DNA from: Escallonia rubra
Lineage: Eukaryota > Streptophyta > Magnoliopsida > Escalloniales > Escalloniaceae
Assembly: GCA_033065855.1 (NCBI GenBank)
Contig: JAVXUO010002733.1
Coordinates: 62,001 to 126,000, forward strand
Reading direction: 5' to 3'
DNA length: 64,000 nucleotides
Shown: one piece after another, positions 1-64,000 of the stretch
How positions within the stretch are numbered: position 1 is the first letter of the stretch
Layout: the number at the start of each line of letters is the position of its first letter
The notes under the pieces: model-generated
Told to the model about the DNA's origin: nothing
The model's input: only the letters and a program-made list of their open reading frames with translations
The model's database searches: none
Program-made: the position numbers and the translations under genes

Positions 1-202
1 AGTGACATTAATCCTTAATGTGTTTTGTCCTCTCATTAAAAACATCATTTGGAGTGGCTTGGATATCGCTCTGACTGTCATAATGGATAAGGTTAACAGA
101 GTCGAAAGGGATATTCATGTCTTCAAGTAGCAATAAATACAATGAGTAATTGAAGGATTGACATAATACAAGATTGACATACTATTCCTTAATTTACGTA
201 GT

Positions 203-549
203 TGACTCTAATATTTGGAAACGCCAATCTTGAATTGGCCACGATCATCCCGTATCAGGTGCTCCTGCTCCTATTGCTTTCTCATTTCAGAAATAGCTCT
301 GTCAAAATTCTATTTATAATAATCAGTCTTAGGTGAAATCCATTCACCCCATTTCCCTTGTGCTGGTCTTTCCATTTCCTTGTATCTCATCGCATCCAGC
401 TTTGTGATGAAAAGCTTTGTGAGCAATGCCTCACGGTGCTCGCCTTTGTAGGCCTTATCCTTCATGTGCTTCCATACGTACCAGCAAATCATTACTGCAA
501 ACTTGAAGTCAATTAAGTTTGATTTAGATATTTTGTTACGGCCTACCAC
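203..549 (-). pseudogene. Decayed coding fragment, family not recognised
   Basis: An open stretch of 79 codons (549 down to 310, opening at GTG, not ATG) reads with a natural protein composition, including FKFAVMICWYVWKHMK and GKWGEWISPKTDYY. The same frame continues past a stop as NFDRAISEMRKQ, another stop, then EQEHLIRDDRGQFKIGVSKY. Protein-like sequence continuing across two in-frame stops suggests a broken gene or an exon remnant rather than chance. I do not recognise the family. It could be part of a host gene that continues off the left edge or a transposon-carried fragment. No start context, promoter or splice sites were identified. Confidence 0.35.
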
Positions 550-2013
550 TCTGGATTGCTAGAGTATGCACGTGAGTTACCAACATTGATTCTCGATCTG
601 TTGTTACTCTTACAGGATAAAATATGATGTATGCTTAAATATCTAGTAAGTTTCAATGCTAGAACATTTGGACTGATGGAAGACTCAGAGATACACGATA
701 CTAAATTAAGTCAGGTTATCAAATTTATTTCCCCCGCCAGGCCTCAAGTAAGCCTGATTGGTTATGGCTATGAATTAGTTTCAAAGCCCTATAGAAGTTT
801 TTTTTTCTTCCCTAAACACACTATGAAACATATATCCCATTGCGATCAAACCCAGTGCATCAACCAAATAGGATGACAGTCCCATGATAGGCCCCAGAGA
901 AGTTGCTCTGGTGCTCTTCCAGACCTGCGATATCTAAGCCGGTCGACCTGGAGAGTTGTGTTCAATAGCCCTGTGTGCACGAACATTCTAGTGCAAGTGC
1001 TGAGAGGATCCCCTTAGGACTACGAACGATGTGTGACGCCAAGAATAATAAAACTTTAGGGGCGTTTTGGAAAGGTACGTGAACGAAAACCACTTGAATT
1101 CTTGCTTTTTGTTCTCCCTTGAGCATCAATTCTTTGCCATTTTAGCTCTTGCCTTGGAGAGTGTTTGGGATAGCCAAACTTGATTAAATTTAGATTAAAT
1201 CCGATTTGAAATATTTTGCGAAAAATCATAAACTATTTAATTTTGCTTCAATATGTTCAATCTGATTATATCCAGAATCCTCGTTTTCTTAGAATCTGAT
1301 TTAATAAGTTTTGGAGAATCAAGTTTGACCAAAAGAATTACCAATTTATGCTCACGTATAAACAAAGATTAATAGCCCTCCTTAAATCTTAATACACAAT
1401 TTGGTCATTTTGTCACACTAACCCTACTTTTCATCTCGTTTTATCTAAACACCTTCAACAACTTTTAATTTTGTTACGCTTAAAATAGATTAAAAAGCAA
1501 ATTTTAAGAACTGATTCTGATTAAATAAGAAACGTCTTTTAAGAATCGATGACAAACGGTCTCTTATTTATGATATTCAAAACGCAAAAGGACAGATAAA
1601 ATAAAACAAAATCAAATACCCCGAGGGTTCTATACTATGGGCTCCCCTTGAAACTAGTAATTTGTTGAGGTAGGACAAAAGGTCAGTTGCCATTAATTGA
1701 ATGGTTTTTAAAAGTTTTTGACTGTTTATGCCACTCCTTGATTCAAAATTGATGCGACTCGTTGAATTGCCATGGGCTGTTCAGAATCTACAGTCGTGGA
1801 ATCAGAAAAAATAACCAGCAGTTCTCTAATTTTCTTAAACTAATCGAATCATAATCTGTTCTGGTATATTTTCCTTGACCTTCAATGCTAACCAAGCACA
1901 TATCCAGCATTGTGAGATAGCGTAAAGGGTAAGTTCACTACTTCTCAGCATTATGTAAACTCAGTTAGAGATGCAGCATCATACAAATATCATACTTCAC
2001 TGTAGAACACATT
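550..2013. other. Gene-free AT-rich stretch
   Basis: I see no convincing gene. An 81-codon open frame at 631-876 on the plus strand has no recognisable motif. A weak MITE-like arrangement is possible between about 1157 and 1562: a GAGAGTGTTTGG-like left end, an ACAAACGGTCTC right end, and an interior rich in ATTAAAT and AATCTGATT words. The match between the ends is poor and no clean duplication is visible. Confidence 0.5.
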
Positions 2014-2068
2014 TCACATTAAACCATTCAAAGATTGAACAAGAAGAAACAATACCATAGAAAGAAGA

Positions 2069-2743
2069 TTAAGGTAACGAATTCTTGTTGTCAGTTGCAT
2101 TTGGGGAGGTGAGAGGGAACAAGGTGAGCAACTGAGGCTCCGTATAACCGGGTTTAGACCGGGGCGAAGGATGCAAGTAGAACCGCCTTTCCTTGATGGC
2201 TTTTTCCTCTTCAGCAAGATCCAGATCAGGCTTTGGAGACTCTCGTTTTCTCGGCGATAGCTTGCTTAAAGGGATTGGATAGTAAGTTGGTGTGGTACCC
2301 GAGGACGAGTACCTTGGAATTGAAGGCGAGAAAGGACCGTACCACTGGGGATAATTGGGTACCAATGTAGGAGGTGGCTGCGCAGCGAATGTAAATGAAG
2401 CATCTGGTGGGAGAAACTGGTTTTCCGGCTTGGATATCTGTAGCGTGGGCCTCGTCACGTTCTGCGCCCTTCTTTCGTGAAGAATTGGCCTTTGGGGCTT
2501 GCTACTGGTCTTGCTGTTGCTCGGGCTTGTGCCTGCAGTATCATTCTTGGTCATGGTGGTGACTGTGGCAGTGGCGGTGGTGGCTGTGATTTCTTGTTGT
2601 GGTGGAATTGTGTCTTTGTTTTCGGAAGGGCCAGCGGTAAAGCGCTGGACAACGTCATGGAAACAAGTCGAGTCTGCATGCACGTACGTTGTTGTGGTCG
2701 GCTGTGAACCAACTGGACTTTGGTTCCCGGATGATCCACTCAT
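2069..2743 (-). CDS. VQ-motif protein (VQ4/VQ19/VQ33-like)
   Basis: 224-residue protein read from ATG at 2743 to TAA at 2069, with no intron in the coding part. VQ proteins are small plant nuclear cofactors that bind WRKY transcription factors and are often MAP-kinase substrates. The VQ core is at residues 28-37, F28-HDV-V32Q33-RF-T36A37; the usual final Gly of FxxxVQxxTG is Ala here. The segment before it (TTTTYVHADSTCF) and the C-terminal block (EEEKAIKERRFYLHPSPR, then EPQLLTLFPLTSP, residues about 176-214) are hallmarks of the VQ4/VQ11/VQ19/VQ31/VQ33 group. Ser-Pro pairs (SPSNS, SPRKRES, HPSPRS, LTSPN) are possible kinase sites. The middle is Thr-, Pro- and Ser-rich and likely disordered. 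Family membership is seen in sequence; WRKY binding and phosphorylation are family knowledge. Which paralogue it is cannot be settled here. Confidence 0.9.
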   Translation of the reverse strand: MSGSSGNQSPVGSQPTTTTYVHADSTCFHDVVQRFTAGPSENKDTIPPQQEITATTATATVTTMTKNDTAGTSPSNSKTSSKPQRPILHERRAQNVTRPTLQISKPENQFLPPDASFTFAAQPPPTLVPNYPQWYGPFSPSIPRYSSSGTTPTYYPIPLSKLSPRKRESPKPDLDLAEEEKAIKERRFYLHPSPRSKPGYTEPQLLTLFPLTSPNATDNKNSLP

Positions 2744-3640
2744 TGATATATGACTACTGTAATAGAATTCTCACGCTCATGAGATTTGGACCTATGACTT
2801 CCAGTTGCAGAGGCAGAGGCTTTGGTTGGTAACAACTTTGTCCCTGTACCGGGAAAAAAACAAAAATTAAAAAGGAATAAGCTTGTGAAAAGAAAACATG
2901 TCGTTGATCATTCGACGCTAAATCTTGACTTTTCGATCTAGCCCTAATCCAGTAATTTGTAGAACTAGCAAAAAATGTAGATAAGTATGAATGAACAGGC
3001 ATGCAATATCTGCTGCTTATTCGTTGCATCAAATTTTGGCCATCTAGAGACTCCGGAGTCTCTGTGTGTGGGTATTTTCAATTTTTTTTTTCTTGTAATT
3101 GGAGACGGATATGGGGAGGGGGATGGTCAACTTATGCTGCTAATGGAGAGGACTTTGATATTACAACAAAGGGTGCGAAAATAGCCTGTATTGCTAACTT
3201 GAATTGAGGCTGCACAAATTTTCATCTTTGAACCAATGGCGGTTGCCCACATTGATAGTGAATCTACGACATAGAAGCACGGGTGCTTGATCAAAGGTCA
3301 GATGAGAATGGAGAACATGTTCCCTACGACATTCTGTTCCAAGAATTACAATTTTTCGTTCAAAATGTTTCTCAAACAAAGAGAGGGATGTAACAATCAC
3401 TATTTCGAGGATTCTTAGAATGGAAAAATTACATACGGGCTTGCAAAATAGGAAGAAACCAATCGGACACGAACATGCACAGAGAAATTCTCAATGCAAG
3501 ATAGTGTATCAATATTCCGGTCACTAAGAGTTTAATTTAGGCATTAACATAATACGTGCAGAAGAGATTTAAACAAGGAGTTTGAGACATACCTCAAACG
3601 TCCTCGCGGAGAATGTTGCTTTTTGTGCAGCATCCTGTTA
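2744..3640 (-). promoter_or_regulatory. 5' leader and upstream region of the VQ gene, possible leader intron
   Basis: Reading the minus strand, a pyrimidine-rich TTCTATTACAG lies about 13 bases before the VQ start codon and looks like a splice acceptor, so the leader may contain an intron. I could not fix the donor or the transcription start. Several short open frames here have no protein-like motif. Confidence 0.3.
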
Positions 3641-4220
3641 GAAATTTGAAGGATGAATCAAATCAAAATATGAATATGCACGGCATAGGAATGAGAGAGA
3701 GAGAGAGATTTATTGGGAAAGACTTGCAGAAGAAGAGGTAAAACTCTCTATCTGGCAAAGACTCAAAACAGTCATAAACCCAGTCTAGGACAAACAAAAC
3801 TGACCTCAGAGATTCTGTCAACAGTCCACCTTTGACGCAATATGATATATATTTGGTCAAACAATGGTCAACCAATGGTCCAAAAGGCTCAAAGATTTTT
3901 GCCAAATCATGTCTGCATCGGTGTTGTGGTTAATTGAATTAGCTTACGATTTAATGAAAAATGGTCAGCATTGTCTTTTAATCACCTTTTAATCAGATGA
4001 ACACCTACTTTCATACCTTAGATGCTGTTCAACACTCTTGGTTTTTGTCACGAAGAATACTTTGACGAGAAAACATAAATTTTTAGCGAAGAACAAGGAA
4101 TAGAATGTTATGAAAATAGACATTTTTAGTGACGAGAAAACATAAATTTCTTGTGAAAAGGCATAGGATGTTATGAAAATAGACACTTTTAGTGACTGAG
4201 TTGTCGTAAAAGTTGTGAAA
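3641..4220. other. Intergenic sequence left of the LTR element
   Basis: No gene is seen. There is a short GA microsatellite near 3693-3708. At 4060-4200 a motif of the type AAAACATAAATTT followed by ATAGAATGTTATGAAAATAGACA occurs about twice as a local imperfect direct repeat. Confidence 0.5.
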
Positions 4221-4225
4221 ATCGG

Positions 4226-4474
4226 TGTTGCTGCTAAAAATATGCTCCGCGTACTTTGCGGAACCCGAGCCTGGACTGATGACCTGCAAGACAGAAACGA
4301 GTGACCGCCGGGTGGGGTTCCCGGCGGAGAACTCTCCGATGCTTAAGTCAGAGCACAGCTACAGGATAATAACTCTGAAAAAGCATGAAAGACACAATGT
4401 GTGTCTGTGTGTGTAGTTCTCCCATACCTGGGGGGTATTCCCCAATTATTGAGAGTTATATTTAAGTTATATCA
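4226..4474. repeat. Left LTR of the 4.2-kb element
   Basis: 249 bases, TG...CA ends, closely matching 8203-8451. It contains the block GAGAACTCTCCGATGCTTAA that is identical in both copies. Confidence 0.85.
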
Positions 4475-5142
4475 TAAGCCCCCCACTTCCTTAGCTAAAA
4501 TGTTTGGCTGAGGAAGTTTATACCTGGTGTCTCGAGACACGCGTCAGATTTGTAAGTGATTCTCATCCACTTGTAGGGGTAACAATATTTCTCTCTTCCA
4601 TGTGCTCCGACCTAAGCGGGTGCTTAAGCCTTAGAACTTTGCCCAAGTAGGGCGCTAGAACCCTAGCTCTCGAGAGCTAAGTCTTAGAATGTCGCCTGAG
4701 TAGGCTATTCGGAATCATCTTTAGAAAGACGAATCATGGGATCTCGAGATCCTTTAGGGCATGTGCCCCATGGTAGCCTCTCTCGGAGGATGACACAAAG
4801 CTGTGCATGCAAGTTGTTGCATGTGCTAAGTGTTTGAATGTCCCCTCGAGGGGTCACCTCTCCTTGGAGGGTGTTCATTTTGTGCAAGTGTGTGTTCTTT
4901 GGCTCGAGCCGACCACATCATGCTTGCGTTTTACTTTGTCGCGAACTCTTATCATCAGCTAAGAGTTGGCAAAGAAGCCTCGCACTCACGCTTGGCTGGG
5001 TTTTGAATTGACAAAGAATGGTGGGGGGATGAAGTCCCATAGTCCTTTGCCGTTTCACGGGTTAGAACTGTAGCTAAACCGTTCGGATAGAACTTGAGCT
5101 CTATCCTATCACCCTTGGGGGTGTTCATCCCTCGGGGGACTG

Positions 5143-5640
5143 CCCCAGAGGGCTGGTGGAGCGCGGAGCTCATGCAACTACCCTCGAGGGTTCAACGGAA
5201 TTTAAGAATTCTCGTCATACACGCCCTCGGGGCGGATGGAGCCGGAGCTCATACAATTACCCTCAAGGGTTTGACGGAATTTAAGAATTCTCGTCATACA
5301 CGCCCTCGGGGGCGGATGGAGCCGGAGCTCATGCAATTACCCTCGAGGGTTTTGACGGAATTTAAGAATTCTCATCATAGACGCCCTCGGGGGCGGATGG
5401 AGCCGGAGCTCATGCAATTACCCTCGAGGGTTTGACGGAATTTAAGAATTCTCATCATACACGCCCTCGGGGGCGGATGAAGCCGGAGCTCATGCAATTA
5501 CCCTCGAGGGTTTGACGGAATTTAAGAATTCTCATCATACACGTCCTCGGGGGCGGATGGAGCCGGAGCTCATGCAATTACCCTCGAGGGTTTGACGGAA
5601 TTGAAGAATTCTCGTCGTATGCGCCCTCAGGGGTTTCTTG
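5143..5640. repeat. Tandem array, about 81-bp unit, five full copies plus partial ends
   Basis: The unit starts near ACGCCCTCGGGGGCGG and runs through GGAGCTCATGCAATTACC, CCTCGAGGG and GGAATTTAAGAATTCTC. Full copies begin near 5220, 5299, 5381, 5462 and 5543, with a diverged partial copy before and a fragment after. Each unit carries short palindromes (CCCTCGAGGG, GAATTC). Long open frames across the array are a by-product of a unit length divisible by three and are not genes. Confidence 0.9.
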
Positions 5641-6883
5641 TCCTTGTTGCCGCGGTGCTAAATAAGAAGCCGCAGGTCATGGAGCCCGTAATATGGTTGT
5701 TGTGGCGAACCTTTCTGTCTGATAAGACATAAGGCATTAAGCCTGTATGATCTCATACAATATAAAGCCCCGGGCCTTTGAGAAGGCGTGGATATATAAA
5801 GATGACTTTTAAGCCCATATGTTGGGCCCGATCGCAAGAAGACCTGTACGAGCAATATAGAAGACCATATCTGCCTGCTTTGACTAGACGTGCATATAAA
5901 GCTAGAGGGCATGGAGTCCGTCTGAGCAAGATGTCACTGATGATCAGTAGATAAGTTGTCGAATTTAATCGATTTACTGAGAAGCAACTAGATTCAGTTT
6001 GCTTGGTTGCATGAGCTTGAGCTTGCAGTTGTTCCATCCATATTAGCGACGCTATTGGCGAAGTGCTCTGATTTACTGATCGAGGTCACTGTGTGACTGA
6101 ACATCAAGAGACAATAGGTAATGCTGAGTCGGCAGGATGCTGCAGCAGAAACCTTAGATGTGACTTCAAGTCGCAGGGTGCTATGAATTTGTTCCTTGCT
6201 TTACGAAGCGATTTATACGTCACTGTTAATGCTCGCAGGCGTAGTTTAATCCCTTGCAAGAAATAAAAGTGCGTGACTGAAAAACAGCTTTTGAAGCAAT
6301 AAAGCATATAAAATGCAACTATGTTTTTAACACAGAATTAAGAATAGTGTTCAACACCGTGGACCCATTAAGGTTTTGTCAGTTAGCCGACAGGGGTGCG
6401 CTGCACTGCGTGTCGCATGTGCGCTTTAAAAAGTCACAGCAGTCGGGAGTCCCGACTTGCGACCTGCTTGCGCTAATTGGCGCAATTAGATAATGCTAAA
6501 CCACAATATAATGTAAGTCTAGCTAATAAAAGCGCACTGGAAGTAGCCTTCAAACCGCTTGGTGGCGCTAAAATTCGTAGCCGCTTAACTTTTAGCGACA
6601 GATGTGCAATAAAATGTACACCGTTTTTTAAAGAATACGCGGCATATGTTAAATAAAATGAGACCTAATGAGTCTTAAATTTTACTAGACCATTTTCTCA
6701 TGTTAAAAGCTTAATACTTTTAAAAAAATGAGAGGCCAAAGTCAAGTAAATAAGACCCTTTGGGTCTTAAAACTAAACGTGCATCTTGCATAGGTTAAAA
6801 GCTTAAGGCATTGAAATAGTGTGGCACATGCCAAATAAATAAGACCTTGTGGTCCTAAATGTAATTCTGCATTTTAATGGGGG

Positions 6884-8150
6884 TTAATGTCGAATTATTC
6901 TAGAAAGAGGGATTTCACCTGACTTGGGGGAAGTTACTCCTTCTTTCAACTGACCGAAATGCAGGGAGCTGGTGGCCATGTGGTGCCGTCGTCGTTTGCT
7001 CGAATGGAGCGACGTAGGGGAAAGTCGCCGGCTTGATGGCGACAATGATGTGGTTGCAGATCTGCAGCGCCGTCCGCCACGAGGCGCCGATCGGCGCAGT
7101 TGCGACTCCAGCGAATGAGATGGCGTCGCGGTAAAGGAATCGATGGCATCGGCACTCGGTGCGACTCCGGCCAATGGGATGGCGTCGCGGTGGCTCGGTC
7201 CTTTGAGCGAACAGGTGGTGACCAGATTTTGCAGCGGTGCGGCATCACCATGGCGAGGCGACGGCGACGGTAGGACGTTAATCGTGAGTCGACGGCGTCA
7301 GCATCTTGTGCGGCGGTGGTAATCTATTAGGGTTTTGACCCTAATGGGCGGCGCTGTTCCTGCTTCTCTCTTTTTTGTTTGTATCTTGCCTTCGCTGTTC
7401 TGGCGGCCTCACGGCGGTGGTCGGCCGTGACCGGTATGGTGATTGGGTGCCAGTGAGGTGGCGATGGTAGATCAGGTAGCCTCTACCGGCGGCAACATCG
7501 GGGTGCAATATGGGAAAGCTTGTTGGCAAGGTGCGCCACCGTTGATGGGGCAGAGCAGATTTGACGGCTGTGAGGCAGCACCGTATTCTGTTCTCTTTCT
7601 CTTTCTTTCTTTTTTGTTGTTGTTGAGTTGTTGTTTGGACGTTATTGCTGCTCCAGCAGCTTCGTGACAGTAGTCGGCGAAGTGGTGTCATGCTTTGCAA
7701 GAGAGCCTGCTATGGCGGCGACGCTGTGGACATCGGCAGCGCTCTACTGCTAGGGTTTTGACCCATAGAGCAGCGGCGGCGCTGTTGCCTCTTATTTCTT
7801 CTCTCCGTCTTCTAAGTATTTTTTCGATGTGTGGCTGCTCCGGCAGCTGTGTGGTGACGGCGCATAGTACCGTAAGGTGGCACAGCGCAACGGCGAAGGA
7901 GCGACGTTGGGCGCAACGCTGGCATCGTGAACAGCAAGATTACAACCTTGCTGTTGATGATTTTGCCTGGTTGCCACCGGATGGCCGAAGCGGCGTTGCC
8001 GATCGCTGTTTGAGTCCAACGCCCAAAGCTTGCTTAATTGATCTCAAAATTTTGAACTGAAACTGCAGTTGAATTTTGAGGCCTTCGGCCGTGCGGTTCT
8101 GTCGAAATTTGCGACATGTTGCCGCCCGCCGATCTCGAGATGATTGTTTG
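6884..8150. other. GC-rich interior of the 4.2-kb LTR element, no gene
   Basis: This part has overlapping open frames on both strands but no recognisable protein motif. A phrase TAGGGTTTTGACCC followed by GGCGGCGCTGTT appears twice (near 7328 and 7750), so some internal duplication has taken place. I see no support for a coding region. Confidence 0.5.
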
Positions 8151-8202
8151 AGTTTTCTTGAGGTCATCAGTTAGGCTGGCGGGTTGACGGATGGCGCGAA
8201 TC

Positions 8203-8451
8203 TGTTGCTGTTAAAAATATACTCCGCGTACTTTACAGAACCCGAGCCTGGACCGATGACCTGCAAGACAGAAAACGAGTGACCGCTGGGTAGGTTCCCG
8301 GCGGAGAACTCTCCGATGCTTAAGTCAGAGCGCAGCTACAGGATAATAACTCTGAAAAAGCATGAAAGACACAATGTGTATCTGTGTGTGTAGTTCCCTC
8401 ATACCTGGGGGGTATTCCCCAATTATTGGGAGTTATATTAGAGTTATATCA
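8203..8451. repeat. Right LTR of the 4.2-kb element
   Basis: 249 bases matching 4226-4474, followed directly by the second copy of ATCGG. Confidence 0.85.
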
Positions 8452-8857
8452 ATCGGTAAGTTTAATTTGGGAGGGAGAGGATTGACTACTTAACCATAAT
8501 TTTTACCATCCATTAGTATCTGACCTTTCTACGGATTATAGTGTTCCAGGCACGGATTTTCCCTTAGTGTTTCTTAACTAAGCTGGGCGGAGTCAGAATC
8601 AACAGGGAAGGTGGTCAAAATATGGAACAAAAGTAACATTTCAAAATTTTCTTTTATGATGCTCAACAAAAAAAGGCTGTATTGCAACCGTGCAGAGCGG
8701 CGTACTCGGAGTGAGGAATCGAGAGGGCTACCCACCATTATGAAGTCCATCGGATGAACCAAATGGAAAGCTACATCATGATCATGGCCTCTATGGCCCA
8801 TGTCAGTTGATATACATCACATCACCTTCACGGAGCTAATTGCATTCCACCTATTAA

Positions 8858-9018
8858 AGTAGCGTTTGAAATAATTTTAATTTCTAATTTTTTGTTCATT
8901 GTTGAAATTGGGAAAAATAAATTGTCATTTGACAGACAGTTTTAGTTATTTTTTTTTCCTTCGGTTTTATAAGTCAGTATTCAAAATATGACTGTTTTTA
9001 AATCAATATTAGAGTATT
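8858..9018. mobile_element. Fragment of a PIF/Harbinger-like MITE (C-rich orientation)
   Basis: It starts TTAAAGTAGCGTTTG, like the copies at 44703 and 61006, and continues with TTCGGTTTTATAAGTCAG and ATGACTGTTTTTAAA as they do. It stops where the next, oppositely oriented copy begins at 9022. The GC-rich core is absent. Confidence 0.5.
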
Positions 9019-9021
9019 TCA

Positions 9022-9451
9022 GGCTCTTTTTGACAACACTTTTTTTTTTCAGTTTTCAAAAAAAATAATAATAAAGAGCAGTTAAATTCTTTTTTTTTAC
9101 AAAAACAAGTGGATGTTTTGATAACATAGTTTTTATTTTGAGTTTTTTTTGTGTTTGATTACCCAGTTTTTTTTTTGTGGTGGCGGTGGTCGACGGTGGT
9201 GGTGGTAGGGCGTGGCAGTGGCCAGCGGTGGCCGCCGCCGCCGGCAGTCGCTGCCGGAGGTGGGAGGGTGGTGGTCTCAAAAAAAAATTTGAAACTGAAA
9301 ATTGAAACTCATTTTGGAGTTTTTAAAAACAGCCTTGGTTTAAAAACTGAATTTTCAAACTGAAGGGAAAAAAAAAACGAAAAATTGTTACCAAACGTAA
9401 CTTTTTTTTCCAGTTTCCAAAACTGAAAAAAAAAGACCTGTCAAACGGGCC
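9022..9451. mobile_element. PIF/Harbinger-like MITE with GGN-rich core, copy 1
   Basis: About 430 bases with terminal inverted repeats (left GGCTCTTTTTGACAACAC, right end reverse-complemented GGCCCGTTTGACAGGTC). It is flanked by the 3-base repeat TCA. The interior has T-rich arms and a GGTGGCGGTGG-type core at about 9176-9275. It encodes no transposase. The superfamily call rests on the 3-base duplication, which is TTA or TAA in the sister copies, and on the end sequence. Confidence 0.65.
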
Positions 9452-9819
9452 TCAATTTTCAGTTTTGAATTTTTTTTTTTTTATGACTTTCAACTTTTGT
9501 TGAAAGCATTTGATATCTTTTTTTCCCTTCAAACTTCATCACCAACACCTATTACCCACGAAAATCAAACCACCAACATTGCCAACCGGGGCAGAGCACC
9601 CCCATGACCAGGGGGGCCACTGTACCCCCCAAAATTTTGAAAAATTCTTTTTCAATTTTTGAATGATGGGTAATCTTATTTAAAATATTCATGAAAATAC
9701 CATTATATTTTGTAAATTAATGTATTAGGATTTCATTTATGAGCTAGACATGGATGTTTGAACTCGATTCGAGTTCGTCAATGTAAAACTCAAGCTCGGA
9801 TCGACTCGACTCATTTGTC

Positions 9820-10882
9820 TAGGGATGGCAATTTAAATCCGCCCCGGCGGATATCTGCCCCGTTCCGAACCGTTAGGAGAGGATTTTTTTTACTTTGGCC
9901 GGGTTATGGGGCGGGTATGGTTTTTATATGTGTAACCCGCAGCGGGTACGGGTCGGGTTATGTATTCTCCCTAAGCCACCCCGGTATCCGACCCGTACCC
10001 GCCTCGACTAATATAAACCCTAATTCTAAATGATATGCAATCCTAGCCATCCATCTTGTAGTATAAATACTACAACCTTAGATAGAAACCCTATCCCTTT
10101 TTTCTTTCTCCCCTGAAATCTTCAGCCGCTCTCTTCGTCTCTGAAAAATTCAGCGTCTCTCTTCTTCTCTAGAACTCTTCACCCACGCCGCCCCTCTTCT
10201 CTCCCCCACACGGTCACCCCCCACGACCACAAACACCACCTCACCACCCTCACCGTCATCCTTAATGGCCGCAAATCATCGTCACCCTCCACAAATCAAA
10301 CCACGGCGCTGCCCCTTTTCTCTTACAGTTGGACCATTACAGTCGGAACAAAAAGAAGTATAGTCCGATATCCTCCGATCTGATGTTGCGACGGGTTTTT
10401 GCCAAAAAGCTTTTTCCTTCTCTGTTGCTTTGTCGTCATTGTCATTTTCCAGATCCAGCATCGCGTTGCTTGTACGAGTCTCATGAAATGTGCAGTGTGA
10501 TGTCTTTGGCCAATGTATTTAGTTCTAATTTTATTTGCTATATTACAGATTAGTTTTGTAATTAGGTTTATAATGTGTATTGTTACCACTGAAATATAAT
10601 CATTTGTTTTATGTTTGCCTGGTGGTGTAATTTATTATATTTCTCTTTTGGAATATTTGGACATTAACTGTCCTATTTTAGTAGTTGTTGCAATTACAGA
10701 TTTGAAAATTCGGGGCGGGTCGGGGCGGGTTCGGGCTTATGGAAGTTCGCCGGGGCGGGGATGGTATTCCCATCCGTTGATCCGCTGGCGGGGCGGGGCG
10801 GGGCGGAGTGGTGCATAAGGACAACCGGGGCGGGTACGGATTTGATAAGATCCGCATCCGACCCGCCCCATTGCCATCCCTA
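9820..10882. mobile_element. Non-autonomous hAT transposon, 1,063 bp, complete ends
   Basis: The terminal inverted repeats are exact: TAGGGATGGCAAT at the left and ATTGCCATCCCTA at the right. Both flanks carry the same 8 bases CATTTGTC (9812-9819 and 10883-10890), which is the hAT signature. Subterminal repeats of the GGGGCGGGT type crowd both ends, as expected for transposase binding sites. The interior has a TATA-like TATAAATAC near 10060 followed by a long CT-rich leader-like stretch, so it may keep the promoter and leader of a former transposase gene, but no transposase frame remains. No part matches a protein I know. Confidence 0.9.
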
Positions 10883-11039
10883 CATTTGTCTAAAAAGCGA
10901 GTTGAATTAACGACTGGAGAAGAAGCTAAAGTCGATGGATTTCTGGATCTTCACAAAGATCAAAGCTTCAGAGTCGTAGAATATCCTGGGTGATGTGTGT
11001 GCGTGAGAGTGAGAAAGAGAGGGCGTGTGCATGAGAATG

Positions 11040-11085
11040 ATAAAGAGTGGTGGGTGTGTGTGTGTGTGTGTGGTCTTTCATTCAG
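11040..11085. repeat. TG microsatellite
   Basis: A run of about ten TG units near 11058-11080 within purine-rich sequence. Open frames across it are low-complexity artefacts. Confidence 0.8.
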
Positions 11086-11409
11086 TATGCACGAGACTGC
11101 GTGCATCTGTGTAATGAAAGAGAGTGAAAGTGGAAAGAAGTGTCTGAAGAAGAGGAGAAGAGAGGGAGGAATAAAATAGAGTGCCAATCAGAAAGCTGTT
11201 AGGGTTTTCTTAATAGATCGGAAGAGGCTTTGGGCTATACTTTTGGGCTTTTTACTTGCACTCTAACTTTATGGCTTGGCTACATATAGGAATTGTTTAG
11301 GTATGTTATTTAGCTTGGTTTTAAGCAAATTGAGTTTAGGGCCTACATGCCTTAAACATAATACTCATGTATATTTGCACAATTCTTTAACATAAAATAT
11401 GAACTATTA

Positions 11410-11596
11410 TATAGACGAGCCTTTCACGAACACACTCCTGAACACTTTCAAGTGTTCATGCTCGGCTCGTTTAATAAACAAGTTCTAAAATGTTGTTCAT
11501 GTCTGATTCGTACATTGAAGAAACGAATATGAACGAGCTCTCATGCGAACGAACCAGGAGCTATTCATGAACGGTTCGGTTCATTTACAGCCCTAT
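11410..11596. mobile_element. Right end of a second hAT-like element
   Basis: The sequence is dense in GTTC/GAAC and GAGC/GCTC words (TTCATGCTCGGCTCG, GAACGAGCTCTC, AACGGTTCGGTTCA) and ends in a CAGCCCTA-type terminus. Similar words occur at 9750-9810, left of the hAT element, so that element may have inserted into this one. No left terminus or duplication was found, hence the low confidence. Confidence 0.35.
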
Positions 11597-13300
11597 CTAT
11601 CATGGGCTGAGGTGATGATTGATGGTTGGTTGGGTGATCGGCCGTGAGGTGATAGTTGCGGCTATGGCGGCTTTTTGTTGATTAGTGGTTGGTGGGACAA
11701 TCACCCATGTGCTAAGGTGTCTGTGGCAGCGGTGGTCGGAAGGAAGCAGATCAGTTTGTGCTGGTGGTTGGAGGCTACAGAGGTTTTGGTAGCAAGGGTT
11801 TGGAGTATGTGCTTATGGGTGCAATAGTGATGGTTTATGGTGGTGGTTTAGTTGAAAAAGTTTGTAGCAGGAGAAGAAGATAAAATAGAATTGGAAGAGA
11901 AACAAGAGAAGTGGAATGGTGTTGGACAATTTTGCAGCTGAAATAAACCATGTGAAATGCATGCATACAGTTAGGATTGGCCGTCCTCTGGGTCCAATTG
12001 CTCTAAATTGGAAATTTCAGAGTTTTAAATGCCCATAATAAAAAGTTAGGATTTCATTTGGCAAAAATTACAAACTTTACGGAGTTATTTGCAATTTTGC
12101 GTAAAATATAGCAACTTTTCATTTCGAAACAGAGTAAGTACTCATCACCACCACAAATCTACATCCCTCTAATCCTTAACTTGCAATCACACCATGTGAA
12201 TAATTTATGAATTTAGATTAATTCCGTATATTTTTTAAGCGTTGGAGCTTAAGATTCTAAAATACGTAAATAAAGCACTTTCTTTTTATTTTTCAAGCAA
12301 TCCCTTTGCTACACTTATGCCAAACGATGTTTGATAATAAGGATAACTAATTTGCTTCAAACTTCCAACAAATCTCCCACAAAATTAAAATTAAAATTAA
12401 AATATAATTTCTTTTGTTTTGTTTTGTTTTGAACTTCCGACATTTGCCACCATCAATAGCATTAACCCCCAAACCAAATTAAATCACCTCCATGAGGGAC
12501 AAGATTCATGCCAAAAACATCAGCTTTAATTACCCCTTTTAGTTACAAATATGATTTTATTTCGGAATTGAACCGATATGATTCGTTTGGATGAAAGACT
12601 TAAGAATACTAATATTTCGGTCCATTTACTGGAATACAAACTTCAATTACCATTTTCTGTTTATATCTGTTTTCTCTAAACTCAATTTAATCTGTTTAAT
12701 TAGCATTTTAAAATTCTGTTCTTCAAAAACAGCAAATGCAAGTTCTATTCACCAACCCCTAGCTACTGTTTAGTCGTCGGAGTTTATCCGTACCATTTTG
12801 ATATATAAATTTTTAATCAAACACATAGAGGTGAGCTCATTTTTTTGCAAAATTAGATAAAATGTCATATCTTTTGCAATTATTTAAACATAAAAACCAA
12901 ACAAATTTCATACATGTTTTGTTTCTTTTTTCTTTTTTTTTTTTCCTTCTTAAGGACTCTTTTTCGTGTTTTTTAAAATATAAAAAAGAAAACCGCGTAA
13001 ACAAACGGAAGTAGATAATTTGGTTGGTAATACAGTGCGTGCATCCCCAGTAGTATAATAAGCAAAATAATGATTTTGTTGAACATGAAAAAGAAATCCA
13101 ACCACTTTCAGTGAGTGTGTGTGTGTGTTTTTTTTTTTTTTTTTTTGAGAGAGAGAGAGAGGAGGGAGAGAGAATCTCATGCATGTTAGATACAACATTG
13201 GTGCAACCAACACTACCAACCAACACTCCCAAATCTTTTTAAGCCTACAAAAAGACATGAAAACTACTGCGTGATCCATCCAAATCTCATAAACATCTCC
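11597..13300. other. Gene-free stretch before the small coding sequence
   Basis: No gene is seen. There is GT- and GG-rich sequence at 11600-11850, AT-rich sequence after that, and a compound microsatellite (GTGTGT, a long T run, GAGAGA) at about 13112-13165. Confidence 0.5.
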
Positions 13301-13308
13301 TGGAAACA

Positions 13309-13671
13309 ATGGCCCTCGTTGTGGCAAACCACCCTCTTCCCATTGGCAACGCCAGAGCGTCCAGTTGGTTTGAACACAACTACGACGACGGACCCCTCGT
13401 GCTGGCTAATGGTGGTTTAGGAACTTGCCGTGGCGATGACTACTGGCACGCAAGACGGGCATTTCTCAGCAGTTACCACCTCTCCACCCGCAGAAGTGGG
13501 AAAGAGGTGTTGAAGAGTTTTGTGAGAGACTTGAGCGAGGTGGCCGTGGAGTTCGTTTCACGAATTCGTCTGTCCAACCGAAGGCTCGGCGTAAGGGTGT
13601 TTCGGTTTACTTTGGCATGGCCAGTATTGGTTGTTGCGAGATGCTTTGTACCATGGCCATACAGAGTCTAG
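13309..13671 (+). CDS. Small protein of 120 residues, function unknown
   Basis: The ATG at 13309 sits in a good plant context (AACAATGGCC) and the frame runs 120 codons to TAG. The protein has varied composition, unlike the low-complexity frames around it. It has a charged middle (DDYWHARRAFLSSYHLS, then GKEVLKSFVRDLSEVAVEFV, residues about 44-85) and a C-terminal hydrophobic stretch (FRFTLAWPVLVVARCFVPW, about residues 98-116) that may be a membrane anchor or buried helix. I do not recognise the family and assign no function. No intron is needed. Evidence for a gene is start context, composition and a plausible leader; against it are the lack of a known domain and the transposon-rich surroundings. 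Confidence 0.5.
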   Translation: MALVVANHPLPIGNARASSWFEHNYDDGPLVLANGGLGTCRGDDYWHARRAFLSSYHLSTRRSGKEVLKSFVRDLSEVAVEFVSRIRLSNRRLGVRVFRFTLAWPVLVVARCFVPWPYRV

Positions 13672-14503
13672 CCATGCAGCTTGATTCACTTAACTACCGT
13701 TTGGGTCGAGTCTTGAACAGATTTGGCATTTACTCTACTTATAACATACTACTGCAGTATCAGTATTGCTACTGATAGAAGTACAAAGAAGCTTCTTCCG
13801 TGAAGCCAAATCTTTAGCCTCCTCCGCCTCATCGCGGTGGCACTCGGGATCTTTGCTGTAGTTGTCCACTTAATGTTTACTTCCTTTGTTATACTGCATG
13901 TCTGGGCCATAAGACTGAAATTTTGTGTTCATTTTTCATTATCAATGCGATGCCGTATACATTGTCACAATACACATTCACACACACACACAGACACACT
14001 CTAATGTTCATATAATGCCTATTTATGTGATAAGTATATGATCCCTAAGTTTTAATTTGTTGCATCTTTGTTCCCATTGTGAATTTTCGGAGGGAAAGAA
14101 CATTTCACTTCCCATCATTTCTTTTAATATTAACTTTTGTTTTGGTCGGAGAATCCACCTTTTGCTAGCAAATCCACATTGATTTGTGGACCAGCTACTA
14201 GAGATGCAACTGATTTGTGGCTATTGCAATGGTTAACAACATAATAAAGGACCGTCAAGTGATCTGTGGCTATTGCAAGGATTAACAACATAACAAAGGA
14301 CCGATACAGTGCACAGTGAGACCTGTGACTATAGCATCGGAGCCACTCCCTTGAATCGGTGGCACTAGTCCAACGGTTTTAATTTGAAGCCCTCTCTCAC
14401 TTCAGAGTTTTGCATTTCTCCTGGGTCTTTTTAAGGCTTTAACAGCCGTATTTGGTGAGTTGCGATTATTCATTTAAGGGTGCTTAAGCATCAATTCATT
14501 ACT

Positions 14504-14535
<32 letters not shown>

Positions 14536-14600
14536 TGTATATATATTATGAAATCTTGAACTTTATAATTGCAACTTGAACATTCTTCCCTCTATCTATG
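13672..14600. other. Downstream region with TA microsatellite
   Basis: No gene is seen. It holds an AT microsatellite at 14504-14547 (TATATA with two TG interruptions), and short local duplications near 14210-14300 (GATTTGTGGCTATTGCAA and GATCTGTGGCTATTGCAA with similar tails). Confidence 0.5.
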
Positions 14601-14605
14601 GAAAC

Positions 14606-15018
14606 TGAAACCAATAAAATAACCCCCTCTCAAGAACCGCACTTTTGTGAATGGTTATGAATTCACATGCAATGCACAAGGTGTCCTAAGGTCTTTTTAG
14701 GTCATAATCATCGATCCAAGCATCAAACCAAGACTAGTTACATAATAGGAAAGATCAATTATAATCGATAGTAACTTAGCCGATGCATTCTTTGTTACTC
14801 TTCGACATTGGACTTGATGAAGCTTCTATAGCATGTCCACTATAACTTTAAGCTTCTTTAGATTTAATCCATCTATCCAACTTCTCAAATGTGTCTTCAT
14901 GAGTGTGCATGTATATACCTACTAAGAATACACTCAAAGCACACATTAGAACATAATCAATGTGTAGTTATCATCAAAACAAGATGTAAGCCTAGGTTAT
15001 CCAACCATAGGGCTAACA
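14606..15018 (-). mobile_element. Shortened solo LTR of the Copia-like family
   Basis: It begins TGAAACCAATAAAATAACC and ends AACCATAGGGCTAACA, the reverse complement of the LTR ends seen at 27755-34534. It is flanked by GAAAC on both sides (14601-14605 and 15019-15023). At 413 bases it is much shorter than the about 1.34-kb LTRs of its relatives, so it is a partial fossil. There is no internal region, consistent with LTR-LTR recombination. Confidence 0.85.
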
Positions 15019-15199
15019 GAAACATTTTGAAATTCTTTTTTGGTGTTATTTGAGTTTTATCGTAAGTGAGTTCTAGGCGGTGTCAGAGAATTGTAGACGG
15101 GCAATTTTTAACTCTCAAGTGACTGGACATTCCTGGGGATAGATATTCAATGAGTCCATTTGCACCGTAGTGGAGAAAATACTATCTTTAAGATAACTT

Positions 15200-16355
15200 C
15201 CTATTAGTGTCTTGCCCAACAATCTACAAGCATATTTGGGATCTAACTCATTAAAAGGATTCTTTGTGGGTGAAGTGGTGCCATATATACATTATTAAAA
15301 ATCAAACCTATGGTCTTTTAAACCCCTTGTCATACTGTCTTCGACATGGAGTAAAATTGTGAAGTACAGAGGCATGGTACAACATTATGTATGGCATATT
15401 ATAGGGAATGGCCAAAAAACTTGGTTGTGGTATGACAATTGGATGCCTTATGGAAACCTCAATGCAAAGTTTGGAAGTAGAATCATATATGACTCTACTT
15501 TAAGGAAAGAAAGCAAGGTCGGTGAAATCATAGATGGTGATAGCTGGAAACTCCCTCAAGCAAGATCTCTTGCACTCGGAATATGGCAGGATGATCTTAC
15601 CAATTTGCATCCTCAGGTGGACAAAGGGGACCAAGTGATATGGACACTAACACCGAACAAAAAAATTTATGTGAACTCTGCATGGCATCAAGTAAGAACA
15701 AAGAAAGCTATAATGCCTTGGTGGAAAATGATTTGGTTCAATGGACATATACCTAAATGTGCAATTATCTTGTCGATGATGTGCAAAGGTGGATTCAGGA
15801 TAAAAGATAAACTAATGAAGTGGAATGCTATAGTAGATGAGAAATGTGTTTTCTGTGATCAGAAGGAAACTAAACAACATCTATTCTGATAATGCTCTTA
15901 TATCAATAAAGTGTAGAAAACAATCCTGGAGAAGTTGCTACCACAAATGCCATGGCAATCATGGTCCCAGTTTTTAAGCTATGCCTATAAGAAATTCAGA
16001 GGAAAGAGCTTTCATGCAAAGCTATGCAAAATAGGGACTGTTGTGACTGTATACATGATATGAGCTGAGAGAAACTTGAGGATCTTTGAACAACAACAAA
16101 GATCCACTGAAGATGTGATCCTACAGATAACACAATGGATGCAATGGTGTGTTCATAGCTAGAAGAAAGTCCCTAGACATAGTACTAATAAAAGGCTGGC
16201 ACTGGGTTGGGCAGACATGAAGGAATCCTATTGTCTTGAGTTCTCCTTATGATGATAATATAAGGACATGATGATGTAAAGTAGTGGTGGCACTCATCTC
16301 TGTAAACTCAATTTTGTAGCAATACAATTGATCTTTCACCCAAAAAAAAAAAAAC
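15200..16355 (+). mobile_element. 5'-truncated LINE (L1-type) fragment with poly-A tail
   Basis: This is the 3' end of a plant non-LTR retrotransposon. The longest open frame (15359-15889, 176 codons) carries the zinc-binding domain that follows the reverse transcriptase in plant L1 ORF2: WYDNWMPYGNL, VNSAWHQVRTK, WFNGHIPKCAI, and CVFCDQKETKQHLF. Upstream the same protein reads KHIWDLTH then KDSLWVKWCHIYIIKN in another frame with a stop between. Downstream, PWQSWSQFLSYAYKKFRG and ERNLRIFEQQQ occur in a shifted frame, so the copy has at least two frameshifts and one stop. An A-tract at about 16340-16352 is the probable tail. It lacks the endonuclease and the RT core, so it is dead. Confidence 0.85.
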
Positions 16356-17400
16356 AATCACCATGTTCTTATACTTTTTCTTCTTGAGTTTTCTAAGTCC
16401 ACACACGCACCTTCACCATAAATCACCGTAGAACAATTAGTTTCGAGATTGTGCTTATTTCATCATGGATGCCGTAAAACTGTGAAGGCTACACAACTTT
16501 AAGAAGTCGAGAGGCTTGAAAGGTTTAATGGGTTGAATTAGAAGAGATTAAGTATGAAGATACAACTAAGTGGCCTATATGCTTTCAATGGGGGCACATG
16601 AAGTTGAAGACTTGATTCATCAATGGAGCAACAATCGCTGATGGTTTGAACATTGCTTCCCCAAGTAACTCGCAATCAACCAAACAGATACAAGTGTCTT
16701 CTCACGAGTAATCAAAAGAAATGGTTGGACGACGACTATGTGTACCGTTATGCCATTCTTAATTCCATGACGAACAATCTTTTCAACGTGTTTCACAAGA
16801 TTACTACAGCATGAGAGGTGTGAAATGTGATTCAAAGGAAGTGTACGAATGAGATGCCAATAATGTAACGACCCGGGACTCTGGAGCTCCGTCGCCCCTA
16901 ACTCCCGAAACGTTAACCTAACACATCACATCATATCAGACACTGTTCTAATATAGACTTCAGAGTTTCTAGTAAACATTAACTTAAATTCTCCAAATAC
17001 ACAGTCTAAAAAAACAACTTAAAAACTTAACCTACTAAATTAAGTTCTTTATAGGATAAGCTAACAGTACCGACCCACGCAAGAGTCTTATTACTCAAAA
17101 TAGTGGCAAGTACTCCAAAATTTCACTCAGGCTCTTACTCATCCCTGGGCAATCTACTGATGTTCGTTACCTGTAAAAGGGAACAAATGAGGGTGAAATT
17201 TTGAGAGCTCAGTAAGGTCGCTCAATGAACAACCAAAGGAGTTACGAAACGATTTAAGATTCAATTTGAAGACACTTTTTCAAGAGATTACAAAACAGTC
17301 ACAAATAGTTTGATAACAATATGGCAAGAGCTTCAACTCAATCCCCTTCAATAAGATATCAGAACAATCATTTTCAAAACAATCATTTAAAGATACAATG

Positions 17401-20400
17401 TGTAACAACCCGAAATTCTCGGATCGTTAACCGATCAATCCATCGAACCTCAACTGTTCAATTTATTCATTACCACTAGAGGTACGTAGTAACATTCACA
17501 TCAGAGCACTATAATCCGTCAATTGTCTAGCTCAACAAACCATTCCTATCACAAAACAATTGTAAGGTACTTAATTTATTAGATTACATAACAGTTCCCT
17601 AGCAAGGCTTGATTAAACAAATAATGGAAACCATAAACTATTCTGAAAATTCAGGCTCGATCGTCCTGAAATCTTACTGACGGTTATTTCCTGCAGAAAG
17701 GAACAGAAAAGGGAGTGAGCTTTCGAGAGCTCAGTAAGGTCGCTCAAAATTCAGTAAGATTACAAATGATTTGGTCAGATGGTTATGTCAATGACAACAT
17801 AGAAACGATATTTTCAAATTCGCAATTCAAGATTCAATAAATGCACTTTCGATTTCACTGAAGCAATGCAGATGATATTGGACATGAGTATATTGCAAAG
17901 CCACACAGGCAGTGCAGGGTAACACTTAGCAAAGCCACACAGGCAGTGCTTAATAACAATATGGTTACATATGCATATGAACACTAGCTAGACCCTCAAG
18001 GTACTAGCATTTCCCGACAATAACAGACCATCCTTATATCACCCCCGATACAGACCATCCTTATAACTCCTCAATACACTACCTCATGCCAATATGCAGA
18101 ATGCAATAAGCGATATTACAATGAACAAATCGACACTCAAAGAGAAATAAGTACTGAGCATCGAATGAGATTTTCAATAAACGTGTCAGGCTCAAACAAA
18201 GGTTATTAATGACAAACGATACAATTTCATCACAATTATAATTGAGTCCAAAGAAATAACGATAGCAAATCAGAATAATATATGAATCAAATAGAGGAGT
18301 TAGGTTCGGATGAAATTCCCTTACCTCGATCCAAGCGCTGAAGCTAAAACGTTTTCGAACAAATCCTCGAAGTTAACCTAGGTTGGCAAAGTCATTTATC
18401 AGAACACTTATTCATGCCACTACATTAAAATCTTAATATAATTATCCATAGCGTACCCATTTCTCTACCCGGATATGATGAAACTCGGAGCGATTTTTCA
18501 CACGGCCAACCTACCCCGAAGTTCGCCACACGTCCCGAGACTCAGAAATATCCCAAAAATGCTCTAATCGTTCATTTAACATTATTTATAGCTTAATATA
18601 GCATATGGGATAAAAATATAATTTTTTGAATATTTTTGAATAAAAATAATTTCCTTAAATACACTAAAACCAATAAATTGCCATAATTTCTTCTAGCTGG
18701 AAATAAAGGCTCATAATTTTTGTAACAGCTTTAGAAGACTTATAAAAATTTCTGAAATTGAAATTAGAAATAAAAAGGCGTTAAAATATTTTAAAAAGCT
18801 TCATTTTTGTTAAATTCAATGCGATAGAAAAATGATAGCAAATGTACTCTAAAAATCACCAAATTTACACTGAGTCTTTATTATACTATAAAAGTGTTAC
18901 TGTAATGTTTGCTAGAACATTTTTAGGGTTTAAGGGCTTCAAAAGAATTTTACCATTCTAACCTTACAGAAAATATTAAAAATACATATGATCTCAGAAA
19001 ATTATAAAATTTTACCAGTAATTCTAGCATAGTCTCAGGTACTATAATATAAATTTTCACATTCTAATATTCACTATACACTATGAAAAGTTCATGCTAA
19101 GCTTAACGTTAACCTACACACACACACACACACACAGCACAGCACAACACAGCACTTCTCCAGCCACTCTCGCACACTAATGCACTCAGAATTGTCACAC
19201 ACACACACACGCACTTCACCACCCCCACTACACGGCTGCACTCGATGGTCCTCATCTCTCTCTGTCTCTCTCTCTCTCTAAAATTTACACCCACAACTTA
19301 TGGTCCTTATTCTCTCAAAAACCACAGGCACACACCTTTGTATACATATAAACACTTACTACATATAATTGAAAATGTGTCCATTGCCATACCCCTGTCT
19401 CCTTCTTCTTCTTTCATTCCATTATATTCTACATATATAGTATAAAATCCTTCACAGACTCACTCACACTCACAAATGCTCTTCACATTCTTGCAAACCC
19501 ATATGATTTTTCATACCCACTGCCTCATGGCAGTGGGTCTATCCTTACATCCACTGATAACCCACAAACGCACGGCCATGGTGTCCACTGAACCCACTGC
19601 TTCATGCAGTGGTGTTCCTCTCATTTGTTCAGCTGTCCTCACCAACGGCACACATACAAAACACATCATTCATGACCTACCCACATGTTATATACACCCA
19701 GCGCACAAACACCACTATACACGCCTACAAACACACATATATATATAGCACTTCCAAGGCTGCCTCTCCCCAAATCGCCATTTCCTTTCCTGCATACACC
19801 CTTCTTTGCTTTTCCTTTAACACCCTCACACTTATATATGTATAAACCCATTGTTCAACACATTTACACACAGTGACACAAAGTTAATTAAACCCACAAG
19901 CCACTTTTCTCCCTCACGGCAGCCATGGCTGCCACCTTCTTCTTCTCTCTCTCTCTAAAGATAGCCTTTCCCGGATGCTTCTATCTCTCCTCACAGCCGC
20001 AAACAACTACGGCAGCCACCATGGCTGCCCTCTCTACGAATTCCCTCCCATTCGAACCATAACGGCATTGAAACGCATCTTACGGCAGTCTACATGGTAC
20101 ACAGTCACAGCCACCACAGTTGTGACTGCTTGATGGCCGGTTACACTCACGGAATCACGGAATTACACACACAAAACACCCGGCCGAAGCGCCCCCTTAA
20201 ACCATAAATCTGTGAACAATTTGTAAAAGAAAAGGTTTAGGAACACTTACCGAAAAAAATCAAGGACGATCGCCGGAATCTTGTCATGTCCTTCCTCTCT
20301 GTGTGTATCTCTCTAGCTCTCCCTCAGTCTCGACAGTGGTTGTGACGGCTGAATTGGGAGCCCTTGAACGGCTGCCCAAACGTGCCATATGTGTATATAT

Positions 20401-20917
20401 ATGCTAAAAGAAACCCTAGTTGGAAACCTGTAAAGAAAACTCTACACATCCATTTGTCGCTAAAACTTCTAACCCAACTTATTATTGCGAAAATGGTCCC
20501 ATAAATATAATATTTATGATACATGATTTGTTAGGAAAATTATAAATAGATTGTTACACATCCGGTCTGGAAAATCGTCGCTAATAAGTACACCGCTACT
20601 AAAAATTTAATTGTCGCTGAAAGTATACCGAATGCTAATGCAGATAGTTCGCCGCTAAAAATACACGTTGGCGTTAAGTAAATATATATAAAAAAAATGT
20701 CGCTAAAGGTTGTCGTTAAAAATTCGGTCACGCTAATCATCACTAAACACTTCAATCAATATTACTTATGACTGTTAACATTAAATTATTAATTATTATT
20801 TCTAAAATAATTTTGTCGCTAAGTGTCACAAACTATAACGCTCAGCTCCTCTAACCTATAGCATTTCTCTTTTTTTTTTTTTACCGTAAAATTAGCATAA
20901 AATTTTGGGATGTTACA
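17401..20917. mobile_element. Large solo-LTR-like element Q, 3.5 kb, inside P
   Basis: It begins TGTAACAACCCGAAATTC and ends TTTTGGGATGTTACA, flanked by CAATG at 17396-17400 and 20918-20922. It carries GAGCTCAGTAAGGTCGCTCA at about 17729, a short repeated phrase AAAGCCACACAGGCAGTGC near 17900 and 17935, and a long CA-, CT-rich part (19110-20200). No coding region is recognised. The short open frames in the CA-rich part are low complexity. Confidence 0.8.
19113..19215. repeat. CA microsatellites in element Q
   Basis: CA runs at 19116-19136 and 19198-19210. They are part of the LTR-like sequence rather than a separate insertion. Confidence 0.8.
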
Positions 20918-21679
20918 CAATGTGAACAAATTCAGAAGATATTGACCATGAGCATAGGCAAAGCCACATAGGAATGCCCAATAAAGACTACATATGCATA
21001 ATTTAGAATAACTAGTCCATCAAGGTGCTAGCATTCGTTCCACGCAGCAGACCAACCTTATAAAGCCTCCCACATAACGGACTCCCATGTCAATATACAG
21101 AAAATATCAACCACTGAATCAACAAATAATTCAATGCTCGGCAAACAATAAGAGATGAGCGTCGACATGAATTCAAATAACCGATTTAGGCAACATGCTG
21201 ATATCAATTCATCACTCCGAGTTCAAGAATAGACATGAACAACTCGAAAGAACATATACGAACACAAGTTGACGGATTTAGGTTTGGACAGAAATCATTT
21301 ACCTCGATCGAAGCTAAGCGATCCTAATCGAAAAATCTTCAGTCTTAGCCTAAACGGAACAATCAAATAATCAGACTACAATCTAAGCTAGAATCCTTTT
21401 AAAACAATACCACTTACTCATATTCCCAAAATGACCTATTCACTAGATATGTAAAATTACCAAAACACCCTGTCTAGGTAAAAAATTATCAAAAACACCC
21501 CCTCTCATGTCTAAATCACCAGAACGTCCTTCTTGTAAGTAAAATCACTAAAGTACCCCTACTGTATGTGAATTTACCAAAAAAATACCTCCCCTAAGTA
21601 AAAGTATCAAAGCACCTCCTCTGGGTGGAATATTACTATTAGCCCTATGGTTGGATAACATAGGCTAATTACATTTCGT

Positions 21680-23561
21680 TGTTCCTAACCTATCTTGGCT
21701 ACACCTATAGGCCCTCTGGGGGTCCTAATTCTCATGACACGTTGGCACATTCAACGGTCAACTTTTCAACGTTCACAAGCCGGTCAAAGTGACACATAAT
21801 CAAGACACGTGAATTTGCTCCTTGGCGCGCCTTTCCCCTTAAGGAGGTCGGCCACCTTCCCCTTCAAGGGGTCGACCCCATTCCTTTACTTCTCTTCAAG
21901 GGCTCATGCATCATCCGTGACGCCCGTCGCCCGTGGTCGCGCGCCATATCCGCGATTCGCGCCATTGCCCGCGTGCCAATTTCACAGCGCCCATCACCGT
22001 CGCTGGCGTGCTGGCTTCACGGAGCGCGTCACCCACGCGCCGGCTTCACGGTGCCCGTCGCCCGTGGTCGCACATCGTCTCCACGACGCCCGTCATCACC
22101 CGTGCACCGGCTTCACGGCGCCCATCGCCATCGCCCGCGTTTCGTCTCCAACACTATGTCGCGCCCATGCGTCGTGCCATTAACACAATCGTGCCCCCTG
22201 GCTCTTTGTCACACTACCATGCTCCTTACATTGGTCCATCCTTTCACCACACCATGCGCACCTTGCCTTGGTCGTGGAACATACTTTGACCCACTCTCTG
22301 GAGTGTGCAGCACCCGCAGGGATATGCGACTCCTCCGGGACACTATCTCCGACAGGAAGCTCCAAGTGCTCCGGCATGAAGACTCCCCTTCCGCCAGGTA
22401 GACGACTCCTCCGGGATGCTACCTTGACGCGCTCCGAGTACTCTGGCACAAGGACTCACCCTCAAGGATATGCAACTTCTCCAGGACACTATCTCCGCCA
22501 GGAAGCTTTTCAACTCCCTTTCTGCCAGGTAGACGGCTCCTCCGGGATGCTACCTCGGCCCGTCAGGTAGACGGCTCCTCCGGGATGCTACCTTGACGCG
22601 CTCCGAGTGCTCTGGCACAAGGACTCACCTGCGGGGATAGGCGAATCATCCGGGACACTATCTCCGCCAGGGAGTTCTAAGTGCTCCGGCATGAAGACTC
22701 CCCTTCTGCCAGGTAGACGAGCTCTTCCGGGATGCTACCTCACCCTGCCGAGTAGATGGCTCCTCCGGGATGCTACCTCGGTCTGTAGATAGGCGACTCC
22801 TCTGGGACACTATCTGCGCCAGGGTGTCTGCGTGACTGGCCTACGTGCTCCGCCACTGGGTGCTTGCATTGGCACCCCTATGGACTATGACCCCCGGGTC
22901 ACTCTGAGACGGGAGCAGGTCTTCGGAGGGCATCGTGCCTAGTTCACCTGGCAGTTGGGCGTCGGGTCTTCCCCACCGCTGTCAGGCCTATGGGGCTTTG
23001 CAAGGGCTTGGATTGGTGGCTAGATCAAGGGGTGTTCTCTGGCAACACTGACGCTGTGGTAGCCAGTCTTTCTAGACAGACAAAGCGACGCTGTGAGGAG
23101 CAAGCCGAGTGAATATCCGATCCGACAGTCCAACGGATAATCGGTATTTCTAGACCCCCATGGTGATGTGTCACTCCTAGGGGATGACACGTGTCAGCTG
23201 ATGACATATGCACACTTTTCCCTATAAATAGGGGACTTTGGAACTCATTTTAAAAAAGAACCCTCTCATTCGACATTTTCACATTCTCACTCAAGAATCC
23301 AAATCCTTTGGAATTCCAGAGAGAGAAACATATAAGACCTTGACTCTAGGCCTAAGCATCGAACTGTGACTGTCGTCGTATATTCGCCTAGCACCGTCAC
23401 TCTTGCAGCACTGCCACCCTCAGGCTCTGTTTGGGAAGCCCTTGGTCTCTGCCCTTACTCCACCCTTGTTATGTCCCACATCAGCACACTTGGCATCTGA
23501 CACAGACTGCATTTCTTGTGGCACCTCCACGTCGACTGGGAACCCACTTTCCTTGGCATCA
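21680..23561. mobile_element. Solo-LTR-like insertion S (1.9 kb) inside the 5' LTR of A
   Basis: The A-type LTR sequence breaks off after TTACAT and resumes at CTTGTTTTGAT. The inserted DNA begins TGTTCCTAACC and ends TTGGCATCA, with TTCGT before and CTTGT after, a probable 5-base duplication with two differences. A strong TATA box (CCTATAAATAGGGGA, near 23221) followed by a leader-like stretch supports an LTR. No coding region is recognised. The family is unknown, possibly Ty3/Gypsy. Confidence 0.65.
22300..22830. repeat. Degenerate tandem repeats inside S
   Basis: The phrase CTCCTCCGGGATGCTACC and its sister CTCCTCCGGGACACTATCTC recur about nine times, mixed with GCTCCGGCATGAAGACTCCC and GCTCTGGCACAAGGACTCAC. 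Open frames here are by-products of the repeats. Confidence 0.75.
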
Positions 23562-24900
23562 CTTGTTTTGATAATAACTACACATTGATTATGTTTTAAT
23601 ATGTTTTTTGAGTGGATTCTTAGTATGTATGCACATACACACTCATGAACACACATTTGAGAAGTTGGATAGATGGATTAAAGCCAAAGAAGCTTAAAGC
23701 TATAGTTGACATGCTATGGAAGCTTCATCAAGTCCAATGTTAAAGAGCATGAAAGAATGCAAAGGCTAAGTTACTATCGATTATGATTGATCTTTAGTAT
23801 TATGTAACTAGTCTTGGTTTGATGCTTGGATTGATGACTATGACCTAAAATAACCTTAGACACCTTGTGCATTGCATGTGAGTACATAACCTTTCACACA
23901 AGTGTGATTCTTAAAAATTAGTGAATTTTGGAGCTTACTCAGATTTTCTCAAAAATGTTTTTGGTGCTAAACTTTTCATATTTTGATAAAACTTTTCTTT
24001 AGCTTTCCCATGCAAAAAATGGCACCTCAATCCGATTTTTCTAGAGAAGTTATGGCCAAAATAAGAAATGGGGTTTTGTGACGCATCTGATAGGCAATAG
24101 GGTAATGCAGTCGACTGTATGTTGCATTGCAATACAGTCGACTGTATTGGTCAAAATTTAGTTTTAACGGCTATATTTCATATCTTCTCTATATAAATAA
24201 TTTGGGGCTTCATCATACACCATGAAAAACCATATTCTAAGCCTCCATTCATTAAAGAAACATTAAGGCTCATTGATTAAATTTTTCTCTCTTCATCTTC
24301 TTGATTTTACATCATTAAAGAGAGAGTCTTCGTGAGCAATTCTTTGATTGATAGTGAGCATTATTCAAGTCATCAATTCTCCCATCTCTCATTTGTACTC
24401 ATTTCCTTTCAAGATGATTTCTTTATACACATTTGATCTTTGTAAAAGGATTGTGATCAAGGCTTGGTTTTGTTAAGTCTTGGGTGAGCTTTGTGGATTC
24501 AAGGCTTGTGCTTGGTGTGGGGATATCACCAAGTGTTGTAAGGGTTTTGATCTTGACCCGGAAGAAGATTGTTACTAGTGGATTCTAGTGCTCTTGCAAG
24601 GGACTTCCTTGAAGAGGTGGATGTAGGCTTGAGTCTTCAAGCCGAACCATTAAATCTCCCTGTCAAGTATCTTTAACTCAATCTCTTTACTTATTGCTCT
24701 ACAATTGCTTAAGATTGTGTAGTTAGCATCTTGATTGAAGTATTACTTGGTTTGATTGAGATTTATGATTGTGCTTAGTTTAAATTTCCTATTAAAAGAA
24801 AACCCTATTCACCCCCCTCTAGGATTGTTTTATTGGTTTCAAGTGGTATCAGATCCTCAGCTCTTGATTTTTTGGTTAACACCTAGAGAGTTAAAAGATC

Positions 24901-26608
24901 ATGGGGCTTAGTCTTGAGGGGAGTTCTATTATTAGACCTCCATTTTTTGATTGGTCATTGTATAGTACATGAAAAATTAAGATTAGAGTATTTTTAGAGT
25001 CTTTAGACTTTGAAATGTGGGGAGTCATTGAAGATGGCCCTTATGTTCCCTCCAAGTTTATTAGAGATAAACTTGTGCCAAAAAAGAAATCTGAATTTAA
25101 TGACTATGATAAAAATATGCTTTGCATGAATTCTAGAGCTAAGAATTGTCTTATTTGTTCTCTAAACACAAATGAACTCAATCGAGTTATTATGTGTGAT
25201 TCGGCTAAGAGTATGTGGGATACACTTCAAGTCACTCATGAAGGAACCTCTCTTTTAAGAGATTCAAAGATGAATTTATGGCATAGAGAATATGAATTGT
25301 TTCAAATGTTTTCGGATGAATCCATTACGGAAATGAATTTTTGTTTCGCTAAAATTGTTAATACTTTGAAACAATTAGAAAAAGATTTCTCCAATAGTGA
25401 TCTTGCGAGAAAGGTAATTAGGTCATTACCTAGAGAATAGGATGCAAAAATCACCACACTTCAAGAATCAAAGTATCTTAATACCTTCCCGTTGGATGAA
25501 TTAATTTGCTCCTTGATCACCCATGAAATGCAACTCGAATCATCCGGACAAAAAGTTTCAAAGAAGAAGAAGAAGTGCATTGCTCTTAAAGCTTCATCAA
25601 TGATGGATTAATCTTCAACTAAAGAGGCATAGGACTTGAATAACAAGGAGATGGATATATTTGCTAAGGAATTCAATGAGTTTCTCAAAATTAAGAAAGT
25701 TAGAAACTCACACAAGAGCATGAATGATTCAAGTGTAGAGATTACCTCATGGGAGAATAAGAAGAAGAAAAGGTCAAGAAAGAAGCACTCTGTAAAGTCA
25801 TCAATCGAAGTCATCATTTGTAGTGATAATGACTCAAGTGAGGATGAATGTGGTTATTTCGATGATAGATATGCAAATTTATGCTTCATGGCTCAAAAAG
25901 ATGATGAGGTAAATTCTTCATAAATTGATAGTGATAGTGATAACAATTGTTCCAATGATGATATTTGTGATCCTTATGCTCTTTTATACGAAGAATCCAT
26001 GAAATTAGCCAAAAAAAATTATGCTTTAAAAAACAAGTACATGCGATTTCAAAAGAGCTAGATGACTTAAAAATGAAAATAATGAGTTGCATGCCAAGAA
26101 TGAATCCATATCTAACCATTTATATGTGGAGCATGTTAATGATGACTTGGTTGAATTAATTGTTAACACTCTTAGCTCAAAACAAATCTTTTGCAAAATT
26201 TTGGCTTTAGAAAAACAAGATGAAGATTTAAAACTTGAGATTTATGATTTGAAAAATTTTCTTAAAAAAATTGTTGATGGTCAAAACAATTTGGATGTCA
26301 TATTCGGACGCCAAAGAATTAGCCTAAACAAAGGTGGTCATGGATTAGATCCATTCACCTTTCCTCCTAAAGTTTTTCAACAACAAGTTAGGTTGAATAT
26401 TCATACAAAACAACCAAAGAACTATTACACACTATTTACACATTATGGTTGGTGCAACAAGAAAGGGCATATGACTAGTTATTGTCCTTGTAGAATTGTT
26501 TATGTTGGAGGTGTAAAGAAAATGTGGGTTGTTAAAGAGTTTCTTAATGTTGCTAAGACTAACACCAACGGACCCAAGAAAATGTGGGTACCAAAAGTTG
26601 GGACCTAA
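24901..26608 (+). pseudogene. Copia-type gag of element A (fossil)
   Basis: The reading starts with ATG at 24901 (GLSLEGSSIIRPPFFDW) and includes EMWGVIEDGPYVPSKF and AKSMWDTLQVTHEGTSLL, typical of plant Copia gag. A zinc-knuckle-like CNKKGHMTSYC and the phrase KKMWVPK near 26580 mark the C-terminal part. It is broken into several frames. It would have formed the capsid; no function remains. Confidence 0.85.
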
Positions 26609-27754
26609 ATTGTAATTGTAAGTTGTTCAAAGCAAAGGAAAATAACAACAAGGAGAAGGCTCCAACAAAATTTTGAAAATGAGGAAAAACAAGCTAAATC
26701 TTTAGGCGGAGTAAGCATTCCAAGATTGGACATACTACTTCAAATGATGAGTGCCTCAAAGCTTGTCAAAGAAAACGGACTTCAAGAATGATTACTCATG
26801 AGCTCAATCCTTGGTAATTCACCATAAGGGTAAAACTTAATGATCTTCTCAATATTGTGCTATGTGCTAAACTTATATTTCGTCAAGTATGCTTAAATTG
26901 TCAAATCTATAAAATAACTTGCTTGTTGAGAATTCATGCGAACTATGGTCTAAATTGTGAGTCCTTGATTGTTTACTTCTCTATGTTATAATCTTGGATA
27001 CTTGTAGGATTTAGATGACGATGAATGGTCCTCTTGCACTTATGTTGGAAATATTGATTGTTGATGACCTTTATTCGTGTCATGAGAATTCCATCTTGAG
27101 ATTATGTCATCTTAATGCTTCACGTTGTCATTCCTACACACACACACACACACTCTTTTTGGTAATGTCAAAAAGAGAGCATGACTTGGTTATACATTTA
27201 GTTATGTTTTTTTGGATATTGTTGGTATTATTTGAGGGGGAGCATACATTAGGATGGAATATGCATATGGTAACTTGATAGGGAAGCTTACATGCTTGAA
27301 TCACATACTATCTTGCTCCTATTGAGAAATGCATGAAGTAAATAAGATTATTGAACTACATTGCATATCATTCTATTGATCATGAATGAACTCTTGATGT
27401 CATCTGTATGAGTTCATGAGTTAGATGCACTTCTCGCCATTATCTTTCTTATAACTATCTCTTAACACACGCATACCCTTGTCTTTTTGTTGACGAAAAA
27501 GGGGGAGAAATAATCTTGATTCTATATGCTAAGTGATAGTGTGTTTCGAGAGAACATTAGAGGAAGATCATATCTTGTTTTAGCTAGGGGACGCTAGCTA
27601 TGAGCTTAATTTCTATATGAGAAAAATTGACATATCTTGAGTATACTAGAAATGACTGAATGCTCTAAGTGAATTATTGTGCTTAATTGACTATCTTATG
27701 ATACATCTTACCTTATATAGAATCAATGTTTGTCATCATAAAAAAGGAGGAGAT
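26609..27754 (+). other. Non-coding tail of element A between gag and the 3' LTR
   Basis: No pol domain is seen. The same stretch, similar throughout, lies between gag and LTR in element B (30370-31440, minus strand), so this is the inherited layout of the family. It ends in the purine tract. Confidence 0.75.
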
Positions 27755-29032
27755 TGTTAGCCCTATGGTTGGATAACCTAGGCTTACATCTTGTTTTGAT
27801 GATAACTACACATTGATTATGTTTTAATGTGTGCTTTGAGTGGATTCTTAGTAGGTATACACATACACACTCATGAAGATACATTTGAGAAGTTGGATAG
27901 ATGGATTAAATCCAAAGAAGCTTAAAGCTATAGTGGGTGGACATGCTATGTAAGCTTCATCAAGTTCAATGTCAAAGAGCAAGAAAGAATGCAAAGGCTA
28001 AGTTACTATCGATTATTATCAATTTTTACTATTATGTAATTAGTCTTGGTTTGATGCTTGGATTCATGAATATGACATAAAATGACCTTAGGACACTTTG
28101 TGCATTGCTTGTGAGTTCATAACCTTTCACACAAGTGTGGTTCTTGAAAATTAATGAATTTCGGAGCTTACTCTGATTTTCTCAAAACTATTTTTAGTGC
28201 TAAACTTTTCATATTTTGATAAATATTTTCCTTAGTTTTCCAATGCAAAAAAATGACACCTCAATCCGATTTTTCTAGAGAAAGTTATGGCCAAAATTGG
28301 AAATGGGGTTTTGTAAGGCAACTGATAGGCAGTAGGGTAATACAGTCGACTGCATTGGTCAAAATTTGGTTCTAACGGCTATATTTCATATATTCTCTAT
28401 ATAAATGATTTGGAGCTTCATCATACACCATGAAAAATCATATTCTAGGCTTCCATTCACTAGATAAACATCAAGGCTCATAGATTAAACTTTTCTCTTT
28501 ATCTTCATGATTTTACATCATTAAATAGAGCATCTTTGTGAGCAATTCTTTGATTGATAGTGAGCATTCCTCAAGTCGTCAATTCTATCATCTCTCTATT
28601 GTACTAGAGCTTCATTTGTACTCATTTCCTTTCAAGAGGGTTTCTTTGTACACATTTGATCACTGTAAAAGTATTGTGATCAAGGCTTGGGTTTGTCAAG
28701 TCTTGGGTGAGCTTTGTGGATTCAAGGCTTGTGCTTGGTATGGGGATATCACCAAGTGCTGTAAAGATTTTGGTCTTGACCCGGAAGAAGATTGTTGTTA
28801 GTGAATTCTAGTGCTCTTGCAAGGGACTTCCTTGAAAAGGTGGATGCAGGCTTGAGGGTAATTCAAGACGAACCATTGAAATCTCCTTGTCAAGTATCTC
28901 TGACTCTATAATTGCTTGAGATTGTGTAGTTAGCATCTTGATTGAAGTATTACTTGGTTTGATTGAGATTTATGATTGTTCTTAGTTTAAATTCCCCATT
29001 AAAAAAATCATATTCACCCCTCTCTAGGTTTG
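27755..29032 (+). repeat. 3' LTR of element A (main part)
   Basis: Starts TGTTAGCCCTATGGTTGGAT. The last 14 bases of this LTR lie at 34521-34534, beyond element B. It holds one CAGTCGACTG palindrome at 28343. The 87-codon open frame at 28538 is LTR sequence, not a gene. Confidence 0.85.
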
Positions 29033-30369
29033 TGAAACCAATAAAATAACCCTAGAGGGGGGTGAATAGGGTTTTAAGACTACTTTAAAAATTAACAAAC
29101 AACTAACATCAATCTCAACACAAATGTAAAACGAGATGGTTCAGCTTAAATGGTTCAGCTTGATATATCCTCAAACCTACATCTACCTCTTCAAGGAAGT
29201 CCCTTGCAAGAGTACTGGAATCCAGTAGCAACAATCTTTTTCCGGTTCAAGCCCAAAACCCTTTAAACACTTAGTGATATCCCCACACCAAGCACAAGCC
29301 TTGAATCCACAAAGCTCACCCAAGACTTGACAAACCCAAGCCTTGATCACAATCCTTTTACAAAGATCAAATGTGTACAAAGAAATCCTCTTGAAAGGAA
29401 ATGAGTACAAATGAAGCTCTAGTACAATAGAGAGATGAGAGAATTGATGACTTGAAGGATGCTCATTCTCAATCAAAGAATTGCTCACAAAGATGCTCTC
29501 TTTAATGATGTAAAATCATGAAGATGAAGAGAAATAAGTTTAATCTATGAGCCTTGATGTTTCTCTAATGAATGGAGGCTTAGAATATGGTTTCCATGGT
29601 GTATGATGAAGCCCCAAATCATTTATATAGAGAGCAAATGAAATATAGCCGTTATAGGCATAATATGGGCAAAACTGCCATTGCAGTCAACAGTAACCCA
29701 TTGCAGTCGACTGTATTCCCTAAAAAATAGCCATTGGAACTGAATTTTGACCAATGAAGTCGACTGCATTGGAATGCAGTCGACTGGATTACCCTACTGC
29801 CAATCAGCTGCCTCACGGAACCCCCTTTCCTATTTTGGGCATAACTTTCTCTAGAAAAATCGGATTGAGGTGCCGTTTTTTGCGTTGGAAAGCTAATGAA
29901 AATTTTTATCAAGATATGAAAATATTAGCACCAAAAACATTTTTAAAAAAATCTGAGTAAGCTCCAAGGTTCACTCATTTTCAAGAACCGCACTTGTGTG
30001 AATGGTTATGAACTCACATGTAATGCATAAGGTGTCCTAAGGTCTTTTTAGGTCATAGTCATCAATCCAAGCATCAAACCAAGACTAGTTACATAATAGG
30101 AAAGATCAATTATAATCGATAGTAACTTAGCCGATGCATTCTTTGTTGCTCTTCGACATTGGACTTGATGAAGCTTCTATAGCATGTCCATTATAACTTT
30201 AAGCTTCTTTGGCTTTAATCCATCTATCCAACTTCTCAAATGTGTCTTCATGAGTGTGCATGTATATACCTACTAAGAATACACTCAAAGCATACATTAG
30301 AACATAATCAATGTGTAGTTATCATCAAAACAAGATGTAAGCCTAGGTTATCCAACCATAGGGCTAACA
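29033..30369 (-). repeat. 3' LTR of element B
   Basis: TGAAACCAATAAAATAACCC to CATAGGGCTAACA on the plus strand. It has CAGTCGACTG palindromes at 29704 and 29777. The 101-codon minus-strand frame at 29183-29488 matches the one in A's LTR and is not a gene. Confidence 0.85.
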
Positions 30370-31439
30370 ATCTCCCCCTTTTTGATGATGACAAACATTG
30401 ATTCTATGTAGGGTAAGATGTATCATATGATAGTCAATTAAGCACAACAATATCACGTGCATAGAATATTCAATCATCTCTAGTACACTCAAGACATGTC
30501 AATTTATCTCATATAGCAATTAAGCTCATAGCTAGCTTCCCCTAGCTAAAACAAGATATACTCTTCCTCTAATGTTCTTTTACACAATCACATAGCATAT
30601 AGAATCAAGATTATTTCTCCCTCTTTGTCATCAACAAAAAGACAAGGGTATGCATGTGCGAAAAAGATAATAATAAGCAAGATAATGACGTGAAGTGCAT
30701 ATTACTCATGAACTCATACAGATGACATCAAGAGTTCCTTCATGTTTAAAAGAAATATATGCAATGTAGCTAAATAATCTCGTTTACTTCATGCACTTTT
30801 CAAGAGTAACAAGATAGTATATGATTGAAGCATGTAAGCTCCCCCTATCAAGTTACCATATGCATACTCCATCCTAATGTATGCTCCCCCTCAATCAATG
30901 CATGCCAACAATATCCAACAAACACAACTGAATGTCTAACCGAGTCATATTCCCTTTTTGGCATTACCAAAAGGGGTGTGTGTATGAATGGCATTGTGAA
31001 ACATTAAGATGACATAATTTCAACATGGAATTTTCACAAAGCGAATAATGGTCATCAACAATCAATATTTTCAATATAAGTTCAAGAAGCCCGACCATTC
31101 ATCGGAAAGGTTCACATTAATTCTCAACAAGCAAGCTATTTATAGCATGGGAAATCATTTATACATGCTTCATGACATATAAGTTTAGTGTATAACACAA
31201 TGTTGAATAGAGCCAAGTTTTACCCTCTTGATGAATTACCAAGGAATTGAGCTCATGAGTGATCATTCTTGAAGTCCATTTTCTTAATAAGCTTTGAGGC
31301 TCTCCTCATTTAAAGTAGCATGTCCAATCTTGGAATGCTTACTCCCCTTCAAGATTTAGCTTGTTGTTCCTCCTTCTCAAAATTTTCTTGGAGTCTTCTC
31401 CTTGTTGCTATTTGCCTTTGCTTTTATCTACAATTAATA

Positions 31440-33144
31440 TTTAGGTCTAACTTTTGGTACCCACATTTTCTTGGGTCCATGAGTGTTAATCTTAGCAACA
31501 TTAAGAAACTCTTTAACAACCCACAGTTTCTTTACGCAGCCAACATAAACAATTCTCCAAGGACAATAACTAGTCCTATGTCCTGTCTTGTTTCACCGAC
31601 CACAACGTGTAAATGGTGTGCAATAGTTCTTTGGTTGTCTTGGAGGAACATTTAACCTAGCTTGTTGTTTAAAAACTTTAGGAGGTAAGGTGAGGGGATC
31701 TAATCCAACACCGCCTTTGTTTAGGCCAACTCTTTGGTGTCCAAGCATGACATCCAAGTTGTTTTTACCATCAACAAATTTTTCAAGGCATCTTTTCAAA
31801 TCACAAATCTCAAGCTTTAAAATTTCACTTTGTTTTTCTAAAGTCGAAGTATTACAAGAGATTTGTTTTGTGCTAGGAATGCTCACAATCAATTCAACCA
31901 AATCATTATTCACATGCTCTACATATAAATGGCTAGATATGCATTCATTCTTGGCATGTAACTCATTATTTTCACTTTTTAAGTCATCTAGCCCTTTTGA
32001 AATCGCATGCACTTTTTTTTCAAGGCACAATTTTTCTTGACTACTTTTATGGATTATTCATACAATAGAGCATAAACATTAGAAATAGCATCATTGGAGC
32101 AATTGCTATTACTATCACTATATGAAGAAGTTACCTTACCTTCTTTTTGAGCCATGAAGCATATATTTGAATCTCTATCATTGAAATCACCACATTCATC
32201 TCCACTTGAGTCATTATCGCTCCAAATAATGGCTTTAATTGATGTCTTTATGGGGTGCTTCTTTCTTGCCTCGTTCTTCTTCTTATTCTCCCTTGAGGTA
32301 CTCTCCATACTTGACTCGTTCTTGCTCTTGTGCAAGTTTCCATCTTTCTTCATTTTGAGATACTCATTAAATTCCTTTGCAAGTATATCAATCTCTTTGT
32401 TATTCAAGTCTTTCTCCTCCGCACATGAAGATTGATCCGTTGTTGATGAAGCTTTAAGAGCAATGCACTTCTTCTTCTTCTTTGAAACTTTTTGCCCGAA
32501 TGATTCAAGTTGCATTTCATAGGTCATCGAGGAGCAAATTAATTCATCCAACGGAAAGGTATTGAGATCCTTTGATTCTTGAAGTGTGGTGATTTTTGTA
32601 TCCCATTCTCTAGGTAATGACCCTATTACCTTTCTCACAAGATCACCGTTAGAGATATCTTTTCCTAATTGTTTCAACGTATCAAGAATTTTAGTGAAAC
32701 AAAAATTCATTTTCATTATAGATTCATCGGAAAACATTTGAAACAATTCATATTCTTTATGCCATAAATTCATCCTTGAATCTCTTAGAAGAGAAGTCCC
32801 TTCATGAGTGACTTGAAGTGTATCCCACATACTCTTAGCCGAATCACACATAATAACTCGATTGAGTTCATTTGTGTTTAGACCACAAACAAGACAATTC
32901 TTAGCTCTAGAATTCATGCAAAGCATATTTCTATCATAGTCATTAAATTCGGATTTCTCCTTTGGCACAAGCTTATTCCTAATCTTCTTGGTGGGAACAT
33001 AAGGGTCATCTCAACGATTGCCCAAATTTCAAAGTCTAAAGATTCTGAAACTACTGTCATCTTAATTTTCCATATACTATATGAAGACGCATAAAAAAGT
33101 AGAGGTCTAGTAATAGAACTCCCCTCAAGACTAGGAAATCCCAT
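31440..33144 (-). pseudogene. Copia-type gag of element B (fossil)
   Basis: It opens at ATG 33144 (MGFPSLEGSSITRP) and includes a 304-codon stretch at 32054-32968 with AKSMWDTLQVTHEGTSLL and DTKITTLQESKDLNTFPL, then a Lys/Glu-rich coiled part and a last block (GVGLDPLTLPPKVFKQQARL) at 31593-32030. It is homologous to gag of A. It is broken by a few changes. Confidence 0.85.
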
Positions 33145-33149
33145 GATCT

Positions 33150-34515
33150 TTTAACCAATAAAATGGCCCTAGAGAGGGAGGGGGGGTGAGTAGGGTTTTA
33201 AGACTACTTTAAAAATTAACAAACAACTAACCTCAATCTCAACACAAATGTAAAACGATAATGAAAAGAGATAAGGGTTTAGAGATACTTGACAAGGAGA
33301 TTTAAATGGTTCAGCTTGATTTACCCTCAAGCCTACATCCACCTCTTCAAGGAAGTCCCTTGCAAAAGCACTAGAATCCACTAGCAACAATCTTTTTCCG
33401 TGTCAAGATAAAAACCCTTAAAACACTTAGTGATATCCCCACACAAAGCACAAGCCTTGAATCCACAATGCTCACCAAGCCTTGATCACAATCCTTTTAC
33501 AAAGATCAAATGTGTACAAAGAAACCCTCTTGAAAGGAAATGAGTACAAATGAAGCTCTAGTGCAATAGAGAGATGAGAGAATTGATGACTTGAAGGATG
33601 CTCACTCTCAATCAAAGAATTGCTCACAAAGATGCTCTCTTTAATGATGTAAAATCATAAAGATGAAGAGAGATAAGTTTAATCTATGAGCCTTGATGTT
33701 TCTCTAATGAATGGAGGCTTAGAATGTGGTTTCCATGGTGTATGATGAAGCCCCAAATCATTTATATAGAGAGCAAATGAAATATAGCCGTTATAGGCAT
33801 AATATGGGCAAAACTGCCATTGCAGTCGACTGTAATCCAATGCAGTCGACTGTATTCCCTCGAAAATAGCCGTTGGAGTTTTGTCCTAAAAATTACCCGC
33901 TGGAACTAAATTTTGACCAATACAGTCGACTGTATTACCGTACTGCCAATCAGCTGCCTCACGAAACCCCCTTTCCTATTTTGGGCATAACTTTCTTTAG
34001 AAAAATCGGATTGAGGTGCCGTTTTTTGCGTTGGAAAGCTAATGAAAAGTGTTATCAATATATGAAAAGATTAGAACCAAAATTTTTTTTTAGAAAAACA
34101 GAGTAAGCAACAAAGTTCACTCAATTTTAAGAACCGAACTTGTGTGAATGATTATGAACTCACATGCAATGCACAAGGTGTTCTAAGGTCTTTTTAGGTC
34201 ATAGTCATCAATCCAAGAATCAAACCAAGACTAATTACATAATATGAAAGATCAATTATAATCGATAGTGACGTAGCCAATGCATACGCTGTTCCTCGTC
34301 GACCTTGTACTTGATGAAGTTTCGATAGCATGTCCACTATAACTTTAAGCTTCTTTGGCTTTAATCCATCTATACAACTTCTCAAATGTGTCTTCATGAG
34401 TGTGCATGTATATACCTACTAAGAATACACTCAAAGCACACATTAGAACATAATCAATGTGTAGTTATCATCAAAACAAGATGTAAGCCTAGGTTATCCA
34501 ACCATAGGGCTAACA
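33150..34515 (-). repeat. 5' LTR of element B
   Basis: Ends in GGGCTAACA at 34515, with the GTTTG duplication next to it. It holds three CAGTCGACTG palindromes at 33823, 33843 and 33923. Confidence 0.8.
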
Positions 34516-34539
34516 GTTTGTTTTATTGGTTTCAATTAC

Positions 34540-35792
34540 CAATACCCCCTAGTGCCCCTTGCACCGAAAAAATCTCAAACACACTTCAAAGCATCCTTTT
34601 TAGCAACCTGAAAAAAATTTCCGCTCAAAAAGTCGTAACCGATATCCGGATCGAGCGCTCAGAAGCCAGTTCCGCTAAAAAAAGTTATCGACCTCGAAAT
34701 GGCATGAAATCTAAGACACTGACACATATCAGTAAAAAAAATAGGGTTCTTTATTTTGCACTTGGCCGAAATCCGAGCATAAGTATTTTTAAACTTAAGA
34801 TTCGGGACAGCTTAAAAATTACTAACCTATAGCGACTATTACGGTTACTATTCACTACTAATCAAATCAAACACCCTGAAAACACACACTCTCTCCTAAC
34901 TCCCTCACTGCCGAAACGCACATACTTGCACACAATTTACACACTCTACTACACACCTAACACACACATCTACACCTAAAACATACACACACAAAGCACA
35001 TAGACACTCGACCCGAAACACACACACACACACGGCACAGTCACACCCACACAAACACACATTTCACAGACAAAACCCCCCCCCCCCCCCTTCCGGCAAC
35101 ACATTGAAAAACACGCACATACTCATTCAATTTCGTCCTACGTACACAACATTAACACCACAGCATATACCATAACACCACACACGCAACCACCACGCAC
35201 ACACACTGCCAAACCTACAACACACACTCTTGGTTTTTCACCTCTACACACGCACACACTGAATTTCTAAACATGCGTACTGCTGAAAATCACTAGAAAA
35301 ATACACTATAAGAGAAGATTACCTTTGGGATTTCTACAGATTTTTCTCCCCCTTCTCCCTCCCCCTCTATTTCTCTATTTGTGGCCGAAGCCCTCTGTTC
35401 CTTATCTTATATGTTTATGTTTTCTGTTTCTATTTTCTCTTGTTTGTTTTTCTTTTCTTTTTCTTTCTCAGGGATTTTCCCATTAATTTATAATTCATTT
35501 AGATTAGTCACCAATTAAGAAGTAAAAGGTGGCATTCTTTAAGACATTTTTCTTTAGAATTTTGACACATATCATGCCTAATTTCATAATAAAAATTGCA
35601 AAATAGCCCCCAAAGTTTTCATATTTATAAAATGGCCCCAAAACTTTTTGAAATTATATTCTTACCACAAAATCATTAATTTAACCTTTCATACACTACC
35701 TACTCCCGAATATCACTTAAAATTATCTCTTTTAGTTTTTCTAACCAACAAATAATTATTTTAGACATGTCAAAAAAGTACAGGATGTTACA
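34540..35792. other. Right part of element P, with CA-rich sequence and a 15-base C run
   Basis: No gene is seen. CA-rich sequence spans 34870-35230, with a homopolymer of 15 C at 35076-35090. After that come T-rich and AT-rich sequence up to the ATGTTACA end. Confidence 0.7.
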
Positions 35793-36829
35793 AATAATAA
35801 GTTTTTCCTTGTCAATGAGTTTATTGATATCAAGATGGATGATAATAGACCTATAATAGATCAAGCCAATGAACTTTGTCATATTGCTTCTAAATGTCTA
35901 GATACGGGTGCACTAATTTCAAAAACATTTTAAGTTTCCATGATAATTGGAAAGATCCGATCTTCTTGGAAGGATTACCTAAGATACTTAAAATATATGA
36001 AAAGGTTCATGAATTTGGAAATTGCTCAAATATATTCAAACTGAAAGTGAGGCTAAAAAGAATGTGCACTTGATAATAAGGAAAGAATAAAAGGTCCATC
36101 ACATGGAAGGACGAGAAGGACCGAAGTCTAATACAACGTGCACAAGGCACTCTAAAAACAACAACAAAAATAAGGAGAGGGAGATGGGAAACTTCCAAGG
36201 TGATGGTAATGACTTCTACAGAAACAAGAAAAACAAAGGTCCTTGTCTTGTTTGTGGTAAAGCAGGACATTCGGCAAAGTAGGGCAAAAGAATATTCATC
36301 TAAGCAACAAAAGCAAGAAGAATGACGAGGCAAAAATTGTTAAAGATGATGACATATTTGTAATGCTCATCGAGGTCCTCATGGTTATCAGGGAAGGTGA
36401 TTGATGGATTAATTCTGGTGCTACTTGTCATGTGACTAGAAATTTGCTTTCAAATCATATGAAGCAATGAAGGATTACTAAACATTATGGCTAAAAGATA
36501 TGCACAAAGTTCAATATAACCTCAAAATCTTAATGAATAGCTTAAATACTTTTTTTTAACAATTGACGTATTTGGACAAACTTTTTTAAAGTCCAACATA
36601 CTTTCAGTCAAATAATTGAAGACCAAAAAGATGTAAACAAAAAGGCCTAATATATTTTGCAAGAGTACAATCCGCTAGGTTTTCACTCACAGATCCACAT
36701 TTTATATAAAAACCAAGAGGGCAAAAATAATTCAAGGACTATATCGGTTACATGCTAGTAGTTCAGGGACCATAAGAAATCTTCTATTTCTTCATAAATG
36801 ACTCTAATGCTCGTGCTGCTGGGGCTGAA

Positions 36830-38750
36830 GATAGAAACAAGGAAGATGACTGATACATAAATAGATTTAAGATAAAGGATTCTAGCGGTCAAAAAATTAG
36901 CTGAGAGACTAATATAGCAAATCGGCTATAGTTTAGCAATTAGGTATTGACTTAGGGGAAACCAATGGAACCAAAAATGATTTCCACGTGAGAAGAGAGG
37001 AAACTAACCATTAGCATATGACATGAATTTAGTCGTGGATGATCCTTACTGGGATAGACATTTCCTAGTCAAGTAGAATGAAAAATATTGCAACGAAGAG
37101 GTAGCTCAGAAAGTCCAAGAAGTAAGGGAATCTGCCTTGAGGAAAATAACGAATGAACAAACTGACCAATACGAATGGCGAATTTTGCTTAGGATACAAG
37201 CTTAGGATCCTAATTACTAGAAAGATGAGATGGTAGAGATGGCCATCAGGATGGAGTGTATTTATGCCTCGCTCAAGTGTAAACAAGTGATGCGTGCTCA
37301 ATAAAGCATGTGCGCCCATGCCAAACCTTCTAAGAAGAGGTATCGGCAAAACTGGTATGACTCAGAAGTAGTGAAAGATATGCCACCAAGTGAAAGTGGG
37401 CCGAACACAAGAATCACAAAAAGATATGGGGAAAAGTCAAATTTCATGTTTGGTCAGCTAAGAGGTGGGAAGACTTGACAGACAATGAGGTAACTCCAAA
37501 AGGAAAGAAGATTCCATTGGTGCTAACAGATTATGTTCAATGACGAACAAGGTCACCCTGAGCTTAATTGGTTAAAGTGTATTGTCAAGCTTACCTCATT
37601 TGAAGTAAATGGCTTAGGATGGTTAAAACCACTCAGGGCGAGTCTAAAGAATGGCAGAGAGTAGGTCGATCTCATCAAGTGTCAATACTCTCCATATCCC
37701 AGAAAAGGAAACTCCAGAGGTTCAAGCAGAGGGAAAGGGAGGTGCAAGGATGTTTTCCTAACAAAATACCCAGATCGAAATTGGGAAAGCTATAAAGATT
37801 TTCTAAAGCCGGCTATGCTGATCCAAGCCCCCAAAAGCTCTAACAGTAAGGGAAAGGCTGGGCTATAAGCGGCCTGAGAAAGAGAAGGAGTTGACCAAAA
37901 TCATGTTTGGAGACTTTACCAAAAAAATGTCCATAAACTTGGCCTTCACTTTGTCAGCTCACTTTCAGGCCGATTCAAGTCAACAACAATGTTGGGAAGG
38001 AGATGTGCATCCAAATGATGTGGGATGAGCCATAATTATCTTTGAGGAAGAAGCCCAAGTGGAAAAAAAGTACTACGGTAACAGTGATATTCGAGAAATT
38101 GCTAAAAGAAACACCATGCACCCCAAGTCATTATACATTAAGGCGTTTGTTGAAGGCAGACTGCTTAACAGTGTGCTAGTTAATAACCATTTAATAGTAG
38201 CACATTAAAGAAAATTGGAAAAACTATGGATAATTTGATTCCTATAGATCTATCCATAACAAAGATTAGAGGATGAGTCTCCCTTCTTTAAGGGATCCTC
38301 CCAATCTACCCAAGCATTCTTTGTAGTGTAAAGCTTCAGTGTGCTACAACATGCTCCTAGCCCAAAACTGGATTCATTAGAACCAGTGCATCACATCCCT
38401 TCTTCTCTTTAATAATTCCTAATTTGTTACAATGACAATGAGGTAAAAGTAGTACTGGACAGACAATAAGTCTTTCTTAGTCAACGCAAATGCAGCCAAG
38501 GCCCACCATCATAATGAAGATGTAAAGCCAATCAAGTTTACTGGAAAGGAAAAGTTTGGCAAGCCAACAAGGATTGCAATGCAAAAGGATGCTATCAGAA
38601 ATGACTGAAAGCTTTTGGAAGAAGAACTCAACGGACCCACAGCCCTCGTGGCTGAAACAAACAGGCCAACTTCAAGACTGGTCGTGGAAAACATCGTTGA
38701 TAACGAATTAACCTGAGAGCCAGGTTGAGTCAAGTATGCTGACTATAAAT
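36830..38750 (+). mobile_element. Decayed Ty3/Gypsy-like gag-protease region
   Basis: Short stretches in different plus-strand frames resemble the Tat/Ogre branch of Ty3/Gypsy before the reverse transcriptase: YIKAFVEGRLLNSVLVNNH near 38140 and AQNWIH followed by ICYNDNEVKVVL near 38360-38450, then KPIKFTGKEKFGKPTRIAMQ near 38520. Zinc-finger, reverse transcriptase and integrase were not recognised. It is heavily decayed with many breaks, so the lineage call is tentative. Confidence 0.45.
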
Positions 38751-39015
38751 AATGTATAAGAGAGAGTCATGCTTACTTGACTTATGGAGAGGCTGAGTAT
38801 ATTTAGTCAGCCTATAAGTGTTATTCGGTCCAAGGGACCGAATACGACTATACTCAAAGGAAAACCATCCAAGTTATTAAGTAATTAAATGCGGGCAAGT
38901 TGGACTAATGGAAGATTTGCTTGTGTAAAAACTGAGATGGCATTTTGACTTTATAAAGAGTGGTACTAGTTACAAGCACATCAAGAAAAACAAAGAAATT
39001 GCATTTAATTATCAA

Positions 39016-42000
39016 CTAAGGGTTTATAAAATCAGCGTCTGCCCTAATTCGGCAGGCCAATTGTTTAACAAGATCCTTATTTTCATTCAACTTTGCTTTT
39101 GTGGCAACACAAGTTGCAATGTGAATATGAAACTTGGCTTCAATTATCATCATATCCTGCACAAGCATTTTCACCTTGTTGTGGATCCAATCTCGCTCTG
39201 TCTTGGCCATGGCTAGGGCATCTTCCACTTTCCTAATCCCAGCCTCTTGTTCATCAACCTCTCTTCCAGCTCATAATACGTCATTTGATTAAAGCCACAT
39301 GCTTTTGCAGTGCCTTCATCTCTTAAACATGACGATTGTGCTCAGACAAGAGAGATGAAATAACACCAAGGCAATCATGGACTTGTTTTAGGACGGTTAC
39401 ACACTCTGCTAAGACCTCTTTACAGGTAAGTGTGATTCAACTAAAATATACGAGAGCGGCCATGTCTATCATCATGGAAGACTGTTCCTCTAGTTTTACA
39501 GAAAACTATCAAACCAAAAGAAGAAGATCTCATCGGCTGCCAACATACTTTGGAGTCATCCTGAGGAGGCATGAGAGTGCCAAAAAGGTCTTCCTCCCTA
39601 TCTTCCTCAAAAGAAAGATCCATCGGTAAATTAACGTGTAATGAGTAGCTTTGGATTCGCTCTGGACTAGAGGGAAAACCTTTAGCACGACCTATTTCTG
39701 GAGAAAAGGCGGGTTCAGCCTCGACCACTTGCAAGAATAATGCCCAAAACAAATAAGTAAGACAAAAAGAAGAAAAAAAATGGCATGGACGCCAAAGCAA
39801 ATAAATGACCTCAGCCTGGACAGAAGGAGGGGAGAACATGGGATAAGGGCAAGGGAACTCCTCGTCAAGATTAACTAGGGCAGTCTGCTCCATCATCTCT
39901 TGGTCGGATTAAGCTTCCTCTGGCTCGGCAGTTTACCCTTCAGGACCTCCCTTCCTTTCTTTGTCCACAGCAGGAACTGCCCTAGGCTCCTCATCTCCTA
40001 AGTCTGCCAACTTAGCAGTAAAAGTAGAAGGCTTAATTATGTCTTGGCTAGTCTTAGGGGCCCAGGCCATATCAACAAATTCCTTTAAAAGTTCCACTAT
40101 TTGAGACGATTTTGGCTTCGGAGTCTTAAATTCCTTCTGCCAAGGAAGGCCCATATGAAGGATGAGACATTACAACTTCCTTATGTGGTTAGCACTTCTT
40201 CCTTCCTTTACCTAATCTATGATGCCATTTCGATCTTCATCAGAGCTCAATGCATGGATGACCATTTTTTTTGTTATTAGCTAAAATTTTTCTTCGGCTT
40301 GTCTTTTGCTTCGATCGCTCTATTGGCATCCTTCCTTAAGTGGTGACATACAAAAGAATCAACATTAAAGTTAGAATGAAGAAGATGTAGAAGCTCCTCA
40401 ATAGCAAAAGAATTAGAACAAACATGTTCTTCCTCAGTAAAGGCGCTCGGAGTGATTTTCAAAATACTAGGAAGAGCCTCCTCAGAGAGAGCATCTCGAG
40501 CTGGACGACCTTTGAACGACCTACACCCGCTGCTACACGGACTCAGGTTCAAGCTTAGGAATAATTAGGGACTTATGCTTTATGATCGGCTTAGATGATT
40601 TGGCAGAACTAGATTAGGGAGCCCCTGAGACACTTGCATTATCGTTCACTATTTTTATCCTTTTCTTCACTATGAGTATCTAATCGAATTCTTCATGCAA
40701 CCCTTCTAAGGGGTAGCAAGCTCCTCTGGAATGCCCACCTCTTGGAGTGGCACAATGTCCACCATTGACGCAACAAGACCTATGGGGTGAAAGGTAAACG
40801 CTGATAAAATGAAAGAGGCCAACAAAATATTCAAGAATTAAAAATCACTTCTATCATCTTGGTTGAAGGTCCCTGTCGACCAGTGCCTTCCTTAGCCAAC
40901 CATATAACGACCTTGGTTTTACCCTTATTTTTATTTTTCCCTTTAACCAGTTCAGCGCCAAGGCTGATTCATCCTTATCCTTTATCTTCAAGTAGGCTAA
41001 AAACCTTCTTATGGTATTCATTCCTCCATTTCTTATTAGTTGAAACAGAGGAAAGCTCCTCAAAAAGGAGGGGGACATACTTTAGCATGATATCTTCCCA
41101 CAGTTTAACAACCTTTCAGTGTTGTTAAGCGTTTAGGTACCTCTCTCTCGATGAAATCTACATTCATTGTATTATGGATAGGAAAAGGCATGATATGTGT
41201 CTTTTGAAGTTGTTGAGCACAACAATTGGCGGGGTACTATTCAAAAACCCACTCTCTTATTTCGGCCCTCCGGCAGATAGACTGAACTGAAGGTCTTTGG
41301 GGAGAAAGAAATCATGCCTAGATTGACTAGTGCTCATCGTGGTGATCATCATAAGTGCCCCTAGAACCAGTCACCACCCACTATGAGCCCTTGGTGCAAG
41401 GGAATGGTCTGGACTATACAGTTGTCCTCTGGCACCGGTCGAAGTGGAAGAAAGCAAAAAATTTGCCAAAAGAGTCGGCAACTGTGGGGACTATGTCATG
41501 ATAAGCATGGCCAAATAGAGGATCTGATCCCAATGTCCTAGATGTAACACCTAGGTCTGGAAGATAAGCTTCTAGCCACACCAGCGCTATCCAAAACGAA
41601 CATTGGGTGACTGGAGGTTGAAGGAAAGTTATCACCTAACCCTTGAGTAAATAAGCTAGGAGGAGGGGGGACTAAGTGCAAGCTCTTGGCCTTCGCCCAG
41701 AGCACAGGCTAAGCGGACATGCTTCTTGCTAGTCTTCCTTACTCTTAGGCACTGCAAAAATCTTTAGACCACCCATATTAGCGGGAAGGAGAACAGCTTG
41801 TCCTGACCAACTAGCTCTATTTTCGTCCTCATGAGGGTCATCAACTATCCATACTCTGTAATATCACGCATCCTTGCCCCTCATGTTGTTATTTATAGAA
41901 AAAACATAAGTATGGGCGGCCTCTAAAGAAGAAGCCACAAGGTTGCCAAACGGCTTGAGCCCGATGATAACGACGACGTCCCTAAGGGTAATCAACATCA

Positions 42001-42130
42001 TACCACTGTAGAAATAAAATGAGCTGTTAGTGGTGCACCAAAAGAGAGATGCAATAGAAAGAAGGACTTCTTCAAGTATGCACTTGAAAAACTGCAAGGT
42101 AAGATGACTGTCAACGAACCCTTCGGTATC
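39016..42130 (-). pseudogene. Fossil with plant-mobile-domain-like sequence, antisense to the Gypsy-like region
   Basis: Several minus-strand stretches read like parts of one former protein. The most telling is at 41864-42097 (LFWCTTNSSFYFYSGMMLIT, then LRDVVVIIGLKPFGNLV), which resembles the start of the plant mobile domain, also called aminotransferase-like. Others lie at 41414-41635, 40854-41078, 40277-40552, 39933-40154 and 39441-39896. A further stretch at 39016-39228 has helical composition. Such domains are known both as host genes and as passengers of plant transposons. It is broken in many places. The domain call is from memory of the motif and needs a profile search. Confidence 0.45.
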
Positions 42131-42246
42131 CTAAGGGACATAGCTGATGAAAGGAGAAGTAATGCTTGACAGAAAAAGCCTCAAGCCTTTTTTGGTGTTT
42201 CTATGGTTAAGATGGGCAAACAAAAAAGGGAAAACAGGAAAAGCTT

Positions 42247-42542
42247 AGGGGCCCATATGTTTAACATATTCGTTTTCATAATTTTCGTATTCAGTTAGAA
42301 AATACATTCCCGTACTTTTATCATTTTCACCAAAAAATTGTAGCTACTTTTTTTGACATTGAGTTTAGTTTGGGTGAGAAATAGGTGAAAACACCTCAGA
42401 GGTATTTTTAGTTTTTTGTCACTGTTTGAGTAATTTTACCTAAAACGAAAACAGAAAAAGGTAAGAGTACACAAAAAAAGAATATTTCTTATCATCATTG
42501 CAAAAAACAGAAAACGAATATGATAAACGTACGGGTCCTAAG
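42247..42542. mobile_element. Probable MITE, about 295 bp
   Basis: The left end GGGCCCATATGTTTAACAT followed by ATTCGTTTTC is mirrored by the right end, which reads GGACCCGTACGTTTATCAT followed by ATTCGTTTTC in reverse complement. That is about 80% identity over roughly 28 bases. TTA and TAA flank it, but they could belong to the repeat itself. No coding capacity. Confidence 0.55.
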
Positions 42543-44186
42543 TAACTCTCGAATTCGAGCAGAAGATAAGAAAAGTGGGAGAGAATGGAGCCTGACACCC
42601 TTTTCTAGTGTTAAACTTCCAATGACCGTTGAACTTTGTTTAAATTTAATCTTTTTAACCTTGGGATAGAAGAAATGTATCAAAAACTGTTGTACAACTT
42701 TATGACAAAATTGATTAATGGGATAACGAGTTTGACTCGATACTAATGGCAGTTAAAATAGCACGATGACATCATCACGCTAATTTGGGCAGCATTGTTT
42801 ACACTAAGGAAAGTTTAGAACAATTCAGCCTAGCAGGGCTAATTTGTCCTAAAGCCTCACCTTACCACGTTACCAATGGAAAAAAGACCAGCTAAGGAAA
42901 AGTCTTCATTCAATGAAGGGTCATCCTAAGGCCAGTTGGACTTTTATCAAAATTATCAAATTAATGACAACAATAACTAAATGACCTTGATCTGGCTCAT
43001 TTATACCGGGCATAAATTTTATTGCAATGTCTAATCATGAGAAGAAATATAAAACCGTGGCAAAGGCTAGATGACAACTTAGACAATTAGGTATAGTGAG
43101 GCCTTATCCAGTCTTAACATAGATCATATCAAGAAAGCTTAAGGTGAACACAAGGGTAATATACGCATGATTAGGCACCTGGCAGCACCAGATTGGATAA
43201 ACTTGAGGCTAATGATTGAAAGCTAAATTATAAAGACCATAAATGTTGTGCCATTTAATCCTCTTCAGCACCAGAAAAAAATTAGCTCCTAGTTTGCACC
43301 AGCATGCCTCTGTTTACCCTAAGTAAGCAGATTTATCATAAATATATAAAACTATTGTTTCACTGACTTAAACAGTTATTTAAGTGCATTTTATTGATGC
43401 ATTGAAATATTTGTCCTCTCAGAGTGTTACCAGTTTATAAGAGGTCATCTTTATAAGCGAGACAAAAAGTAAACTATCTATCTTCAATGTATTTATACGC
43501 TTGGTTTGTTTAGGAGTAGGAGTAAATTAGGAAGAAGAAGCAATACTTAATAGCACTAAGAAGGTCATAAAAGCACTGGGCAAAAAGAATGCATAAGATA
43601 TTCTCCAAGTCCTTTCAATTATTTGAAATAATGTCAGGAAGGCACACCCACTTAAACGAGAGTGTTTATTTATTAAAATTAGTGTTTACATCTGGTTCCA
43701 TCAGAACTTACATGCCCGCCTACTATAAACAATATAAGAATTCGCAAAAAGATCCAACAGTACTGTCAGAGCATTTTACTAGCAAACACCACCCCAGAGT
43801 TAACCACCAACATCACCACATCAAACTCATCACTACCACCATCTTCGCCACAACTGCCACCGCCACCATCTCCAACATTGGGATTCACTTGCTACCAACA
43901 CTTTGCAACAATCTAGCATCCATCATCATGCAAATTGGGACACTAAGTCATGAGATAATCGACCCAAGTTTGCAAATTGAACAGGCTTAATCCAAAGGTG
44001 AAAGTTCTATTGTAGTTTGATTTATGGACTGACTTTGCATGGGAGTTTGACGAAAAATTATGGATCACAATGCGCTTTCTCTCTCTCTCTCTCTAAATGA
44101 ATGTTTACGGTGTATTGGAGATGTTGCGAATGTTGTTTGTGGCACTACTATTAGTGGTTGATAGAATGGGCAGCAGCAGTGAGTTA
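42543..44186. other. Gene-free stretch
   Basis: No gene is seen. A 133-codon plus-strand frame at 43589-43990 is rich in His and Thr from CAC/ACC repeats in its second half and has no recognised motif. A CT microsatellite lies at about 44080-44093. Confidence 0.5.
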
Positions 44187-44190
44187 CTTA

Positions 44191-44671
44191 GGCTCCGTTT
44201 GACAACACTTTCAATTTTGGTTTTCTGTTTAAAAAAAAACAAAAATCAAAATCAGTTTATTTATTTATTTAATTTTTGCAAAATCAAGTGGGTGTTTGAT
44301 AATACAGTTTTTATTTTGAGTTTTTTTTTATTATTACCCAGTTTTTATTTTGAGTTTTTTCTTTGGCGGTGGTTTGCGGTGGCGGTGGTGGTGGCAGGCG
44401 GTGGCTGGTGGCTGCCGACCGCCGACGGTGGCCGCTGGCCTCCGGCAGACAGTGGCGGTGGGCAGTGGCTGCCAGCGGTGGGAGGGTGGTGGTGGTCTCA
44501 AAATAAAAACTAAAACTGAAAACCGAAACTCATTTTTGGAGTTTTCAAAAACAGCCCTGATTTAAAAACTGATTTTTTTAATTGAAGAAAAAAAAAACCA
44601 AAATTGTCTGCCAAACGCACTTATTTTTTCTAGTTTACAAAACTGTAAAAAAAACTCTGTCAAACGGGGCC
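44191..44671. mobile_element. PIF/Harbinger-like MITE with GGN-rich core, copy 2
   Basis: The TIRs are GGCTCCGTTTGACA at the left and TGTCAAACGGGGCC at the right (reverse complement GGCCCCGTTTGACA). It is flanked by TTA on both sides (44188-44190 and 44672-44674), the usual Tourist-type duplication. The core at about 44365-44495 is GGTGGCGGTGG-type. It has no transposase. Confidence 0.75.
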
Positions 44672-44702
44672 TTAGTAAGCTCCTCAGAGTCAGCTGAACT
44701 AA

Positions 44703-45188
44703 GGTAGCGTTTGGTAACATTTAAGTTTTCAGTTTTGTAAACTGGAGAGAAAAAACGTGTTTGATATAGAGTTTTCGTTTTTTTTTTCCCTTCAGTTTTG
44801 AAAATCAGTTTTTAAGACATAGCTGCTTTTTAATATCCCATTTTGGGGTTTTGAGTTTCCAATTTTTGTTTTTGTTTTGAGAACACCACCACCACCGCCC
44901 CACCCCCCACCACCACTGCCCCACCCCCCACCACCACTGCCACCGCCCACCGCTGTTGGCCACCGCCACTGCCTGGCGTCGTGGCCACCGCCACCACAAC
45001 CACCACCAAAGAAAAAAAAACTCAAAATAAAAATTGGGTAATCAAACATCCAAAACAAAAAAAACTCAAAATAAAAACTAGGTAATCAAACACCATTTGT
45101 TTTTGTGAAAAACAAAAATTAAACTGATTTTTGTTTTTATTTTTTTAGAAACAGAAAAGCAAAACTAAAAGTGATTTCAAACAAACCG
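44703..45188. mobile_element. PIF/Harbinger-like MITE, copy 3, inverted relative to copy 2
   Basis: Starts GGTAGCGTTTGG after TAA; ends CAAACAAACCG before TAA. The arms and core align with the reverse complement of copy 2, including the phrase TTTTATTTTGAGTTTTTT. The core is C-rich here (ACCACCACCGCCCC, 44883-45010). Only about 30 bases separate the two copies. Confidence 0.65.
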
Positions 45189-45194
45189 TAAATT

Positions 45195-46490
45195 AGTTAT
45201 TTTGAGTGCTTGAAGTGCCAAATTTACCCTTCAAGATTAACTTATGTTCATTTTATAGGAGTTGGTCAATTAAAAAGTTGTCTAGGATGATTTGTGCACT
45301 CAATCTAGCACTCAATCTAAATATAGGAGGTGATTTGCATTATTGATCCTACTTCTAGTGTGGTAATTAAAAAACTAAAGTATGCATGCGTGCACGCGTG
45401 TATGTGTGAGCGCGCGGGCGCTGCTTGCACGCTCGTGTGTGTGTGTGTGCACGTGTTTGTGTGTGTATTCATATGTAGATTGCGTACAAATATGACCCTG
45501 TTCTTTTTTGTGTTCGTGAATTTCCTCCTTTTAATTTGGTCTCATATATCCTTCACACTAGAACTAACTCGTTAAGTCAGTTTCTTGTCATCTTGATAGG
45601 AAAAGCATGTATTGTAGGTGCAACTATTACTTATTTAAAACAAAAGGTAAATTGAAGTGTAAAACTAGGCAGGGTAACTCATTGAGTTGTCATAGGTATG
45701 TGTATCAAGGAAGGTGTACATTGAGGTGCCACAAATGAAGAATAGTCCAAGTAGGATGCGTTTGCATAAAAGCGTGTGAAAAAAGGTAGGAGCTAAGTCA
45801 ACTTGGGAAGACCGATGTTGAAGCTAATCGAATAGTAAAAAATGGTGGACAAAGGGTCACGGTAATTATGGTCTAACATCAAGGAAATAAGTTCTAACAA
45901 TTCCAAGAACAACTTCTCTGTAAATTCCATGAACAGCTTCGAGAATTGTGAAACCAAATCATAAAAGTGAGCTATGGGCCCTATCCATGTAGGTTTAATC
46001 TCCTTATGGCATGTGATGGCACCTACAAGCGACAACTCAACAAGGGGTGACCAACTATGGTTACAGTTGTACTCACTTGGCCTGCCCTACAGCTTAACCT
46101 TGTATGCTCTGGATGTACAACATATGAGAGATTGGATAGCCTGTACAGAGGAGTAGCCCCTTACTCAGGCTCCATTATCGTTGCAATTTCTAACATAAGC
46201 ATCAAAGAAGCAGAATTATATTATAGCATTGCTTGAGACGTTATCTCCTTCGTCACATCTTCTACGATTTGTAGCAACTTCTGTGTTACCTTCTCCCCCC
46301 TCTCTCTCGCTTCTCGTTAAGAAGGGAGATGTATCGAAAAACTAACTACGTTAAAGGCTTTCGCTTTGGCTTGTGCAAGGTGAGGAGCCTAACCATTTAA
46401 AATTTTCAAAACTGATTCAAGCGATGGTGCTCCAACATCTTCTCATACAACTCAGACCGTGAAAATCAAAGAGAACTACCAACTTCATTT
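45195..46490. other. Gene-free stretch with GT microsatellite
   Basis: No gene is seen. A GT run lies at 45435-45449 within alternating purine-pyrimidine sequence (45380-45475). Short open frames have no recognised motif. Confidence 0.5.
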
Positions 46491-46499
46491 TACTAAAAT

Positions 46500-47880
46500 A
46501 GATTTTTAGATAACAAATTGACATGTCAGTTTTGTTCCCACTATTCAAAGAGTATGATATTCTATAGCTCTCCAAATTCCTTTAGGACTCTCTTTTTTAA
46601 GAATAATCTTTGATTGTCTATATAAACATCCATTGTACACGGTTCAATTATGCTCTCTAATATAAGTCATTCCCTTTATCTTTCCTATAATAGTAACGTA
46701 GCGGTACTATCCGCCATTTTAAGAATATATGTTAACCATTTTTGCAATTTTCAGCAGACAGACTTATGCGATCTGCTGGGCCAGCTCATGTGTGTTGGGC
46801 CAGCTCATGTCTTAGCTTATGTTAAGAATTTTGGTCTTTATTTATTTTCTTTTCTTGAGTTTAGAATTTTGGTCTTTATTTATTTTCTTTCTCGTGTCTT
46901 AGCTTATGTTAAAACCCTACTGATTTCCAGGTTCCACTGCGCGCTTTTGACCGTCATCGGTTGTTTTTCCCTTTTCTTTCTCTGTAATTTTCCTCTTCGT
47001 CTACTATCAAAATTTTGCATCCGCAAGGAGCTTTATTATTCAATTTTCAATATCGACAAATTCCTTTTCGCGCGCCCTCACGTGCGGCTTGAAGGCGGCA
47101 CGTTAATGCTGGCTTTTGTGGGCTCTTTATGCGTGCGGATGTCTCCTCATGGATGGATGTCTCACGTGTGGCTGTTCTCTCACACATGGCTTCTCTTGGC
47201 GTGTGCGACTACCTCTCCAGTGTGCGTGTCTTCAACTCTGTCCAAGCACGAGTGTCACTCACGCGCTACTGTCCCTTACGTGCGGCTTGCTCTTTTTCTC
47301 TCTCTTGTGTCCCCTGACTTCACGCCAAGACTCTTATCCTTATGTCTCCAGATTTCATCTCGAAACCTTTCCTTGTGTCACCAGAATTTTTTTCGAGACT
47401 CTTTTCCTTATGTCTTCGTAATTCACCCCATGTTTCTTTTCATGGTTGTCAGAACTCACCTTGAGACCAATGTAGTTGTCGGCCCTCGCCTCTTTAAAGT
47501 GGTCAGAGCTTATGTTAAATCGTATGTATATCACTTCAGATCTACAACGTCACGACCTAAACTCAGATCTCCCTCAATTTAACAAGCATTAACATCCATA
47601 TTCAAGCTTGTTCGCTCTATCATCTTGGGTTTTAAGGATGGGGAAAGGGGGGAGGGGGTTTGTTTGATAATAAATTGGTATGTCAGTTTCTATATTGATA
47701 TGTCAGTTTTATACTCCTACTATTTTTTGTTTAAAATATTCTATAACTCTTCTAATATGTAGGACTCCCTTTTGTTTTTATTGTAGGTAGTCTGTTGATT
47801 CCTACATAAACACTACATTGTACTCACTTTACTTATGCTCTCTAATATAGTTATTATGTCTCCTTTATCTATACTATCAA
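46500..47880 (+). mobile_element. TRIM-like small LTR element
   Basis: Two direct repeats of roughly 190-220 bases (about 46500-46690 and 47659-47880) share ATGTCAGTTTT, ATTCTATA, TAGGACTC, ATAAACA, CATTGTAC and ATGCTCTCTAATATA. After the first lies TAGTAACGTAGCGGT, similar to the initiator-tRNA primer site. Before the second lies a strong purine tract (GGATGGGGAAAGGGGGGAGG, 47636 onward). The interior of about 0.95 kb has no gag or pol. A 310-codon open frame that starts inside the first repeat lacks any known motif. No target duplication was fixed. Confidence 0.5.
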
Positions 47881-48024
47881 GAACAAAAACATGTTATTTC
47901 AACGATAGCATATATGTGAATATGGATAGTCAAAAAGAAGGAAAATGTACCCTTCTCGTTTTGCTTACAACTAGGTCCACAACTAGAAATAATGAATATT
48001 TCGTAACAACTAGTAGTTTATAGA

Positions 48025-50905
48025 GAAAACAACACAAATGGTCCCTGAACTTTGGGCCATTCGGGGGTTTAGTCCCTGTATTTTCAATTTCGTACAATCA
48101 GTCCCTAAATTGTTCAATTGTTACCCGTTAAGTCCTTTTTCCCACGTGCGTCTACTTTTAGCCGTTAGTGTGCCTCACGGTGGGGGCATTTTCATCTTTT
48201 CTCCTCGCGTTTCAGCCTCCATCATCTTCCAAACTGTTGTTGCAGTCAACCACCATCCAAATGGACGGCGATGCCAACCACCACCATACAAATTGTTGTT
48301 TTCTGTAAAATGGGAAATATCTGTGAAGGATTTACTCCCAATCAGTCTTCATAGCTTATGAGAAGGGGTGATAGGCAGAGAAGCTTAGTTGCATTTTGTG
48401 GTTTACAAGAATTAATGTGATAGGTGGCCATGGTGGCTTGTGGTGACAATGGCAGCAGTTGTGGGTCTTGAGGCGGTTGGTGTCATACGATGGTCGTACC
48501 TCATAGTTGCCGATCTCACTAAAATGCTAGCTTCAAACAAGATGATGTGACTCTTAGATGTGGTGGTGGTGGGTAAAAGCCAAAAGGGTAGTGGAGGTGG
48601 TGGACATCAACCATAAAGGATTGGAAGGGTGATGGTGGGCGAAATTACTCTAAGAACCGGTAGGATACAAGGACATTAAGAGGGGGCCTTATGTAGTGGT
48701 CATGACTGGTGGAATGGAACGGCAGTGGCGACGACGACGATGGTTAAATGATGTTGGTGACGAAAGTGATGGTGGAAGGGTGGCGGCGACTGTGATGAGA
48801 GAGGAAAGATTTAGGGTTTTGTCACGCCCCGACCCTGAGGCGGACCTACATATACTATTTCAAAATATTTCTGCTTACGAGAAATATGATACTCAAAGCA
48901 TCTTACCAAAAATGTGACCTCAAAGAGGTAATCAGAGCTCTAAATCATATATGAAATAAAAGGCATTCAAGTTCCTCATCAACGTCTAATAATTGCAGCG
49001 GAAGTTTGATAACAATAATTATTTCCCAACCATTGGGGTACCAAAAGTCACTAAATAAAAAACTATTACATGGTTCTTATTTCAAAGCTACTAAGAAAAT
49101 TATTAATTAAAGTTCACTCCAAACTTAAGCATAATTCTATTAACTCCTTTAAACCGTCTCAGCTTAACTACCTGAAATGGGGAGAGAAAGGGGGGTGAGC
49201 ACAAAGCTCAGTAAAGATCACACGCACACACCCACAGAGTACAACGCTTGTATTCAATAATGTATAGCTGAGTCCAAACAAAGCATATGAAAACGAAAGT
49301 GCAAAGACGATTAAAAATCTTAGCACGACAAATAATCTCACTTCGGGACATCCAACCCATCAAATATAAAATCAAAGTCAAATTCAAAGTCAAAAGAACG
49401 CAATCGAATAATTGAACTAATTATCAAATACGATACAATCACGTAATACGTGACTGTAAAGCACGTTAACCTAAGCACGTGAAGGTTCTAAGTTCAAAGT
49501 TTGCATACCGGTAGCAATTGTCATATCATGTCATGACATCACGTTAACCTAAGCACGTGAAGGTTCTAAAATATTAGTTCAATTCAAAGAGGTCAAACGG
49601 ACATCAAAGTATCTCCAATGTATAAAGAAACTGAATATTAAAACTTTGAATTTCAAAAAGAATAGTCCAATGATTTTCGAAAATACTCGATATTATACTC
49701 GAATCGAAGAGAACGAAATGACGAGTTCAATGGAAGTTGAATCGCCTCAATCTGCGTTCGAATGATCATAAAATTTTGAAATAATGAAATATGAGCCAAA
49801 AAGAATATCAAAGGACAAGGATCAATGATGATTAAAGGACACATGGTGTGCCACATAAGCACAAATGCACGGCTAAGTGGTGGCTTTGAAAGAAAAGATG
49901 ATTTTTTTCACTCTTTCCTGGGCAAAAGAACATTGGCAACATGATTTCTTATTATCGGAACTAATTACCCATGAACCTGAAGGCTATGTTCACGATAATC
50001 CTGACAGATAGTCAGTATCAACGAAGAAAAGCAAATATTGCACCTAACGGTACAAATATTGACAGAATGTCAACAATGACCATCGTAAGCCATTATTACA
50101 TCCTGACATTCAAAGCCCAATCAACGCAAAGGGAATCAACGTCTAAGAAACAAGATTCAATTAAACACGTAGGGTTATAAAATTGAATCAGAAGGGATGT
50201 AATGCATATAACCCTTACCTCAAATCTATATAATAGTCTTCACCAAATTACGTTCGCTTCCGAAAACCTCAAAACCTAGATATTATAATTAACCCACTTA
50301 CGTTAAAATCTTAACAACCACAATTCTAATATCATCTAATTCATCCTTATAATCAAAAGTGGGTTCAAGAATCTTACCAATTGTGCACAGAAGATTGCAA
50401 TCCTCCAAAATTCTAGTTTTCTCCTTCTTCTATTTCTCTGTAACCAAAATTGAATATATCGTAAACAAACTTGGCTAGCCCTTAAAAGTCTCTAAGTTTG
50501 ATAAATAATTAAAAGACCCCTAAATATTCATTACTTATTCTAAAATACCCCAAAAATAATTAAATTTGCAAATATACTCTAAATATAACAATAATTTAAT
50601 TACTAGTTATTTGGGGTCTTACAGTTTTGGTCATACTAATGCAAATAACGGGGTTACCTTTTATAAAAAAAAAAACATATTAAGTTTTGTAAGAGATGCA
50701 TTTTTGTTAGAAGTCCAAAATATGAGGAGAAAAGACAGAAATGCCCCTTCGATGGGGCACACAAACGGCTAAAAATAGACAGACGTGTGAAAAAGGACTA
50801 CACTTGCTAACCTTAATAATTACAAAGATTATTTGTACGCATTTAAAACTACAGGGACTAAACCCCCGGATGGCTCAAAGTTCAGGGTCCATTTGTGTTG
50901 TTTCC
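48025..50905. mobile_element. Mutator-like (MULE) TIR element, interrupted by LTR-like element R
   Basis: Inverted repeats of about 190-200 bases: left GAAAACAACACAAATGGTCC with TTCGGGGGTTTAGTCCCTG, right the reverse complement (CAGGGACTAAACCCCCGG then CCATTTGTGTTGTTTCC). The arms match on through CCTTTTTCCCACGTGCGTCT-like and GGGGCATTTTCATC-like segments. Such long TIRs point to Mutator-like elements. A clean 9-base duplication was not found. Without the insertion it would be about 1.1 kb and has no transposase. Confidence 0.65.
48820..50623. mobile_element. Solo-LTR-like element R (1.8 kb) inside the MULE
   Basis: Starts TGTCACGCCCCGACCC and ends TTGGGGTCTTACA. Flanks are GGTTT and GTTTT, four of five bases alike. 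It shares the GGGGTGAGC ... AAGCTCAGTAA phrase with P and Q, so it may be a distant relative. No coding region is recognised. The phrase ACGTTAACCTAAGCACGTGAAGG... occurs twice (49463 and 49542). Confidence 0.6.
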
Positions 50906-51307
50906 TTTAATTTATAGTTGGGCTAATTACAACAATATTCTTGAGGTTAGGGTGAAATTACAATCAAGGAAACTAAGTTTCAAAATGTAGCATACCGTGA
51001 CAAAAAACTTTAAAAATATACCAGCCGTGTTCATCCGTCCAAGTTTCGTTAAAAAAATGTACTTTTTTGCTTATGTCATCCGTGCGTATTTTTTAGATGC
51101 CAATAGTAGCCTTATACCATATATCTACATATACATTGTATAAAGATTAAAAACCCTAATTTGGAAAATTAGGGTTTCAAACATAATTCCCAAATTAGGG
51201 TTTCAGACACACACACACACATATATATATACACACACACAACCTTGACCAATGTACCTTGCGGTTCGTACTGTTTGTTGACCATAATTCATGAACACAC
51301 ACACACA

Positions 51308-51562
51308 CCAGTGACGAAAGTTGAATTTGCCTAAAGTACAGTGGTCAACCAAGGAGTTAACTCTTTGAGAAAACACAGACAATAAAATTTGCTTTTTGTT
51401 AATTGCTGTTAGAGAGACTCTAATTTAGAAATTAGGGTTAAAACCTATAGGGTCTCTCTAACAACAATTAACAAGAAGCAAATTTAATTGTCAGTGTTTT
51501 CTCAAAGAGTTAACTCCTTGGTTGACCACTGTACTTTAGGCAAATTCAACTTTCATCACTGG
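51308..51562. repeat. Long inverted repeat: 111-bp arms, 33-base loop
   Basis: Left arm 51308-51418, loop 51419-51451, right arm 51452-51562. The arms differ at only about five positions by eye. The RNA would fold into a long near-perfect hairpin. Confidence 0.9.
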
Positions 51563-52760
51563 ACTTTGATTTGTGTCAAAATGACCATTGAATTCTTCGA
51601 TTGAATCCAATTGGGTCATTTTGTAAATTCTAGACATCCATAGGTCCGGTAATTTCATTAAGTCAGGGGTAAATCTGTCACTTTTAAAATATTTTAGGTT
51701 TTTGTTTGATTCTTTTTAACTTTTTTTCTTTTTCTTCTCTTTTCTTCTCCTCATCCTCCCTCGATCACCCACCTAGCCCAATAGTAGCTGACCACCACAC
51801 CCATGACACCTTACCCAAGCCTCACCACACACCCCCAACATCCCTCAACACCATATTCAAGCCTCGATTTTATGTGTGATAGTGTGCGGGATTGTGTATA
51901 TGTGTGTAACAATGCCTTCTTGTCCTCCTCCGTCCACGACCACCTCGAGGAACCTCACGCAGTCCCTAATCGAGTCTTCAAACAATAATTCGAGCACTAT
52001 AGGGAGTATTTCACGAGCAATCGACGCATTGTCAATCACGATTTTGAAGTCGGCAGTACATATAATTGAACCAGCAGGTTTTTGCAGGGGTGTTTGACTT
52101 TTTGTTTGTGTATTGAGATTGTATGGGTGCTGGATTTTTGTATATGTGTGTGTGCGTGTTTGTGTGCGATTCATTATGTATGTATTGTGTGTGGAGGGTG
52201 TAGGGTGGGCAGGCTGGGGGCTAGGGGCTAGGGGCTGGGCGTGGGTGAATTAGATCAGTACGCTAGTACGCGCGCGTATGTGTGTTTTCTATGTTGTGTG
52301 GTGGGGGCTTGGGGTGGGGTGAATTGGATCAGTTGAGAATGCCATAATTGTGGGGTGAATTGGATTAGTAAGTGTGGGGGGAGGGGGGAGGTGTTGCCAT
52401 AGTATGTTTGGTAGTTGGTGGTCGAGGCGTGGTTGTGCTTGGTGGTTTGTGGTGGTGTTAGGCTGGTCGCTAGTGGTGCGGTTGTGCTTGGTAGTTGGTG
52501 GTGGCGTCATGTGGTGGTGCTGGGATTGAAGAGAAATCAGGGGAGAAAGAAAGAAGAAGAGATTGAAATGACATATTTACCCCTAGATAAAGTCACTTAA
52601 CGGACTTAGGGCTAAAGGACCTAACAGAGTGACTTGATTGGACAAATTAGCAAATTCAGTAGTCATTTTGACACAAATCGGAGTGTAGTGACCAAAATTG
52701 AATTTGTCCAATAATACAGTGGTCAGCCAAGTAGTTAACTATTTTTCAAAAGCCAAACAC
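51452..52760. mobile_element. Inner TIR element inside the 50.9-53.5 kb MULE
   Basis: The right arm of the hairpin reads on as GACTTTGATTTGTGTCAAAATGACC, and the reverse complement of 52600-52750 repeats this with about 80% identity (GTTAACTACTTGGCTGACCACTGT, ATTTGTGTCAAAATGAC). So 51452-51640 and 52600-52760 form long terminal inverted repeats of another, probably Mutator-like, element. No clear duplication or transposase. Confidence 0.5.
52216..52239 (+). other. G-quadruplex-type motif
   Basis: GGGGGCTAGGGG, CTAGGGG and CTGGG in a row give four G-runs with loops of two or three bases. It lies within the inner TIR element. Confidence 0.6.
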
Positions 52761-52789
52761 AAACAATGTAAAAGCATGCAAAGTCAGCG

Positions 52790-53290
52790 AGTGAGATGAG
52801 GATGATGGGGCCGACGATAAGGTGGAGGAAGGTAGGGGCAGGGGGAACAATGGCGGGGTAGGAGGAAGGTGAGGGCAGGCAGCAGCAATGTGGGGAGAGG
52901 GTAGGGGCAACAACGGTGGGGTGTGGAAGGGTGGGGGAAACAACGAGAGGGCGGGGGGAGGGTAGTGGCAGGGTATGGAGTGGTGGCAGCATCAATGAGG
53001 TGCGGGTAGGGGCAGCAACAATGAGGTGGGGGGAAAATGGAACCAGCTGCGACGGGGTGGTGGCAGCAGCACGGGGGTGGGGTGAGGGTTGCCGCATCAG
53101 CGACAGGGTGTGAGGGGGGCGATGGGGACGGGTGAAGGCAGCACTAGAGAGGGGTAGAGAGAGGGTGGGTGCAACAACGGCGGGGTGGGACTGTGGGAGG
53201 AGAGGTGGGGTCAGAGTATAGTGGAGAGGGAAATCTTGGTGGTCATGGGAGGTGGAGGCTGACATGTGGTGTTTAGCAGTGGGCATGGTG
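52790..53290. repeat. G-rich degenerate minisatellite
   Basis: Phrases of the type GGTGGGGGCAGCAACAATG recur with changes on the plus strand. The 183-codon minus-strand frame across it is Pro/Ser/Thr-rich from the repeat and is not taken as a gene. Confidence 0.6.
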
Positions 53291-53537
53291 GTACTGCGAC
53301 GATGGGTTCTCCAAAAGGAAAAGAAAAATGAAAAGAGAGAGAAAGAAGAAAAGAAGTAATGGCATTTGATAAAATAAAAAAAAACCTTTAACTTAAGGGA
53401 AATAAAGTCATTTTCTTAAAACCGTTAGGTTTTTTAAGATTTCGGTTGGTCAACAGATATATATGTTCAAATTAATAGACACGTTTGTAATTTCACCGTA
53501 ACTTTATGGAAATTGTTGTAATTAGCCCTTTATAATT

Positions 53538-54164
53538 CTAACTCAAATATAAAGGGCCAACTTGTAATTTGCCCACACACAGCTATTTGCATACGTTTCA
53601 GTTTTAATATCAAAAGAAAGAACTAGAAATTTTAGCACTAACCAAGCATTCGAACCAATTTTTTGGGAGCCAAAGGTACGCAACTTGTCTTGATCTACCC
53701 TTTGTCAACCCTACGAATCTTTCAAATTATTGTTTGCTCGATGAGAATGGCCGGTCTAAATGCCAACTCTGGAATAAGCAATTTGGGATTTCTCTGCTGA
53801 ATACGAAATCTTCAGTGTTATCTTGAAATTCATTGCAATTAAAACATATTATCTTGAGTCTCCTGTACCCAATTCCCAGTTTGATGTTTTGAGGTGGTTT
53901 GGTTTGTTTTCTAGCAAGGGTTGCTTGTATAGCTGATGAAAGTAGATCCAGTTTGTTGTTATTGATGAATTTTGAGGTGGGGTTTGTCCTGCTGCAATTC
54001 TAGCCTCCAGGGTTTCAAGAACCTTGAATTGTTTTCTTTAGCAAAGTTCCTGTGGTCATAGTGAAATTTTAGTTCTTGTAAATAAAACAGTATTAGAGTC
54101 TACAATAGGTTGAAGCATCATAGAGGTGCTGCGTTTGTGACGTTGTGTGGAAGAGTGGAAGTAG
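53538..54164 (+). promoter_or_regulatory. Upstream and leader region of the rhomboid gene
   Basis: There is no MULE sequence after 53537. A GCCAAAG|GTACGC donor-like site near 53685 and pyrimidine-rich acceptor-like sites later suggest a leader intron before the ATG at 54165, but the exon limits cannot be fixed by eye. Confidence 0.35.
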
Positions 54165-54980
54165 ATGGGGAAACCACTTTTCTATGAAATCTTGGATAAA
54201 CCTGCTACAAGTTGTGTTATAGGAATATGCAGTGCAATATGGTTCTATATACAGAAGAAAAACATTGGGTATTCACATGTCGGTCTGAGTTATGAAACTG
54301 CGATTGAAGGTCATCATTGGAGGTTAATAACATCTGCATTCTCTCATATCAGCTTTCTTCATCTTGTTTTCAATATGAGTGCACTTTGGAGCCTTGGAGT
54401 TGTGGAGCAGTTAGGTCACATGGGTCTTGGTGTTGAATTTTATCTCCAGTATACGCTCGTGATGGTAGTGTTATCGGGGTTGCTAGTTTTGGTGTCATAT
54501 CATGTTTTGATTAAGAAATTCAAGATGGAGTATTTTCGGAGAGTGACTGCTGTTGGGTACTCTTGTGTAGTATTTGGATGGATGACTATTCTTTCGGTGA
54601 AGCAGCCCTCATCGAAGTTGAATCTTTTTGGTTTCCTTTCGCTTCCCATCAGTTTCGCGCCATTTGAGTCGCTCATCTTTACTTCAATAATTGTTCCACA
54701 AGCAAGTTTTCTGGGGCATTTGTCAGGAATCATAGTTGGGTACTCTATCGCATGGGGTTTGATCCATGGAATGAACAATTACTGGGCTGTTTCTATGCTG
54801 GGATGGATCGTGCTTGTGTTCGTGTCCAGTCTAAAGCGGTCTGGTGCGTTTGATTTCAGCTTTCTTGAGATTGAACCTGTTACAGATCCTTCCCTGCCTT
54901 CTGTACGGTTTCTTGCACCAGGGACTGGGCGAACATTGCAAATGAGTTCACTACACGAAGCTGGTGCCGACATTGTGTAG
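54165..54980 (+). CDS. RBL13: Rhomboid-like protein, RBL13 type
   Basis: Intact 271-residue protein from ATG 54165 to TAG, without introns in the coding part. Rhomboids are membrane serine proteases that cut substrates inside the bilayer. The protein keeps the N-terminal WR motif (W52-R53), the HxxxxHxxxN block (H61, H66, N70: [10 protein letters not shown]), the catalytic Ser133 in GYSCVVFG (the residue after Ser is Cys where many active rhomboids have Gly), and His185 in FLGHLSG. About six hydrophobic helices fit a rhomboid core. The start [17 protein letters not shown] and the overall sequence recall Arabidopsis RBL13 strongly, and the length is close. Substrate and compartment are not known from sequence; RBL13-type proteins are poorly characterised. 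It is flanked by a MULE on the left and looks host-conserved. Confidence 0.93.
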
Positions 54981-55830
54981 CTCCTGATCAGATTCTTCCA
55001 GTTTTTGGTAGAGCGTGCTGTGCTTGACTTACTCGGTGGTTTTGACGTGCATTTTCTTTTTGAAGCCAAGTACTTTGTACTCGGACCTTCAAGGATGATT
55101 GTGCCATTGTGGATAGTCAATGTTGGAAGTATGCTACGGTTTTGCTGTTATCAAACTTTTCAGGTGCTACCCCTTGAACCCTGTAGCTTATTGGAAGCAT
55201 GTCACTATCTTTCTCCAGAATATGTGCTAGAAAATCATTTTTACTGGTTTTTCGGATTAGGTCCTGGCAACTGTAAAATAACAACCATTTAGTCCCACAA
55301 GCATTTCCCTATGAGAGATGGCGGAAAATGAATTTTCCTTTGTTGTCCAAAATATAGTTTTATATCGAGATTAATGCATCGTGTCAATGCTCAATTTCCA
55401 GTTTTCTTGCTTTTACACTCAGTTGTTCATTGTTAAAGCATGATAGGTGGTGACTGACTTAATCTGTTTGCTTGTGGCATTTTATTTTCATAGAAAAATT
55501 CTAAAAGGCATGTAATGGATACAATTTTTTGTGGTTTTTCCTTGTCATTTTCTTGTCCTTCTTCTTCCTTTTTTTTTTTTCCTGATTAAGTTTTCGGTTG
55601 GTTGAACAGGGATTGGAGAGGGGCTTTCTTTGTGGGTTTTGTACTTATGATCTTTTATATGTATGCTAACATTTTAGAATACCAAACTTTAAGTAGGCCT
55701 TTTAGTATGATTGATGACTTATTCGATGAGTGTGACAGTTGCACATACGACTACCTAAGTGATTTTGTACTGGAGGTGTCTTCAAATTTATTATCATCAG
55801 GTACTTCTTAGAGTTTACAAAACTGTATAG
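54981..55830 (+). other. 3' region of the rhomboid gene, possible extra exon
   Basis: Downstream of the stop the sequence stays rich in T with no transposon. At 55580-55610 a long T-tract is followed by GGTTGGTTGAACAG, which looks like a splice acceptor, and an open stretch runs on to 55811 with MIFYMYANILEYQTL. It could be a spliced 3' exon of the same transcript or chance. Confidence 0.3.
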
Positions 55831-58434
55831 AGTTTTCATGCGCTGGAGTAAGTAATTCCCCTTGCTAGGAACATGGTGTATGTAGTGGCATAGACCATAC
55901 TAGTATCCTTCCTGCTCCTAGAAACATGGTGTACGTAGGGGCATATTTGCAAGTGCAAGTGCTTCAAATGCTTTATAAGCAAGACGACGCATTAGAATTA
56001 TGTTGGTGCATACATTTTCGCTGCCTGGATCTTATTCAACACGGTTGACTTAGAAAAGGTGGTGTTTTCTCATTTCTGAAGTTGGGCTGTGAAATATTTT
56101 GTTATCTACTTAGAAAAAAGGAAAAGGGTGACCGAGTCCCACCTCCACTCCGCACCCCTCTCCTGTTGGGGCTGGAGGGAATAACAGAAAACTGTGATGC
56201 TTCATTGTTTATTTTCTTTTCTAAGGGGTCAATTGGAGAGGCTCAATGATCCCAAAAGATTGTCTTATTTTGTTGAATTAGCTGTATGACAATTTTGCCT
56301 ATGAGTGGATACATGGGACTACTACATGAAGCTGAGGCTTACAAGCTCTCTGGCAAGAGATGAGAAAAATCTTTGAGCAATTCTTGTGCCTATTAAGAAA
56401 GAATGAATTCCAATGAAATGACATTAGAATAGTCAAGGGGGCAAAGTGGGGGGTACTACGGTGTTGTCAGAGTATGCCAACGCCTACAGCTTAGGACGCT
56501 CGTCAACAACCTTGTCGTAATAGTTGAGATTCTCTTTTTTGCAGTAATAATTGACATACCCTTCCTTAGCTGAAGGATGGCACTAGGGTACGTCAACTTA
56601 AGTCATAAGTTCACACTAGAATTTTTTAGGACAAATCAAGAATTCATGTTTACTTGATGGTGCTTGACTCGGATGGGCTATGATGTTGGAGTGAGAGGAG
56701 AGAGGAGAGTGGAGGAAAAGAGAGTAAAATCATCAAGGTGGTGCAGCAATGCTTAGCGCACGAAAGTGGTGGTTTTCTCTCCCCAGACGGTGAAAATACG
56801 TAGCTTATCCTTTCTATTTTTTTCCTGTTGTAGGAGCTTTCTCTTTAGTGTAGAGGTGGTTGTTTTCTGGAGGTGTTAGCGGTTGATTTGTTCAGTGGCG
56901 GTGGGTGATTGTGGTTGTTTTCTGGCGGTGCACGTGCGTTTGCATCTTATGGTGTTGTTCGGACGTGTGCCTGGTGGTGGCGGTGGTAAAACATCATAAA
57001 CTGGAGTGGCTGGTATCGTTGTATTTACTCCTTTTGATTGTGATGTGGGACTTTGCATTAGCTTGTTTCCATGCTGTGCTGCTTGTTTTTTGAGCAATTT
57101 GGAATGCTATTACTTTCACTTGTATCCCCCATGTAGTACTGGAAAGCAGTTGATTCTACTAAAATGTTACTCCCTGCGTTTATTGGATATCTCCCTATTA
57201 ACTTTTTATAAGCTCTTAGGATAGTTTTAATATATGTAAACATTGACTTTACATTCTTACATGTACAATGAAGTCGTCATTGTTTCATAGGGCTAGACTA
57301 TTGTGTTTTAAAGTATTGAAAGAAGGGTAAATTGCACTTGGTTCCCTAAGGTTTACATCGTTTTTCCACTTAAAACTTTATGGTTTTAATTTGCAAGACA
57401 TAATACCCTAACATTTCAAAACTTATTACATTGGATCTAAAATCGTCTCCATTAAAAAAGGTGGACAACCATCTGTATAGATGGACACAAATGTCTTCTC
57501 ACGACAAACATGCACAAAAACATAAAAGGATCCTTCAACGGTGTGACTGAAATCTCACCAGCGGTGACTGGAATCTTATCGGCAGCGACCGAAAACTCAT
57601 TGGTGTTTTTGACCGTCATTTATGAATGATCCTTCAGCTTTATAAATTACATCCTTATTTGTTTCTTATTGTTTAGAGGTGGAGGTTGGGTATGTGGTTG
57701 GTTGTGGTGTCTTTAGTAGTAACATAAGGGCTTGGTACAAAGGGGCTAAGCCTTGGTTATGGGGCTGTTCTTGGGAATCCGTGGGGTCTTGGTAGGGTGG
57801 GGTGGAGTGCTTTCTGTTGGGAAGAAATGGGGGGAATTGGGAGGTGGGGGGAGAGAGAGATCTGTCTTGTGGGGTTTTCGGGGCAAATTGTACTGGGCAG
57901 GGGGCTGGGGTTTTATAGCTCTTTTCTGGTTTTGAGCGTCCTGTGTGTCTACTTTGATATGTTGTGGGTGAGTAGTGGTTCCTCCGCCCTGTATTGGGAC
58001 AATTTGGTTAAGATTTTATACGTGTTAGTAGGAGGATGAACATTGCGGTGTTGAAGATCATAAGTTGCGTGCTGCGCCTTCTTAAACCGTGTGCTCACCT
58101 TTGGGCTGTTCGGTTCCTGATTGTCTGCTCTATGTTACCACCTTGTGCTTTGTAGATTGTTCTTATTTCTGTTCCGTTCTTTTGGATTCCTAAACATGTA
58201 GACTTTGCTTGTTACTTTAAGTTTAGTTAAAGTGTAAGATATGTTCTGTTTTCATTCAAGTGCAATGTGTATAAGTTTATTAGGTTTTTCGTTACTTTTA
58301 ACCTTTGCAGTCATATATACTGAGTCACAGGAATATCGTGACCTATAATATATGTAAGCTCTAGAATATAGTGACTGTGTAACTTTAAATTATCAATGCA
58401 ATTCTCCTATTTTACTAGAAACCTTTATATAAAA
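55831..58434. other. Gene-free stretch with one MULE-type arm
   Basis: No gene is seen. At 57325-57500 a sequence starting GGGTAAATTGCACTTGGTTC resembles a Mutator-like terminal repeat, but no second arm was found. GT- and GG-rich sequence is found at 56830-57000 and 57690-57900; open frames there are low complexity. Confidence 0.45.
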
Positions 58435-58442
58435 GGTATGGC

Positions 58443-59283
58443 TAGGGGTGCAACTTGGGCGGGCTGGATGGGCCCAAGGATTAGACCATAACCAGCCCGC
58501 TCTTCAAAAGTCGTGCCCATGTCCAGCCCAGTCCATCTACAGGTCAAATAATATGTGTGCACGCCAAACCATCAAAATTTTGGTGGATACAGGCTGGACG
58601 CGGGTTGTCCACGGTTACGAATTATTTTCTTTAAAAATGATTTCGAGACATATCATTGACCATCCAATTCTACAATTTAGTCATGATAATGAAATAAAGT
58701 ACATTAAAGTCTTAAAATAAACTTAAATGTAAGCATGGAAACAACTATTTGGGACAAAATGAGAGAGAAAAAGAAAAGAATTTTTAATCCTATGATAAGA
58801 AATAAAGTAGGAAAAGTAAAGTTTTCAAATATCTCTAAACATGAACAAATGTGGGAACCGTTACTCAACCTGGTTCAGAAAAATAAGAAAAGAATATGAG
58901 CATACATTTCCTTTTGAGTCTTTGACTTTGTCGAAGTGGGGGCTGAGAGTTCAGAAAGTACAAAAAAGAAATAAAGTAGTATTCTATTAGGTTAAGAGTT
59001 TAAGGGTCGAGATTGCATAAACTTATGTGATCCACAGTTTTTAATGACTAAAGGAAACAAAATACATATTTTTGTGTGTGTGTGTGTGTGTATAATTTAT
59101 ATTATATAATAGTTAGGCGAGTTGGTTTTCCTACGGGTTGGACGGCCCTTTGCCCATGTCCAGCCCATATTTTTTACGAGCTCAAAACATTGAACCCACG
59201 TCCACCACGGTCACTACAAAAGTAAGTCCATACCCATATTTTTGCGGGCTGGCACGGGTTGCCCGGCCCAAGTTGCACCCCTA
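58443..59283. mobile_element. Non-autonomous hAT transposon, 841 bp, 18-bp TIRs
   Basis: Left end TAGGGGTGCAACTTGGGC; right end its exact reverse complement. Flanks GGTATGGC (58435-58442) and GGTATGGG (59284-59291) are an 8-base duplication with one change. Subterminal GCCCGC/GCGGGC and GGCTGG words occur near both ends. No transposase frame. A GT microsatellite lies at about 59073-59091. Confidence 0.88.
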
Positions 59284-59291
59284 GGTATGGG

Positions 59292-61005
59292 TGTCTACTA
59301 TTTCCTTGTCCTTTTGCTTCCATCAACTGGACCGAAGTGTCAACGAGTTGGACAGCAATTTACTTTACTCACATGTCTGCACTCGTGTCCACCCTTGGCA
59401 AAGCAAAACAATGCACGCGTTGTTCTTACCTAACCTTGCTTCTACAAACCATGGTTTTAAAAAACGGCTTTTACGTATCTTTTAACGGCCGATTCGTAAA
59501 TAGAATTTAGGTGATCGATAGTCGATACGGTTACACATTGATATACCGATGCTCGCCAATTTTACAGGCATATCACCATTACAGTACCACTACACGAATT
59601 GTAACGTTGTTATTTACCGTTACGTACGGTTACGGAGCGACGCTGTTGAATCTACTTGGAGTGGAGCTAGCTTGAAGAGATAAGAGAAGGAGAAAAAAAG
59701 GGAAGAAGGTGGCAGCATGGTGGCTTGAGAAGAGGAGGAAGAAGGTGAACAATAACATCACAGGTCATAGTAGTCTTGCTGGCTAACGTTTAGGTTTAGT
59801 TTTAGTTTAGATTATTGTCTAGAAATCTTCGGCTTTAGGTTTATATACGGGTGGGCTTTGGAGTTTGGACCTTTACTTAGTACTTGAGTATGTATTATAT
59901 TTAGGCTTTGGTTTGGTTTGGTTTGGTTTGGACCTTTTCAAAACATTTTGTTAATGAGTTTTCTGTGTTTTATCTTCCCACTTTCATTTCTCAATGCTCT
60001 TCTAGTTTTGCCATTCTCCCTCCTACCATAATTTCATTTTTTTTTCATGACAATGCATCGGGACGATCATTTTTTGTGAGAATCGTCACGACTGTCAACT
60101 TTGCGCAAGAATAAACGTGGCAACAAGACTCCGACGGCCAAGATTTTCTCCATGAGGACGGATTCGGTAACTTTGGACTCAACGACTTCCTGTTACAAAT
60201 AATAGGGAAATATTGAAGATGAAGATGAAGATGAATGCAACTCCTCTTCTAAGACCGAAAACTATTTCAAATGCTTTAGTGTTGTATTTGGATGTAGGTG
60301 CCTTAAACTCTCGCCACCTTTTTTTTCCCCATGTTTGAGTTCGATGTAACGTGATTGATAAAATGTTTAGAAAGAGTATATTCCATCTGCTAAGCTTGCT
60401 TAGTTTTCAAGGATTGATAATAAAATGGGGCAGATCGGATGTGGGTTAGTAAGATCCCGCCCCGCGCGCCCCAAACATGTGACTCCGACTTCGCCCGACC
60501 CTGCTTCGTCATCGGGTCGGGAGATGATAATATCATCACCAATCCAATGGACTTTTTGGCTACACAACATTGTCCGATCCCAATCCGTCTTATATTTCCT
60601 TAGATCGGCGTGTGGTGGCTGGTGTGACAGCTTAGGCAAAAAATGACAAGAAGAAAGAATGGAGGAAAAAAGATTAAAATAGGTGATGGATCCTGTCCGG
60701 GTGTATGACTATGGTGGTGCGGAATCGCAGTGTATGATGACGATGGTGCTACATCGCGATGGATAACGAGAGTGGTGCATTGGTCGGTGGCTAGGTTGAG
60801 AATGATAGGTCTGAAGAATAGTAACGAGAAGCGTGGCTAGAGTTTTCTAATGTATATTTATGTACTAATTATAGACAGTTAAGATTAAATATGATATTCT
60901 AAATTAGGACATCAATGCTAGGCAGGTATGGGTCAACAGTGCGGGTTGGATATGGAACGGTTAGATAGAAAACTATATTGCCCCGCATCCGTTGCGGTTT
61001 ATTAA
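59292..61005. other. Gene-free stretch
   Basis: No gene is seen. GGTTTGGTTTGG repeats lie at about 59908-59931. GC-rich ends at 60425-60500 and 60950-61000 contain CCCCGC/GCGGGT words and might be a worn hAT-like element, but no inverted repeat or duplication is clear. Confidence 0.45.
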
Positions 61006-61940
61006 GGTAGCGTTTGACATTAATATTTTTTTTTCGGTTTTGTAAACTTGAGGGAAAAAAAAAACCCATTTGACATATAGTTTTCGTTTTTTTCCCTTCA
61101 ATTTTGAAAATCAATTTTTAAAACATGACTGTTTTTTAAAACTCCATTTTGGAATCTTGCGTTTCTAGTTTGGTTTTTGTTTTGAGATCCAATCCTCAAA
61201 CTTTGTTAGAATAAAATAAAAAAATGAGTATCATTCTAAGAAAACGCCCTCACACATAGAGCACCAAATACTTCCTTCTATCTGCCAAATCTGCCTTGTC
61301 GTCACCCTATCGTCGTCGTCACCTTATCGCTGTTGTGACCCACGAATCTGCCTCTATCGCCGTTGACAACCATGGGTCTGCCATATCACCGTCGCACTCT
61401 CGCCACTGCCACCCACAGATCTGCCCCAGCATCGCCACCCTACCGTCATTGTCACCCATGGATCTGGCCTCCCATTGCCAACCCACGCCTTTGACAATGA
61501 ACCAGACCTCAACCCACCATCTCCACTCCACTGCCATAGACAATCAATGGGACATCAAGCAACGCTGTCACCTCTGCACCGTCGCCCACAATTTGCTCTA
61601 CCGTCACCACGCCACCACCATCGCCACCAATGTGTCTACCCATCGTCGTCATCCTGTTGCCATGCCTCTTGTCAATTTGATTGTGGTGGTGGTGCTGTGA
61701 ATTGGATGATAGTAGTGTCACCCACCGATAGTGGTGCTTCAGAGAGTTCTGAGAATCTTACGGAGAAACATGGTTGGTGAAAAAATTAAAAAAAAATAGT
61801 AAAAAAAAATTCAAAATAAAAATTGACTAATCAAACACCTATTTATTTTTATAAAAAATATAAATTAAATTAATTTTAATTTTTATATTTTTAAAAAATT
61901 TAAAACTAAAATTGCGAGTAATTTTAAAGACATCTTATCA
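61006..61940. mobile_element. PIF/Harbinger-like element with C-rich core, copy 4
   Basis: It starts GGTAGCGTTTGACAT after TTAA and shares the arm phrases CCCTTCAATTTTGAAAATCA and CATGACTGTTTTTTAAA with copy 3. On the far side, TCAAAATAAAAATTGACTAA and TCAAACACC also match. The core at 61290-61720 is longer and rich in CCACC and CGTCGTC words. The right end is not well defined. Confidence 0.5.
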
Positions 61941-62031
61941 GCTACGTAGATCAGTCAAACTAAAAAATCTAAAAGCAAGACTTTGAGGCATTCATGCTGT
62001 TTTGACTTTGAGAATGAATTAGTCTATACAC

Positions 62032-62049
62032 AGAGAGAGAGAGAGAGAG
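62032..62049. repeat. GA microsatellite in the F-box gene leader
   Basis: About nine GA units directly upstream of the F-box gene; such runs are common in plant leaders. Confidence 0.8.
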
Positions 62050-62103
62050 TTGAAGGAGGGAGAAAGAAAATTGCAGAGCAGCGCCGGAGAAGAAGAGAGG
62101 GAG

Positions 62104-63312
62104 ATGATGGCCACCACGAGCGATGCAGAGAGCACTAGGAGCAGCTTCATCCCTGACGAGATCCTGGTTTCTCACGTCCTGCCCAGACTCGACGCCCAGT
62201 CCCTCGCCCGCTTCATGTCCGCCTCCACTCACTGGCACTCCACCATCTCCGCCCCTTCTTTCCTGATTTCCCACTTGTCGCAGTCCTTCCTCTCTCGACC
62301 CAACGCCAGTCTCACCCTCCTATTCACCATCCCCAGCCCCTCAGCCTCCGCTTACCTCATCTATTCCGCCGCTATCCCCGTAACCATACGCTACCAAATC
62401 GAATCTGTTGCAGCCAAAAAGAACCTCACCGTCCCCGGCTTTCCATATGCATCCTCTTACATCCCACAGTCAATCCACGGTTTCATTTGCCTGGCCGTCT
62501 CGTTACACCGTGTTTGTATATGCAACCCCACCACCCGACAATCCTTTACTCTGCCACGACCGCCGCCGTTCTCCGTACCCATCAGGGCCTGCCACTCCAC
62601 GTACTCTTTCGGGTTTGACCCAGCGCGGAACCAGCACAAGGTGCTGCTCACTGCTCTCGCCAAGCCTCCGGATGGTTGTGATGGGGTCGTTGAACATTGG
62701 GTTTTTACCCTAATTGGAGGTGGTGAGTGGAGGCGTATTAGTTGCCCAATAACGCGGTATTTCTCAGTGAGCGCTGGTACCTACATTAACGGCTCGATTT
62801 ATAGGTTGGCAAGTTATGGCAGCGACGACTATGCCAAAAGGACCCACGTGGTGGAGTTTGATGTTGGGAGTGAGGACTTTCGTCTCGTTGAGCTTCCCGA
62901 TGAGGTGCAGTTTCGTGACGAGGAGGGACGTAGCTTGGTTGAAATTGATGGGCATTTGGGTATTATTGATTATCGAGGATTTGGATACGGCGGAAATGGT
63001 ATCAAGATTTGGGTGCTTGAGGGTGATAGTAATTGGGTGAAGAGGAGTATAATGTTTCCTGTACCGGACTGGGGTGACATTCGGGATCGCCCGAGATTGT
63101 GGTACAAGGGGACTATTTATACTGGCGAGATGATGTTTGCGCCCAGTGTATCTACTGCAAATAGCCTGTACTGCGTGTTCTTTTATGATATCACCGTGAA
63201 TTTGTTGAGGAGGTTCAATATTCAGGGATTGCCAGAATGTTCAGGCGACATTGACACGGTTTATATTGCTGATCATGTTGAGACTCTTCTTTCGTTACCT
63301 CGAGGTGATTGA
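62104..63312 (+). CDS. F-box protein with F-box-associated (FBA_3-type) domain
   Basis: The ATG at 62104 gives 402 residues; the frame is open upstream to a TTG at 62050 but has no earlier ATG there. The next ATG (62107) has the better context (ATGATGGCC) and would remove one residue. F-box proteins are substrate receptors of SCF ubiquitin ligases; they bind SKP1-like adaptors through the F-box. The F-box is at about residues 15-58 (FIPDEILVSHVLPRLDAQ then SLARFMSASTHWHSTIS). The associated domain follows: HGFICLAVSLHRVCICNPTT at about 125-144, YSFGFDPARNQHKVL at 167-181, then a YINGSIYRLAS segment, a VVEFDVGSEDFRLVELPDE segment and IKIWVLEGDSNWVKRSI. These fit the FBA_3 type. No intron, no breaks. 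The substrate is unknown. Confidence 0.92.
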   Translation: MMATTSDAESTRSSFIPDEILVSHVLPRLDAQSLARFMSASTHWHSTISAPSFLISHLSQSFLSRPNASLTLLFTIPSPSASAYLIYSAAIPVTIRYQIESVAAKKNLTVPGFPYASSYIPQSIHGFICLAVSLHRVCICNPTTRQSFTLPRPPPFSVPIRACHSTYSFGFDPARNQHKVLLTALAKPPDGCDGVVEHWVFTLIGGGEWRRISCPITRYFSVSAGTYINGSIYRLASYGSDDYAKRTHVVEFDVGSEDFRLVELPDEVQFRDEEGRSLVEIDGHLGIIDYRGFGYGGNGIKIWVLEGDSNWVKRSIMFPVPDWGDIRDRPRLWYKGTIYTGEMMFAPSVSTANSLYCVFFYDITVNLLRRFNIQGLPECSGDIDTVYIADHVETLLSLPRGD

Positions 63313-64000
63313 AGGTGCGAAGAAGTTTTTCAAGCAGAGCGGATCAGGTATACCCTTGAAATGAACACCAAAATTATAATCCAGTTTTTGATATCCTCCG
63401 TTGGTTAGTTTATGCCAACCTTATGCATTGTTTTTGTAGTTCCTATTGTTTCTGCTTTCATTGCAAATGATTGCCGGTATGGCTATGATGCACAAGATTT
63501 TCGGTGCGGCTATGACCATTTACCATCGAAAGCCATTTACTTGTGATTTTTTTCTGTTTGAATATTTGACTATTATACATTTCTTTTCCTTTAACCGCGA
63601 TTTCTTACGTGCGAATGGTTTAACTCCCAATTCTGTCTGAAAACGTCGCTAAGTTGACGAATTCTACATTTGCATTAAGATGATGCAACTCTCTTTAAAT
63701 ATTTGCCGTGCTATACAATTTATGAAACTAAACAACTTGACTTCAAAGCTAGATATTATGGTAAAGTTTACTCATCCAAAACTTGTTTAGTTCTTTCCAA
63801 CGCATATCCAAGAGGAAACAGGGGGAGGGGGGGGGGGAGAGATGAAGCTCTGGTTAGTCACTGCTCTATGAGGTTGCTCAGCTATTTCTAGGGAGGTGCG
63901 TGTGTTGGGTGCATGGGTGGGGGCGTGCATTTGGTTTTAAATCTGACGTTCATGCCGTCTAAAAAGGTTTTAGATTAAACTATATTCAGTTTGACTAATG
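63313..64000. other. 3' region of the F-box gene and right edge
   Basis: No further gene is seen. A GTATAC donor-like site at about 63348 might start a 3' leader intron. A G-run with A interruptions lies at about 63820-63838. Confidence 0.45.

Follow-up and report, generated by a model that had tools for sequence, protein, structure and literature searches.

Five nested old LTR retrotransposon insertions with 5-bp target duplications in Escallonia rubra

In what order did the retrotransposons that lie stacked in one place of an Escallonia rubra contig arrive there, and do the divergences of their LTRs agree with that order? We analysed a stretch of 64,000 nucleotides (contig JAVXUO010002733.1, positions 62,001 to 126,000 of the forward strand; hereafter the window, with positions counted from its first letter). 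The region 16864-35792 consists of five nested old LTR retrotransposon insertions with 5-bp target duplications. Element ends were fixed by self-comparison of the window and by reading of positions 16000-37200. The original prediction, which was of five stacked insertions, held in this respect: all five elements and their duplications were found where it had placed them, and its nesting and its outline of the element types both checked out. The outermost element, P (16864-35792), is flanked by AATAA on both sides and has the ends TGTAAC..GTTACA. Inside P lie Q (17401-20917; 3517 bp), with the same ends and CAATG on both sides, and A (21637-34534, plus strand), with ATTAC on both sides, a gag matching PF14223, a PBS and a PPT; the strand of P and of Q is not settled. 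The 5′ LTR of A in turn contains S (21680-23561; 1882 bp; given without a strand), which runs TGTTCC..GCATCA between TTCGT and CTTGT, and the 3′ LTR of A contains B (29033-34515, minus strand), which is oriented opposite to A and lies between two copies of GTTTG.

As had been predicted, the duplications of P, Q, A and B are exact and that of S is not. For a pair of 5-mers drawn at random from the window, the chance of agreement is P=0.0014. A comparison of 441 placements at each pair of ends found the predicted one to match exactly in P, Q, A and B; there were further exact placements for P (two), Q (four) and B (one) and none for A. Five of these seven extra placements are displaced by one or two bases and stay in register. 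The 5-mers are therefore fixed by the TG..CA ends of the elements and not by the match alone. These ends are intact in four of the five elements; A begins with TA, which we read as a decayed TG. The two 5-mers at S agree in three of five bases, and the single exact match among its 441 placements is off register. Since about 12% of random 5-mer pairs agree in at least three of five bases, the duplication of S is weak when taken alone; the S insertion rests on its empty site in A's 3′ LTR, not on the duplication.

Whether the flanks of each element join into continuous sequence could be checked within the window for three of the five insertions (S, B and Q), because their target exists there twice; the target of A in P has no second copy in the window. 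This check, which had been proposed together with the original prediction, showed that the flanks join for S and B and, more weakly, for Q. The empty site of S is A's 3′ LTR, reading ..GGCTTACATCTTGTTTTGATG.., and A's 5′ LTR, when joined across S, matches it except for three extra bases and some substitutions. B's LTRs also have CTTGT at the position of the S site, which argues that TTCGT is the decayed copy of the S duplication. B has its empty site at the end of A's 5′ LTR, where the short joined flanks of B match. For Q, the stretches of P to the left and to the right of the Q site resemble Q collinearly, so that the paralogue Q itself serves as a weaker empty site.

LTR pairs are present for A and B only, so P, Q and S cannot be dated by LTR divergence. 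The first 43 bp of A's 5′ LTR, including one duplication copy, are at 21637-21679 and the rest is at 23562-24841; its 3′ LTR runs from 27755 to 29032, up to B, with the last 14 bp at 34521-34534 (all on the plus strand). B, on the minus strand, has its 3′ LTR on the left (29033-30369) and its 5′ LTR on the right (33155-34515), as delimited by self-comparison and LTR alignment. With five gap settings, the Kimura distance was 0.091-0.093 for A and 0.059-0.072 for B, and the bootstrap probability that A exceeds B was 0.93, 0.97, 0.98, 0.99 and 0.97. In 1049 chosen columns (those present in all four LTRs, minus the badly aligned columns 565-710 and 1207-1345) the distances were 0.100 for A and 0.068 for B (bootstrap 0.99), and 0.098 and 0.064 without CpG columns; transversions alone numbered 38 in A and 35 in B. 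As this choice of columns could favour a larger value for A, we added whole-pair alignments. MAFFT alignment of the pairs gave 0.093 for A versus 0.087 for B, and a five-way alignment with all columns gave 0.0955 versus 0.0911; both are near ties, which stem in part from unlike indels in B's LTRs that were aligned as substitutions. The comparison of LTR divergence with nesting, also proposed beforehand, thus brought no contradiction: A exceeded B in all six pairwise alignments and in the five-way alignment, two of these being the near ties. The LTR ages lean toward the nesting order, mostly through transitions.

We are highly confident that successive nested insertions explain the block, and weighed this explanation against two others. 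The similarity of A and B extends over most of their length and their orientations are opposite, which would also be seen if B were an inverted duplicate of A and not a separate insertion. Such an origin, however, accounts neither for the exact GTTTG duplication nor for the empty site in A's 5′ LTR. Moreover, internal divergence between A and B is K=0.149 across 2038 aligned positions and K=0.145 across 720, greater than that between the two LTRs of A (0.093); if rates are alike, this is unexpected for a later copy. B's LTRs also share indels that are absent from A's. We therefore regard inverted duplication as scarcely credible. The 1049 LTR columns contain 47 informative sites, 38 of which group the LTRs by element; the remaining nine join A's 5′ LTR with B's right LTR (five sites) or with B's left LTR (four sites), and four of the nine, of both kinds, are at columns 357-436. 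These nine sites were also inspected for gene conversion between A and B, and no tract of one kind was seen.

The other alternative concerns P, whose two ends might belong to two elements, with A and Q lying between elements and not inside P. P's own sequence, some 2.5 kb long, is split into three pieces (16864-17400, 20923-21636 and 34540-35792) and is partly collinear with Q over the left two: bases 32-362 of the P piece align with bases 9-347 of Q, and P from 20923 onwards aligns with bases 459-515 and 529-1050 of Q, with identities of 61-79%. No alignment to Q was obtained for the 175 bases of P that adjoin the Q site on its left. The right third of P (34540-35792) does not align solidly to Q either: the only alignments are of CA-rich simple sequence and a weak one on the reverse strand, and it is this piece that speaks for two elements. 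Against them stand the exact AATAA duplication and the mirror-image ends of P, the same as in Q, as well as the CA-rich tract, which lies at a similar distance from the last aligned point in both (about 690 bases in P and 670 in Q, as reckoned from the alignment). Furthermore, gag-like remnants lie on both sides of P. The left one (16650-16863, plus strand), which ends with the first AATAA copy (16859-16863), was read as probable Copia gag by eye; neither of its two overlapping pieces (34 and 54 aa) matched any Pfam entry. The right one (35793-36467, plus strand), also probable Copia gag, begins with the second AATAA copy; its match to positions 80-121 of PF14223 is weak (E=0.022; 14.7 bits, where the cut-off is 27), it has zinc-knuckle-like and protease-like pieces, recognized by eye, and two further pieces of it gave no Pfam match. 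From the left side as read by eye and the weak match on the right, the target of P was probably a Copia gag. A pair of separate elements at the two ends is thus very unlikely, and we continue with P as one element that hosts Q and A.

Self-comparison revealed no terminal direct repeat of at least 50 bp in P, Q or S, and all three are probably solo LTRs. Tekay is a second name of Del, a Ty3/gypsy group. Judging by its end sequences, Q may tentatively be called Del/Tekay-like, and so, perhaps, may P. On the minus strand, P and Q begin with TGTAACATCC, which agrees at nine of ten positions with TGTAACACCC; this latter sequence is what the relevant part of PMC4029996 gives as the commonest U3 site of sorghum and maize Del. 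The kilobase-long LTRs are a further likeness to the elements described there. The plus strand fits this site equally well in Q (TGTAACAACC) and nearly so in P (TGTAACGACC), leaving the strand ambiguous. Unlike the Del elements in that part of PMC4029996, P and Q, when read on the minus strand, have the U5 GGG one position off, and neither has a coding part.

The divergence of B's LTRs is uneven. Differences between the LTRs of A are evenly spread (variance to mean 0.70, reached by 3942 of 5000 permutations), whereas those of B are clustered (2.75, reached by 0 of 5000); the longest difference-free run is not unusual in either element (101 bases in B, 201 of 2000 permutations; 61 bases in A, 632 of 2000). 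A further member of the A/B family, T, lies outside the block (14606-15018, minus strand; 413 bp, with exact GAAAC on both sides). T is a short, internally deleted solo LTR and a separate insertion, and is 97.2% identical to B's left LTR over 389 positions. Among the 387 positions shared by T and B's two LTRs, 11 differ between B's left LTR and T, 23 between the left and right LTRs of B, and 25 between T and B's right LTR. B's left LTR is thus closer to T than to its own partner, which places the excess changes in the right LTR. Transversions make up 22 of the 34 changes private to the right LTR and 5 of the 17 private to the left. The clustered differences in the right LTR would be accounted for by an assembly error or by conversion from a diverged relative, and either is possible. 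Because the differences are clustered, the value for B is not clock-like and its age is rough; the distance of B is better taken as an upper bound.

Other features of the window were recorded alongside T. A LINE-type remnant with a zf-RVT domain (PF13966, E=1.8e-13) occupies 15299-16355, and an A-rich run seen by eye near 16345 may be its tail. A tandem array of six copies of an 80-bp unit is found at 5150-5633. A long imperfect inverted repeat (71.5% over 1029 positions) and dispersed related pieces, at 44197-45182, 9021-9449 and 60999-61914, are possibly a DNA transposon family. Open reading frames encode a rhomboid domain (54165-54980) and an F-box-associated domain (62023-63312). These two frames, the zf-RVT piece and the Copia-type gag give the window a content typical of plants. 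The window gave no hit to Rfam at the gathering threshold and none in a tRNA search.

The internal parts of A and B (2913 and 2785 bp) are mostly gag, which is of Copia type and in both elements is now interrupted by stops. The broken gag of A (24973-26605, plus strand) matches PF14223 in its first open piece (24973-25437, E=2.4e-21), and its two later open pieces gave none above the Pfam cut-off. That of B (31596-33010, minus strand) matches in 32057-33010 (E=4.1e-24), with none above the cut-off in the piece 31596-32057. Ten of the 11 stop-free linker pieces of A and B (at least 45 aa) were scanned for pol; none reached the Pfam cut-off, and no reverse transcriptase or integrase was matched in them. 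No relative turned up when viral contigs were scanned with B's gag. An LTR pair with gag alone, or with gag and protease, is characteristic of the non-autonomous TR-GAG elements (PMC6022998), and A and B share this make-up, with ten of the 11 linker pieces free of any other domain; they differ from the elements in the relevant part of that paper in that the gag of both is broken by stops.

A and B also resemble the Ty1/copia Sireviruses, whose conserved 5′ LTR/PBS junction is CA-ATTGG (or AGTGG)-TATCAGAGC in the part of PMC2829016 that deals with it. The junction of A, CA-AGTGG-TATCAGATC, has one mismatch to this form and shares the LTR end, the AGTGG and the TATCAGA-type PBS; the PBS of B was lost by deletion, a difference from the Sireviruses, so the junction is found in one of the two elements. 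Like the Sireviruses, both have AGGGGGAG tracts ahead of the 3′ LTR: B has three copies, one of them exact and starting 10 bp ahead of the LTR, and A has AGGAGGAG at the corresponding place and two exact AGGGGGAG copies upstream. Further likenesses are a C-rich stretch near the LTR end and repeated CAGTCGACTG palindromes, recognized by eye, that precede a TATA-like stretch. The palindromes are without the CGG-CCG core, which PMC2829016, in the part concerned, reports in every one of its repeated motifs except that of Tnd-1. Placement in the genus is based on an element's own pol; A and B have gag only, so we call them Sirevirus-like and not members. The two share the same gag-to-linker layout despite an internal difference of about 15%. 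Since this difference exceeds the LTR divergence of A, their common ancestor, and hence the gag-only layout, would be older than A's insertion if rates are alike. We put it at even chances that A, B and T form a gag-only Sirevirus-like lineage, which would have lost pol before A inserted and then multiplied as a family of its own.

Successive insertion into the block most likely proceeded as follows. P inserted into what was probably a decaying Copia gag; Q and, at another site, A subsequently inserted into P. After A had landed, its 5′ LTR received S, and its 3′ LTR received the sister element B in the opposite direction. Each integration duplicated 5 bp of its target, as the sequence still records (at S now in three of five bases). 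Recombination between their own LTRs would probably have reduced P, Q and S to solo LTRs, and A and B, having no pol, would probably have been copied with the proteins of an autonomous relative. Nesting places P before Q and A, and A before S and B; it does not order Q relative to A, S and B, or S relative to B, and by our own count 8 of the 120 orders of events are compatible with it. The relative timeline of the original prediction therefore stands as a partial order, not as a full timeline. A survey of nested LTR retrotransposons in 15 plants found 25% of pairs (1042 of 4126) to be discordant (PMC7251063). In that survey, as here, LTR elements lie in LTR elements and nesting order is compared with LTR divergence; as far as the relevant part of it goes, the present block does not differ in kind, and its single testable pair, A and B, is concordant.

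Structures of this kind are well known; the novelty lies in the particular instance, in the insertion T outside the block and in the uneven divergence of B's LTRs. With its clustered differences, and with a left LTR nearer to T than to its partner, B shows a limit of LTR dating. The block as a whole is a clean worked example of insertion order read from target duplications, in which two empty sites, those of S and B, are preserved in the other LTR of the host element A.
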